Assembly: GCA_015178975.1 (NCBI GenBank)
Contig: WHVD01000012.1
Span: 1,054,001-1,118,000 of the forward strand
Origin: Hysterangium stoloniferum
Lineage: Eukaryota; Basidiomycota; Agaricomycetes; Hysterangiales; Hysterangiaceae
DNA: 64,000 bases
Direction: 5' to 3'
Shown here piece after piece: positions 1 through 64,000 of the stretch. Within the stretch, counting starts at the first letter, position 1; each line of letters starts with the position of its first letter. Both the position numbers and the translations under genes were made by a program. The notes beneath the pieces are model-generated. The model was not told the origin of the DNA. It did not search any database and was given only the letters and a program-made list of their open reading frames with translations.

Positions 1-2040
1 CTAAGTCAACAGCTGAAGCTGATCCTGTTTTCCTCAGATTCCACTCATGTTGCCCTGCCTGATCCTTGTTTTGTCCTGCCCCAGGTTTGTTCAGCTCCCA
101 ATCATTTCTGAATGTTCTGGATGGACTAATTTCCCACAGCACCGGGTGTTTAAATAAGTGCCAAAGTTCCTGGGAGCTTATGTAGTTGCTTAACTAGGTA
201 ATTCACTAACTACTGTACCTACAGTGCTGGAAAAAATACTACAAATTTCAGGAGAATATAAGGAGTAACATAAAATATCATAAGACTATAATGTCATTCA
301 TACTCTAACAAATTCACTGACTGACACATTGATTGATATAAATACATCATTACAAGCTTAATAAACCCTTGTAGTTTGTGTATTTACATGAAGCCAACTC
401 ATACTATCTTTCTAATATTCTGCCCCATCAGTGGTGAAGTTGGGTTCCCAAGTTTTCCACCATTCATTGAGGTATGTTAATTATATTAAATACTTATAAC
501 ATTTATTGATTGTTTCCAGGTAATACAACATATAGTGTTTAATGCCCCTTACTTTCACTGACTTTATCAGTTATTTTGATTCCTTTCTTCTTAACAAGGT
601 GCTCACTACAACCAAATTGTTCTTCTAGGCAAAATTGCCCTGTCTCATGCCTCACCTTTCAGCTTCTCACATTCAAAATATCTCTGAAAGGCCACTGGTG
701 AACTGTGAAAAAGAATTGTTAGCATTAATCCTCTTCTGTTGCTCAAGATTCAAGAAGTTTTGGTTGACCAGCATGAACTAGCTCTGTACTGGCCATTCCC
801 ACACACACCTGCAATGAAGAGAACTAACTTTTTGGGTTTCTAATCCAAAACCCCCCAGAATATCTTTTGGTCTCTGGAGAGGCTTTCTATGATCTTGAAA
901 GATTATCCAGAGATCCTCATCCATCTAACTTGCCTTATACTGCCACTTTAAGGTTGTCAGTTTGTGCACTGTCAATGTCTGGGTGATTTCAAGCATGTTA
1001 CATCACATTGCCAAGCCAAGATGGCAGGTGGCCTATTTGCTCAAAATGAGGAAAGGAAACTCATTCCTTGTATGATTGCCAGCAAGTCTTTGTAGAAATC
1101 TCCACTAAAGGCACTTATATGGATGCTTTCTGGAGATAGACCCAAGATGGAATACCGAGATTCAGAGCTGGATCCAGTCATCATCTATCAGAAACATCCT
1201 TGTGTACTTCTTGTGTTGTTGTTGCTCCATATTGCTTTTGATAATGAAAAGTATGTGGTCCTTCATGGTCTGACCATTCATGTAAATTGTTTGCAGCAAC
1301 TGTTGATTATCATGCATTTTTGGAGTTTTAAGCTACCAGGGAAAGTTTCACTATGTGTGCAAATTTTCCATGGCTTTGAAGGACTTTCCAGAGTACCTCA
1401 TCATGATAGTTAGGTATTTGTCTGGGGGTAGTGGTTTTTGCTTTGTCTATGACACTGTGAAACATAAATGACTCATTCTACTGGTACCAGTTGAGATAGG
1501 AACCCAACCATACATTCAAGACAATCAAGGAGAACTCATTGAGTTTCCCTATATGGCAGAACCACTTCCAATGTATAGTTCATGTTTACCCATCCACTCA
1601 GTTCACACTCACCCACCCACCACAGGCCAAATAGGGTTGGCTAAATGAATATAACTAGCTATATACATTCAATACACAGTATACATATATACCATGGGTG
1701 TGGGGTTATCTCATGGTTCTGTTGCAGCACCCTTTGGGCATCATGTTAAACAGGTCACTCCACCCATGCCAATATCAAAATACCATATAGTCCATGGCAT
1801 TTTCAATGTCAGCACTGTTCTTGAGTTGCAGTGTAGGTGTGAAATTGTGCTTGTGAGGGTTATTGGGACTCACTCAATACATACATACATCTCTGCCTTT
1901 CTGCCTGCCCTGGCTGAGCACACAAGTGTCTTGACCCTGCTCATAACTAAAGAGTGTGATTGCCATTTAACTTATGTTTTGTGCCCTTGCTTGAACTGTT
2001 GGGGTGATAAGAGTATTGGCTGGCTGATAATATCTTGAAC
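1..2040. other. AT-rich degenerate repeat DNA, no gene recognised
   Basis: No open frame here looks like a known protein and no intron-exon structure could be assembled. The base composition and microsatellite-like stretches resemble the old repeat layers to the right. Probably decayed transposon sequence, which is inference. Confidence 0.4.
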
Positions 2041-2330
2041 AGGATTAAGTAAAAGAGTAGGGGAACTTAAGTTGATATTCAAAGTGAAGAACTATAGCAT
2101 ACAGGATGAGAGCTACATATATACTAAAATGAGACAGATGATCAGAAGGCAAACAGTTCAAAAGAAGCAAGTGATGAGGTGGAGGGATGATAGGAACTAA
2201 ATACAAGGTAATAGCAGAATACTAAAAAGGGGTTGAGGTGGCAAATGATATGTACACATAGAGCAGATGGCAGGAAAGTATCAGGATGGGAGTAGAATGG
2301 AATGATTAAGGAGGGTAACCCAAAACTTTA
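2041..2330 (-). repeat. Fragment of LTR family D
   Basis: This stretch shares long diverged blocks with 33890-34190, for example around 'aagttgatat' and 'gacagatgatcagaaggc'. That region belongs to a minus-strand family D LTR ending at 34308. No target-site duplication is visible, so it is a truncated copy. Confidence 0.5.
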
Positions 2331-2448
2331 AAAGTTATTTGTCCACTAAACAAATTCAGTCCATCAGGTGACACTCTGGAGAATAAGGAAATATTAATAT
2401 TTATCTTGTATCTGACAAAAGTTAGTCAAGTATATATGTACAGTAGAA

Positions 2449-4008
2449 TGTTACAACCAGAAAACCTGCTGGACTCCAGGCACTACCTTATATGCCCCAC
2501 ACCCTACATGCACCAGTTATCGGTTTACCAGAATACCTGCCAGACTCTGGATGTCAGACCTGTCTGTGCTCGACCTCCATTACTTCATGTATCAGTCACC
2601 AGAATACCCACCAGAACCCACACCTGTCTATCTCCAACCCTGTCCCACACATCAGTCAATGACCCCACTTGGAAAACCGACAGCTCTCTAACTGAGCCCC
2701 ATTCCTGTTATGGTCAAATGACCTGTCACATTTTGGACTCTGCTCCCACCCCATTCCCATGATGGCCTAACAACCTGTCACATTTCAGACTCCACTCTGC
2801 TCCATCCCATTCCTAACACCAATATGGTGTTTACTTATGTATCTCGTTTCATGATTACTAGTTTGGATTTCATTATTACTGGATTTGGTATGACATACAT
2901 TCCACAGTCTATATAGTCTGGCAGATTGTTATGACCGGAATTCCCGCCAGACTCTGGGCACTAACTTATACGCACCCGCACCCTATACACACCAATTGTC
3001 AGTTTACTGGAATTCCCACCGGACTCCGTCTGTCAGACTTGTCCACGTTCGACTTCATTACATCATGTATCAGTCACTGGACCCCACTTGGACCGATCAT
3101 CCCTCTAACTGAGCCCCATTCCCATTTTAGTCAAATGACCTGTCACGATTTGGACTCCACTCCTGCTCCATTTCCCATTATGGTTTATGACCTGTCATGA
3201 TTCAGACTCCACTCCGTCCCGTTCCATTCCTAACACCAAATTTGGTGTTTACTTATCTCATTTTATGCTTTGCTAGTTTCATTTTCATTATTACTGGATT
3301 TGGTATGTTATTCATTCCACAGTCTATATAGTCTGGCAGATGTTGTACATACAATCCAGTCAGAAAATCAGCTTAGATTCTCCCCAGTAATCTAGTACAT
3401 TTTCCGCTCTAAACTCCTTTTTGAATTACACCGCTCTCGCTAGTCGGAGCACGCATCTATCACTCAACCTCCGACTTATTTATCTCAACTCCCTGACCCC
3501 TTGACCCACAAACTCTGCCCAGACTCCCCAGGACTCCCGTCTGCCCATTTGAAATTGGACAACACGATCTCACGAGGGTGCAGCTTATAAGCTGAAGCCA
3601 AGTCCTACTGTATTTCCCGCAGGTTTCTCCGGAAACCCTCCATGTACACACCCTTAACACAGATGTTGTACATACAATCCAGTCAGAAAATCAGCTTAGA
3701 TTCTCCCCAGTAATCTCAGTACATTTTCTGCTCTAATCTCCTTTTTGAAACACACTGCTATTTTACCTCATTGGGGCCCATGGGCTCTGACCTATCTATC
3801 ACTTGACCTCCACAGATTTCCTGCAGTTGACTCCCCAACCTCTCAATTCACCAACTACTCCCAGACTCCCCAGGATTCCCATCTGCCTGTCTGAAATTGG
3901 ACAACACGATCTCACAAGGGTGCAGCCTATAAGCTGAAGCCAAGTCCTACCAGCTTTCCTGTGGGTTTCTCCAGAAACCCTCCAATAAGCTCTGTGCATT
4001 CCTTAACA
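2449..4008 (+). repeat. Solo LTR, family A (outer copy, interrupted)
   Basis: The element starts TGTTACAACC and ends CCTTAACA. Flanking 5-mers are TAGAA (2444-2448) and TAGAT (4009-4013), an imperfect target-site duplication. Without the nested LTR at 2927-3659 and its duplicated 5-mer it is about 822 bp, matching the 820 bp of the family A copy at 8266-10123. The family block ATAAGCTGAAGCCAAGTCC is at 3929-3947. No internal coding region is attached, so it reads as a solo LTR. Confidence 0.85.
2927..3659 (+). repeat. Solo LTR, family A, nested in another family A LTR
   Basis: Starts TGTTATGACC and ends CCTTAACA. Perfect target-site duplication CAGAT at 2922-2926 and 3660-3664. Length 733 bp. 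The host LTR resumes exactly after the duplication with the same TTGTACATACAATCC sequence seen in other copies. An 18-bp near-palindrome centred on CAAATTTG (about 3232-3249) is a family hallmark. Confidence 0.9.
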
Positions 4009-4019
4009 TAGATTATCCT

Positions 4020-5387
4020 TTTGGGGATAAGTTCCACAACATGGATTGGTTGGCCAGATAGTGCTGGTTAATCTTCTAAACCAAATAAATTTAAATTATA
4101 TGAACTACATTTGAAAGCTCACATGTATACAAGAGAATGTACCTTATTTCAAAGATCAAGTCATATGACATTTGTGGATATTTTAAAAGTCACAGAAATA
4201 CTAGAGAATGCATCTCATCCCAAAGATTAAGTCATAACCCAGATAATCTTGTTTAACCATGGCATTTGTGCATATTTTAAAAGAGTATACAAGTCTTAAA
4301 GGTGAAATTTTGGGGTAATGAAATATAAATCCCTAAAACATGTAGTCATAGCCAGAGGAAATCTCACTTAAAAATATGAGTACTTTTCCATAAGATTTTG
4401 TATATTCAATGAATTGTGACTATCCCCTAAAAAGGTAATCTATAGTAAACCAAGTATCAGGGTGCCAGGGGTGGATATGCTGCAGTCAAGGTACTGATAA
4501 CAGGATGCCAGAGATTTGTCTGGGGCCCAAAAAGGTGAGGATCCTAACATGGTTCCATGTCTCAAGAGCTGTGCCAGGGGTAATTATTCATGCCTGTGGT
4601 ATAAGTAGTACTTCCTTGTTGTTATTAGTTGGTTTTTTTTGAAATACAAGTATCATAACTACTCCATTCAGTGCTTGTTTCACTTAAGGTTTATACTAGT
4701 TCATAACTAGTAGAACTTACAATCCAGAGGTTATTCCCTGCCAGATGGATAAAAGGGTGGTTGTCATCACACTCCTCATGTTTGATACCATGATTGTAAT
4801 ACACAATGTGCCGGTGTGGGAAAATTCTCCTGAAAGTGATCTCATGTGAAATGCAGTGGGGACAACTTTGAAAGGGAGTGCACAAGGACTTTCATCCAGG
4901 ATTAAGTCCTCATTTCTCCCAGTATAAACCTGCTTGGGATGATCAAAGAAGAAAGTAAAAGTTACAGTTGAGGGGTCCAACAGTCTTACAGTGGACAATG
5001 TCACAGTCATTTTGTTCCATGCTTCATTTCTATTTTGTCTCTACATCTCACTGTCAAGCAGCTACAATTATGAATGCCCCCATTTCTGCAGACATAATTG
5101 TATGTCCATTTGCAACTTGGACAGGAATCTGAAAGATTTGGTAACTTGAAAACCAGTGATGATGAGGTATCATATGTGGGAAAGCACCTGTGTCAGCAGT
5201 CCAGTCAGAACTAGTATGGCCAAGGAGAGCACAAGTTGGATCAGAAGAGTCAGGGATGAAAGCACTTGCATTTCCAGCAGTCTCTGGCTGTTTCTCTTCA
5301 GATGCCTTGTCTGAGATGTCAGGTTTAGCTGCCTTTCCTTTTTTCTGATGCTTTTTCTTGGCCTGGTTCTGTGTAGCTACAGTGAGG
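4020..5387 (-). pseudogene. Copia-type gag-pol fragment (protease region)
   Basis: On the minus strand, 5054-5387 translates to a Lys-rich segment followed by WTADTGAFPHM and WFSSYQIF, the usual aspartic protease start of Copia polyproteins (DTGA active site). Downstream (4690-5010) only scattered frames remain. The right edge is cut at the TA where a mariner element inserted (5388). The matching gag part lies at 7926-8265 on the far side of that insertion. The segment below about 4690 holds nothing recognisable. Confidence 0.65.
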
Positions 5388-6378
5388 GACAAAACTCTTC
5401 CAATGATTTTTAGTTGTGAAAAGATTCTTGAATAACCTAAGGACCACTGTAGCTACAGACCTAAGATTTGGTGGGAAGTTAGGTCTATATGTTATCTATT
5501 TACCCTAAAAATATCATGACAAAAGCATCAGGATTTCCCATCCTATAAATAAAATACTAATAAAAATGCATTGGAAGGGTTTCATCCCTGTTATCAGAAA
5601 GAACACAAATCAAACAATCTAGTATTTGGTATAGCCTCCCTTGGCCTTCACAACAGGCTCAACCCTTCTAGGCATACTCTCTACGAAGTTCTGATAAGTA
5701 GACATATGAATCTTCTCCCACTCTGTCTGAACCCTCTCCCACAACTCATGAATACTCTTGGGTGCCACTTCATGCTCTCCCAGCCTCCTTTTGAGGGAAT
5801 GTCAGAGGTGTTCAATGGGTTAAGATCAGTAGACTGAGGTACCTATACCATGACCACAAATCCACTGTCTTTGAACCAATTGGTGGCCTTCTTGCTCTTG
5901 TGTTTGGGGTCATTGTCCTGCTGAAAGACTACATCTTATGTATGTGTCTTTGCCATAATGCTCTATAGTTGCTTGAAGTTCATCTTCTAGGTGCCAATAT
6001 AATTGTCAGTATCTATTCTCTTATCAATCTTCGTGGAATATCCTGGGCCTCCTTACAACATATAGCCCTACAATATCAGATTTACTCCTCCAAATTTGAC
6101 TGTGCCCTCAACCAGCCTATCACTGAGTCCCTCTCCTACCCCTCTCCTGCCCTTTTCCACATCCACTTCCTCCCATCTGACCCCAAACAATTAATTTTTG
6201 TCTCATCTGACCAAACAACCCTCTTCCAATCATCCACAGTCCAGTCCTTGTATGTCAGAGCAAAGTCCATCCTTGCCTTCCTATGCCTCTTAGTGAGTAA
6301 AGGGCTCTTCACCAGAGCCCTCATTCCAGCCTTCTTGAGTGCCTACAAACAGTCCTCACTGAAATGGACTCCTTAGTC

Positions 6379-6700
6379 TGTTAGAATATGATAAGGTTAC
6401 AATTAGTACTATCTCATATCTTGTCTTGTGATTGTATCTGGTTCCGGTTCATGGACTTCTGTGATAGCATAAATAGTTTAGTGTTAGAGTTCACACACAG
6501 ATCAGTGCACAGACCAACACACAGACTATGTATTCTAGTATATGTATACATGTAGTTAGTTCAGATGAGGAGTAGATCCCTCATCTGAAAGCCTAGTTAT
6601 ATCACCAGTTTATATCTACACCACTCTACTTAAGCTACTCACATACCTCTGTAGAGAGTCCTTGTACTGTAGTCTCCCAGGCTATCAGATTATCCTAATA
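6379..6700 (+). repeat. Solo LTR, family E, inside mariner
   Basis: Starts TGTTAGAATATG and ends TATCCTAATA. Flanking 5-mers TAGTC (6374-6378) and CAGTC (6701-6705) match at four of five positions. At 322 bp it equals the inverted family E copy at 35794-36116 (323 bp). It separates the N-terminal and catalytic parts of the mariner transposase. Confidence 0.75.
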
Positions 6701-7111
6701 CAGTCATATCTCAAAGGGTTTTGGTGACCTCAGTAGCATTTTCAGCCTTCTGAGACATGATTTCTCAAATGGAATAATGAATATATAAGGGGGAAAGCTT
6801 GCATGTTTGGCCACCAGATGATTTGGCAAGTGATAGGCAATGGGTAGAGTGAATTCTGGATATAGTGGACAGACCCCAGCCAGTGATTTAGAGATCTGAG
6901 AAGCAGACTTGCCCTTTTTGAACAAAGTCAGAATGTGGCTAAGCTAAGCAAGAGTAAGAGCCTTCATGGTGTAGAGTGTTGAGTTGTAGGAATGTTGTTG
7001 AATTAGAAAGTGAACAGCTGTATATATGTACATATATTTAATTTTGACAGGTCACATGAACTTTATTTGCACTTATTTGCATATAATCAATAGGATTATG
7101 TGTTAATCATG

Positions 7112-7832
7112 TGTTAGGATCCCAGTCATTTGGCCCCCCACAACCTCATTTCACTCTCCCCATCCTCTGGCATCCTGCCATTGGTACCCCCGACCACCAG
7201 TGTCACCACCCACAACACTGACACTTGTTTCACTATGGTTTTCCCTTTCCATCATCCCATCCCACCTCCATTCTGATGCTCTCCCATCACCCATTCTACA
7301 TGTAAATGTTATTTGCCACCTCATACCCTCTAGAATACTTTCACTACATTGTATTTAGTTCTAGTCTGATCCCTACCCTTTCCTGTGCTTCATTTGACCT
7401 GTTACTACTTCCCACTTCCTTGATTGGCCCTCCACTCATCCATTACACCTTCATATATAAAGTTCCTACCATGTATGCTACTACTCTTCAGTTCTAATAT
7501 TGACTTAGATTACTCCTGTTTAGTATCCTACCATCTTACTCCTCCCCAATACCCCCCTAAGGTGTCATTGGTAAGCTGCAACCCTCTACTTTATGACTCT
7601 TAGCATATCAGCCCTCTGGTTGAGTGAGCTAAGTGTTGTCTTCAGTTCTTATTGTACTATCTGCTCTGTTTGAAATACTGGAGCACCTTAATAGTTCATA
7701 CAAGGGTGCAACACATAAGTTGAAGCCAAGCTTCACCCATTTTATAGAGTCAGACCCCCCAACTAGTATGATCTCTATCATTGGCCCCCCAACATAGAGC
7801 CCTCTCTTAACCCCTTTGCTTAGATCTTAACA
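7112..7832 (+). repeat. Solo LTR, family D, inside mariner
   Basis: Starts TGTTAGGATCCC, ends GATCTTAACA, with a perfect duplication TCATG at 7107-7111 and 7833-7837. Length 721 bp. The shared LTR block appears in variant form (ATAAGTTGAAGCCAAG, 7715-7730). The mariner inner repeat resumes at 7838 immediately after the duplication. Confidence 0.88.
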
Positions 7833-8704
7833 TCATGTGACAGGGACAAAACCCTTCCAATGTGTTTTTATTAGTATTTTATTTATAGTGTGGGAAATAC
7901 TGATGCTTATGTACCCTTTAGGGTACAAATTCTGGATCCATGCACAACATGACTCATCAATGAAATCAGAGACTCATTTGGTTCTTTATGTATGACTGTT
8001 AAAGAGATCATTGTAGACACTGAAGCAAACTGCAGGGAGTTGCTCATTATGTGTCTGTTCCATTTTAGACCACATACTGTCAATGTCAATGTGGATGCAC
8101 AGTATAAGTCCAAGAGAATGCCATATGATGCCAGCTGCTTTGTTAGAGTGTTGCACCTAGGGCTGGGAGCAAAGTGGCATCATCAGGCTGCTTCTCTTTG
8201 CCAGTGGCAATGGAAGGATATATGCAACAGCCCCATTATATCATGTTTCTAATACTCATAATTGGTGTTACGACCGGACAATCCCACCGGACTTCGGGCA
8301 CTAACCCGTACGCCCCCATGCCCTACAAGCACCAATTGTCTGTTTATAGGATTTCCCACCCAGACTCCATACGTCAAGACTCATTACGTTCGACCTCATT
8401 ACGATACATATCAGTCACTGAACTTCCCCCGGACTCTGTCTCTGTCTATGTCTGTCTTCGTCCCACACATCAGTCACTGGACCCCACTTAGAATCCCGTC
8501 ACCACTCTAATCGAGCCCCGTTCCCATTTTAGTCAAATGACCTGTCACAATTTAGGACTCCGCTCCCGCTCTGTTTCCCATTATGGGTTATGCTCTGTCA
8601 CGATTTGGACTCCGCTCTGTTCCGTCCCGTTCCTAACACCAAATTTGGTGTTTACTATTCCCGTTCTATGTTTTGTTAGTTTCATTTCGTCATTACTGGA
8701 TTTG

Positions 8705-9737
8705 TGTTACGACCGTGTCGTAACCCATGTCGCAACCCGATGGTCTCCGAGAATACTACAGTCTATCAATGTTCGAAGTTATTGATCAAGTCATCATTTC
8801 GGCAACCTTCGGAACACCGACACTGACGTATACCTTCACGGCAATCAAACCTCGTTTACGCCCCTGTCAAAATATACTCTACCATCTGGTTATGCTTTGA
8901 TACGTCCCCTTTCATTATGATGATCCGTTTTACTCTATGTTTCACATATGCCCATATATACCTGTAGCCCGTGGACTATTCCCTTTTCTCGTAATTCCGC
9001 TCTCGGCTAAATCTCGGCTTCCGAACTTATCATAACTTTCCGGTTCCTAGTCAAGCTTATTTGTCAATGCCATTTTCCGCTCTTCCCTTAGTTAGTAGTT
9101 TCTAGACGCCGATAACTCGTATATAAGACCCATTGTAATGTAACTACTAGACAATCAGAATATCGACTTAGAATATCGACTTAGATCGACTTATATACCC
9201 CTCTAATTTCCGACTCCATTATCTATTCATGAACACCACATTCCGACTCCATCCGATTTACGATTCAACCTACATTTACGACTTCAACCTCTAATCTCCG
9301 ACTCTCAGTCTCCGACTCTCTCAGTCTCCGACTCTCAGTCCCCGACTCTCAGTTTCCGACTCTCAGTCCCCGACTCTCAGTCTCCGACTCTCAGTCTCCA
9401 ACTGTCTCAGTCTCCAACTCTCAGTCTCCGACTCCCAGTCTCCGACTCTCAGTCTCCGACTCTCAGTCTCCGACTCTCAGTCTCCGACTCTCTCAGTCTC
9501 TGACTCTCTCAGCCTCCGACTCTTGGTCTCCGACCCCTCAACCCAACCCTCAACTTATCCTTCGGTTTCCGATCGGTAGTTTACCGAGAGGTTTACTTGA
9601 CAGGACTAGTTTTCGCCCGCCCGAAATTTAAGGACACCTGACGGTAACTTGCGAGGGCGCAGCACATAAGCTGAAGCCAAGTCCTTCCGTTCGGTCCCTG
9701 TCGGCCAGCCGACATCCATCAGTTTCTGCTCTTAACA
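8705..9737 (+). repeat. Solo LTR, family B, nested in family A LTR
   Basis: Starts TGTTACGACCGTG and ends GCTCTTAACA, with a perfect duplication ATTTG at 8700-8704 and 9738-9742. It is 1033 bp, about 300 bp longer than the family B copy at 34570-35294, mostly because of an internal tandem repeat. The shared block is at 9666-9684. Confidence 0.92.
9288..9535 (+). repeat. Tandem repeat of CGACTCTCAGTCTC units
   Basis: About 14-nt units (variants with CCCCGACTCTCAG and CTCTCTCAG) repeat roughly seventeen times inside the family B LTR. The other family B copy (34570-35294) lacks the array, so it expanded in this copy. Confidence 0.9.
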
Positions 9738-10200
9738 ATTTGGTATGTCATTCACTCCACGGTCTATATAAACTGGCAGATGTTGTACATACAATCCAGT
9801 CAGAAAATTAGCTTAGATTCCCCCCAGTAATCTAATAACATTTTCCCCTCTAAAACCTTGCTTGATTCACATCGCTCTCACTAGTCAGAGCCCACAGGCT
9901 CCGGCACATCTATCTCTCTCAACTATCTCGACTCATGACCCACAACCTACAACCTACAACCTACAACCCACGAACCCCTGCCCGGACTCCCCAGGATTCC
10001 CATTCGCCTGTTCAAAATTGGACAACATGATCTAGCGAGGGCGCAGCCTATAAGCTGAAGCCAAGTCCTACCGGATATCCCGCGGGTTTCTCCAGAAACC
10101 CGCCCTGTGTGTGTATCCTAACAATTGGTCTCCTCCAAGATAACAGAATGTTTGTTGCTATCACTGGATGTCATGGCACATCAGGATCACCAAGAATTTA

Positions 10201-10826
10201 ACTAAGTATTTGAAAAGTATCTGATTGGACAAGCAGTTGTAACACCACCTAGCTCAAAAGGGTTACTTTGATGTTGCTAGGAAGGTAAAAACACAGGCCC
10301 ACTGAAGAGCACAATGCCAACAGTTCAAGTGTGGTGTATCCAAGAGATGGTGATATGGAAATGACAAATGACGTGCCACAGACCCAAGGAAAGGTCAGAG
10401 GTGGGGCCTAAACCCCCTTTTGAATGGAGCTGCTGGTTATGTTATCCCAAAGATAGACTTATTAATCCCAATCTGGACTGTTCTCCTTTCATGCAACCTC
10501 ACCTATTCAAAGGACCATTTTCAGACCCATTGTCCATTATATTTCAGTCAGTCAATGCCTTCATACTGATTCATATATACTCAGACTACATGCTACAATC
10601 TCTAAAACGCCGGGCATCTACGCATGCTCAATCTGAATGGGTTTCGGCACTAGATACATAATATGACGAGACAATAGGTCGTACAATCATGATCCATGCT
10701 CTCTGGCTCTGGCCCTTCTAGTGTACTAGCGCGCGTTTGGGGGGGGATTGCAAACGCATGCGTTACTATACACCAACTCTGTTCCAGGAGATCTGTGCGG
10801 CATATGCGAGGTCAAGCCGGATTCAG
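10201..10826. other. Intergenic, end of repeat block
   Basis: No gene is recognisable. The left part is probably the 5' flank of the Copia remnant. A G-run (TTTGGGGGGGGATTG) lies at about 10737-10750. The APH gene terminates just to the right. Confidence 0.35.
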
Positions 10827-12220
10827 TCAAGAAGAATCTCCTTCGCCCGTTTCATGATCCTCTGACCGTTCAGGGCTCACATCATCTGCAATGATACATA
10901 AATACTAGAACAGAGATGCAAACGTTGTGACGTACCTGTAATTTCTGCAATAGTTCCAGGCGTTTGCCCTAGTGCATACCAAGCACCTTCCCTAATTCCT
11001 TCCTCTACCTCATACCCAAGTAGGCTACTCCCAAAAACAAACGTCGAAAGATGGTCAACAATTCCAGATGTCGCTATTCCATTGGAAACAGCAATGTACA
11101 GCGTGGTCCAGATATGTGAGTTGCGCGTGATGTGCGTAAGTTTTCCTCTAGACACACGCGTGATTGCATCGAGGTACGCTCCGCGGTAAGTCGCGAGTTC
11201 AGCAGGCGAGTCATAGTCCGCGTTATCTTCTGGAGAGGCATCTTTGGACCAGCCGTAGAACAGCGGGTCCCAATCTACTGTGAGCCACATGGGATACGCT
11301 GCTGCACCACCCTGGCGGGGACAAATGTTCACGTTATCCCAGTCGATGATTCCGGTGATGGTACCGTCGTCATCGACAAGCACGTTCTGAGAGTCAAAGT
11401 CAGGATGAGACAAAACGAAGGGAGGTCCGTCTAGTTTGCTGTCGGTGAGAGCAGAAAGGAATAATTGAAGTACTGCTAGCATCGGCGCGTCAGATGTGTG
11501 TCGTCTGATGGACAAGAGGAAGGACAGGTATGAAAGGGCAGTGTCAAAGGGGCCAGCAGGAACCGGAGTGTCCGGTTCTTTGTAACCTTGGACATCTCTT
11601 ATTAAAGCCGACTCGTCAGGGAATGGTACAACACGATACATTCCAGAGGTGCCATCCCAGTCAAGACGACCAATCTGATCGAACTCGAATGCGGAAAGCT
11701 CTGTCATCCACCCTGCAATCTGCTCGAATATTCTTTCCCGCTTGAGGTCTGTGATCCAGTTTTTGTCGTTCCAAAGCTTCGAGAGATTTGTCCCCGGTAT
11801 GAAGTCCATAATGATAAATGGGTATGAGAGAATGTTGTGAGAATCAAGGGACCAGTCGTGAATACGGGGTATTGGCATGGAAGTCTTGGATGATATGAAG
11901 CGTTGGGTGACAATGTCGAGGTATAAGGAGCGTGCACGGGAGGGGCTAAAGACATCACCTCTAGAAGGCACGCGGATGGCCCATTTAATTCCATCAGAAA
12001 AGGAAACCTCATACACGATATTAAAGAATCCCGTCTGTGGCGGAGTGGAAACTACGCATGAGGTTTCTGGAAGAAGGTCGGTGTAGAGCTTTTGACGAGT
12101 TGTGAGGGCTAGGTCTCGAAGATGCAGGGGGTTGATGGAGGCGATGATGGCGGAGAATTCCTCATCTCCTTCCTCCTCCGACTCATCGTTAGGAGTGTGG
12201 GGTAATTGTTGCTTAAGCAT
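10827..12220 (-). CDS. APH-family phosphotransferase / aminoglycoside-type kinase-like protein
   Basis: Predicted 447 aa in two exons (12220-10936 and 10885-10827, 50-nt intron with GTACGT donor and TTGCAG acceptor). The APH/choline-kinase fold is shown by the Brenner-type motif HPDFDSQN (about residue 272) and the metal-binding IIDWD (about residue 291). The N lobe has IKWAIRVPS with a candidate lysine. Members of this fungal family are soluble phosphotransferases; the substrate here is unknown. The open frame extends upstream of 12220, but the first ATG is at 12220 and a TATATAA lies about 100 nt upstream. Splicing replaces a short tail by an acidic one (SPERSEDHETGEGDSS). It is convergent with nothing on the left and divergent from the kinase on the right. 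Confidence 0.85.
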
Positions 12221-12845
12221 TGGGTCTAGAGTCGAGGACCAGATCTTCAGACGATTTGATAAGTAATGGATCAAGCCAATCGGAGCATTGTCAACTTTTT
12301 CAGAATCGCCACGCAGGTCGTTATATAGGACAGCGTCAAACCCAGTGGTCGATCACGTGAAGACCAATGTGGTCACGTATAGTGACGCATTCCACTTATC
12401 ATATCATTATCTATTCTCTGTCCTCCCCTGTATAGAACGGAAGCCGCATTATATCAGCTATGTACAGTTGTCACATGCAAGCAAAGGGTGCGGGTGTGTT
12501 TTGATCTGACTCGTCTAGCTGCCGGGAAGTGCAAGACCATCCAGCAGGCTGCGGCAAAATAGCCTATACATTCGTTAGGTCCAGGGGGAATATGTGCGAC
12601 AAGCTAATTAGGTTGCAAATAGAAGATACATAGGTTTCACTTGTCATGGTCAATGTCTCATGTAGCCTATAGTGACACACGTCAAGTCACGTGGAGCCGT
12701 GACTGCTATCAGATCAGATCGGTGACCACATCGCCTCCACGGCCTAGGATTCCACTGCTCAAGGTGGTCTCTGTCTGGCTTTGCTTTTGCTTTATACCCA
12801 TTACATTGTCCCCCATATATACCGAATAGCGGTTTCTTTGGTGGT
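12221..12845. promoter_or_regulatory. Divergent promoter region between APH and kinase genes
   Basis: About 625 bp separate the two start codons. A minus-strand TATATAA occurs near 12318-12324, and CCATATATACC near 12811-12821 precedes the kinase ATG at 12846 by about 30 bp. Repeated GTCACGTG/TCACGTGA-like sites (near 12354 and 12687) could bind bHLH factors, which is inference. Confidence 0.45.
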
Positions 12846-15038
12846 ATGGCAGAGACATCCTTCGACGTGATTCCGTTTGACGTACGTCGAGCGATGGTAA
12901 CACATCTGCAATGAAATCCTGACTTGTTTGGTATTTGTAGGATATAAAGGGATCTTGGAAGAAGCTTGGGTCAGGTTCATTTGGAAACGTATACAAAGGT
13001 GCGACTCTCAGAATTTTGCGACCCTCCGATACGCAAACTAAACCAGAAGCTATAGGGACGTACCTTGGAATCGATGTAGCCATCAAGGAAGTGCTGCCTT
13101 CCACAGAGTACGATGTAGCCAAGTACTTTGAACGGGAATGGCGTCTCATGAAGGAAGCACGGCATCCCAATGTCGTTCTTTACCTCGGTCTCTCACGTGC
13201 CCCTGATGGCCGCGTCTTCATCGTGTCAGAGTTCATCGAGAATGGCAACATCAGGCTATATATTCATGACAAGACCAAGCCCTTTGGCTGGAGACTACGA
13301 CTTTCATTTGCCACCGACGTTTGTCGTGCTCTGGCTTACCTTCACGCCCGGAAGGTAAAAATCAAAAATTGTCACTAATACTCTTCAACCCTCTTCTCAT
13401 TTCCTCACGACAGTGTATACACCGCGATCTCAAAGGAGAAAACCTCCTCCTAACAGCCAACCTCCGCGTCAAGATAACCGACTTCGGTTTTGCCCGCATC
13501 GCAGCACGCAACGAAGCCGAAGCCAGACGGCTCACATTCTGCGGAACGGACGCCTACATGTCGCCCGAAATCCTCATCGGAAACGCGTTCGATCTGCCCA
13601 CTGACATATTCAGTCTGGGAATCATATTCGCCGAGATTTCTGCGCGACATCTGGCGGATGATCACCATTTCGCCCGCAGTGCGCCTAGTTTCGGTATTGA
13701 TCCTGCCGAGGTCCGCAGGCGGGCTAGTCCCGGATGTCCCGAGGCTTTTATCGATCTTATCCTCGATTGCTTGAAGGAAGATCCTCAGGCGCGTCCGCCG
13801 GTGACTGAAGTCCTGGCGCGCCTACGTATTATTGAGCTAGAAGTGGTCTCTTGGCCTTCAGAGGAAGCTAATAGCCATGTTGGTAGTGTGAAGTTCCTAA
13901 GCCGAGGACGGCGACCGGGAGCGGCACCTCGGATTCCCAGTTTCGGCTTGGGTGGGGCAAAGAGCGTGCGAAAGGAGAAGTCAGAGACGCTGCATGAACA
14001 AAGCGATGGAGAGAGTAGCGATGATGATCATGAGATTATGGAGGCTGTTATGGCATTGGGAAGTGTGGAATTGGGAGAACACGCTTGGAACGACGGTTTG
14101 TTTGATGGTCTGGCGTCCCTCTGGCTGGGCTAATTATCCCTCCTTACACAGAATTCCAACGTCTGATCCCCTCAGAGACCCAATCTATTCCAACCATTGG
14201 CACCATCTCAACCGTCTCAGACTACAGCACAACTGTTATCAAAGCTGCTCCTAATACTTCCTCACGCTCCTCCATCTTAACTGTTCGACCGGGACCGCCA
14301 GCGAACATTTCCCCCACAGCTAGCACCCTAGGAGCTACTGGACATGCAAGCTTAATCACTATTGATAGTTTTCATACCGCCAACGGCAGCCTTATCAGTA
14401 TCGCTGGCGCTACGGAAGGTGGAAGTACCATTCGAGCACCTAGCATCGCTACGAGCACTGTCGGCTCTGTCCCAGGTGACGCCGCCGCTACCGTCACCAC
14501 TACTCAACTGTCACCCCCTGTCGTCACCACTACTCAACCGTCACCCGCCGCCGTCACCACTCATCAACTCTCACCTGCTACCGTCCCAAATGCTCAAGCT
14601 CAGACCCATGCACGCACAACGACACCCCCCCTCCTGCATCGCTTCACACTAATCAAACCAGGCGCAAAACGCGCGGGTCTATCCTCCCCCTCGCGTAATG
14701 CGTCTCCGGGGCCGAATTCGCGGGTTATGCCGGGTATCATGACGCCCCCCATGCCCTCTTCGCAGTCCACTGGCAGCTCGTCATGGAGTCCGTTCCATTT
14801 CTTCTTTACGAGCGGGCTGTTGAGTGCTCGGTGTGATATTTGTGGGCAGAGGCTGGGCTGGAAGTCGGTGTTGGAGTGTGATGACTGTGGGATAAGGTGT
14901 GTTTTTTTGGCCTTTTCACTTGGTTGTGATGCTGATATATATATGCCTTTTTTTTTACCTCTGGTGTTTAGGACACATCTTAAATGCGGCGATCATGCAC
15001 CTCGAGACTGTGGCATACGTCCAGTGGTTATCCGATAA
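12846..15038 (+). CDS. Serine/threonine protein kinase (TKL-like) with C-terminal C1 zinc finger
   Basis: Predicted 631 aa in six exons: 12846-12881, 12941-12998, 13047-13354, 13414-14095, 14152-14896, 14972-15038. All joins keep frame and use GT-AG. The kinase domain (about residues 13-270) has GSGSFG (22-27), catalytic VAIK (K45), HRDLKGEN (137-144) and DFG (157-159), plus GTDAYMSPE. A Ser/Thr/Pro-rich linker of about 250 residues with an imperfect TTTQLSP-type repeat follows. Residues about 577-622 form a C1 (phorbol-ester/diacylglycerol-type) finger: CDIC, CDDC, then H-x2-C-x7-C. This suggests a signalling kinase recruited to membranes by a lipid or by another partner. The main risk is the 14096-14151 intron, since without it the protein stops at 14133. 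Confidence 0.85.
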
Positions 15039-15395
15039 CTTACATTCCTTGCATACATTCTCTAGTCTACTGGACTTATTTACTCCCGTGATACGGTACG
15101 ATACGATACGACTACTCACGACTACACATTTCCTACATTTGGACTTGCACTTCTTTTCGCGCAATGACTTATAGCCTTCAGTCTCGACCTTCATGTTATG
15201 TTGTATTTATTGCAGTATATATGCTGCCAGTGTTCGGTGTATTCCGAAACTGATAATCCCGAACTATCAACAGTCTAGAAGTGTGATGACTTTACAACCA
15301 GAGTTGTGGCACCGTTCATCTCCCTCCTGGGTGAGATCTTCCCTTCCGCCTTGTCTAACGCACAATCTCAAACACTGTTCACATTAGGCACCAAA

Positions 15396-15733
15396 TGTCT
15401 GACAGTTACACCATTCCCAGTCACCTCCATGGTAATAACACTAGAGACAAATATGTAACTCAGTATTTGCGAGCAAATGACTGAGGTGCGCAACTAACTA
15501 AAGGTTAAGTATGTAGAAAACAATAAAAATCAGGGAATAATATGTGGCTTTGTGGAAAGTACCAAAAATGTTTCAGAGTACAAAGAACAAAGAGAACAAA
15601 GGAATTTTTGTTTTTGTAGCCCTCCACGGGCAGGGAAGTCCGAGCGTGACTATAGTGCTTGCTATTTATAACACCCAGTCAATCTGTTTGTTGGCTTTGG
15701 GCAACTCACTGAGCCCTAACCCAATCCCAAACA
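15396..15733 (-). repeat. LTR of another family (L), inserted in FunK1 relic
   Basis: On the minus strand it runs TGTTTGGGATTGG to CTGTCAGACA (338 bp). Right after its end (below 15396) the minus strand reads TTTGGTGCC, like the primer-binding region that follows a 5' LTR of Ty3-type elements. It truncates the FunK1 relic to its right. No 5-bp duplication is seen, as expected if only the 5' end of an element remains. Confidence 0.5.
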
Positions 15734-16512
15734 GCCACTCCGATCCCAGCGCATGAATCTAACATAATTGGGAAAAACGAGGACAAAGAAGACATGTGTC
15801 CGGAACTGTGCAGCTTGGCGTGCCGTCGCATATAATGTAATCTGACCCAGTGTATCACGTGCAGTGTTGGGAAGGGACCATTGTCATCGAACGGGTCGTC
15901 CACAACGGCTTTTTTAAACTCAACCGTCATTTCTGTCTGTGTCATATCCGATAGGCCAGATCGTTTGCAATTGCCAGAATAGATTTGTATGTCTGAATTG
16001 ACTCGTTTCCCTCCGAAGTCCACCGCAGGTGTGTCGTGAGCGTCCACGAGATCAAGGTTGGGACAAAATGGTGTCATAAAATTAATCTATATCCTAAATA
16101 AATTCCATGTATCTAAAGGCAACACAAAATTACGTACCCAGGGCTTGTACATGGCAAACTCGGACTTGGATTCATTGAAAGATTTATGTTTTTCCAGTGT
16201 TGAGGCGGTAATTTTGGGACAGGGATTGGGAGCTTTAGGGAGGTATTGACTCAAGAAATCCTCTACTTTGACGGGGCCAACAATTCTCCCAGATATTTCG
16301 TTAGACATCGCGGTGATCCTTTTATCTCTCGCTTCATGCATCGAAGAAAACATCTGTGATGTTGATTCCTTCTTTAGAATAGGAGTCGCACTTAACTTGG
16401 TGGAATCCGCGGTAGGACCCGGCGGTGGTGTTTTCTGGCGCAAATCATGAGGTGATGTCGTGGGTAATGTGTTCTTCGGCCAGGTTGGCGGCTGCCACGT
16501 GTATTTAGTCAC
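15734..16512 (-). pseudogene. FunK1-type kinase, N-terminal relic (copy 1)
   Basis: Exon 16512-16138 and exon 16086 downward join through GTACGT...TAG to give YKPWINFMTPFCPNLDLVDA and then DFGGKRVNSDI and MTVEFKK. These are the N-terminal features of fungal FunK1 kinases. A deletion of about 10-13 bp near 15865 relative to copy 2 (21650) shifts the frame. The gene is cut at 15733 by an LTR, before any catalytic motif. No ATG is seen at the left end of the open frame. Dead fragment. Confidence 0.75.
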
Positions 16513-17498
16513 AGAATAACAGGTCTAGCGACCGGGACTATGGATCCCGTTGCACAACTGTCTGAATCTCCCACAATTCACTCATAACAGAAGTTCACCC
16601 TATTTCCATAACAATAGTAACCGTGTGTCCATTTTCCGCTGAAGTTTTAATCAGCATAGGATAGTTCATAAGAGCGATATCGTCCATCTTTTCACTTCTA
16701 CTGCAGAGTCTCGTGAAAGGAAATACGGTGGATAATGATAATGTATACGATCGAGAACCAGGTAAATCAGTTGATCTACCTGATTTAATAAAAATGCTTG
16801 ATTTGGTAACACACATTTACTGCAGTGTTACGATTTATTGGTATATGTTGCAAGCCGTTGAAGACGCTCACAGCCTTGCTGTGCTCTTTGTTCGGGTTAC
16901 TATATTACCAGGTAGGTATTCGATTTCCTCGATGGGCAATCGGCTAGGTAGTATAGTACTTTACACTAGCTCAGTCATCAGTTGTATTCTACAAGTTTTA
17001 TCTCCCCCTTCACCCGCACGAAAATCCACCGTGTATATTCAACACAAAGAATGGCCGGCGTGTTGTGAATCTTGCAAAGTTCCCCTCGTTGTGCTGTTGA
17101 AATACGCGTGTCTCTATCACGTACTCGAGTAGCAGAAGGCCCTCGCAATTGCGCAAGGTGTTGTATTCGCATGTAGCTACATATATAAATTCTAAGAACT
17201 ATAAATGGGGAAGACACTGGCAGTGTGAAAAAAAGGGGATAATGGGACAATAGGGAAAGGGAAGAAAGGACAATGACCTCCCATGAGGCTTGAATTAACC
17301 CGCAGGGTGCTTAGCTAAAACAACTGCAAGACCAGCCTCTGCAAATTTAGGTCGACGAAAAACCCGAGGACGAGACATCTGTAAAATCACTTCGTATGTA
17401 ATGTACGATCCTTGGGCCTTAAGGGACATTAATCACAAGCGGACAAAGCAGATCAAGGAGGACTCGCCAGGGCTGTTGGTTCTGAGGCAGATCCGCAC
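16513..17498. other. Intergenic, no gene supported
   Basis: Only short frames are present. A minus-strand stretch near 17290-17400 could be an isolated exon end, but no partner exons were found. Confidence 0.35.
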
Positions 17499-17719
17499 GC
17501 ATCAGGGATTTGGGAATGTCTACACCCATTATGCAGACTCCCTAGTCTTCCTGGTCTCCCTAGCTCCTTATATCTATAGTAAGCTTTTATACCGACTAGT
17601 AAATAGGGATCTCACGAAAGTAGTGTGTCTAGCCGAGTCTAGCCGAGCTAGCTAGCTCTCCTAGATGGCTCTAGACAATCTAGACGGCATACTTACTGAT
17701 CTTCCCACTTTCCTGATGC
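17499..17719. mobile_element. MITE-like element, family I
   Basis: Ends are GCATCAGGGATTTGGG and, inverted, GCATCAGGAAAGTGGG. The inside holds GGATCTCACGAAAGTA and CTCTCCTAGATGGCTCTAG. Related copies lie at 45450-45644 and, inverted, at 54239-54527. About 221 bp with no coding capacity. The target-site duplication is unclear. Confidence 0.7.
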
Positions 17720-18488
17720 GGGTTGGTCGATAGTTCCATCACTGACAACAACGTCATCAACACAGTTAAGGTCCTCTGCCTGAAGCAGACTGGATGACAT
17801 CAATTGTCCAGCGCACCTATGAATGAAACCTCAATGATAGCATTGGATGGGAGGGTAAAGGTGTTTTTTTTTGGGGTCCAAATGAAGTGAAGTATCTACT
17901 CGTTTTGAAAAAACAAACATGCCGCGGCACTTGCACGACGCTTTCTTATAGCCCATGCAGAATCCGAGGTTCCCTTTTAACCTCGTATCGCAAACTGCAG
18001 AAAGGTTCTTCAGACGACATAGATTTAATGTTTGAATAGGCATCATATGGCAGATAGATCCTTGTCCTATCCCAGCGAATGCACTACCTTGCGCGATAGT
18101 ACCCTGGCCCTCAACCTACCCTCAAGACCTTAGGACTACCGTTCCATTGATCAAGCTCAACGCTTTCACTCTCTAAATTCCGGTGTGTTAGGTATCATGC
18201 AATTTTTCTCATATTGAAAGTATCTCGCGACATGACCTCAATAGGAAGAAGAAATTGTTGCGGGAACTAGCCTTGCCGGATGGAACTTCTGGAACGAGGC
18301 GGGACTCGGACGTTGGAGGTTACTGAACAACGACAGCGGATTTATATGGTATTAAATTTTGATACAATAGAAAAATGATGATGCAGTTCGGATACTTGGT
18401 ATGTTATATTTGGGCCCCCATCCATCTTCCTAAACAAGATACCGAAATAAATCGACGGATCCTAATAGTAAAGAAGAAGAAAACATTT

Positions 18489-20294
18489 TCAAAATGGGTT
18501 CTTAATGTAGAAACCTGCAGATTCCTCTATGTCCGGGACAGGAACACGGGGTCTATACCACCGAACGTCAACGTACCCTATGTTGTTAGCATTGTTGAGT
18601 ATCCGGTCCCATTCTTCCCGGGTGAAAGAGTCAATGTGCCTGAGGCGTTTGTGTTCCTTCATTCTTTTGAAAAGATATTGGTTCTCAGATACATCAATTC
18701 CATGGATAATGAAACCCCCTTCCAACCGAACGAGAAGCTTCAGCTTGAGGAGAGAGTTGACTACTGTATCTGCAATGTGACGCTATAACATCGACGTTAA
18801 TCTTATTATGCGTGAGCTTGATGTCTTTAAATAGACGTACGTTGTCATGAGAGTCACTGCTCTGCATGTGCCAATGGCGGTAAGAAATATGAAGTTGTTC
18901 AAGGCTTGGGACAACCTCAACAAAACGTTGAAATATTTCCAAATCCATCCCAATGGCATTGAAGACACGTAAGGAAGTCATTGCTTGGAGGTTGGGTAAG
19001 CATTTCGCTGTGACTGAACATTCCAAGTACTGTAGTTGTTGAGCATTATCCAAAGGAAACCAGTCGCAGAGAGGCTTGGTATAGTCATTGAAGTTGCCAA
19101 GTACCAGGGAACGAAGTCGAGACACGGGCTGTGGCTTAAAACATGACCCACCATGATCAGTGAGAATTCGGAGACGTTCGAGATTTGGATGCTTGTGGAG
19201 GAAGGTTGTGAATTCATTCTCGTCCTCCACATTGGTGAAACGGCTGCTCTCTGTAAGAGGGAATAGACAAATATGCCCTTCAAGTGATAATTCAATGAGG
19301 AAAGGCCAATATGCATGTTGGAAGATGACCACGCTATCAAAGTAGTCGTCGGTATCCATCCTAAAAGCAAGCCGTAGATGTTTCAATTTTGTCAAATGCA
19401 CAATCCAATCTCGAAAGAGATTATGCCATTTATTATCTTCCCAAGGGACATGATCGATGGTTAGGCCAAGCGTCGTAAGATTGGGAAGATTCCCTAACTG
19501 ATTGTTTAAAAGGGTCATTACAACGGACAAGTTTGAACGGGTTATATCGGGCTTACTGGCAAAATAGGCTTGAGTTTCACAGGCATCCACAGAGTCACCC
19601 CATCAATTATTAAAGGTGGATCATTCGAGTCCTGTCTCAAGCCAAAACAGAATTCATCGATATCGTTTAGTTGCTCAAGGTTAATGGACAGCGATTTGAA
19701 ATATGCAAGGTGTAGGGCCTCACTCCATCGAAAACGGCGCAGATGTGTCATACACTTTACGGCAGTAGCGAGTAACGACACACCCATATCGAAGAACTTT
19801 TGTTTACGGAGTGGTAGACGGTCTGAGAAAAATGGTATAATAGGTTCGCACTTCTCAAAATCCTCATCAAATAATTCGAGTGTCCGAATTCTCACAGCCA
19901 GTTTGGGGTTAGAAGTAATCCTATTCCATACATCCAATCGGCAGGGGTCGCACCGAATGTGGTGATCAAGAAACTCCGGGATGATTATGCGGTGGAAGAT
20001 CTTTGATGTCAGCGCCAAACTTAGGAGGTCATGACGCTGCTCGACATGAGAGACAATGATAACGACGACTTCTTCGGGATGAGTGAAAAGTGGACCTTTA
20101 TACTGGGGTGCTTGTGTTAATGGGCATGTTTCCGGTGCGAGGAGTATGTCTGAAGTATTTCCGTTCTGTAACGCTATCAGTGAGCCGGCACTGGAGGCTG
20201 TCGGGGGTGGCAATTGCACCATGTCAGAATGGGGGCGGATGCAAAGGCGGACACAGACACTATGGACCCACAACACGTCGTCTTTTGCTTCCAT
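18489..20294 (-). CDS. F-box / leucine-rich-repeat-like protein (left palindrome copy)
   Basis: Predicted 562 aa in three exons: 20294-19557, 19497-18841, 18782-18489, with 59- and 58-nt introns (GTAAGC and GTACGT donors). An F-box-like segment near residues 70-115 reads HPEEVVVIIVSHVEQRHDLLSLALTS (shown in part) and ends IIPEFLDHHIRCDP, typical of basidiomycete F-box proteins. Repeated LxxLxxLxL-type stretches follow. Known role of the family: substrate adaptors of SCF ubiquitin ligases; the target is unknown. Intact. It is a near-copy of the gene at 23818-25627, with the differences concentrated after residue about 125. Confidence 0.85.
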
Positions 20295-20299
20295 TTCGG

Positions 20300-20930
20300 C
20301 AATTTTTGCTTCCTTCCTCGGTCTGGATCTTTAAGTCAGCAGAGGGATCGAAGGAGTCATTCGATGGAATCTTGTGGATGAGATAGTTTTAGTTATGTTT
20401 TTGTATAAAAGGAGGAGATCCTTGTATAAATCAATCAACAGAAGCAATATTGTCTTCATAATAAAGGACAGATAATAACCTTAGGGTGAAACAGAGTAAA
20501 TCTAAAAGTATCATTGGTGAAATCTCTATGTATATTCCCCAAACGGTGCCTTGTTCTTGGATGCCATTCAAAGGGGTTTTCCTGCCATTCAAAGTGCCCT
20601 TGCCGCCGTTCTAAAATGTCTTCGTTGCTGTTCTAAAATGTCTTTGTCGCCATTCAAAAACCTCTTCATTGCCTTTCAATAACTTTCATTGCTGTTCAAA
20701 GGCTTCTTCTTCGCCATTCCAAAAGGTCTTTGTCGCTGTATCCTATATCTAATATATATAATATATCGATAACGGATCGGCGCCACACTCAGTCTTCGGC
20801 GCCATCGGATGGGTAGGTGGAGTTGATAGATTACGCTCAACACGGTCACCAGGCTCATTCCAACCACTGTTATGTAACGCCGTCGTTAATTCCCATTCCA
20901 TCCAGTCTGAGCGCTCAAGGGCAGCTAGCC
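20300..20930. other. Arm interior between F-box gene and FunK1 3' end
   Basis: This is the F-box promoter side, with an irregular run of related phrases around CCATTCAAA and TCTTCGTTGCTGTTC (20570-20740), about six to eight units of 25-30 bp. The same run appears inverted at 23390-23560. No coding function is evident. Confidence 0.6.
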
Positions 20931-20933
20931 TTT

Positions 20934-21219
20934 TCAAGTACTTCCCCGCAGGTAAAGCAAAAAGAATGCGTGATCATCCGCTGGCTTGCCAAGGGCCACA
21001 AGGTTGACATCCGATGACCCTTGCTTCTCGAAGAGTTGTTTATATTGAGCAATTTCTTTTGCCTTCGGCGCCTTTTCGTATCGTACTGCAAATGTTATGA
21101 CCAATGTCTCGATCATCTCCTTCAACGGGACATTGAATAAACGAAAAACTTAAGAAGGGTCAGAGAAGCACACTTCCACTTTCTTCCTATCTCCTCCTTT
21201 CGCAGGTCCGTCAGGGTCT
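20934..21219 (-). pseudogene. FunK1-type kinase 3' end (left arm copy)
   Basis: The minus strand reads KEMIETLVITFAVRYEKAP and QYKQLFEKQGSSD, then a frameshifted tail ending LYLRGST. The same tail, with the same frameshift, is in the right arm. It has no upstream kinase part on this strand and is therefore a by-product of the palindrome. Confidence 0.85.
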
Positions 21220-23180
21220 GTTGGTCCCGTCAAAGTAAAGCATTTCTTGAGTCAATACCTACCTAAAGCTCCCAATCCCTGTACCAAAATTACCGCCGAA
21301 ACATTGGAAAAACATAAATCTTTCAGTGAATCCAGATCCGAGTTTGCCATGTACAAGCCCTGGGTACGTAATTTTGTGTTGCCTTTGGATATCATGGAAT
21401 TTATTTAGATATAGATTAATTTTATGGCACCATTTTGTCCCAACCTTGATCTCGTGGACGCTCATGACACACCTGCGGTGGACTTCGGAGGGAAACAAGT
21501 CAAGCCAGACATACAAATATATTCTGCCAATTGCAAGCGATCTGGCCTATCGGATATGACACAGACAGAAATGACTGTTGAGTTTAAAAAAGCCATTGTG
21601 GACGACCCGTTCAGGGACTATCCGTTCAGGAACGATGGTCCCTTCGAGCGTACTTCCGACGCTGCGCGTGATACGCTGGGTCAAATTACATTATATGCGA
21701 CGGCACACCAAGCTGCACAAGTCCGGACACATGTCTTCTTTGTCCTTGTTTTCCCCAAATTATGTTAGATTCATGCGCTGGGATCGGAGTGGCGTTATCG
21801 TGACGGAAAAAGTCCTTTTCTCAAATTCTTCCTACGTCGAGTTCTTTTGGCGGTTTAATCACGCCAGCCCTGCTGCACGTGGCGTCGATACTACCGCCAC
21901 AGAATTTCCACACAACCACCCTGCTGCGGTAAAGGCCAAAAGGTCCCTCAATGTCGAAGACGGTGACCGACTGTTTCATGTTCAACTTGATCCAAAAGGC
22001 CCACAATTATGTATTTTATTGTCCCACCTACATGGCTGTAGGATCTCCCCTCGGCCGCTCGACTCGTGTGTTCAAGGCCTACTGTGTCGAAACTGGGAAG
22101 CTGGTACTTCTCAAGGACACATGGAGGGTTGTTTCCGCCACTCAAAGTCCCGAACATATGATATATGAGGAGCTGAAGAAACATGGGGTGAGGAATATCT
22201 GCACGTGCAAGGAGGGATGTGATGTTTTACAGCAGTTTACCAAGACGCAGGATTCATCAATGCCAAAACCTCCTAAGCCATTGAGGCGGTTGCAACACTA
22301 TCGACTCGTTTTGAACGAGATCGGAAGGTCTCTGGGCGATTTTAGGGATACAAAGGAGATGGTGACTGCAGTAAGAGATGCCATCATAGGTACATATATC
22401 GGTCTCTTGACGGAATTGGCGCTGATTCCCTTTCGACAGCTCATGGGGAGGCTTATGACAAGGCTGAAAATCTTCACCGAGATATCAGCTCAGGCAATAT
22501 CCTTATCACTGCGACAGGTGGCGGATTGTTAATTGACTGGGATCTCTGCAAAAAGCTTAAACATATACAACAAGGACAGGCGCAGACTGAAAGGACTGTG
22601 AGTACCTCCCCTAGTGGCCGAATCGTATTGGGAATTCTTCTGAATTTTTGTTTGGCGTTTTGTGATTCCCTTCTCTCTGTTTCTGCCATGGACAGGGCAC
22701 CTGGCAATTCATGGCTGCTCGTTTGCTGGTGGTTCCTCCTTCTGGGCAGCCACCGGTGATCCCCGACCGTGCCGACGACTTGGAATCCTTCTTCTACGTC
22801 CTTGTCTGGATTGCTTTGAGATATACCGAGCACGGCTTTTTCAATAGTGCGCTCACCGACATGCTCCATGCCGCTTTCGATCATCATTATCTGGACCCTG
22901 ACGGAGCTGCGAAAGGAGGAGATAGGAAGGAAGTGGAAGTGTGCTTCTCTGACCCTTTCCGAGTTTCTCGTTTATTCAATGACCCGTTGAAGGAGATGAT
23001 CGAAACATTGGCCATGACGTTTGCAGTAAGATACGAAAAGGCGCCGAAGGCAAAAGAAATTGCTCAATATAAACAACTCTTCGAGAAGCAAGGGTCATCG
23101 GATGTCAACCTTGTGGCCCTTGGCAAGCCAGCGGATGATCACGCATTCTTTTTGCTTTACCTGCGGGGAAGTACTTGAAA
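21220..23180 (+). pseudogene. FunK1-type protein kinase (copy 2), nearly complete but frameshifted
   Basis: The spacer and start of the right arm hold most of a FunK1 gene. Exon to 21363 (FAMYKPW), then about 21412 onward (INFMAPFCPNLDL, DFGGKQVKPDI, AQVRTHVFF), RWDRSGVIVTE near 21780, GSPLGRSTRVFKAY near 22050, LHRDISSGNIL near 22471 and LLIDWDL near 22525. It then continues through a 111-nt intron to GTWQFMAARLL and the conserved C terminus (DDLESFFYVLVW). FunK1 kinases keep HRD but use IDWD in place of DFG, as seen here. Single-base shifts occur near 21762, near 22010 and near 23140. The N-terminal end is cut at the arm junction. Confidence 0.85.
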
Positions 23181-26100
23181 AGGCTAGCTGCCCTTGAGCG
23201 CTCAGACTGGATGGAATGGGAATTAACGACGGCGTTACATAACAGTGGTTGGAATGAGCATGGTGACCGTGTTGAGCGTAATCTATCAACTCCACCTACC
23301 CATCCGATGGCGCCGAAGACTGAGTGTGGCGCCGATCCGTTATCGATATATTATATATATTAGATATAGGATACAGCGACAAAGACCTTTTGGAATGGCG
23401 AAGAAGAAGCCTTTGAACAGCAATGAAAGTTATTGAAAGGCAATGAAGAGGTTTTTGAATGGCGACAAAGACATTTTAGAACAGCAACGAAGACATTTTA
23501 GAACGGCGGCAAGGGCACTTTGAATGGCAGGAAAACCCCTTTGAATGGCATCCAAGAACAAGGCACCGTTTGGGGAATATACATAGAGATTTCACCAATG
23601 ATACTTTTAGATTTACTCTGTTTCACCCTAAGGTTATTATCTGTCCTTTATTATGAAGACAATATTGCTTCTGTTGATTGATTTATACAAGGATCTCCTC
23701 CTTTTATACAAAAACATAACTAAAACTATCTCATCCACAAGATTCCATCGAATGACTCCTTCGATCCCTCTGCTGACTTAAAGATCCAGACCGAGGAAGG
23801 AAGCAAAAATTGCCGAAATGGAAGCAAAAGACGACGTGTTGTGGGTCCATAGTGTCTGTGTCCGCCTTTGCATCCGCCCCCATTCTGACATGGTGCAATT
23901 GCCACCCCCGACAGCCTCCAGTGCCGGCTCACTGATAGCGTTACAGAACGGAAATACTTCAGACATACTCCTCGCACCGGAAACATGCCCATTAACACAA
24001 GCACCCCAGTATAAAGGTCCACTTTTCACTCATCCCGAAGAAGTCGTCGTTATCATTGTCTCTCATGTCGAGCAGCGTCATGACCTCCTAAGTTTGGCGC
24101 TGACATCAAAGATCTTCCACCGCATAATCATCCCGGAGTTTCTTGATCACCACATTCGGTGCGACCCCTGCCGATTGGATGTATGGAAGAGGATTACTTC
24201 TAACCCCAAACTGGCTGTGAGAATTCGGACACTCGAATTATTTGATGAGAATTTTGAGAAGTGCGTATCTATTATACCATTTTTCTCATACCGTCCACCA
24301 TTCCGTAAACAAAAGTTCATCGATAAGGGTGTGTTGTTACTCGCTACTGCCGTAAAGTGTATGACACATCTGCGCCGTTTTCGATGGAGTGAGGCCCTAC
24401 CCCTTGCATATCCCTTCAATTCGCTGTCCATTAACCTTCAGGAACTAAACGATATCGATGAATTCTGTTTTGGCTTGAGACAGGACTCGAATGATCCACC
24501 TTTCATAATAATTGATGGGGTGACTCTGTGGATGCCTGTGAAACTCGAGCCTATTTTGCCAGTAAGCCCGATATAACCCGTTCAAACTTGTCCGTTGTAA
24601 ATGACCCTTTTAAACAATCAGTTAGGGAATCTTCCCAATCTTACGACGCTTGGCCTAACCATCGATCATGTCCCTTGGGAAGATAATAAATGGCATAATC
24701 TCTTTCGAGATTGGATTGTGCATTTGACAAAATTGAAACATCTACGGCTTGCTTTTAGGATGGATACCGACTACTTTGATAGCGTGGTCATCTTCCAACA
24801 TGCATATTGGCCTTTCCTCATTGAATTATCACTTGAAGGGCATATTTGTCTATTCCCTCTTACAGAGAGCAGCCGTTTCCACAATGTGAAGGACGAGAAT
24901 GAATTCACAACCTTCCTCCACAAGCATCCAAATCTCGAACGTCTCCGAATTCTCACTGATCATGGTGGGTCATGTTTTAAGCCACAGCCCGTGTCTCGAC
25001 TTCGTTCCCTGGTACTTGGCAGCTTCAATGACTATACCAAGCCTCTCTGCGACTGGTTTCCTTTGGATAATGCTCAACAACTACAGTACTTGGAATGTTC
25101 AGTCACAGCGAAATGCTTACCCAACCTCCAAGCAATGACTTCCTTACGTGTCTTCAATGCCATTGGGATGGATTTGGAAATATTTCAACGTTTTGTTGAG
25201 GTTGTCCCAAGCCTTGAACAACTTCATATTTCTTACCGCCATTGGCACATGCAGAGCAGTGACTCTCATGACAACGTACGTCTATTTAAAGACATCAAGC
25301 TCACGCATAATAAGATTAACGTCGATGTTATAGCGTCACATTGCAGATACAGTAGTCAACTCTCTCCTCAAGCTGAAGCTTCTCGTTCGGTTGGAAGGGG
25401 GTTTCATTATCCATGGAATTGATGTATCTGAGAACCAATATCTTTTCAAAAGAATGAAGGAACACAAACGCCTCAGGCACATTGACTCTTTCACCCAGGA
25501 AGAATGGGACTGGATACTCAACAATGCTAACATCATAGGGTGCGTTGACGTTCGGTGGTATAGACCCCGTGTTCCTGTCCCGGACATAGAGGAATCTGCA
25601 GGTTTCTACATTAAGAAATCATTTTGAAAATTTTTTCTTCTTCTTTACTATTAGGATCCGTCGATTTATTTCGGTATCTTGTTTAGGAAGATGGATGGGG
25701 GCCCAAATATAACATACCAAGTATCCGAACTGCATCATCATTTTTCTATTGTATCAAAATTTGATACCATATAAATCCGCTGTCGTTGTTCAGTAACCTC
25801 CAACGTCCGAGTCCCGCCTCGTTCCAGAAGTTCCATCCGGCAAGGCTAGTTCCCGCAACAATTTCTTCTTCCTATTGAGGTCATGTCGCGAGATACTTTC
25901 AATATGAGAAAAATTGCATGATACCTAACACACCGGAATTTAGAGAGTGAAAGCGTTGAGCTTGATCAATGGAACGGTAGTCCTAAGGTCTTGAGGGTAG
26001 GTTGAGGGCCAGGGTACTATCGCGCAAGGTAGTGCATTCGCTGGGATAGGACAAGGATCTATCTGCCATATGATGCCTATTCAAACATTAAATCTATGTC

Positions 26101-26226
26101 GTCTGAAGAACCTTTCTGCAGTTTGCGATACGAGGTTAAAAGGGAACCTCGGATTCTGCATGGGCTATAAGAAAGCGTCGTGCAAGTGCCGCGGCATGTT
26201 TGTTTTTTCAAAACGAGTAGATACTT
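22894..26226. repeat. Right arm of large inverted repeat
   Basis: Reverse complement of 17892-21219. The first 25 bp are slightly diverged, and near-identity starts at GGAGATAGGAAGG (22917). The arm ends at 26226, immediately before another copy of GGAGATAGGAAGG, so its first about 390 bp are repeated directly after its end. Confidence 0.93.
23818..25627 (+). CDS. F-box / leucine-rich-repeat-like protein (right palindrome copy)
   Basis: Predicted 563 aa in three exons: 23818-24561, 24622-25275, 25334-25627. Introns are 60 and 58 nt and all junctions keep frame. The F-box-like region and LRR-like body match the left copy. Residues 1-125 are identical in both; about eighteen changes and two single-residue insertions fall between 24185 and 24561, and about nine more downstream. 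The start ATG follows GCCGAA and sits at the same place in both copies. Both genes look intact, so either may be expressed. Confidence 0.85.
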
Positions 26227-26617
26227 CGGAGATAGGAAGGAAGTGGAAGTGTGCTTCTCTGACCCTTTCCGAGTTTCTCGTTTATTCAATGTCCCGTTGA
26301 AGGAGATGATCGAAACATTGGCCATGACGTTTGCAGTAAGATACGAAAAGGCGCCGAAGGCAAAAGAAATTGCTCAATATAAACAACTCTTCGAGAAGCA
26401 AGGGTCATCGGACTTCAACCCTGTGGCCCTTGGCAAGCCGGCGGATGATGACACAATTCTTTCTGCTTTACTTGCGGGGAAGTACTTGAAGCGACTAGCT
26501 GCCCTGGAGCGCTCAGACTGGATGGAATCGGAATTAACGACGGCGTTACAGAACAGTGGTTGGGATGAGCATGGTGACCGTGTTGAGCGTGATCTATCTA
26601 TCAACTCCACCTCCTAG
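26227..26617 (+). pseudogene. FunK1-type kinase 3' end (copy 3, reading frame preserved)
   Basis: It reads DRKEVEVCFSDPFRVSRLF and onward to GKPADDDTILSALLAGKYL and RSDWMESELTTAL, ending at a stop at 26617. Unlike the two arm copies it has no frameshift in the ADDD segment, so it represents the ancestral C terminus. It has no kinase core in front. Confidence 0.85.
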
Positions 26618-29091
26618 CCAGCCGATGGTGCCGAAGACTGAGTGTGGCGCTGATCTGGCCTCAGATGACCTATTTCGCTAATAATGCAAGATACCTGCAT
26701 ACCCATATGGAACTCGATTGTAGACCTCAGTATTTTGTTGAATACATACCCTGATGTGATATGACCGCGAGTACGCCAGTTTGAACACTGTTGAAATACA
26801 GCCTGTCACAGCATTACCGGGCCTTTTCAGTAAAACTTCTTTCTTATTAAAAACGGCTAATCCAAGGGTGGATTTGATGTTTTTTCTGTCCCAGGGAAAT
26901 TCACCGTAAGGCTCTGGCAGGCAATTGAAAATTATACCAATGTAGTGATAAATTTACGTGGGTTTTGAAGTCCTAGTACGAATTGATATTTCATTAATTA
27001 TTTGTTCCTGTGACGTACTAAATCCGTTGTCGTTGTCCCATAAGCCCCAACTTCCGAGTCCCCCCTCATTCCAGAAATCCCATCCGGCAAGGTGAGTCTC
27101 CACAACAGTTTCCTCGCTACTGAGATCATGTGGAGATAATTTCAATATTAGTGATAATAAACTGGATTACATTTTACATTCATTAGTTATCAATTCGGGA
27201 AGGCTGTATATGTACCTTTAGAAGTGGGTACCTGCCTCGGCAATGTTCAACGTCCTCTCCATCTACCAGCGACCCGACGTGCTGCGACACAGTGAGTATT
27301 TGTGTCCTAATGGAAAATTGCCTTTATCATGTGTTATGTCGAACTCTTCTTTCTAAGTTGAGACACGGTTGTTTTCTCTCTAAGTAATTCTGCCCCCCCC
27401 CCCCCCCCTCTCCCTTAAAAACGATTATCTATTTATCTATTTGAGAACACCGACAACCGGCCATCATTTATGAGGATGGCTGGGGTAACTATGATACTTC
27501 CCCGGGAGTTACTTAGAAGGGGATAAGGTTCTCTCTCAGACCGTAACTAAAAAATCCTTAAATCTTCAGAGTCCTCGAGCATTCCACAATGTTCCATAAG
27601 GTTCCAGTAAATCCCCGAATGAACCTCACATAACCAATAGTAATAAAGGTAGTCGATAGGTTTGGAAGACTGTATACCTTGCGCACTGTTTCAATCATCC
27701 TAAACATTAATTCGATAACTTGACTTCAGTTAACACACGGGGCTCCACCTGTTCCACCTGTCTACTTTTGAAGTTTCGCAGTACCAAGTGCCAAATTGTC
27801 GATCTTGGAATCGTTGAAAACATTAATATCTCCGAGTCCCTATGAACAGTAGAATTCTCGTGTATAAATTGCGTGCCTTCCGAGTCGAAAGTTGTAACTT
27901 CATGGGTAGAGCCGAGAACATTACACGTCTCCAAGCGCCCCTGAAAACAAAAATTCTTACCATATAACTTCCATGTCTTCAGAGATGCTTGGGTTCTTTA
28001 TGTGGAAAATTTCAGACTTAGTGATAACGTTTAACACAACTACATTTGTAATGACTACATACCATTCATACCTGAACCGAAGTGAAGGTTGGAACTAATA
28101 TTTAAACTTGAGTTGGAACATTGTACGGACGAATCAACCATCACGTGGGATATATAATGCGTTCAGTTCGACCTGCTAAGTTAGAGAATATGAAACTCCC
28201 CCTGCATAGAGCGTCGATCCATGCATCGTATATTTCATTCTTAGACACCATACCCACACGGTTAGCTAAACCCCATACAGGGAGTGAATGGCGCCAAATT
28301 GACGCTCCAGATCACTCTGTAGAGATAGACAGCTTTGTTGACAGTCGGGAATAAAAGTAAATCCGAAGTCCCTAACGAAATTCCGTGCCACATGGTGACA
28401 AAAAAAAACAATTGACAGCACTGTTTGACGTACGACGCATCCATTCATGAGATTGTTGATTGATGGTCCTATAGTGGCACTAAATTGGCTTAACACGGGA
28501 CTTTGTTGGCCGAGCTGCGACAGATGACAAGCGATATAACACTATTGGCAGACGATATCAGCGACACCAAGCCACTCAGCGTAGGACCTGGATTTTGGAA
28601 CTGCCAAATATCGATGCCATTCGGCCCACCACAGATCTCAAGAGGGCTCAAGAGGGCTATCGACACATGGTGTGCTACATGCAGAATCCGAGATAGGCGT
28701 GGGGTTACCTTCCAAGGTCGTATCGCAAACTGCAGCAATGATTCTTCAGATGACATAGATTTAATGTTTGAATAGGCGTCATACGGCAGATAGATCCTTG
28801 TCCTATCCCAGCGAACGCACTACCTAGCTCGAAGCATGTGGATGTGCATGATTCGGTGGAGAGAGGATTTGGGGTCACTTGAGTGAACAATGGGGATGAC
28901 CTACACTCCCTAATATGTCGAAGTTATGTATGTATCGTGAGATAGAAATACTCACCCAAAATCGAAGCAACCAAGATGCACGGTGTTCGGGGGTGTAACG
29001 ATGCTGGGTGAGCTTGAACCGGTGAAGTGATAGAGATTCAAATGGTTAGATCTGCCACAGAGTTTGTTGGCATTTCCAAGACAAGGTAACA
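26618..29091. other. Intergenic region with decayed copies of palindrome flanks
   Basis: No complete gene is recognisable. 26990-27150 is a diverged copy of the flank at 25775-25900 (shared CCCGCCTCGTTCCAGAA-like and CATCCGGCAAGG). 28680-28830 is a diverged copy of 17950-18095, inverted relative to 26045-26165. A run of 16 C lies at 27393-27408. A minus-strand frame at 27707-27934 is open but unrecognised. Confidence 0.5.
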
Positions 29092-29446
29092 CAGGAGGTA
29101 CCCCAAGGTTTTTGGAGTTGGGGAACCATCCGAAATTCCTACCATTTGGCCAAATTTTCTGACAATTGTTTGAAATTTTTTAGTTTTAGTAGGATTTTCC
29201 AAAGTGGAAAATCAATCTGAAAACCTTAAATATTTGTCTCAAGAAATCTGAGGAAACATCATAGTCAGAGTTTCTTGATATAAAATTATTAAGATTTTTA
29301 GATATGATTTTCTACTTTGGAAAATCCTACTAAAACTTAAAATTTTTTAAACAATTTATCAGTTCAAAGAATTCTTAGAAAATTTAGCCAAATATTAGGA
29401 TTTTCAGAAGGCTTTCAAACTCCAAAAACCTTGGGATGCCTCCAGT
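29092..29446. mobile_element. Palindromic MITE-like element, family H
   Basis: Inverted ends are CACAGGAGGTACCCCAAGG and, at the right, CACTGGAGGCATCCCAAGG. Inverted similarity continues to the centre (GGATTTTCCAAAG with CTTTGGAAAATCC). A TA follows the right end. A half copy lies at 53360-53512. About 355 bp, non-coding. Confidence 0.75.
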
Positions 29447-30056
29447 GTAAGTCACAGAACAGACTGCCAGCCTCAGGGGTTATGGTAAATCTGCAGATGA
29501 TGTCATCTTCCAGCAGGATAATGATCCCAACCATACCTGCAAGAAGGCCCAAAATTGGTTCCAAGAAAATGGTTTCAGGGTTCTCTCATGGCCAGCACAG
29601 TCTCCTCACCTGAATCCCATTGAACCCTTATGGAATCACCTGAAGAGGAAGTTGGCAGGGTATGAGAATGCACCCCAGGAGATGGAAGAGCTTTGGGAGA
29701 GGGTGGTGGAAGAATGGTACAATATTGATGCAAAGGTGTGTCAGGATTTGATTCAAAGTATACCTAGGAGGGTTGCAGATGTATTAAAGGCAAAGGGTGG
29801 CTATACCAAGTACTAAATATAAGTAATTTCCTTCCAAAAGCCTATCAGTGACAAAAGGTATCCAATGACCCCTCTCTATTAAAATATTCATATTGTTACC
29901 ATATATTGATATCACATAATGACATTATGGTACCTTGGACTATGCATGATAGAGCATGTTGGAAAATATTTTGATGATTGTTATGATTTTATCTACTGGG
30001 GTATAAGCTATACAGTTTAAAACTGCAAAACATTGGATCCATTTTGTAAGTCACTG
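29447..30056 (+). mobile_element. Tc1/mariner fragment 1 (3' part)
   Basis: From about 29465 to 29816 one frame reads YGKSADDVIFQQDNDPNHT, then LNPIEPLW, ending YTKY and stop. These are the second Asp and the Glu of the DD34E site. The right terminal repeat ends CATTTTGTAAGTCACTG... in the form TTTTGTAAGTCACTG at 30056, followed by TA. The 5' half is missing, replaced by MITE H. Confidence 0.8.
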
Positions 30057-30751
30057 TATAGAGAAGGATCTGTGATGGTATGGGGCTGCATGCTGTGGGA
30101 AGGACCTGGATATACTTGCAAGATAGATAGGAGGATGGATGGGGACCTTTATCTCAAGATTATGGAGGAGGACCTTCAAGCCAGCCTCAACTATTATGGA
30201 AAATCTGTGGGTGATGTCATCTTCCAGCAAGATAATGATCCCAAACATACCTGTAAGAAGGCCCAAACTTGGTTTCAGGATAATGATTTCAATGTCCTCC
30301 CATGGCCAGCACAGTCTATAGAGCTCAACCCTATTGAACACTTGTGGGATCACATAAAGAGAAGGCTGGGGGAGTATGAGGTTGAACCAAAAGGGATACT
30401 GGAGTTGTGGGAGAGGGTGGAGGAGGAATGGAACAAGATTGATGTTGAGGTGTGTCAGAAGTTGATTGAGAGTATGTTTAGGAGGGTTGCAGCTATGTTG
30501 AAGGCAAAGGGGCTATACTAAGTACTGAATATAAGTAGTTTGTGGGTCAGAGTTGTCAGCCAAAAAACCCTTCCAATGAGTCTCCTGTATATATATATTT
30601 GTAGTATTTCCATATTTGGAGCTTATGTAATGGCACTGTATTTCAATAATCTAGATATGATAGAGCATATTCACAAATACTTTTGAAATTTTTGAAATTT
30701 TATCCTATACATCTGAAGTACCAAACATTGGAAGAGTTTTGTGAGTCACTG
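30057..30751 (+). mobile_element. Tc1/mariner fragment 2 (3' part)
   Basis: From about 30060 to 30521 it reads REGSVMVWGCMLWEG, VIFQQDNDPKHT and ELNPIEHLWDHIKRRL, an open C-terminal transposase half from a different subfamily (about 60-70% similar by eye). The right end is GTTTTGTGAGTCACTG at 30751, followed by TA. Fragment 1 ends exactly at its left edge at a TA, so fragment 1 inserted into it. The missing 5' part was not found. Confidence 0.8.
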
Positions 30752-30932
30752 TATTTCACTGTCCTCCAGGAAGTCTAGGAGAAAGCAACTGGGTATGGTA
30801 GCAGGAGAGCAAAGCACATGAGCTGAAACCAAGTCCTTCTCATACCCTGGTACTATTCTGATACCCCACAGACCATTTCTGGAAAGCCTTTGGAATATCC
30901 ACCAGAAAACCCAGGTATATTTCCTACACTTA
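30752..30932 (+). repeat. 3' end of an LTR (truncated)
   Basis: Contains the shared LTR block variant CATGAGCTGAAACCAAGTCC (about 30817-30836) and ends CTACACTTAACA. It resembles family C near its end (CCACCAGAAAACCC...TTAACA). The left part was removed where the mariner fragment abuts. Confidence 0.55.
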
Positions 30933-31076
30933 ACAGACCAGCCCCCAAGGTATTGCTCAGCCTTCCCTTGAGTAATTTTCTTTTCCATCATCCCACCTTT
31001 TTCTGCTTCTTTATTATTCTAAATCTCATAGTTTAGATCAATTTTTCATGTATTTACTATTAGTTTAGCATGCTAT

Positions 31077-31660
31077 TGTCAGGGCAATATATGGTTGCCA
31101 TTTATTTTATTTAAGTTTATGATATTTTTCTACATTTCTCTATATTTTTTCTATATTTTATAAGGTGCATATATGCACCTACACACAGATACAGGTGCAT
31201 ATATGCACCTACACACAGATACAGGTGCATATATGCACCTACACACAGATACAGGTGCAAACATGATTATGTAATCACACCACCCCATGCCACCATTGCA
31301 AAGTCGTCGTCGCTGTCGCTGTCGTTGCATAGCTGTATCTGCTGTTGTTGTCGTAAAGTCGCCGCCACTGTCACTGTCATCACACAGCCGTATCTGCCAT
31401 TGTCATCGCAAGGTCACCACAACCATTGTCATTGCAAGGCCATCACAGCCATCATCATCACGAGGTCGCCACTGCTGCCCAAAACCTGGTTGACACACAG
31501 TGCTTTGGGGGGCATGTACATAGCTAGTCTTTAGTTTCAATCTCTTAGGAATCCCACTAAAAACAAGTGTGATCTCCCCTGTCATTGAGCTATCCCCTCT
31601 TCACTTCCTATTACTGTGTTTTATCTTGTGTTTGGTAGCCTTGTTAGTGTTGCCCTAACA
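31077..31660 (+). repeat. Solo LTR, family F
   Basis: Starts TGTCAGGGCAATATATGG and ends GCCCTAACA, with a perfect duplication GCTAT at 31072-31076 and 31661-31665. Length 584 bp. A long region of GTC/CGT-type imperfect trinucleotides (31290-31470) and a threefold 30-bp repeat lie inside. The inverted relative is at 36270-36944. Confidence 0.92.
31166..31257 (+). repeat. Three tandem copies of a 30-bp unit containing a palindrome
   Basis: Each unit contains GGTGCATATATGCACC, a perfect 16-bp palindrome, followed by TACACACAGATACA. The related LTR at 36270-36944 has a single unit. Confidence 0.9.
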
Positions 31661-32079
31661 GCTATTGAGACTTGCTTATGTCCCTATCAGCATATTTTGT
31701 ACAATAGAGCCTGTGGCTCCCAGATTCACTTCCACTGGAGGTCTGCTCATCCAACCATGGACAGACATAAAGGTTGCAATGTGATCACATGATATTTTCA
31801 CTTTACAATGCTTCCAAAACACATCAAAACCAAATGGCCTCAGTCAGATAAATTGTTGAGGTCCAAGGTTCAAGGCTTAAAGGTAAAAGAGTTGCAAGGT
31901 CCCACATGCTGAGTACATACTCAACTGGAGAGTCTGGTTCTACTAATCAATGAATATCTTTAGTAGTGTTTAGATATTAGATTACAAGGTCTATGCACGA
32001 TTCTGAGAAGGGTCTGTGCATGACACCTAGTACTGCTTTAGGTCTTAGCTAGATGCACAAGCATGTATATAATCTAGGG

Positions 32080-33664
32080 AGTTAAGGAGTGCGTGTGGAG
32101 CTTATCAGAGGGTTTCCAGAGAAACCTGTGGGAAAGCTGGTAGGACTTGGCTTCAGCTTATAGGCTGCACCCTTGTGAGATCGTGTCATCCAATTTCAGA
32201 CAGGTAGATGGAATCCCAGGGAGTCCAGGAGTAGTTGGTGGGTTGAGAGGTCAGAGAGTCAATTGCGGGAATCCCACAGAGGTTGAGGGGTCAGGCAGTG
32301 ATGGGTCAGAGGTCAAGTGATAGATAGGTTGGAGGTTGAGTGATAGATAGGTTGGAGATTGAGTGATAGATAGGTTGGAGCCCATGGGCTCTGATGAGAT
32401 AATTAGCGGTGTGTTTCAAAGAGGAATAGAGTGGAAAATGTACTGAGATTACTGGGGGGAATCTAAGCTGATTTTCTGACTGGATTGTATGTACAACATC
32501 TCCCAGACTATGGAGGGTGTTTATAATTACTATAATCTCAAATATTTATTAATAAAAGCCTTATTTTTACAAAACTCCATCTTTAAATAGTGATATCTAT
32601 TCTGAAACAATTATATTGTCAAAAGACAATCATCAGAAATAGTTCTCCATATTACATTTTATACAACCCATAGTTATTTAATAAATTCCATTGTATATAA
32701 TTTTCTTCCTTTTACAGATACCTACTAATACTTTTATTAGTACTTTGTTTTTTTAAAATTGTAATGTAGTTATTTCCATGTAAAATATGTAAAATATTAT
32801 TGGAAATTTTTCATACCACAGCTGTCTTTATTAAGTGAAACCCCCTATATATTCTGGGTATGTTGAATCAAGTAGAAATCTGTTCAGATTGACAGATCCA
32901 TTCCAAAGTAATACATATGTATTTAGAGGTGCCAATGATATATATGTATGCATGGAATAGACTATCTAAAGGTATCTATTTTTTAAAAGTATTAGTATTT
33001 CAAACTACTAATTTTTTTTATTGTCTACTGGTGTCCAGAAAGATTCTTTAGTTGGTAATGTATGAGAGAGTTTAAAACTTTCAAAAAGTTTTAAAAACCA
33101 AATTATGTTTGAATCACATCCCAGATGTATAAATGACCTTTAGAGTATATTAGAATTTGGTATACTTAATAGTTTTCAGATATCCTCCTATATAGACTGT
33201 GGAATGTATGTTATACCAAATCCAGTAATAATGAAATCCAAACTAGTAATCATGAAATGAGATAAGTAAACACCAAATTAGGTATTAGGAATGGAATGGA
33301 ATGGGGGCGGAGTCTGAAATGTGACAGGTCGTTTGACCATAATGGGAATAGGGCAGGAGTGGAGTCCAAAATGTGACAGGTCATTTGACCATAATGGGAA
33401 TGGGGCTCAGTTAGAGAGCTGATGGGTTTTCCAAGTGGAGTCCAGTAACTGATGCATGGGACAGAGTCAGAGATAGACAGGTATGACATGTGCGGTCCCA
33501 GCAGGTATTCTGGTGACTGATTCATGAGACAACAAAGGTTGGACATGGGCAGGTTCATCATCCAGGTCCCAGTGGGTATTCCGGTTAACTGATTACTAGT
33601 GCGTAAAGGGTGTGGGTGCCTATAGGGTAGTGCCCAGAGTCCAGTGGGTTTTCCAGTTGTAACA
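32080..33664 (-). repeat. LTR, family A, minus strand, with MITE inside
   Basis: It runs from GTTAAGGAGTG at 32081 to AGTTGTAACA at 33664. Without the insertion at 32511-33188 it is about 905 bp. The excess over 820 bp fits an AGTGATAGATAGGTTGGAG-type tandem repeat at 32318-32395. The shared block is at 32143-32161. Flanking 5-mers TAGGG and GACAG do not match, so it may be recombined. Confidence 0.75.
32511..33188. mobile_element. Non-autonomous TA-inserting element (678 bp)
   Basis: It interrupts the LTR sequence GACTATATAGAC exactly, with TA on both sides (32509-32510 and 33189-33190). Ends are TGGAGGGTGTTTATAA and, inverted, GGAGGATATCTG; only the terminal GGAGG matches well. Very AT-rich, no coding frame. 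Family unknown to me. Confidence 0.65.
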
Positions 33665-33724
33665 GACAGTAGGTCCTTAACTTTGTAATTGACTTGGGTA
33701 CATGGCATCTACTGTAGTCTGAGT

Positions 33725-34308
33725 ACAGATAGTCCCTAACAGTAATAAAACTAAAGTTAACACTTAGCTTAATCAACTGGGAGACCAAAATACTAAGGGT
33801 CAAAGTAATATGAGTCTTGGCTGGCCAAATAATTAGCAGAGAATAAACAGTACAAGGTATCAATGAAGTAAAGTACCACACAAGCCTTTTTATAAGGAAT
33901 AAGTAGAGAATTGGCAAACCTAAGTTGATATTTGAACTAAAGAACTGCAGAATACAAGACAAGGGCTTTTATACTAAGCAAGACAGATGATCAGAAGGCC
34001 AATCATGGAGATTAGAAAACAAATGGGTCAAAAGAAGCAAATAACTGAACAAGGGATCAAAATAAACTAAATGCAAGGTAATAGATGAATACTAAATGGT
34101 TTGAGATGGGAAATGATGTATACACATAGAATAAGTGATAGGAAAGCATTGGGGTGGGGGCAGAATGGAATAGACAAAGGGTAATATGTAATAAATGAAG
34201 TGGCAGGATACTGCTGGTGACACTGCAATTAGGGGTACCAATGTGGGAATGCCAGAGGATTGTCAAACTGAAACAAGTTGCAGAGCCCTACAAATGATAT
34301 TCCTAACA
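33725..34308 (-). repeat. LTR family D fragment
   Basis: Shares CACTTAGCTTAATCAACTGG with the family D copy at 35535-37272 and ends ATTCCTAACA at 34308. The left end is not defined. The same segment resembles 2041-2330. Confidence 0.55.
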
Positions 34309-34569
34309 TAAATACAGATATTTCTCTTCTCACTTGTATATTGCCAGGCTACCAAAGGATCATCAAACATTGCAGTGAGGCAGATGTGTGTCACAACCAT
34401 TACAAGACCAGTTCTGACAAAATTTTCAATAACCTTTCAACTCTTCAACTAAACTACATATTCTTTGACATTCTTGAACTTAATCTTCAATTTATCTCAA
34501 ATTGACATCATTTAGTATTTCATATGTACATGACATCATTCTCAAGTCATATAATGGTCATTGACTGGC

Positions 34570-35294
34570 TGTTAAGAACTGAAAACTGACTAAATGTTGG
34601 TGGCCGACAGGGACCAATCGGAAGGACTTGGCTTCAGCTTATGTGCTGCGCCCTCGCAAATATCCGTAGGGTGTCCTTAGATTTCGGGCGGGCGAAGACT
34701 AATCCTAAAGAGCTCCTTTTGGCGAGATACCGATCGGAACTGAAGGACAAGTCGAGCGTCGGGCCAAGGGGTCGGGGCCGGGAGTGGGCGAGTGCACGTG
34801 AAGGCGGATGGGGGGATTCTTAGTATGAGACTGTTACGGACGTAGGAGGGTATTCTGAGTCGATTTTCTGATTGCCTAGTAACTACAACTACAGCGGGTT
34901 CATATACAAGTAACAGGTGTCTAGAAAATACTAATGGGGAGAAGGGCGGAAAATGGTATTAACAATAAGCGTGACTAGGAATGGGAAGTTTATGATTAGT
35001 TCGGAGGCCGATGATAACCGAGAGCGGGATTACGATAAAAGGAAATGGTTCAAGGACTACAAATATAGATAGACATATGTGAAACATAAGATTGAACGGA
35101 TCGACATAATAAAAGGGGACGTATCAAAGTTTGACCAGACAATACGAGTTATTTTGACATGGGTGTAAATGGAGTTTGATCTTCGCGAAAACATACGTCA
35201 GCTTCGGGGCCGATGGTTTCCGAGATGGTGACTTGAAAATGTTGATAAGTGGCGATAACCTCGGGACCGATAGGGTTGCGACACGGTCGTAACA
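34570..35294 (-). repeat. Solo LTR, family B, minus strand
   Basis: Runs TGTTAAGAACTG to GGTCGTAACA, with a perfect duplication CTGGC at 34565-34569 and 35295-35299. Length 725 bp. It lacks the tandem repeat of the other family B copy. The shared block is at 34624-34642. High GC relative to its surroundings, suggesting a recent insertion. Confidence 0.92.
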
Positions 35295-35793
35295 CTGGCA
35301 TTCAAAGGTATAAGAGGGCAATGGAACAAAAGAAGTAAGGGAAGGTAGTCAGAAAATCTGTAACATATCTCATCTATTGTATCATTAAAATCTATTCATC
35401 AAAACTTTCTGTGATATCTTTGACTATATATTCATGAGCTTCTTGCATCCTAATTAGCCTCATACTTCATCTCCAGGGTAAATTAATACCTCATCAAAAG
35501 AGGGAATTTCATATTCAACAGAGTTGAAGACATTTGTTAAGATCCAAGCCTAGAGAAGGGGGGTCTAGTTGGAGGGCCAATGATGGGAAGTGAGCTAATT
35601 GGAGGGCTGACGATAGAGATTGGACTAGTCAGGAGGTCTGACTCTATAACCATTGTGGAGCTTGGCTTCAACTTATGTGTTACACCCTTGCACAAACTGT
35701 CAGGGTGCTCTGGTATTTCAAACAGAGCAGATAGTATGATATGAATAGGAGTCAACACTTAGCTTAATCAACTGGAGGGCTGAATCACTAAGA

Positions 35794-36116
35794 TGTTCAA
35801 TGTCTGGAGGCCTGGGGAATCACAGTACGAGGACTCTCAAGTCTTGGAGTGTAGCCACTAAGAGTTGAGTGGGTAGAGACTATAAACCGGTGATATAACT
35901 AGGTATCCAGATGAGGCTCTACTCTCATCTGGCTGTAACTATATACTACGATACATGGTCTGTGCACTGGTCTGTGCTACAAACGTGTGTGTGTAACTTG
36001 GAACTAAGTGAACACTAAACTAAATATAACAAATCACATGCATGAACTGGTAAGAAACATGCAGTCACAAAACAAGGTATGGCATAATACTAATCGTACA
36101 TCACCATACCCTAATA
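35794..36116 (-). repeat. Solo LTR, family E, nested
   Basis: Runs TGTTCAATGTCTGG to CATACCCTAATA, with a perfect duplication TAAGA at 35789-35793 and 36117-36121. Length 323 bp, inverted relative to 6379-6700. Confidence 0.88.
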
Positions 36117-36269
36117 TAAGAGTCAAAGAATAGAGTGTCATAGCTTGCCAAAGACCACTCTTATGAGTGTAGTGATGAGAGAGAGACAGAAGAACTAAGA
36201 GAGGCTAATATAAGTTGATATTCAAACTGAAGAACTGTAGTGTACATGGAAAGAACTTATACTACATCA

Positions 36270-36944
36270 TGTTGGGGCAACACTAACAAGGCTACCAAAC
36301 ACAAGATAAAACACAGTAATAGGAAGTGAAGAGGAGATAGCTCAATGACAGGGGAGATCACACTTGTTTTAAGTGGGATTCCTAAGAGATTGAAACTAAA
36401 GACTAGCTATGTACATGCCCCTTATTTATACTATTTATTATTTATGAGAAATTAAAAGAAAGTGCATATATGCACTGCTATTGAGCAAACTGGCACTTTG
36501 GTGTCTAACTGGCATCTAACCGGCGCCATTGTCTGCAGCAGTGGGGTGCACATCTGTGCAAGGGACAACTTTAGACACACAGTGCTTTGAACCAGGTTTT
36601 GGGCAGCGGTGGTGACCTCATGATGACGATGGCTGTGACGGCCTTGTGACAACAACGGTTGCAGCGACCTTGCAACAACAATGGCAGATACGGCTGTGTG
36701 ACAACAGTGACAGCAGCGGCATCTTCACGACGATGACGGTGGATACAGCCGTGCGACAACAGTGACAGTGGTGACGACTTTGCAATGGCGGTGTGGGGTG
36801 GTGTGATTATGTAATCGCATTCGCACCTGTATCTGTGTGTAGGTGCATATATGCACCTTATAAAATATAGAAAAAATATAGAGAGATGTAGAAAAATATC
36901 ATAAACTTAAATAAAATAAATGGCAACCATATATTGCCCTGACA
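36270..36944 (-). repeat. Solo LTR, family F, nested
   Basis: Runs TGTTGGGGCAACAC to TATTGCCCTGACA, with a perfect duplication CATCA at 36265-36269 and 36945-36949. Length 675 bp. Inverted relative to 31077-31660, with a longer trinucleotide-like region (36600-36790). Confidence 0.9.
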
Positions 36945-37451
36945 CATCAAGAATGGGTGATCAGAAGGCCGATCAAAGAAGCAAAGTATGTATAGAGTGG
37001 ATCACAGGAAAGTGATGATGAGGTGGGAAGATATAGAAACTAATGTATGTATGATACTAAGAAACAATACTAGGTGGCTAATAACAGTATATGTGGAGAT
37101 GGAAATGGAGGAATGGGTGGAGCAGAGATGGAACAGGATGGGAGTATACTATAAACAAGTATTGGAGGTGCTGCAAAGGGTAATGATGTGGTGGGGGCTC
37201 TGATAATGAGATGACAAGGGTTTTCTAATAAGAAAACAAGTCATGGGAGTCTGAAATGATGGGATCCTAACAACATTCAATTACTACTTCAATACTTGTC
37301 AAGAAAATTTGATCTGTGTCAATGTAGCTGTAAAAGAAGCCCAAGTCACAAGTGTTGCATCATACAATATTGTATTATGGAAAGGTCTTGTGTGATGGTT
37401 GTCACAATCACCAACATTCTTTCTTTCAAAATGATATACATTTCACATTCA

Positions 37452-37957
37452 TGTTAGGATCAGAAAACCTGCCAGGTCCCAGATCCTATTCTATATACCT
37501 TTATTTCTCTCTCACAGTATGATCCACTGACCAGGCCCTGCCTGGGTATCCCAAATCCCTTAGATGCTTGGAGATCTTGTCCCAATCTGCCCCTGAACCT
37601 GGTTAACATCTGGTTTATTATGTCCCTTGTATATGTTCCTATTTCATCCTGGCCTTGTCCCTAGTATGGAGACCCCTGCCTTGTTTCTTATTTGCTCTTT
37701 TTTTGTCTTTTTGTCCAACCAGATTTGTAGTACAATAATCCTTAATTCTATATACATAGTCTAGCCTATGCATGTACTTACAATCCAATCAGAAAATCAA
37801 CTTAATATACCTTTAGTACTCTACTAGTTAGCTCTTGAGTTTGTACCAGTGTATTCTTGGAACCTGCAGGTCATCCTGCTTGACCCTTCCCATTATTCCC
37901 ATGCTTCTGGACTTTCTATCTTAATCACCACTTACATCCCAGACCCTACATTTAACA
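37452..37957. repeat. Solo LTR, family G
   Basis: Starts TGTTAGGATCAG and ends ACATTTAACA. Flanking ATTCA (37447-37451) and GTTCA (37958-37962) match at four of five positions. About 506 bp. It lacks the shared LTR block. Confidence 0.7.
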
Positions 37958-37974
37958 GTTCAGGCCTTGGTTTC

Positions 37975-38466
37975 AGACAGCACTCTCTACTACAATGACA
38001 AGTATGCCAACTTGTATCTGCCTTCAGTGGTTCAAGTTGATTCTATGTTGCTAAGAAGTGCTCCAATGCAAAGAAGTACAAGTTGGCTTTGATGGTAGAC
38101 AACACTGAATTGGTATTGGATCTGGCAATTGATATGCCAAAGTTCTGTCAGCTGTTATCAGAAAATCTTAGGATTTTGAAGTGTCTGGATAATGTTTTGG
38201 ATCTCCTAAAGTCCACAAGCATTTATCCTCATGTAAGTCTTCCTATCAATTTTTTCATTGTCCCAAACCAATGAGAAAATCAACAGGAAGTTTATATGGG
38301 GATGAATGATTGTGGCATATCAATTGCCAGATCCAATACCGATTCAGCATTGTCTGGTGTTAAAGCCAACTTGTACTTCTTTGTATTCTCGGCAAAATAG
38401 AATCAACTAACAGCTGAACGCAGAGAGTTGGCGTACTTGTCGTCGTCGTAGTAGAGAGTGCTGTCT
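37975..38466. mobile_element. Palindromic MITE-like element (about 490 bp)
   Basis: Inverted ends are AGACAGCACTCTCTACTAC. The inverted similarity runs about 170 bp inward (GCCAACTTGTACTTCTTTG, ATTGGATCTGGCAATTGATA). No transposase. The inner part (38150-38300) is unpaired. Confidence 0.7.
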
Positions 38467-39249
38467 ATCCTTACTGTTATTATTCTATACCTCGAGGTTG
38501 ATTATTTTATTCATGACGACGAACAAATGACGACATATTTCAATTGATGGTAACCACTTCAACCAAGGCGAGAGGTACATCAAGGGCCCATATTTTCCAT
38601 GGCTCATACATGTAAATAATTAAACCGCGTGCTCTCATTAAGCGAGACACTCAGATATCACGTTGAAGGTTCCCAACGAACACATCTGATCAGTTATTTA
38701 AAGCGGTCAATGAGGTAGCGCAAAAGGCAGGCTATATATGAACCGGCTATCAGGAGCGCAACAACAGTGGCAGTGTATGGGGTTATTTGTAGGCGTCGCT
38801 GGATCATCGATCAGGACTCGTGGTTGCACGAGACTCGCGAGAAGGTGTACGTCACATCTTGACAGATTACTCGTTTAGATATCACCAATGGGCGTTTGCA
38901 AGCACATGAAAGATGCCCTATTGGGAAGAGATGAGCCCTGTATATGTCAACTAAATATGCCTTGAACCCTGCTTCTCAGTGAAATGCGTAACACTATATA
39001 AATGGTCCCGATTAACGTCATGCTTTTCGCATTGTTGTTTTCTCTTTTTAAAGAACGCCTTTCCAAAAGCGTCCACTGTCTGCAGTAGTGCATCTCAACG
39101 TATTATCCCTCAAGTGACATCTACCGCAAGACAGTTTTCGATAGCCATGTTGCCGTTAATGGCACCTTTGCTCCAAACCCAACAACTGCCACTGAAGCTC
39201 CAAATAGAATACCGATAAACTAACCCGAGTAGTTTATGTGTCTCAGAAT
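38467..39249. other. Single-copy-looking intergenic DNA
   Basis: GC is nearer that of the gene islands and no repeat end is seen. Short frames only. Confidence 0.3.
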
Positions 39250-40071
39250 TCACCCTTTGTGCTGCCCGCCGATACATTCATGGATGCTGAAAATTTTAGT
39301 AGCAAACCCTCGTTCCCATCCCCTCTAAAAATAGTGAGAAATTGCCTTAGGTATCACTGTTCATTCAAAAACAATGTGAGCTTACCCTCTTCCCAAACTG
39401 ATGGCGATCTACATCTGTTTTGTACGGAAATGGTGGTTCCTTCAAGGGTTCGTCATGAGCCAAAGCGGGATAGACAGTGGCAAAAAATTCCCCACACGGA
39501 TAGTCACTTCTATCGCCTCTCGAGGGATCTGCCCTTTCAAAAGCACTTCGGCGTAGGCACTCGTATACCTGATCGGTTTTTCGTATTCCTCATTATTTTT
39601 ATTTTTTGGAAAAAGCTCCGACAATTTCTCGAGGCCTATAAAGGCACGATCGACAATATAGCTAGATTATACAAAGGGGATGCATACATTTTTCTTCATT
39701 TTTTCTCCCAGGTGCTTGTAACGTCGGAGGGCTTCGTACGCAACGTATGTAAAGCTGAAAGAAGTAGAGATTAGGCCCAGAATGTTTGTGCTCCCAGTTT
39801 ATATGATCGAGGAGGTTGTAAAACGAAGGGTTAGAAGGGATAAACCCTCTGCGCCTCCGTTCGCGTTGACGGTGACGGTGGGGGGTGAGATAGTGGCTGT
39901 GAAGCCATACTCGTTGAGAAGGGGATCTCGACTCCTCCAAATAAACTCTGTACACAAAAGGAGGTATCGTACTATGTTCTTGAATTTGGCGGTGGCTAGT
40001 TCGCCTGTAGTTACTCCTTTCACTGGCCACTCTAGGATTCCGACACTGAGGAGTCGAGTTGGAGAAGCCAT
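39250..40071 (-). CDS. Unrecognised multi-exon gene or gene relic
   Basis: On the minus strand an ATG at 40071 opens MASPTRLLSVGILEWPVKG and continues to NEYGFTATISPPTV. A segment at about 39690-39750 reads FTYVAYEALRRYKHLGEKM after a good polypyrimidine-AG acceptor. A further segment (about 39390-39570) reads YECLRRSAFERADPS and ALAHDEPLKEPPFP, followed by a clear intron (GTAAGC to TTTTTAG) and RGWERGFATKIF. I could not find a donor that joins the first two pieces in frame. No family is recognised. It could be a decayed gene. Confidence 0.35.
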
Positions 40072-40140
40072 AGTTGAGCTTGTCAATAATTGGTTAGTGG
40101 CCAGTGGGGGTGCAAAACAAGTGTTGTGAAAAGTGGGCAC

Positions 40141-41677
40141 ACACTCAATGAATCAATGAAGATTCACATGTCACCTCTTTTAGTTATCAAAACATTAACA
40201 AGGTTTGAAGTCTATCTGCAAAATAAGTGTATATATTTCAACCCCTAGCGTTGAAACTTCACACTGGACAAAATCCGGAGACCTGAAGAAATTTAAAAAT
40301 AACATTGCGGCGAATTCTTGTCTTGCATGCAGCAAGGAAAAAGCGGTCGAATCATGTTACATCTCGTGACCTCATCAAAACAAACGTTGTATTCCTGCAC
40401 ACATATCTCCAAAATTTCTAGAGGCTGTCTTCACACTTTCCTCTAGTAATCTTCAAATCAAGCAAGGTTCCATACCCTTTAACATATGTTTATCATCTCG
40501 TCCTACTGATGTCCATGGTCTGCTCTTGCACAACGAGTTTCGTCTTTACCACCCCCCAACCTCTCCTCCTCACGTCTTAGAGATCTGAGTTTATAAGGTG
40601 TTGGGAGATATACCCTTTTTTTTGCCTTCACGGAGATTTCTAAATTAGAGTTAATCGCACAATCGGTTTAAAATCAGAATTATGGGTTGAAAATACCAGC
40701 AGTGAAAAACACTGAATCTTCGCCATTTCATGAAAACTGACTATAAGATATTATGGGTACAAATCAGAATATGATGTAAGTTTGTTCCAGGTGTGATCTG
40801 AGTTCGAATCAATAATCATAGATTTGCTGGTAAATTCAAAATTTCCGTTGATCCAATTCCTTTATGATGTGTGTCTCTTACATCTTGGGTTGGTTTTGTC
40901 ATAAAATTATATCCCAGGGAGGCATCTTCCGAATTCCAGACTCCTAGAGGTATTGATTCGCCTGTTTATTAGCTAAAGACTGACTGCCTTGACCATCCTA
41001 TAGACGAGTACCATCCTTACTTCAGCCTCTGAGTAGCTCGCGACAAGGTATACCCGGCTGTGGTGAGAGTGTAGCAATCACGTTAACCGTCTTGATACTA
41101 ACCAGTTTTCAATCGATACTCCCACATGGTTGTTATCCTACTTTGGCTTTGGCAGGTTCTATTGATACTCCACGTGGAGTTGCACTTTGTATTATCCAAT
41201 CATATTGACGCGCGGTAGGTCACAATTATCGTGCAGATGACCGCTCACAACTTGACAGTGTTCGGATTATTAATGACAGGTGAGGTATTTCACAGATCGA
41301 AGCTGGACCGTGTCATTGCCGATCGGTGAGTCCGCAGTGTGACCATTCCCACATGAAATAGCGTCCAGCAACGACCGGTCTTTCTCGTACTCACTTCTTG
41401 CATGTTCCGGCCTGTGGTTCATTGACAATGCGTGCACACACACTGCGTTAGATACTATTAATGTGAACAGAGTGTGATTTCCTGTCAATCACAACGCTGC
41501 CTCATATTTCTCCCTGTACCGCCATGCTTCCCTGTAGCCGTGCTCCCATTAGCGATACTTGGCTTGGCGACTCAATGAAACTTCAAAACCCCGGTTCGAA
41601 CGTATGGTATAGTTCTTCTCTCCCTCGTATCGCAAGTTCCCCCCCTCCTAATAACGTACACATTTCGCTCAGTCCTC
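40141..41677. other. Intergenic, nothing recognised
   Basis: No repeat boundaries and no protein-like frame longer than about 70 codons stand out. It precedes the DUF6533 gene and may hold its promoter. Confidence 0.3.
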
Positions 41678-43125
41678 ATGTCCATTGTCTATATGGGCGG
41701 AGTGGTGCTTCCAACCATCGTACTTACGAGTAATGTCGGTAAGTGAGTCTCAGCATGAGGGCGCCCGGTGTCTTGATACCCTGATTAGTCGCCGCCTCGA
41801 TGGTGATATTTTACGATTATGTACTCACCTTCAATGACGAGGTTCGTTTTTCTCACCCGGTATAATGGCCATAGTGTAAGCTCTAAGATGATGGTCCATA
41901 GGTTGAACTTATATGGAAGTGTGTATCTTGGCCATTGAATACTGAAATTTAGATTTTACTACCAACCTAATCATATTCAATTCAATAGACAGAAACTGAG
42001 CTGGGTCAGTGTGATGTTCTATATCACCCGATATTTAACAATCTTGATACGATTGTAAGTAGCTGCTTCAAGGATATTTAACTATAAAATGCTAACAATC
42101 CAACAGTGCACATATTGTATTCTGCTCTAATGTGTTTGGTGTCATACCTTTAAAGCCATCAGGATGTATACTCTGGCAATGGTTTCAAGTCATGACAGGA
42201 CAAATATTGTTCTGGGTGGTAGAGCTATTACTAATCCTCCGAGGTCATTATTCTTATTTTATTCACCTTCAACCCGATTTCTAAGCACAGACTTGGATAC
42301 TTGCCTCACAGTATTTGCATATTACGGACGGAAAAAGGCCGTCCTCGTGGGATTGTTACTTCTCCTCGTTGCGAATTGTGTAGCCATTGCCGCCATGGTC
42401 GCTACATCTCTCACTTCCGTGCAATTCGTTCCCAATACTGATCCCGCCATTCACTCTGGGGCGTGTGTGGGATATAGCATTCCGCGGAGGTTTTCAAGCT
42501 TGTGGTAGGTTGATCTAGGATATCGACACGAATGAGGCATTCATTATTGATCCTCTCAGGATTCTTCCGCTTACAACACACTCCATTGTTTTGCTCCTCA
42601 TAATCATTAGATACGTCAAAACGGGGATCAAGACGAATTCAAGAAGTCCCAAACTTCTCAGCGTTTTTGTTTGGGAACACATAGCCGCATATACTGCTAC
42701 TTTTGGTTGATATTTTTTGTTATGATGCTCCTTCAAACGATTAATTAATGTTGAAATTTTTTATAGGCGTGTCATTATGGACGTTGATGTCGTGGCACGT
42801 TCCTATCAGTGGAATGAGTCAAATCGCAATAACGTGGGTGTTGTCTTTAGGCTCAGGCTGATGGCGATTGAAATTTGACAATATATCAGATGGAATTACA
42901 CAGTTCTAGGCTACTGCGCAAGTCCGCAGTCGAAATAGTATCACCTCATGACTAACGCTAATATCACAGGGTACCCACCTTATTCTTAACCTCCGTAAAG
43001 AAGCCAATCGTGATTATACGCAAACTGCCTTCGCCGAAGCGAGTGCTTTTGTCGAATTCAAGAGTAACACTGTTATGGAGATATCACAGACCACCGGTTC
43101 GATAGATGGCTCCCAGGCCATATAA
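41678..43125 (+). CDS. DUF6533-domain membrane protein
   Basis: Predicted 298 aa in eight exons: 41678-41738, 41789-41859, 41993-42054, 42107-42243, 42312-42504, 42560-42705, 42767-42837, 42970-43125. All joins are GT-AG and keep frame. Family features appear in order: VIFYDYVLTFNDEV, a helix WVSVMFYITRYLTIL, then C-x3-WQWFQVMTGQILFWVVELL, RVFAYYGRKKAVLVGLLLLL, and near the C terminus LILNLRKEA. Several hydrophobic helices indicate a multi-pass membrane protein of the large, uncharacterised basidiomycete DUF6533 family. The start is the first ATG that yields the N-terminal helix. It appears intact although it sits beside decayed transposons. Confidence 0.82.
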
Positions 43126-44032
43126 GGTACAATAAATAATAGTGACGAAGGTGACTGCTTAAGTTAATCGGCGATCGACGGCGAATATCATTCATGGTTT
43201 TAATTATTATTACAGTTGATATCTCAGTCGTCGCAAAGTAGTAGAAACAACCAAGGTGTTCTCTATCTAGATGCTGGTTAGAAGTACTTCATGAACAAAA
43301 GGAAAGTGGAAACAAAAAGAATAGTGAGACAACAATCAAAAACACCTGTTACACGTGTAGAAACAAAGTCACACGTTTTACATTATCGGTCACATCTATC
43401 CTTCTCCTTTGTACTGTGCCATGAGCGTAAGCCCCTAATTCCAACAATAATAGACTCTTATATTTCTGTACGTTGTTGCAACGTAATTTTGGTGATACGT
43501 CTATTGCACATGAAATAGAATCAATGCAGAAGATTCGCTCACATCTGTGATAATGTAATCAGTATGTCATAAGCCACCAGGCTTACACCTGTATGAATAT
43601 CAAATGTACCTTTTTATGTAATGTGTCCACCAAGATGCCTAGTTTAGAGACAATTCCAGCATATACTGATTACTGTGATAGATGAGATACAGGCAAACAT
43701 GACATCCTTAATGATTCATAGTGATTTTAGCACATCTTCTCTATGTGATAATGTAGCTGGCTTCAGGTTTTTGTTCAGTGACAAGACATTCCTTACACAT
43801 TACATCAACCAGCTAGGTGTAATTTCATCATGCATGAAGTCCATCATGTGATGTGTTCACTATCTTTTCCACTATGGCAATGTTTTATATTCCCCCTATA
43901 AATATGTATATCCTACTAACAATTCCAAGCATGCTAGGCCAAATCGAGGGCTATTGGCTATTGTGGTATGGAAAAGCTATAATGATGGCAATTGTGGAAT
44001 TTATAGCTCAATATTTTGATCTGGAGTCTTCA
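43126..44032. other. Intergenic with part of an inverted repeat pair
   Basis: 43538-43583 (CACATCTGTGATAATGTAAT, TAAGCCACCAGGCTTA) is the inverted counterpart of 45762-45806. The pair may be LTR ends of the Copia element whose gag lies at 45055-46390. Otherwise nothing is recognised. Confidence 0.45.
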
Positions 44033-45054
44033 TGTACAACAGCACAGAGTATTTCCTGGAAATAATATCAGGTTCCAAACTATCTTCTGGACTAGTATCA
44101 AGATCTGGAATCCACCAGAACCTGACCCTCATCCCTCAGGTACCCTTCACCTCAAATCCCATTCTGGTATTCTGCCCTTGACTAGACACCTTCTATTATG
44201 ACCTGGAACCTATTGGACTCTGCCTCAGATAGTATCTCCAAGTGTCCTTGGTCATTTCCCAACCCAGACTCTGGCTGGACTCCCTGTGTTTGTTCTAGAT
44301 ACTTTGGTCTGTGACCCAACCTTCACCAGATCATCCTTGTCAACCCCTCTCTATGCCAATGTTCCAACTTGCCCAGAACTCATGGCTTTCCCAGAAATAT
44401 GCACACTTAGTTATTATAGTGTTAGGATCCATTTCCAGATAGTATCAGATATCCATGAATATTCCAATTCACTTCCTTTGTTCCACATTTGGTAACTGAC
44501 TGGTTGACAGATGTTCATTCATTTGTTTATTGTTCTTGCACTTACTCCCTGATCTGTCCCTATCCTTGTATCCTCATTTATCTGACTTGCTATTGTATAC
44601 TTACTTTGGAAACAGTTCCAAATAGGTTTTATTATACTCCTAGATATTAGTACAATTATTGGAACAACTATATAGTCTTCCATAGTCATGTACTTATGTA
44701 CACTCTAGTTTTAATCTCAACTTAGTCTTCAAATTAGTTTGTATCTCATTAGTTCTTATCCCTTCTGTCTTTCTGTACACTCAATATCTGGAACTCTCTG
44801 GACTCTGGACATCCAGAGCCCCTGGGAACTCTGAGTATCTGTAAACACTCCAGATATATGTATCTGCCCTCTGAAATATGGACACCCAAGTGAGTGCACA
44901 AGGGTGCAGCACATAAGCTGAAGCCAAGTCCATCTATACTCTGGTAATATTCTAATACTCCCTGAACTAATCCCCAGGAACTCCATGGACATGTTTCTGG
45001 GGAAGTCTCCAGAATATCCACTGGGAATTCCACCCTGAGATCCAGAACTTAACA
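44033..45054 (+). repeat. LTR, family C
   Basis: From TGTACAACAGC to GAACTTAACA (about 1022 bp), it aligns along its length with the inverted copy at 46393-49210. The shared block is at 44913-44931. Flanking 5-mers CTTCA and TTATG do not match, so the left boundary is less sure. It is inserted in Copia gag. Confidence 0.65.
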
Positions 45055-46390
45055 TTATGGGCCCCATGTCTGTGTTCCAATCAAAGATGTTAGCTGAGGT
45101 TTCACATGCATCATGTTGTGAAAAGGCATTTGCTTTTCCTGTCTGTTCCTCTACTTCCTCTATTTCTGCCTCTTCCTCCTTGTTAGCACTGTTGCATGAC
45201 TGCCAGTTGTGCTGTAGCTTTTCTTTGTTCCTTGGTTTTGGACAGTCATAGCTGAAATACCCTTCCTTGTCACAATTATAGCAAACCATTTTTCATTGAT
45301 GCTTGATGCTTTGGCCCTATTAGCCATTTCTTCACAGTGATTGTGATCTAATTCTTTGCTTCTGAATGCCTGGAGAATGGTGTTCTTGTCCAGCTTCTCC
45401 ATGAGTAATAATGATGAGGATAGATGTGTATATTCCTCAGGAAGAGCCCACATCAGGGATTTGGGAATGTCCACACCCACTATCTAGACTCCCTAAATCT
45501 ATAGTAGGCTTTTATGCTGACTAGTAAATAGGGATCTCACAAAAGTAGGGTGTCTAGCTGAGTCTACCCAAGCTAGCTGGCTCTCCTAGATGGCTCTAGA
45601 CAATATAGATGGCATATATACTTATCTTCCCACTTTCCTGATGCAGATGAGTGCCATGCATTATATGTAATTCTTCATCCAGGTTTTTCAATTGTGAAGT
45701 CCTTTGGGGACAGGTTTTGAATAGCCCCCATTGCTTTGCCAATCCTGACACCCAAATTGTAAGCTGGTGGCTTACAACATACCAATTACATTATCACAGA
45801 TGTGCATAGTATCATTTTTTAGTTAATCATTTTACTTACCATCATCATCGTGTATCGTACTCGCCGTTCTCGAGGAATATAGTTTGGTCCTATCAACATC
45901 TGGACCAATGCCAATGTAAGGCTGCATTAGACAGCAGCCTTTCACAAATCCATCAAAGACTTCTTTTCATCCTTTTAGATTGAGAATACATAGGTTATCA
46001 TAGGCATTGAAGTGGGCTCCTGGTTTTTGTTGTAAGTATTGTAAGTGTGTCCTTTCCAACAAGTGTCATATTTTGATTGGATCTCCTTCAAATCCACAGA
46101 AATGCACCTCTACTTATTTTCCACCATAAAATATATCTCTGCAGCTGCTTTCTCTGATTTTGTCTCCCACTTCTCAATGTTATCACTGCCATTTACTGGC
46201 TTGACTTCTTTTCCACAAACACATTTCCAATAATCCAACTTCATCAACCATGCCTTTATTTCTCTAGACCATTTTGGATAATAACATCATAGAATATCTT
46301 GGAATATACCTAACATAGCTCTAGTAATATCTCTGTCATCCCTTCCAGGACTTTCTTCCCTGCAGATATATATAACCCCTATTAGTTCAC
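45055..46390 (-). pseudogene. Copia-type gag gene remnant
   Basis: The minus strand shows the N-terminal gag part (CGKEVKPVNGSDNIEKWETK, about 46210-46150, with AAAEIYFMVENK then a stop), a middle part (PEEYTHLSSSLLLMEKLDKN near 45440) and a zinc knuckle CYNCDKEGYFSYDC near 45270, where the usual His is Tyr. A degenerate WNTDMGP marks the protease start near 45060. A MITE at 45450-45644 and stops break the frame. The sequence TTTGGGTGTCAGGATTGG near 45745 resembles a Copia primer-binding region. Confidence 0.65.
45450..45644. mobile_element. MITE-like element, family I, in gag
   Basis: Same ends and body as 17499-17719 (CATCAGGGATTTGGGAATGT to CTTTCCTGATGC), with a deletion of about 25 bp. 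It interrupts the gag frame. Confidence 0.7.
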
Positions 46391-46397
46391 TCTGTTA

Positions 46398-48000
46398 CAG
46401 TGACTTACAAAACGTATCCAATGTTTTGTAGTTTCAGCTTATATATGCTATATCCCAGTAGATAAAATAGTAGAAATCGCCAAAATATTTGTGAACATGA
46501 CCTATCATGTATATATTTAGATGGTAGAACTATATTATGTAATATCCATATATGGAAACACTATAAATATTTTAATGGAGAGGGTTCATTGGATACGTTT
46601 TGTAACTGACAGGTTCTGGCATGAAAACCATATGCCTATGTTGATTGTTTGCATTTGTTTATGTTTTTCAACATGTCATGTGATCATTCTATACTACAGT
46701 ATAAGTTGAAGGGCTTTCTCAGCTAAGATTCCCTCAATTCTAACTATGCATCCCCTTTCCACTGCTGCCCAGTATGAGATCCTTTCTCTACTTGATGCTG
46801 GCCATTCTGCCAGACAAATTTCAGTTTCTACTGGCTATAGCTATGCTACTATCTCTAGACTTCATTCTAAACACCATTCCCACCTTTCTAAGTCCTCTGG
46901 TGGTCACCCTTCCAAACTCTCCACAGCCAACATCCATATTGCACAACGCCTTATCAGCTCTGGAAAGGCTGATACAGCTGTAGATGCAACGAAGGCACTT
47001 TGCACTATCACCAACCAGTCACTCAATCCTCAAACAGTGCATCATTGACTCAAGGCAGCTGGGATGAAGCCTGTGGTAAAGAAGAAAAGGCCTCTTCTTT
47101 CTAAGAGGGATAAAAAGGAGAGCATGGATTTTACTTTGGCATATCAGGATTGGACTGTGAAGGATTGGAAGAACGTGGTGTGGTCTGATGAGACCAAAAT
47201 CAATAGGCTGGGGTCAGATGGCAGGAAGTGGGTGTGGAAAAGGGCAGGGGAGGGCTTGAGTGACAGGCTGGTTGAGGGAACCCTGAAGTTTGGTGGTGGA
47301 TCTTTAATGGTTTGGGGGTGCATGCTGTGGGAGGGGGTTGGGTATGCATGCAAGATTGATGGAAGGATGGATGGGGACTCTACATCCAGATTCTGGAGGA
47401 TGACCTGCAAGCCAGTCTTAAGGACTATGGTAAATCTGCCAATGGTATCATCTTCCAGCAGGACAATGACCCCAAGCATACCTGTAAGAAGGCCCAGTAT
47501 TGGTTCCAAGAAAATGGTTTCAGGGTTCTCTCATGGCCAGCACAGTCTCCTGACTTGAATCCCATTGAACACCTATGGAATGACCTGAAGAGGAGGTTGG
47601 CAGGGTATGAGAATGCACCCCAGGGGATGGAAGAGTTGTGGGAGAGGGTGGTGGATGAATGGTACAAGATTGATGAAAAGGTGTGTCAGGATTTGATTGA
47701 AAGTATGCCTAGGAGGGTTTCAGATATATTAAAGGCAAAGGGTGGCTACACTAAGTACTAAATACTAGTAATTTCCTGCCTAAATGTGTCAGTTACAAAA
47801 CGTATCCAATGAACCCTCTCCATTGAAATATTCATAGTGTTTCCATATATGGATATTACATAATATAGTTCTACCATATAAATATATACATGATAGGTCA
47901 TGTTCACAAATATTTTGGTGATTTCTACTATTTTATCTACTGGGATATAGCATATATAAGCTGAAACTACAAAACATTGGATACGTTTTGTAAGTCACTG
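46398..48000 (+). mobile_element. Full-length Tc1/mariner element (1603 bp) with 213-bp terminal repeats
   Basis: Ends are CAGTGACTTACAAAACG in both orientations, with TA duplications at 46396-46397 and 48001-48002. The left terminal repeat spans 46398-46610 and the right 47789-48000, with high similarity. Each repeat also begins and ends with its own inverted motif (ACAAAACGTATCCAATG outside, CATTGGATACGTTTTGTAA inside). The transposase between them is dead. Confidence 0.92.
46746..47761 (+). pseudogene. Tc1/mariner transposase (DD34E), two lesions
   Basis: From ATG at 46746 it reads the N-terminal helix-turn-helix region (SARQISVSTGYSYATISRLH), then VVWSDETKIN, IIFQQDNDPKHT and SPDLNPIEHLWNDLKRRL, ending GYTKY-stop. 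There are 34 residues between the second Asp and the Glu, which is DD34E spacing. A TGA at 47046-47048 replaces an expected sense codon before LKAAGMKP. A one-base deletion near 47382 shifts the frame (compare 30140, GGGGACCTTTAT). About 339 codons, the usual size for the family. Confidence 0.9.
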
Positions 48001-48152
48001 TAAGTTCCAGATCTTGGGGCAGAATTTCCAGTGGATATTCCAGACACTTCCCAGAACATGTCCACAGAGGTTTGGAGAATTAGTCTGGGAGTTTCTGGGA
48101 TTAGCTTGGGAGTATTGGAATATTACCAGAGTATAGATGGACTTAGCTTCAG

Positions 48153-48375
48153 TGTTAAGGTGCATACATGGAGGGTTTCTGGAGAAACCCACAGGAAAGC
48201 CAGTAGGACTTGGCTTCAGCTTATAGGCTGCACCCTTATGAGATCATCTTGTTCAATTCAAAACAGGTGGACGGGAATCCCAGGGAGTCCAGGCAGGTAT
48301 TCCGGTAAACTGATAATTGGTGCGTATAGGGTGCGGGTTAGTGCCCAGAGTCTAGTGGGAATTCTGGTCATAACA
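48153..48375 (-). repeat. Internally deleted solo LTR, family A
   Basis: Runs TGTTAAGGTGC to GGTCATAACA, with a perfect duplication TTCAG at 48148-48152 and 48376-48380. Only 223 bp: the middle of the 820-bp family is missing. It landed inside the shared block of the family C LTR. Confidence 0.88.
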
Positions 48376-49215
48376 TTCAGCTTACATATGTGCTGTACCC
48401 TCATGCACTCACTCAGATGTCCGTATTTCAGAGGGCAGATATATGCCAGAGTGTTTATGGATACTCAGGGTTCCAGATATTGAGTGTACAGAAAGACAGA
48501 AGGGATTAGAAACTAAGTCAAGATACAAACTAATTTGAGATTAAAACTAAAGAGTAAGTACATGACTATGGAAAACTATGTATATAGATGTTCCAATAAT
48601 TGTACTACAAATCTAGAAGTATAATAAGACTTATTTGGAAATGTTTCCAAACTAATCATACAATAACAAGTCAGATAAATGGGGAAACAAGGATGGGGAC
48701 AGATCAGGGAATAAGTACAAGAAAAATAAACAAGTGAATGAATAACTGTTAACCTGTCAGCTACCAAATATGGAACAAGGATGAGGTTCAGAAATCTGGG
48801 AACTAGAAATGTTCCATGGACAGAAGTCAGGTCAGAAAGTTATGGAAAGTTATGGAAAGTTATGGAGAATCAAAGTATCCAGGAATGGGTCATAACAGAA
48901 GGTTGGGCCACAGATCAAAGTATCTAGAATAAACACCAGGAGTCTGACTGGAAGTCTGGGCTGGAAAATGACTAGGGACATGTGGAGAACTCAACTGTCA
49001 AAGGGCAGAGTCCAATGGGTTCTGAGTCATAACAGGAGGTGTCTAGTCAAGGGCAGAATACCAGAACAGGATTTGGATTGAAGGGTACTTGAGGGATGAA
49101 GGTCAAGTTCTGGTGGATTCCGGATCTTGATACTGGTCTAGAAGATGGTTCAGAACCTGATATAATTTCCAGGAAATACTCGGTGGAGTCTCGAGGAATG
49201 GAACTTCACACACTC

Positions 49216-49960
49216 ATAGATACAAGCCAAGTCATATATTCTAATATCTACCGTGCTCTGCACAAGTTTCCAATACAACGTTGGTAAACTTGAGGTGGAA
49301 ACATATGACCCGGTGTGTGTAAAATGGCATGCTGCTCGTTGGTGCACATAAACCGCGGCGCGGCGTGTTTTACAACCTGGCACATGTGTACGTTGCGCGA
49401 GGGAGTGAAACCACACGAACGCAGCATTGCGCAGGTTAATTGTGCGCCGCGTTGGTATAGTTTCACTACGCCGTTTGGCGAGTTTACAGTGGGGGTGTCA
49501 TTTATCTAGAAACTGTAAAAATAAAAACATAAATAAAATAAATAAATAATCGCCAAGTCCTCGTGAGTTAGACTCGCGGATCCGAGTCAGCCGTGGGTGC
49601 ACTCGCGCTATACCCTAATAAGAACGAAGATGAAAGTTAAATTCACAAAGAGAAAGACTTGCTGTAGATATGGCAAGAGTAATTTTTTATTTATGTATTT
49701 ATGTATTTATTATGCTAAAACCCGGGGCTGGGCCAGACCCGTGGGTTATGATTGGGGGCCAGGGCCAGCAAAAGCACTCCCCGTCCCATCACTTGCGACT
49801 CCGAGTCCATGCATAACGCCGAGTCTCTGGTCGTGACCTCTCTATTAATCTTTTCCCATTCGAACTCTACAGGATCGATACTTATTCTCAGCCGCACGCA
49901 AACCGTACAGATCATAAACGATGCTGACTAACCAGGAAGCCCTTACAGTAATTTTACTGC
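49216..49960. other. Intergenic with a GC-rich patch
   Basis: 49340-49470 has CpG-rich islands (CCGCGGCGCGGCG). No gene is recognised. Confidence 0.3.
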
Positions 49961-49961
49961 T

Positions 49962-52900
49962 GTGACTATGCTCTCTACAATGGACAACGATGCCATGGAG
50001 GTCGACTCTCCTTCCTCACTGCCCCTTTCGCAGGATGAACTGACTATATTCAACAAGAGGATAAACGAATACTCAAATGACAATTGGTGGCAAGCGCGCA
50101 TTGATAAAGCTGGGGATGACCCATCCAATTGGCGGAAGTTGTTTTTGGCTGTTTTGTTGCCTCACTGGTGTATTTTCCACCACAGCTTTAAAAGCAAACT
50201 TTATAACGCCGACCCTAAGCGATGGAGAGTAGCTGATGGATAACTTGAACGATAATGAGTTCAAAGAATGGCAGATGGGAGTGAAGGCAGGCGCAGAGAA
50301 AGGCGATCAGTCCCGCCGCACATCGCACGCCCTCCGCCCTATCCGAAGGCCCGGCGCAATCCATCCCTGTTGAAGACAAAAGGCACCGCATATATGTGGC
50401 AGGGTCAACATATTTGGGGACTGTCTGAATAACGGTGATACCGGTGCGGTAACAACATGATCGGTCGTCACGATCAGGCTCCACTCATCCACACGTCTCA
50501 CATATGAGCACATGGTCCTTTTATTTATGTAGAATATATAAAGGGATAACCTACATAGCTTAACCTCAGTCCGTTATACTTATACGAGACTGAGGTGAGC
50601 ACAGAACGATCCTTTCTCTCTTAGTATATGCGCTTACTGTATACAATAGCTCTTCTTAGGTACACATTATATGAGTCCGTTATACTTATACGAGACTGAG
50701 CTCTTCTTAGGGACTATATATTTTAACAATCCCCTCCCCAGCCAAACCCAAGAAGCCTGCCGATCATTCTCCAATCGCTGGGCAAGCTGCCCGGGGTGCT
50801 GAACAACGGCATGCATTCTTTCCTTTACTCTACTCGAATACTTGCGCATTGCAATTGTAGTCTGCACGTTCTTCAAAGTAAGATACTCTTGACTTTTATC
50901 CTTGATGTTTGACAAACGTCTGGTAGGACTTACTACCGCCTACAAAACACTCTTTGTTGGAGATACTGCCATTAATTTTGTCCGGTATCTTAAAAGGACC
51001 GATGACTAGGTGCGAACAAACACGAAGGAAATCTACGCTAAGGCGACTCCCGTGGTTCAGAGTTCTGGAACGGAAAAGTCGCGCATGCTTACAGAGGTGT
51101 GTTCGGATTCCGCACTGTTACACTATGCTACACAATTCCTGCTAGATTGGTAGACAAATCTTCACCCTTCCGATCTGGGTTATCCACCTTCAGATTTGGA
51201 GGTAGTCACATACTTTGCTACTTTGTCTAAGGATAACGACTTAAGTTGCAGTGTGTATATTGCCATTGCCTGCTTTCTTCCTGCTGCACATACAACTATG
51301 CTCGAATGGCTGCAAAACGCCCAAAATGAAAACAATTTTAATGGATCAGAGCTCCTTACGCATTGGCATGAGCTTATGGAACCACAGGGACCACGTTACC
51401 TCCGAGATCAATTTTTTTCGGAAGTTGTTCAACGAGCAAATTCTGCAAGTCATTCAATTTCCTTTCTTTGATGTCACCCTCTTAGTGTCTTAGCAGTTGA
51501 AAGGGAACTGTCACTTTATGCGTAGAAGAACAGAGACGGGTGATCCAGAACCAATGGTTCCCGATGCCAGTACATTCGCTGCTTGGTCTAATCGATCCCA
51601 TGCCAAGAAGGCCACCGAAGACCTTGTGAAATTTCTATCCACAATTCAGCCTCGAGCTTTGTGTGTGACGTACTTTGATGAAGCACATGAATTGGATTTG
51701 TGTTTCTGGGTCCTCTTACGCCTCTTGCAATCCCAAGAATCGTCAACCAGAATGTGGTATGTCTTCATTGCTCCAAGTCAAGCCTTTCCTATTACGCTCA
51801 CGTCCGACCAACCGTCACCTGACTTAGATAAGAAACAGTGCTTTCCTTGAAGCTTAGAAAGGAAGTGGCTCGGCTGCTGCCGCCCTATATCGCTCTCGGC
51901 TTCGACCAACAAATGATTGTCAAGTATCGAATAGCAAAGACGTGCCGCATGAGCGATGCCGTGCTTTCACAGCGTCTCTGTCTTGATCCAGTACTGACCG
52001 GTTCCGAAGCTATTCAACTCGCAGACCGCAGTGTTGCGCATCATATGAGACTTCTCACTGGCTTCTCAGACAACAGCGAAATATTCTATACGCACTCGCC
52101 ATCGGAACCAATCCTTGTACTAGGTAGCATTGATATATTGTACAACACGTTGGATGCAAAACGTTTGAGAAACGTCCTACACACTCTGAGCCGCGACTTA
52201 TGCAGCGCAGGGTTAGTCGAAAAGGGAGTTTTAGGTGAACTTGGTGCGCGCACACTTCTCCTTGTTGCCCGCGACTTCACCGCTCCCACGGAGAAAGGCC
52301 GTCGGAATCTTTTGGAGCCCGTTCGCCTTCTGCATTTTCTCCGTACGCTCTTTGGCAACAACGTATGGGCAGGTTCCAATCAAGGAAAATTTGACGCAGC
52401 GTTTCGTAATGTACATGTAAATTTCACGCATTGGATGGTGACAAAGGACCCCATACCTGAGGTACCGGATTCGTGAGTATAATATTACAAATGTCTTTTC
52501 GCATGGACCTACTGATTCAAATCCTTTCTAAGGCGGTTGCTTGCAAATTTATGGGCTCGAGGTGCAGCGTTGCAATGCTGCTTCACTCAAGAAGCAATCG
52601 ATTTGCTAATCCCAACATACACTGGCTCTATCTAGGCGAATGCGGTCTTTGATCCCTCTTGCCTTTCTGCGGCTGTTGTCCAGGTCAAGTTTAAAGCTGC
52701 GGGGGACAAGAAAGCAAGCTTTAAGATGCGTTCACTTGGTATCCCCCGTGATCTTCGTAAACCTCTTCCCTATCTCGCGCTACTTATGGAGCTTGGCAAC
52801 GAATCCAATTATCAAGAAAACCATTCAAAAATAATTTCAATGGCCTGCAAACCCGTTGTTGATGGTGAATTTGAAGAGCTATTTAGTCATTTCGCTGCGG

Positions 52901-53232
52901 CTGTGAAAACCCTTCATTCACATCGAAACCAAGAAAGGGGAAAGAAAGCGAAAAACGCGAAGGAAACGAAAGAAACGAAAAGGATGCAAGAGTTGTAACA
53001 GAAGGTGAAAGAGAGGCATCTGGCTATAGATTCCTACAACCGATACTCGATATCTGTCCGTGGTGCCTCCCCGGAGGTGTACCAAATCATAAAAAAAGCT
53101 GATATTGTCCACGAGTTTGCAACTTTGCTCGACATAACTATGCCGTCACCCAGTAATGAAGACTACGATGCAGCACATGCGGCCCCTAGAGCGATTAGGA
53201 GTTGCATCCAGTCATACCGCTTGGATGACTGA
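49962..53232 (+). pseudogene. CRN-like P-loop NTPase plus REase-type nuclease, decayed
   Basis: An N-terminal frame at 49962-50243 (MDNDAMEVDSPSSLPLS) may be the start. From about 51000 the frame reads TPVVQSSGTEKSRMLTE, a Walker A-like motif with Gly changed to Glu (SSGTEKS for SSGTGKS). IGRQIFTLP follows a GTGTGT...CTAG intron, then a one-base shift leads to LGYPPSDLEVVTYFA. Near 51670 VTYFDEAHEL is Walker B. 51838-52476 ends FTHWMVTKDPIPEVPDS, and 52530-52700 gives WARGAALQCCFTQEAIDLL and VVQVKFKAAGDKK, a QxK core typical of restriction-like nucleases. In-frame stops occur at 52633 and 52996. The order NTPase-nuclease fits the Crinkler/RHS-type group known from fungi and oomycetes. Not functional as it stands. 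Confidence 0.55.
50368..50728 (+). repeat. Solo LTR, family K, inside the CRN-like gene
   Basis: Starts TGTTGAAGACAAAAGG and ends ATATTTTAACA, with a perfect duplication ATCCC at 50363-50367 and 50729-50733. Length 361 bp. It contains ATATATAAAGGG and a hairpin-forming CTCAGTC...GACTGAG unit twice (50569-50597 and 50672-50697). Confidence 0.9.
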
Positions 53233-53359
53233 GTATGTTGTGGAAAGATAGCTAGCATGGATCGTAATGATGTAGATATGCAATTATGATATTTGTACTT
53301 GAATCTGAATGTCAGAACGACTCTACAGCGTAATAGTGTTCCTTCGCATACCAAATTTT

Positions 53360-53512
53360 TATATACAATTTTTCACCTCAGAAAAACCTACTACAACTTG
53401 AATTTTTCCAATAATTTTTGAATTCACAGAATGCTTAAAAAAATTGGCCAAATATTAAAAATTTCTAAAGGTTTTCGAAATGCAAAAATTTTGGGATGCC
53501 TCTAGTGACTTC
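53360..53512. mobile_element. Half copy of MITE family H
   Basis: It matches the right half of 29092-29446 (AAATTGGCCAAATATTA, TTGGGATGCCTCTAGTG). The left half is absent. Confidence 0.6.
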
Positions 53513-53957
53513 AGATCAGACGCAGCAGTTGGCTTTGATACTTAAGCACTGACAGTCACACAGTACTCTGCACTGCCTCCAGGGACGCCAGGCCAAACAA
53601 GAGCTCTGTACCCACAAAGATGACCCGAGTCATTTATCTTAATGTAGGTCTAGGAAAAGAATCTTTTGGGATAACACATTTACTAGTATAACTTCTGATC
53701 TTGACTACCGACTCTTCCCCTCGGGACGAATGTTTGGCTTAGGCTTCAAGTTGTCCGCGTACTTTGAGTCGTTGAACTCCCGATGACAATTTATGTAGAA
53801 CGGCTTGGAAGGTCGTGGGCGACCCGTATGATCGCCGAATCCCGACTGGAATTCCCATTTGTGTGCCGAACCGATAACCCCTTTGGTTGGAAAATACACA
53901 TTCAGTCTAAATGGTTAGTTACCAGTTTCAAGCCGGTTATATATATAATGTAATATA
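53513..53957. other. Intergenic
   Basis: An open minus-strand frame at 53705-53899 (EFQSGFGDHTGRPRPSKPF) begins without an ATG and is unrecognised. It could be an exon of a lost gene. Confidence 0.3.
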
Positions 53958-54063
53958 GGGAGTATTTGCAACTAATGAAATATTAGCAAACTGAATGGGT
54001 TCCTAATATTCATATCAGGAACACCATTCAGTTTGCTAATATATATTAGTTGCAAATACTCTC
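53958..54063. mobile_element. Short palindromic MITE, family J
   Basis: 106 bp between TA dinucleotides. Ends GGGAGTATTTGCAACTAAT and, inverted, GAGAGTATTTGCAACTAAT. The whole element is nearly one hairpin (AAACTGAATGG with CCATTCAGTTT). Confidence 0.85.
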
Positions 54064-54238
54064 TACTAGAGTTAGATTCCTTTTGAGAAGATAGGACGGC
54101 AAAACAATTAAAGTAAGCACAGTCACAAACTCTTTTTTATTTAGGTAATAAAATTAGAGCTTGTATTCTGCTTTTGTTCTGCTCCTAATTTTGCTTTTGC
54201 TTCTTTAAGAGCAAGACTAGTCCTCCGCGCACCCAGCC

Positions 54239-54527
54239 GCATCAGGAAAATGGGAAGATCAGTAAGATATATTAGAGAGTATTTGCAACTAATATATATT
54301 AGCAAAACTGAATGGGTTCCTGATATTTATATCAGGAACCATCAGGAACCCATTCAGTTTTCCTAATAGTCGCAAATACTCTCTATTGTCTAGAGCCATC
54401 TAGGAGAACTCGCTAGCTCGGCTAGACACACTACTTTCTCGATATCTCTATCTACTTACTAGATTTAGGGATCTAGGGAGTCTAAATAGTCTACATGAAG
54501 GCGTAGACATTCTCAAAACCCTGATGC
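54239..54527. mobile_element. MITE family I, inverted copy, with MITE J nested
   Basis: GCATCAGGAAAATGGG at the left, CCCTGATGC at the right. Body inverted relative to 17499-17719. Interrupted at 54275-54383 by a family J element. Confidence 0.75.
54275..54383. mobile_element. Short palindromic MITE, family J, nested
   Basis: 109 bp between TA dinucleotides (54273-54274 and 54384-54385). Ends GAGAGTATTTGCAACTAAT in both orientations, apart from a few changes. Partial relatives remain near 55041-55062 and 55428-55448. Confidence 0.85.
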
Positions 54528-55863
54528 ATCTTCTCTGTCAACACATGGTTAGTTTCTGGCTTGTGTGCAATATTCCTTGGACTAGTATTCACCTCCACGC
54601 ATAACACCGAGGGCCGTTATCCACTATGCTGGTTTGTCTCCCGAAATACCGCTAAGTGGCGACCATTTTTGTATCCCTCACCCCCACGTTGTAATTTATA
54701 TTCAGCACGGTAAATCACCGAAAACCCCTCAAAACGATTGAGGAGGGAACCATCAGTAAACGATTCATGTCATCAAGCAAATTATCTTGACAATACATTT
54801 TTTTTTAAAGTACGTCCTCCACTACTGAACCTGAACGATGTAAAGCTCTTGAGAGTCTTCCGCAACCGCCCTACGGCGCGGCCTGGTAATTATTCCCTTA
54901 AAATTTCTGTGGTTTTAAATATCCCCTCCAATGGATACTGATTTGGTGCTATTATCGTGTATGAGATATCTCTTAGATCTGGTGAGGAGCTTATTATGTA
55001 ACTAGACTCAAGGTCGAGAGAAAATTCGTATTGCAGGGTAATTATTAGTTGCAAATACTCTCTAATTAGTTCATTAACGTTTATGTTATATGATCCAGAT
55101 GATATCGTCCCGTATAGAGGCAAAGGGTCTAATTTATCATACACAAAGAATCCCTTAAATCTGGTGAGCACGTGAATAGCACCAAGAAAAAACACGTATT
55201 ACCAAACAGCTAAGAAACCTTTATGTGATATAAGGGATGCTCAATCCTTAACTCACACTTGCCCAACGACCAGCGGGAAAGGCGACTTTTTCAAGTCCGT
55301 GTGAAGGTGTAAACACGTTTCGTGAGGATTTGCGCGCTTACACCCTCGCGTACCGTCAGACTTTAAAAACCGCTGGTCGTCTGACGAGTGAGTGAGTGTG
55401 GAGGTAAGAATTAGCATATATATATTTGTGATATTAGCAAAACTGAATGTGTGCCTTACGCTAGTGAGATCCAATTTACATGAGGCAAGCGGTGCTGCTG
55501 TGGTTACCTATTCATCGCAAAATTTTGGCTCGCTTTTGAGTCATTCGCGGCTACCTAGCGATTAGTCTCAACATACTGCCTCAACACCAATAAAATATTT
55601 CCTCAAGCATCAGTAAAACATTTTTTAACGGGAGATCCCCGCATTCTGAGGGCATTCAGATGGCTCCTGAACGTCGTAAAAGACCTGAGTTTGGGAAGAA
55701 CTTGAAGCCTTTGAGGCTAAAAATTAATTTACTTTGGATGAACATGGGAACTAACCAAATTGATGGGTCGCATTTGAATGACTTTTACTTTGAGTTCCAA
55801 CATCATAAACACCAAAATCCCGATTCATCATGAACATTGGCTGCAAATGGGAACAGCGGATTT
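54528..55863. other. Intergenic, upstream of halogenase
   Basis: Contains family J scraps. Around 55258-55393 an imperfect inverted pair (ACTCACACTTGCCCAACGAC and its relative near 55375-55400) could be another small element. No gene. Confidence 0.4.
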
Positions 55864-55871
55864 TATATAAA
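55864..55871 (+). promoter_or_regulatory. TATA box upstream of halogenase
   Basis: TATATAAA lies 53 bp before the ATG at 55924, in a position usual for fungal core promoters with short leaders. Confidence 0.5.
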
Positions 55872-55923
55872 ATCCACACATCTGGTAAGAACAGATCGAC
55901 CTCCCCCCAGGCTCGTACTTGAC

Positions 55924-58027
<2,104 letters not shown>

Positions 58028-58605
58028 CTCGCCAAACACTATTGGTGTAATGTACTCTACCCCTTAATTGATTATCCGTTGTTTAGTGCTAGGTTGAAAG
58101 CGATGTAGTGATGCGCACAGGAGGCTAACGGACCACTTTATATCATGACCCGCTTCTGAAAGGAGTGTCGAAAAAACATCGAATGCCACTATTACGTTGT
58201 ACGGAGTACGCAAGGTCACGCGGTACTAATACCACGACGTTAACTGTTGTTACCGTATTCTATATATCACTTGAAGTCAGTCCGAGGTCCGCTGATACTC
58301 ATGGTAGCAAGACAGGCATCAATTGCAACAGGTTACAGAAGCTTCGTCCCCACTAGTATTCCTTTAACTATGATAAAGATAATTGCATAGTACTTCGGCA
58401 CTGCTGAGGGGTGCCCAGTACCAGTCAGTACTTATCATGAAAGTGGCGATTTAATTTCACAGTTCACGACTTTGAAAGTTGTCCTCTTTCAAATAACTTC
58501 AGTCAAGAATTATTTCTGGGGAAGTCAAGAAAAATACGTATCGCCGAAGTGGTTTAATGCAAATATCCCGATTAACTAATATGCGCATTGGCCTCTGATG
58601 TCTTA
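58028..58605. other. Convergent intergenic region
   Basis: Lies between the 3' ends of the halogenase and the thioesterase. No further gene is seen. Confidence 0.5.
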
Positions 58606-60648
58606 TTATCCACTATTTGGCTTATTATCTCTCAGGTTTCGGATGGCGTTTCCCATTTCCAAGGCACGCTTCGCCTCGATCCACTCCATGGCATCTATTT
58701 GTACCATATCACACCTCAATGAGTGATGAAAAGCGCGTTCTGGGATGCCACCTACCGTGATATGTCTTAGGGACAACTTTTCGATCTAAGGGCGGGCCAT
58801 GCTCGTCGCACCAAGTGAAACGGAAATCGTCAGTGGTTAATTCGATGCCAGTTGTCACGTCGACGACGTCCGCTCTGACAGTAATGTGCTGAGTTATCAT
58901 TGTGGTTGATATTAGCGATGAATAGAAGGGGCCACATGGATGCAACGTACTACCAATGCAGGGTAACAATCGGTTAGCGCAGTGAATGCCACCTGAGACC
59001 TGAGACGTAGTATGGATCCGATAGGGACAGGTTGACGGAAGGCAAGGCCATCAAGGGATAAGAAACGTAGCGGACGACGACTGAACAGCGCAGCCGTAGT
59101 AAAGCTCAGCTAGAAATGGTTGGGCAGCACGAAGGCAAGGAAGAGTTTCAGACAGATACCTCGTAAGCCAAGCGCATGAGATATCCTAGAGTAAGTGGTG
59201 AAATCAAACAGTATTGGCAGACAGAACCGCCTACCTCCGAATATCTTGGAGTGAACGCTGGAAAAGTTTAGGCACAAAGAAAAAACACGAGATGCGCACG
59301 CTCACTTTCTTTCTTGGGGAAACATCAGGAAACAATTCTCCAAACGCGTGTCCACCATCCACACCCTTTGGACACCCCCTGTGGGTGGATTATCCTGTCC
59401 GTAATTAAGGTAGAGCTGGTGCAGTTCTGCGGCCTCTTCAGTAGATGGGGGAACCTTGGTCAGGGATTGAAGTGTAAGTGACATCTTTCTCTCTTTGTTC
59501 GCTACAGCATAGGACTGGATGAGGAAAACATACTGACTGAAACCGAATGAAAACTGACCGGCTCCCATTTGATACATTTTTTCCTCTTCAGCAGTTGACA
59601 ACTCCAAGGGGGGGACCGGTTTGGCTTTCGGCGTGAAGGCATCACGGCAAACCATGGAGAACCTTCCTATGTACAATAACGTCGTTGCAGATAGGCACAT
59701 CATGGAACGGTTTTACACACACCTAACATTACTGTATCTTCTGTTCCTCCTAGCAACGCAATCTTGACGGCAACCTCGATTGAAGACCGACCGGTATAGA
59801 TTACATGGCCACACAATCTCAAGTCTCGGAGATTGTGCTTGTTTAAAGGCGTTAGCATGTCCAGGCTGCACCCATTGACTTCTAGTTTAGCAGGGGACAA
59901 AGTGATTGTACACTCTCACCGATCAACGGCTGCCGTGACAATGAAAAATCCCCGCTTTCTTAAGTCTCCGAGAAGAGTTTCCCCTGGCCCAAGCACATGC
60001 TTATATGCAATGGATCCTGCTAAGGAGTCCAAATGTTCTATCAACTTTCCGACACGTATGGAACCGCTTGCATTAATATACTGTTCGAGTAACTCCGGCT
60101 TCGACCCGAAGGGTAAAACCATTTCAGAATAGGAATCATGCATTTTCCGCGGAGATATCTTGACCTCTGGAATTGAGGTCGGGGGCGAATGCGGAGTCGC
60201 CGACAGAGACGGGGATGAGATTGTTTCGGTCCATGACAAAGGACTCCTCGTTGGCCACTGCCTACGGTCTTATCAGTATACATTTATTGAGGGAAAAAAA
60301 CTACTCGTTTCGTACGATCGGTATATGGGGTTTGATTGATCACCTTCCCGGCAAGAAATTTAGTTTTTCTAAATGACATTCTACTCACTTACGGATAATG
60401 TCCATGTATTTGGAGATAACGTTGACATCTTGGGTTTCTTCAGATGGTTGCGGCACTGTTGGATAGTCATGGGCCTGTCGGTGAGGCGTTCCAGTAGTGA
60501 AACAACGTAATGGTCCTCTCAAGGAGATATACGTCAGCCCACCAGGGGAAGAGTGACGTCTGGGAAAAAGTCGTCGAGCCTTGGGAATACGACACGGTCC
60601 CTGATGGAGTTGCGAAGAACATCTAATAGAAGCCAACATTGACATCAT
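58606..60648 (-). CDS. Acyl-CoA thioesterase, ACOT9-like, probably mitochondrial
   Basis: Predicted 491 aa in ten exons: 60648-60389, 60261-59920, 59865-59723, 59666-59559, 59501-59306, 59257-59235, 59185-59160, 59109-58954, 58888-58756, 58694-58606. An Arg/Ser-rich N terminus (RCSSQLHQGPCRIPKARRLF) suggests a mitochondrial presequence. The first hotdog domain has KMHDSYSEMVLPF, SLAGSIAYKH and DLRLCGHVIYTGRSS. The second follows VWMVDTRLENCFLMFPQER, with NVHSKIFGGYLMRLAYE and PVPIGSILRL. Family members hydrolyse acyl-CoA esters and tune free CoA in mitochondria. Two exons are only 23 and 26 nt; skipping either would destroy the GGYLMRLAYE segment. The upstream frame has no earlier ATG. Confidence 0.88.
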
Positions 60649-61839
60649 TGAGCTAGTAATCAAATGTCACAGCCAATCGACGAAACACATAGTGAAACAC
60701 AACAAGACATACCGAAACTGGGCACTGCAGAGTCTTTTTCGTCGAAATAGACAGTAGATAGAAGTCAATAATCACTCAACGATAGGTCGAAGTTGGCTTG
60801 AGGATTGTTTGGTCAAGCTCTGTTCGGCGGCCCGAACCGTGAACGGCGCTACCTTCTATATTGATTAAGTAACGGGTTTTTGTGGCTCATCTGAGAATGG
60901 CAGATGAGAGCATGGCTAGTAGCAAGTAAGTTCTTTCAATTGGGGGGCGTGAATATCCGGTCTACATGTACAAGCCATCAGGTTGCATAAACAGCGTAAA
61001 CGACAAAGTTGCACCAGGGACTTGGGATGTCTAGGAAGAATACTAATTATATAGACCATCCTACCTACATCTATAGTTAAGCTACCATATTGGCCAGAGG
61101 TACTGGGGTCTCGGAAGGTGATGTGTAACTGTTCTAGACAACATATACGATATATTGCTGATGTTCTCATTTTCCTGACGTGTCGGGTTTGATCACAAAC
61201 TTACACTCACAATTACGCGAAGTTACACAAGGGCTAGTCATATACTACTATGTCATTTTGCCTGTAAATCGATTTTTCAAGTCTATAGACAGTGTCAGGA
61301 TAACGCTCCCCCCACTAAGGTGAAACCTGCTAAACGCTCCGTTTCATGTCGCAGGAAGGTCTAAAATGTCTGAAATTCGATGGTTTCGTAAATGATACGA
61401 GTTTGCTCACAAAGAAGTGGCACGATTCATCCAGACAACTGCCCTCTCTCTCTAGTACCGTTGAATTGTATTAGATATAGTTTGCAGCGCCATAAACTAC
61501 AAATAAGACAAGTGGCAGAATAGTGAACATCTTCAACATGTGCGATAACTTATTTCATTCGAGAGACCACACGTTTCGCTGGGGAGTGACAGCTGAGCAC
61601 ACAATTACAAAATCCTGAGTACCGGAAATTCAACTCAAATGTCTCCCTATTGGATGACCCATACTTTTTTTGCATGTGTAGTCCATGCGAGCCATTTTTC
61701 GACTGTTATATATATATATATATGACAACTACGAACAGGATATAGTAATGTTATGGAACATGTAGGCGAAATATAATCACGATGGTTTGAAGTATTGTCC
61801 TTAGACTCAGATTCAATAAACAAACATGCTACGCTATCA
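60649..61839. other. Intergenic, one doubtful small frame
   Basis: A minus-strand ATG frame at 61170-60916 (84 codons, Cys-rich, YRICCLEQLHITF) is open, and its leucine-rich end recalls F-box LRR scraps, but there is no support for a gene. A TA microsatellite lies near 61706-61723. Confidence 0.35.
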
Positions 61840-62899
61840 ACAACCCTCCCAATACTTTAACCTGCCGATCCACTTTAGGGAAAATCAAATTCCCATAAGG
61901 AAGAGAACCCTCGTGTTGTCCATTCAGCCTCTGGGGACATGATGTACGAGACCAAAGCAGCGACATGACTGACAGACCCAAGAGTTGCAAGCTTGTTGAG
62001 CCCTGTTTTGCCCAAAGGTTCGATGCCATTCCTCGGTAGATAAATTTCCTATGCTTGCTGCGTTACTGATTAATACGTCCACTAAACGTCAAATTGACAT
62101 TGACTTATTAGTAGAAATGTAGTTCCAAATACTGGTACGTACTCATCTTGCTCTCACCAATACATCCGGGATCATAGGAATTTACTGTTATACCTTATTG
62201 ACCCAATTATTTAACTAGGACAGAATGTCTCTTAGACATGAATTAGAATATATCAATAATATTGGCAAACCAGATACTTGAGTGAGCCCTCTAATAATTT
62301 TGAAGCACAATATGCACCAAAATTTACGAGGATTGAGTTGCCTATTATTCGGTAATGCTGCTTCTTATTAGTCTTATTCTCAGATATCTGCTTGCTCATT
62401 TATCTTGCCGCTATCCTACAACAAGTATGACACTTCGCAGATTGGTTCGTATGATTTCGCCCACTCGTTCGTCTTGACTGTAATCATGATTTAAGCTGTC
62501 TCGAAACGCATGAACTCCATCGTTCTGGCTCACTATCGACCAACCGGGCATTGGCATATTTACCAGCATTTTTAATCACTTGGGAAAGCTATATGAGTAT
62601 CTTACATTGGGACCCTGAAGTGGGTGACCTACGACTTGCAAGGATCCAAAGTGATTGACAGTCTCGTCAACAATCCATTGAACATCCACTGCCTAGTTCA
62701 CATCACCCATCGCGATATGGCATTGTGCACCAATTTGCCTGATCTAGTTCCTGAGCTTAATCAACTCTGGCATACGAGACTCTCGGGCTGAGATCACAAT
62801 ATTGTACCCTCCTCTGGCCAGGCGAAGTGCGATGCCATTTCCGAGGTCACCAGCAGCGCCGGCTATAATAACAGTGCGTTCTGAATTAGTGTTGGCCAT
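61840..62899 (-). pseudogene. Short-chain dehydrogenase/reductase (SDR), decayed
   Basis: From ATG at 62899 it reads TVIIAGAAGDLGNGIALRLA, the Rossmann TGxxxGxG-type start (Thr lost). Two TAG stops follow (near 62748 and 62692), each in the sequence AACTAG. Further on are IKNAGKYANARLVDSEPERW (the NAG motif), a broken AYCASKLLEGSL (Tyr-x3-Lys catalytic pair) near 62305, and VAALVSYIMSPEAEW near 61940 with LMGI-stop-FS where DGG is expected. The Ser-containing part is not recognisable. Related to acetoin/diacetyl-reductase-like SDRs by overall pattern. Dead gene. Confidence 0.75.
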
Positions 62900-63490
62900 T
62901 GAGGCGCGGAGAATTTAGATGATATAAGAGGTGGTTGTATACCTTATATAAACACAGAGTAGGATAAAATAATTCCAACGAGGTGAATACTTAGGGTGGT
63001 TGAGAAATGATAACACACCCTTACCTCAGACTCTCTTTCTGCCATCTTATGGGATATTTTCCATTTAATTATGGTGCGAGTTTCTTCATCACGACATGAT
63101 GTTCCGAGAGTTAGGATAACCTCTAGGCAAAATTAATTCAACCACAAAAAGAACTTGTAGAAAAAAAGAAAACAGGGTGGAATTGGGACGGAGGGGCAGC
63201 AGATTCTTGCAGGTTGACTGACTAAACATAGATCACTCAGAAACATCCTGCTGCAATTCGGTGGACAATTGACATCCTTGCTTGGGCCTTTGCATGGCAG
63301 GGCTGCTCCTAAAAGCCGGCAGTTCACACAACGCAATAGCGGAGTATATGTCAAAATTGTCCATGATTATCACAAGTCTAAATGAGTAAGATCACGTTGA
63401 AAGTGCTTATAAAGAGAGGGGACGCTGAACAGGCCGCCGTGTCGGCTCTAATCGCCCACCTACACCTTATCTGATAATCTCTGCTTCAAT
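62900..63490. promoter_or_regulatory. Intergenic, promoter of the BolA gene
   Basis: No gene. TATAAAGAG lies near 63408-63416, about 80 bp before the BolA ATG. Confidence 0.4.
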
Positions 63491-63934
63491 ATGCCAGTCT
63501 CACTTTCTGATCTCGAACAGGCTTTGCGAGACGCGATTCCTATTTCTCATTTGGAGATTATAGACCAGTCGAGCGGATGTGGTGAGAATTATGCTGTTTT
63601 TATCGTTAGCGAAGTAAGTGATCGGATGATGTCTGCGATGAGTACGATCTTGATGATCTCGGGTATGTAGGCATTTGAAGGGAAAATGACTTTGGCAAGG
63701 CATAGAATGAGTGAGTAATACTTTATCATGGGCACAGTGCTTCAGTTGCTTATTTACATTGTCGCAGTAAACGAGCTCTTAAAGGATCAAATTGCCCAAA
63801 TGCATGCATTCTCCCAAGTACGTTTGACACGCCACCTTGTTCATTTATGACTCACATGTGTCAAAACGTAGAAGACATTGACTCCCAAACAATATGCAGC
63901 TCAACTTGAGAAAGAGAAACAAACATCGGAATGA
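63491..63934 (+). CDS. FRA2: BolA-like protein (BolA2/Fra2 type)
   Basis: Predicted 91 aa in four exons: 63491-63613, 63671-63710, 63768-63817, 63872-63934. It reads SSGCGENYAVFIVSE, AFEGKMTLARHRMINELL and IAQMHAFSQKTLTPKQY. The Cys of SSGC and the His of MHAFSQ match the positions that help hold a [2Fe-2S] cluster with monothiol glutaredoxins in cytosolic BolA2/Fra2. Known role of the family: with Grx3/4, iron sensing and cluster delivery in cytosol and nucleus. Length is that of the family. Intact and the last gene of the window. Confidence 0.92.
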
Positions 63935-64000
63935 GCTTGGAGGAAATAGATTCTGTGAGTCATGCCTGTCTTGAACTTTTTATAGTTACTTATCCCCTAT

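What the first reader, a model, noticed from the sequence alone, without database searches (positions are those of the whole stretch)
17892..26226. Large palindrome carrying FunK1 and F-box genes
Arms of 3.3 kb are near-identical and inverted around a 1.67-kb spacer. Each arm has a whole F-box gene and a FunK1 3' end; the spacer holds the FunK1 kinase core. Both families are strongly expanded in Agaricomycetes and may take part in recognition or signalling. A palindrome pairing them suggests a local amplification mechanism or a co-inherited unit.
Basis: partly seen in the sequence, partly recalled or inferred. Interest (0 to 1): 0.78.

Follow-up and report, generated by a model that had tools for sequence, protein, structure and literature searches.

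The report
Inverted duplication in a FunK1 nest
In a fungal genome a 3.3-kb piece holding an F-box gene was copied in inverted orientation beside a broken FunK1 kinase gene, and the two F-box twins now differ only by changes that alter the protein.

Summary
The palindrome is real: arms 17889-21218 and 22894-26227, 98.5% identical over 3337 columns, 1675-bp spacer, inside a 1.4-Mb contig, with different flanks. Each arm holds an open three-exon F-box/LRR-like gene model (560 and 559 aa). The FunK1 core in the spacer is a broken copy without its 5' end. FunK1 copies are abundant (115 merged loci, a lower bound) and inverted neighbours recur: 17 of 22 neighbouring pairs within 12 kb, one repeat family left out, lie on opposite strands, against 4 of 17 F-box pairs; two further FunK1 palindromes were seen (C248, C475). 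So local inverted amplification is supported. A FunK1/F-box unit is not: 1 of 115 FunK1 loci has an F-box hit within 5 kb, this one. The F-box gene looks like a passenger that lay downstream of a FunK1 3' end before the duplication.

The most unusual point was not in the finding: the F-box twins differ at 26 bases in 25 codons plus 3 one-codon indels, no synonymous change, while 1204 non-coding arm columns outside the FunK1 end differ at 2. This hints at diversification after duplication, but it is one post hoc case. Best reading: a foldback-type inverted duplication end-joined into a FunK1 nest. No new system is shown.

The parts
17889..21218 (.). left arm of the palindrome
   Evidence: 98.47% inverted match to 22894-26227
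21219..22893 (+). spacer: FunK1 copy B, broken, without its 5' end
   Evidence: PF17667; frames compared with relatives; junction 21218|21219
22894..26227 (.). right arm of the palindrome
22894..23339 (+). FunK1 3' end in the right arm, continuous with the spacer as in other copies
20773..21218 (-). FunK1 3' end in the left arm; 14 substitutions against the right arm in 446 columns, one in-frame stop in the tblastn alignment
23818..25627 (+). F-box/LRR-like gene of the right arm, modelled exons 23818-24561, 24622-25279, 25347-25627, 560 aa
   Evidence: models and relatives broken at like positions
18489..20294 (-). F-box/LRR-like gene of the left arm, modelled exons 20294-19557, 19497-18837, 18769-18489, 559 aa
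25775..25908 (+). 134-bp piece that follows the FunK1 3' end after about 250-385 bp in several other copies; here the F-box gene lies between
18208..18341 (-). the same 134-bp piece in the left arm
26162..26227 (+). outer tip of the arm: piece of a dispersed repeat, cut off at the arm edge (mirror copy 17889-17954)
15734..17718 (-). FunK1 copy A: pieces of the 5' half and upstream region, cut off at 15734
26228..27257 (+). FunK1 copy C: 3' tail and downstream region

Best explanation
A local inverted duplication in a nest of FunK1 copies, made by ordinary DNA repair and not by a dedicated element. Proposed order: (1) an F-box/LRR-like gene came to lie downstream of a FunK1 3' end, in place of the usual few hundred bp; (2) that FunK1 copy lost its frame; (3) a broken DNA end inside it folded back, the spacer forming the loop, and copied the flanking 3.3 kb in inverted orientation; (4) the product was end-joined between FunK1 copies A and C; (5) the arms are young or were kept alike by exchange between them; (6) the F-box twins changed at amino-acid level. 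Shown: the anatomy, the right inner junction as in relatives, the novel left inner junction, the shared frame break, the passenger position, the difference pattern. Inferred: foldback, end joining, exchange between arms, selection.
For: Arms and spacer. FunK1 runs unbroken across 22893|22894 in relatives such as L030-L035, but not across 21218|21219. A frame change shared by both arms. The F-box gene stands between a FunK1 3' end and a 134-bp piece that are 248-384 bp apart in several other copies. Only the two arms match the arm over its whole length in the genome. Other inverted FunK1 arrangements with other breakpoints: C248, C475; 17 of 22 neighbouring pairs opposite within 12 kb. Differences between arms are unevenly spread (largest gap 929 bp among 43 merged events; 4 of 100000 random placements reach it). 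F-box twins: 25 non-synonymous codons, 0 synonymous.
Against: Microhomology at the inner junction is 0-1 bp by eye, so foldback annealing leaves no mark here. The outer edge of the right arm coincides with a junction that cuts both a dispersed repeat and FunK1 copy C, which foldback in place does not explain without a fragment end there. The inner 136 bp of the left arm carry 13 of the 14 FunK1-end differences, so arm-to-arm exchange does not act everywhere. At 6 kb the orientation excess is 7 of 10 pairs, p 0.34, and pairs may share ancestry. The amino-acid-only pattern is one post hoc case.
Confidence: 0.6

Rival explanations
1. Recombination or inversion between FunK1 copies that already stood in opposite orientation made the structure, without foldback copying.
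For: FunK1 copy A (minus) stands beside B and C (plus), and opposite-strand neighbours are common.
Against: The left arm joins FunK1 core B at 21218|21219 with no shared sequence in the relatives aligned; a simple inversion moves DNA and does not duplicate 3.3 kb.
Confidence: 0.2
2. The palindrome is a mobile element with long terminal inverted repeats (foldback-type or FunK1-bearing transposon).
For: Both arms end at the same base of a dispersed repeat; a dispersed block with two convergent FunK1 genes exists in this genome at 97-99.7% identity.
Against: Only the two arms match over the whole arm length; no target-site duplication at the edges by eye; no transposase domain in the arm or spacer frames scanned; 11 FunK1 units showed no common pair of ends within the 1.5-kb flanks held.
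Confidence: 0.09
3. One arm is an assembly error.
For: The genome is in 554 contigs and C248 has an almost perfect palindrome that could be one.
Against: Here the arms differ by 41 substitutions and 10 gap columns, have different flanks, and lie inside a 1,417,034-bp contig; the three in-frame indels are whole codons and the one-base indel at 19517 lies in a modelled intron. Raw reads were not available.
Confidence: 0.05
4. FunK1 and the F-box gene form a co-inherited functional unit.
For: They are adjacent in both arms.
Against: 1 of 115 FunK1 loci has an F-box locus within 5 kb, this one; the FunK1 parts here are broken.
Confidence: 0.03

Closest known systems
Foldback inverted duplications in yeast (PMC10622511, passages read)
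   Same: Inverted duplication proposed to start at a break whose strand folds back; a spacer between the arms.
   Different: The yeast events use short inverted repeats (for example 5 or 11 bp) and give hairpin-capped, dicentric chromosomes; here the structure is interstitial, the loop would be 1675 bp and no inverted repeat is seen at the junction.
Gene-bearing palindromes of mammalian sex chromosomes (PMC6790999, search listing and start of abstract only)
   Same: Inverted arms carrying genes; arms that look homogenised.
   Different: Kilobase scale, autonomous locus in a fungus; exchange between arms is inferred from clustering of differences only.
Lineage-specific FunK1 expansions (PMC3203195, passages read)
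   Same: FunK1 copies amplified by lineage-specific duplication, often in non-syntenic regions.
   Different: The passages seen do not describe inverted pairs or palindromes; here inverted neighbours are frequent.

Membership tests
Gene-bearing palindrome (inverted segmental duplication) | two near-identical inverted arms with genes around a spacer | tested here: met
Gene-bearing palindrome (inverted segmental duplication) | arm-to-arm gene conversion | tested here: inconclusive
   differences are clustered (4 of 100000 placements); no strain data
Terminal-inverted-repeat or foldback transposon | several copies with the same ends | tested here: not met
   whole arm matched only by the two arms (candidate lists are capped)
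Terminal-inverted-repeat or foldback transposon | target-site duplication | tested here: not met
   flanks read by eye; a 5-bp GAAGT is doubled at the left edge only
FunK1 (PF17667) | profile match above the curated cut-off | tested here: met
   40.0 and 33.2 bits for two spacer frames, cut-off 24.1; a third frame 21.9, below it
FunK1 (PF17667) | intact kinase gene | tested here: not met
   5' end absent and frames broken
F-box/LRR protein | F-box profile above cut-off | tested here: inconclusive
   21.1 bits on the spliced protein, cut-off 24.3; 24.4 in the genome search for both copies
F-box/LRR protein | leucine-rich repeats | tested here: inconclusive
   LRR_14 E 4.3e-4, 19.6 bits, cut-off 40; no convincing solved relative by sequence, best E 0.26
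F-box/LRR protein | binds Skp1 in an SCF complex | not testable with these tools
   needs a binding assay

The most novel reading that the evidence does not exclude
The palindrome works as a diversifier of an F-box/LRR recognition gene: exchange between arms keeps promoter, introns and flanks alike while selection drives amino-acid differences between the twins, mostly in codons 124-245 just after the F-box, so that one duplication yields two target specificities.
Probability: 0.2. Interest if true: 0.65.

Novelty: new member of a known kind. Interest (0 to 1): 0.38.

Why it matters
It points to inverted local duplication as one route by which FunK1 copies multiply in this genome, and shows that FunK1/F-box adjacency is incidental here. 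If the amino-acid-only divergence of the F-box twins holds in other strains, diversifying selection on expanded fungal F-box genes becomes directly testable.

Tried and rejected
Co-inherited unit: rejected by the adjacency count. Subtelomeric origin: near-identical FunK1 copies stand near the ends of C527 and C442, but a (TTAGGG)4 search gave 11 overlapping-counted matches (7 forward, 4 reverse) that I did not link to FunK1, and I dropped the question. FunK1 unit with fixed mobile ends: 11 units compared pairwise showed nested rearrangements and no common pair of ends; only about 1.5 kb of flank was held, and some matches run to the end of it. Exchange with a distant F-box paralogue as source of the twin differences: it should bring synonymous changes, and none was counted. 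Donor for the left arm's inner FunK1 stretch: best match is the right arm (94%), then copy C (93%), then others at 89% or less; no distinct donor. Transposase in the convergent-FunK1 repeat: 6 frames of L048 gave no transposase hit; other frames were not scanned. Literature: 7 searches; 'F-box' with 'FunK1' gave one paper (PMC4751544, listing only). Structure prediction, fold search and RNA-family search were not used.

Bookkeeping: the arm alignment counts 25 coding substitutions in ungapped columns, the codon alignment 26, the tblastn-based count 27; gap and intron edges make the difference. The Fisher test (p 0.0011 at 12 kb) counts the excluded repeat family as one extra opposite pair (18 against 5). 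FunK1 merging gave 115 loci and 117 because the merging rule differs. One search printed 34 of 91 pairs. In one search the codon 124-245 values for C305 equal those of C44b and look unreliable.

Full report
OBSERVATION. The window is C24:1054001-1118000 of a 111-Mb genome in 554 contigs. Arms 17889-21218 and 22894-26227 are inverted copies at 98.47% over 3337 columns with a 1675-bp spacer. They differ by 23 transitions, 18 transversions and 10 gap columns. The contig is 1,417,034 bp long.

FUNK1 ANATOMY. The spacer and the first 446 bp of the right arm form one FunK1 stretch, as in other copies. Its 5' end is absent: at 21218|21219 the sequence changes from inverted arm to FunK1, while copy A and six relatives (L030-L035) continue upstream. 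Where L030-L035 have an open frame of 366 aa, the spacer pieces lie in several frames; both arms share a further frame change near the 3' end, so this part was broken before the duplication. Outside the arms lie FunK1 5'-half pieces at 15734-17718 (minus), cut off at 15734, and a FunK1 3' tail with downstream region at 26228-27257 (plus).

F-BOX PASSENGER. In several other copies (C152, C277, C61, C254, C396, C128) the FunK1 3' end is followed after 248-384 bp by a 134-bp piece; in the arm about 2.4 kb with the F-box gene lies between them. The nearest relative of the F-box stretch is at C1:3196135-3198209, in pieces of 88% and 82% identity, with 2 stops in the tblastn piece of its first part. 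Relatives of about 70% stand on C215, C44, C528, C133 and C13. The arm gene is modelled with three exons, and relatives break at like positions.

RECURRENCE. Hits were merged into 115 FunK1 loci and F-box hits into 150 loci; the hit lists are capped, so these are lower bounds. One FunK1 locus has an F-box locus within 5 kb, this one (1.5 expected), 2 within 10 kb (3.1), 3 within 20 kb (6.0), 5 within 50 kb (14.5). Within 12 kb, neighbouring FunK1 loci with the repeat family left out lie on opposite strands in 17 of 22 pairs (binomial p 0.017), F-box pairs in 4 of 17. At 6 kb the FunK1 figure is 7 of 10 (p 0.34) and the F-box figure 2 of 9. Several FunK1 pairs may descend from one ancestral pair, so the p-values are too optimistic. 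C248 has arms of at least 8819 bp at 99.93% around a FunK1-bearing spacer; C475 has a 2.1-kb palindrome with FunK1 3' ends at 92.7%.

F-BOX TWINS. In 558 compared codons the twins differ at 26 bases in 25 codons, each of which changes the amino acid; 3 further codons are single-codon indels; no synonymous change is found against 368 synonymous sites. The chance of none in 26 is 0.0012 with equal rates and 0.0004 with a transition weight of 2. Coding columns differ at 25 of 1677, non-coding arm columns outside the FunK1 end at 2 of 1204 (Fisher p 1.1e-4); the FunK1 end differs at 14 of 446. At the 25 substitution columns of the coding range listed, the C1 relative agrees with the right copy at 9, with the left at 5 and with neither at 11 (my count from the listing). 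Five close family pairs have 8 to 10 synonymous changes among 24 to 37; the closest pair has 2 of 5. The contrast with the C215/C44 pair gives p 0.001. Against a simple selection story: pN/pS lies between 0.44 and 1.25 in the other 33 pairs printed of 91; codons 124-245 hold 16 of the 27 twin changes of that count and vary in some other pairs, but have no amino-acid change in the 6 pairs among C528c, C528d, C528e and C174b; and the test was chosen after seeing the data. FunK1 frames of six relatives show pN/pS 0.10-0.59 in 15 pairs.

MECHANISM. The right inner junction looks ancestral and the left one novel, which fits copying from a folded-back broken end with the spacer as loop. By eye, microhomology there is at most 1 bp. 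The outer edge cuts both a dispersed repeat and FunK1 copy C, and no target-site duplication is seen. I therefore favour an inverted duplication end-joined into the nest and give transposition a low weight. The uneven spread of arm differences (4 of 100000 placements) fits exchange between arms but does not prove it. At 13 columns of the inner FunK1 stretch (22906-23029) the left arm differs from the right; at 5 of these it carries the base of most other copies, at the other 8 the right arm does.

LITERATURE. PMC3203195 (passages) reports lineage-specific FunK1 expansion and enrichment in non-syntenic regions. PMC10622511 (passages) describes foldback inverted duplication in yeast. PMC8893723 (passages) names F-box proteins and fungal-type protein kinases in fruiting-body data. 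The other papers were seen in listings only. The functions of FunK1 and of this F-box family remain open.

Noticed in passing
L044, L045, L055, L056 (C248:21500-42330): A palindrome with arms of at least 8819 bp at 99.93% around a 3.2-kb FunK1-bearing spacer in a 47,986-bp contig; very recent or an assembly foldback.
   Followed up: partly
L048-L051 (C290, C347, C374, C267): A dispersed block of 6 kb or more with two convergent FunK1 genes, 97-99.7% identical between contigs, partial matches on further small contigs; nature unknown.
   Followed up: partly
L057 (C475:208516-210629): A 2.1-kb palindrome without spacer joining two FunK1 3' ends, 92.7%.
   Followed up: partly
window 31077-36944: Inverted end pieces (122 bp 99%, 273 bp 83%, 152 bp 98%) bounding about 5.9 kb; looks like a DNA element with terminal inverted repeats.
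   Followed up: no
window 29451-30521 and 47298-48003: DDE_3 transposase remnants at 29451-30521 with related DNA at 47298-48003.
   Followed up: no
window 2195-10108 and 32098-35793: Many diverged inverted matches (about 76-92%) between these two stretches, perhaps two old copies of one repeat.
   Followed up: no
window 10877-14133: An APH-family frame (10877-12352, minus) next to protein-kinase frames (12941-14133, plus) just left of the FunK1 nest.
   Followed up: no
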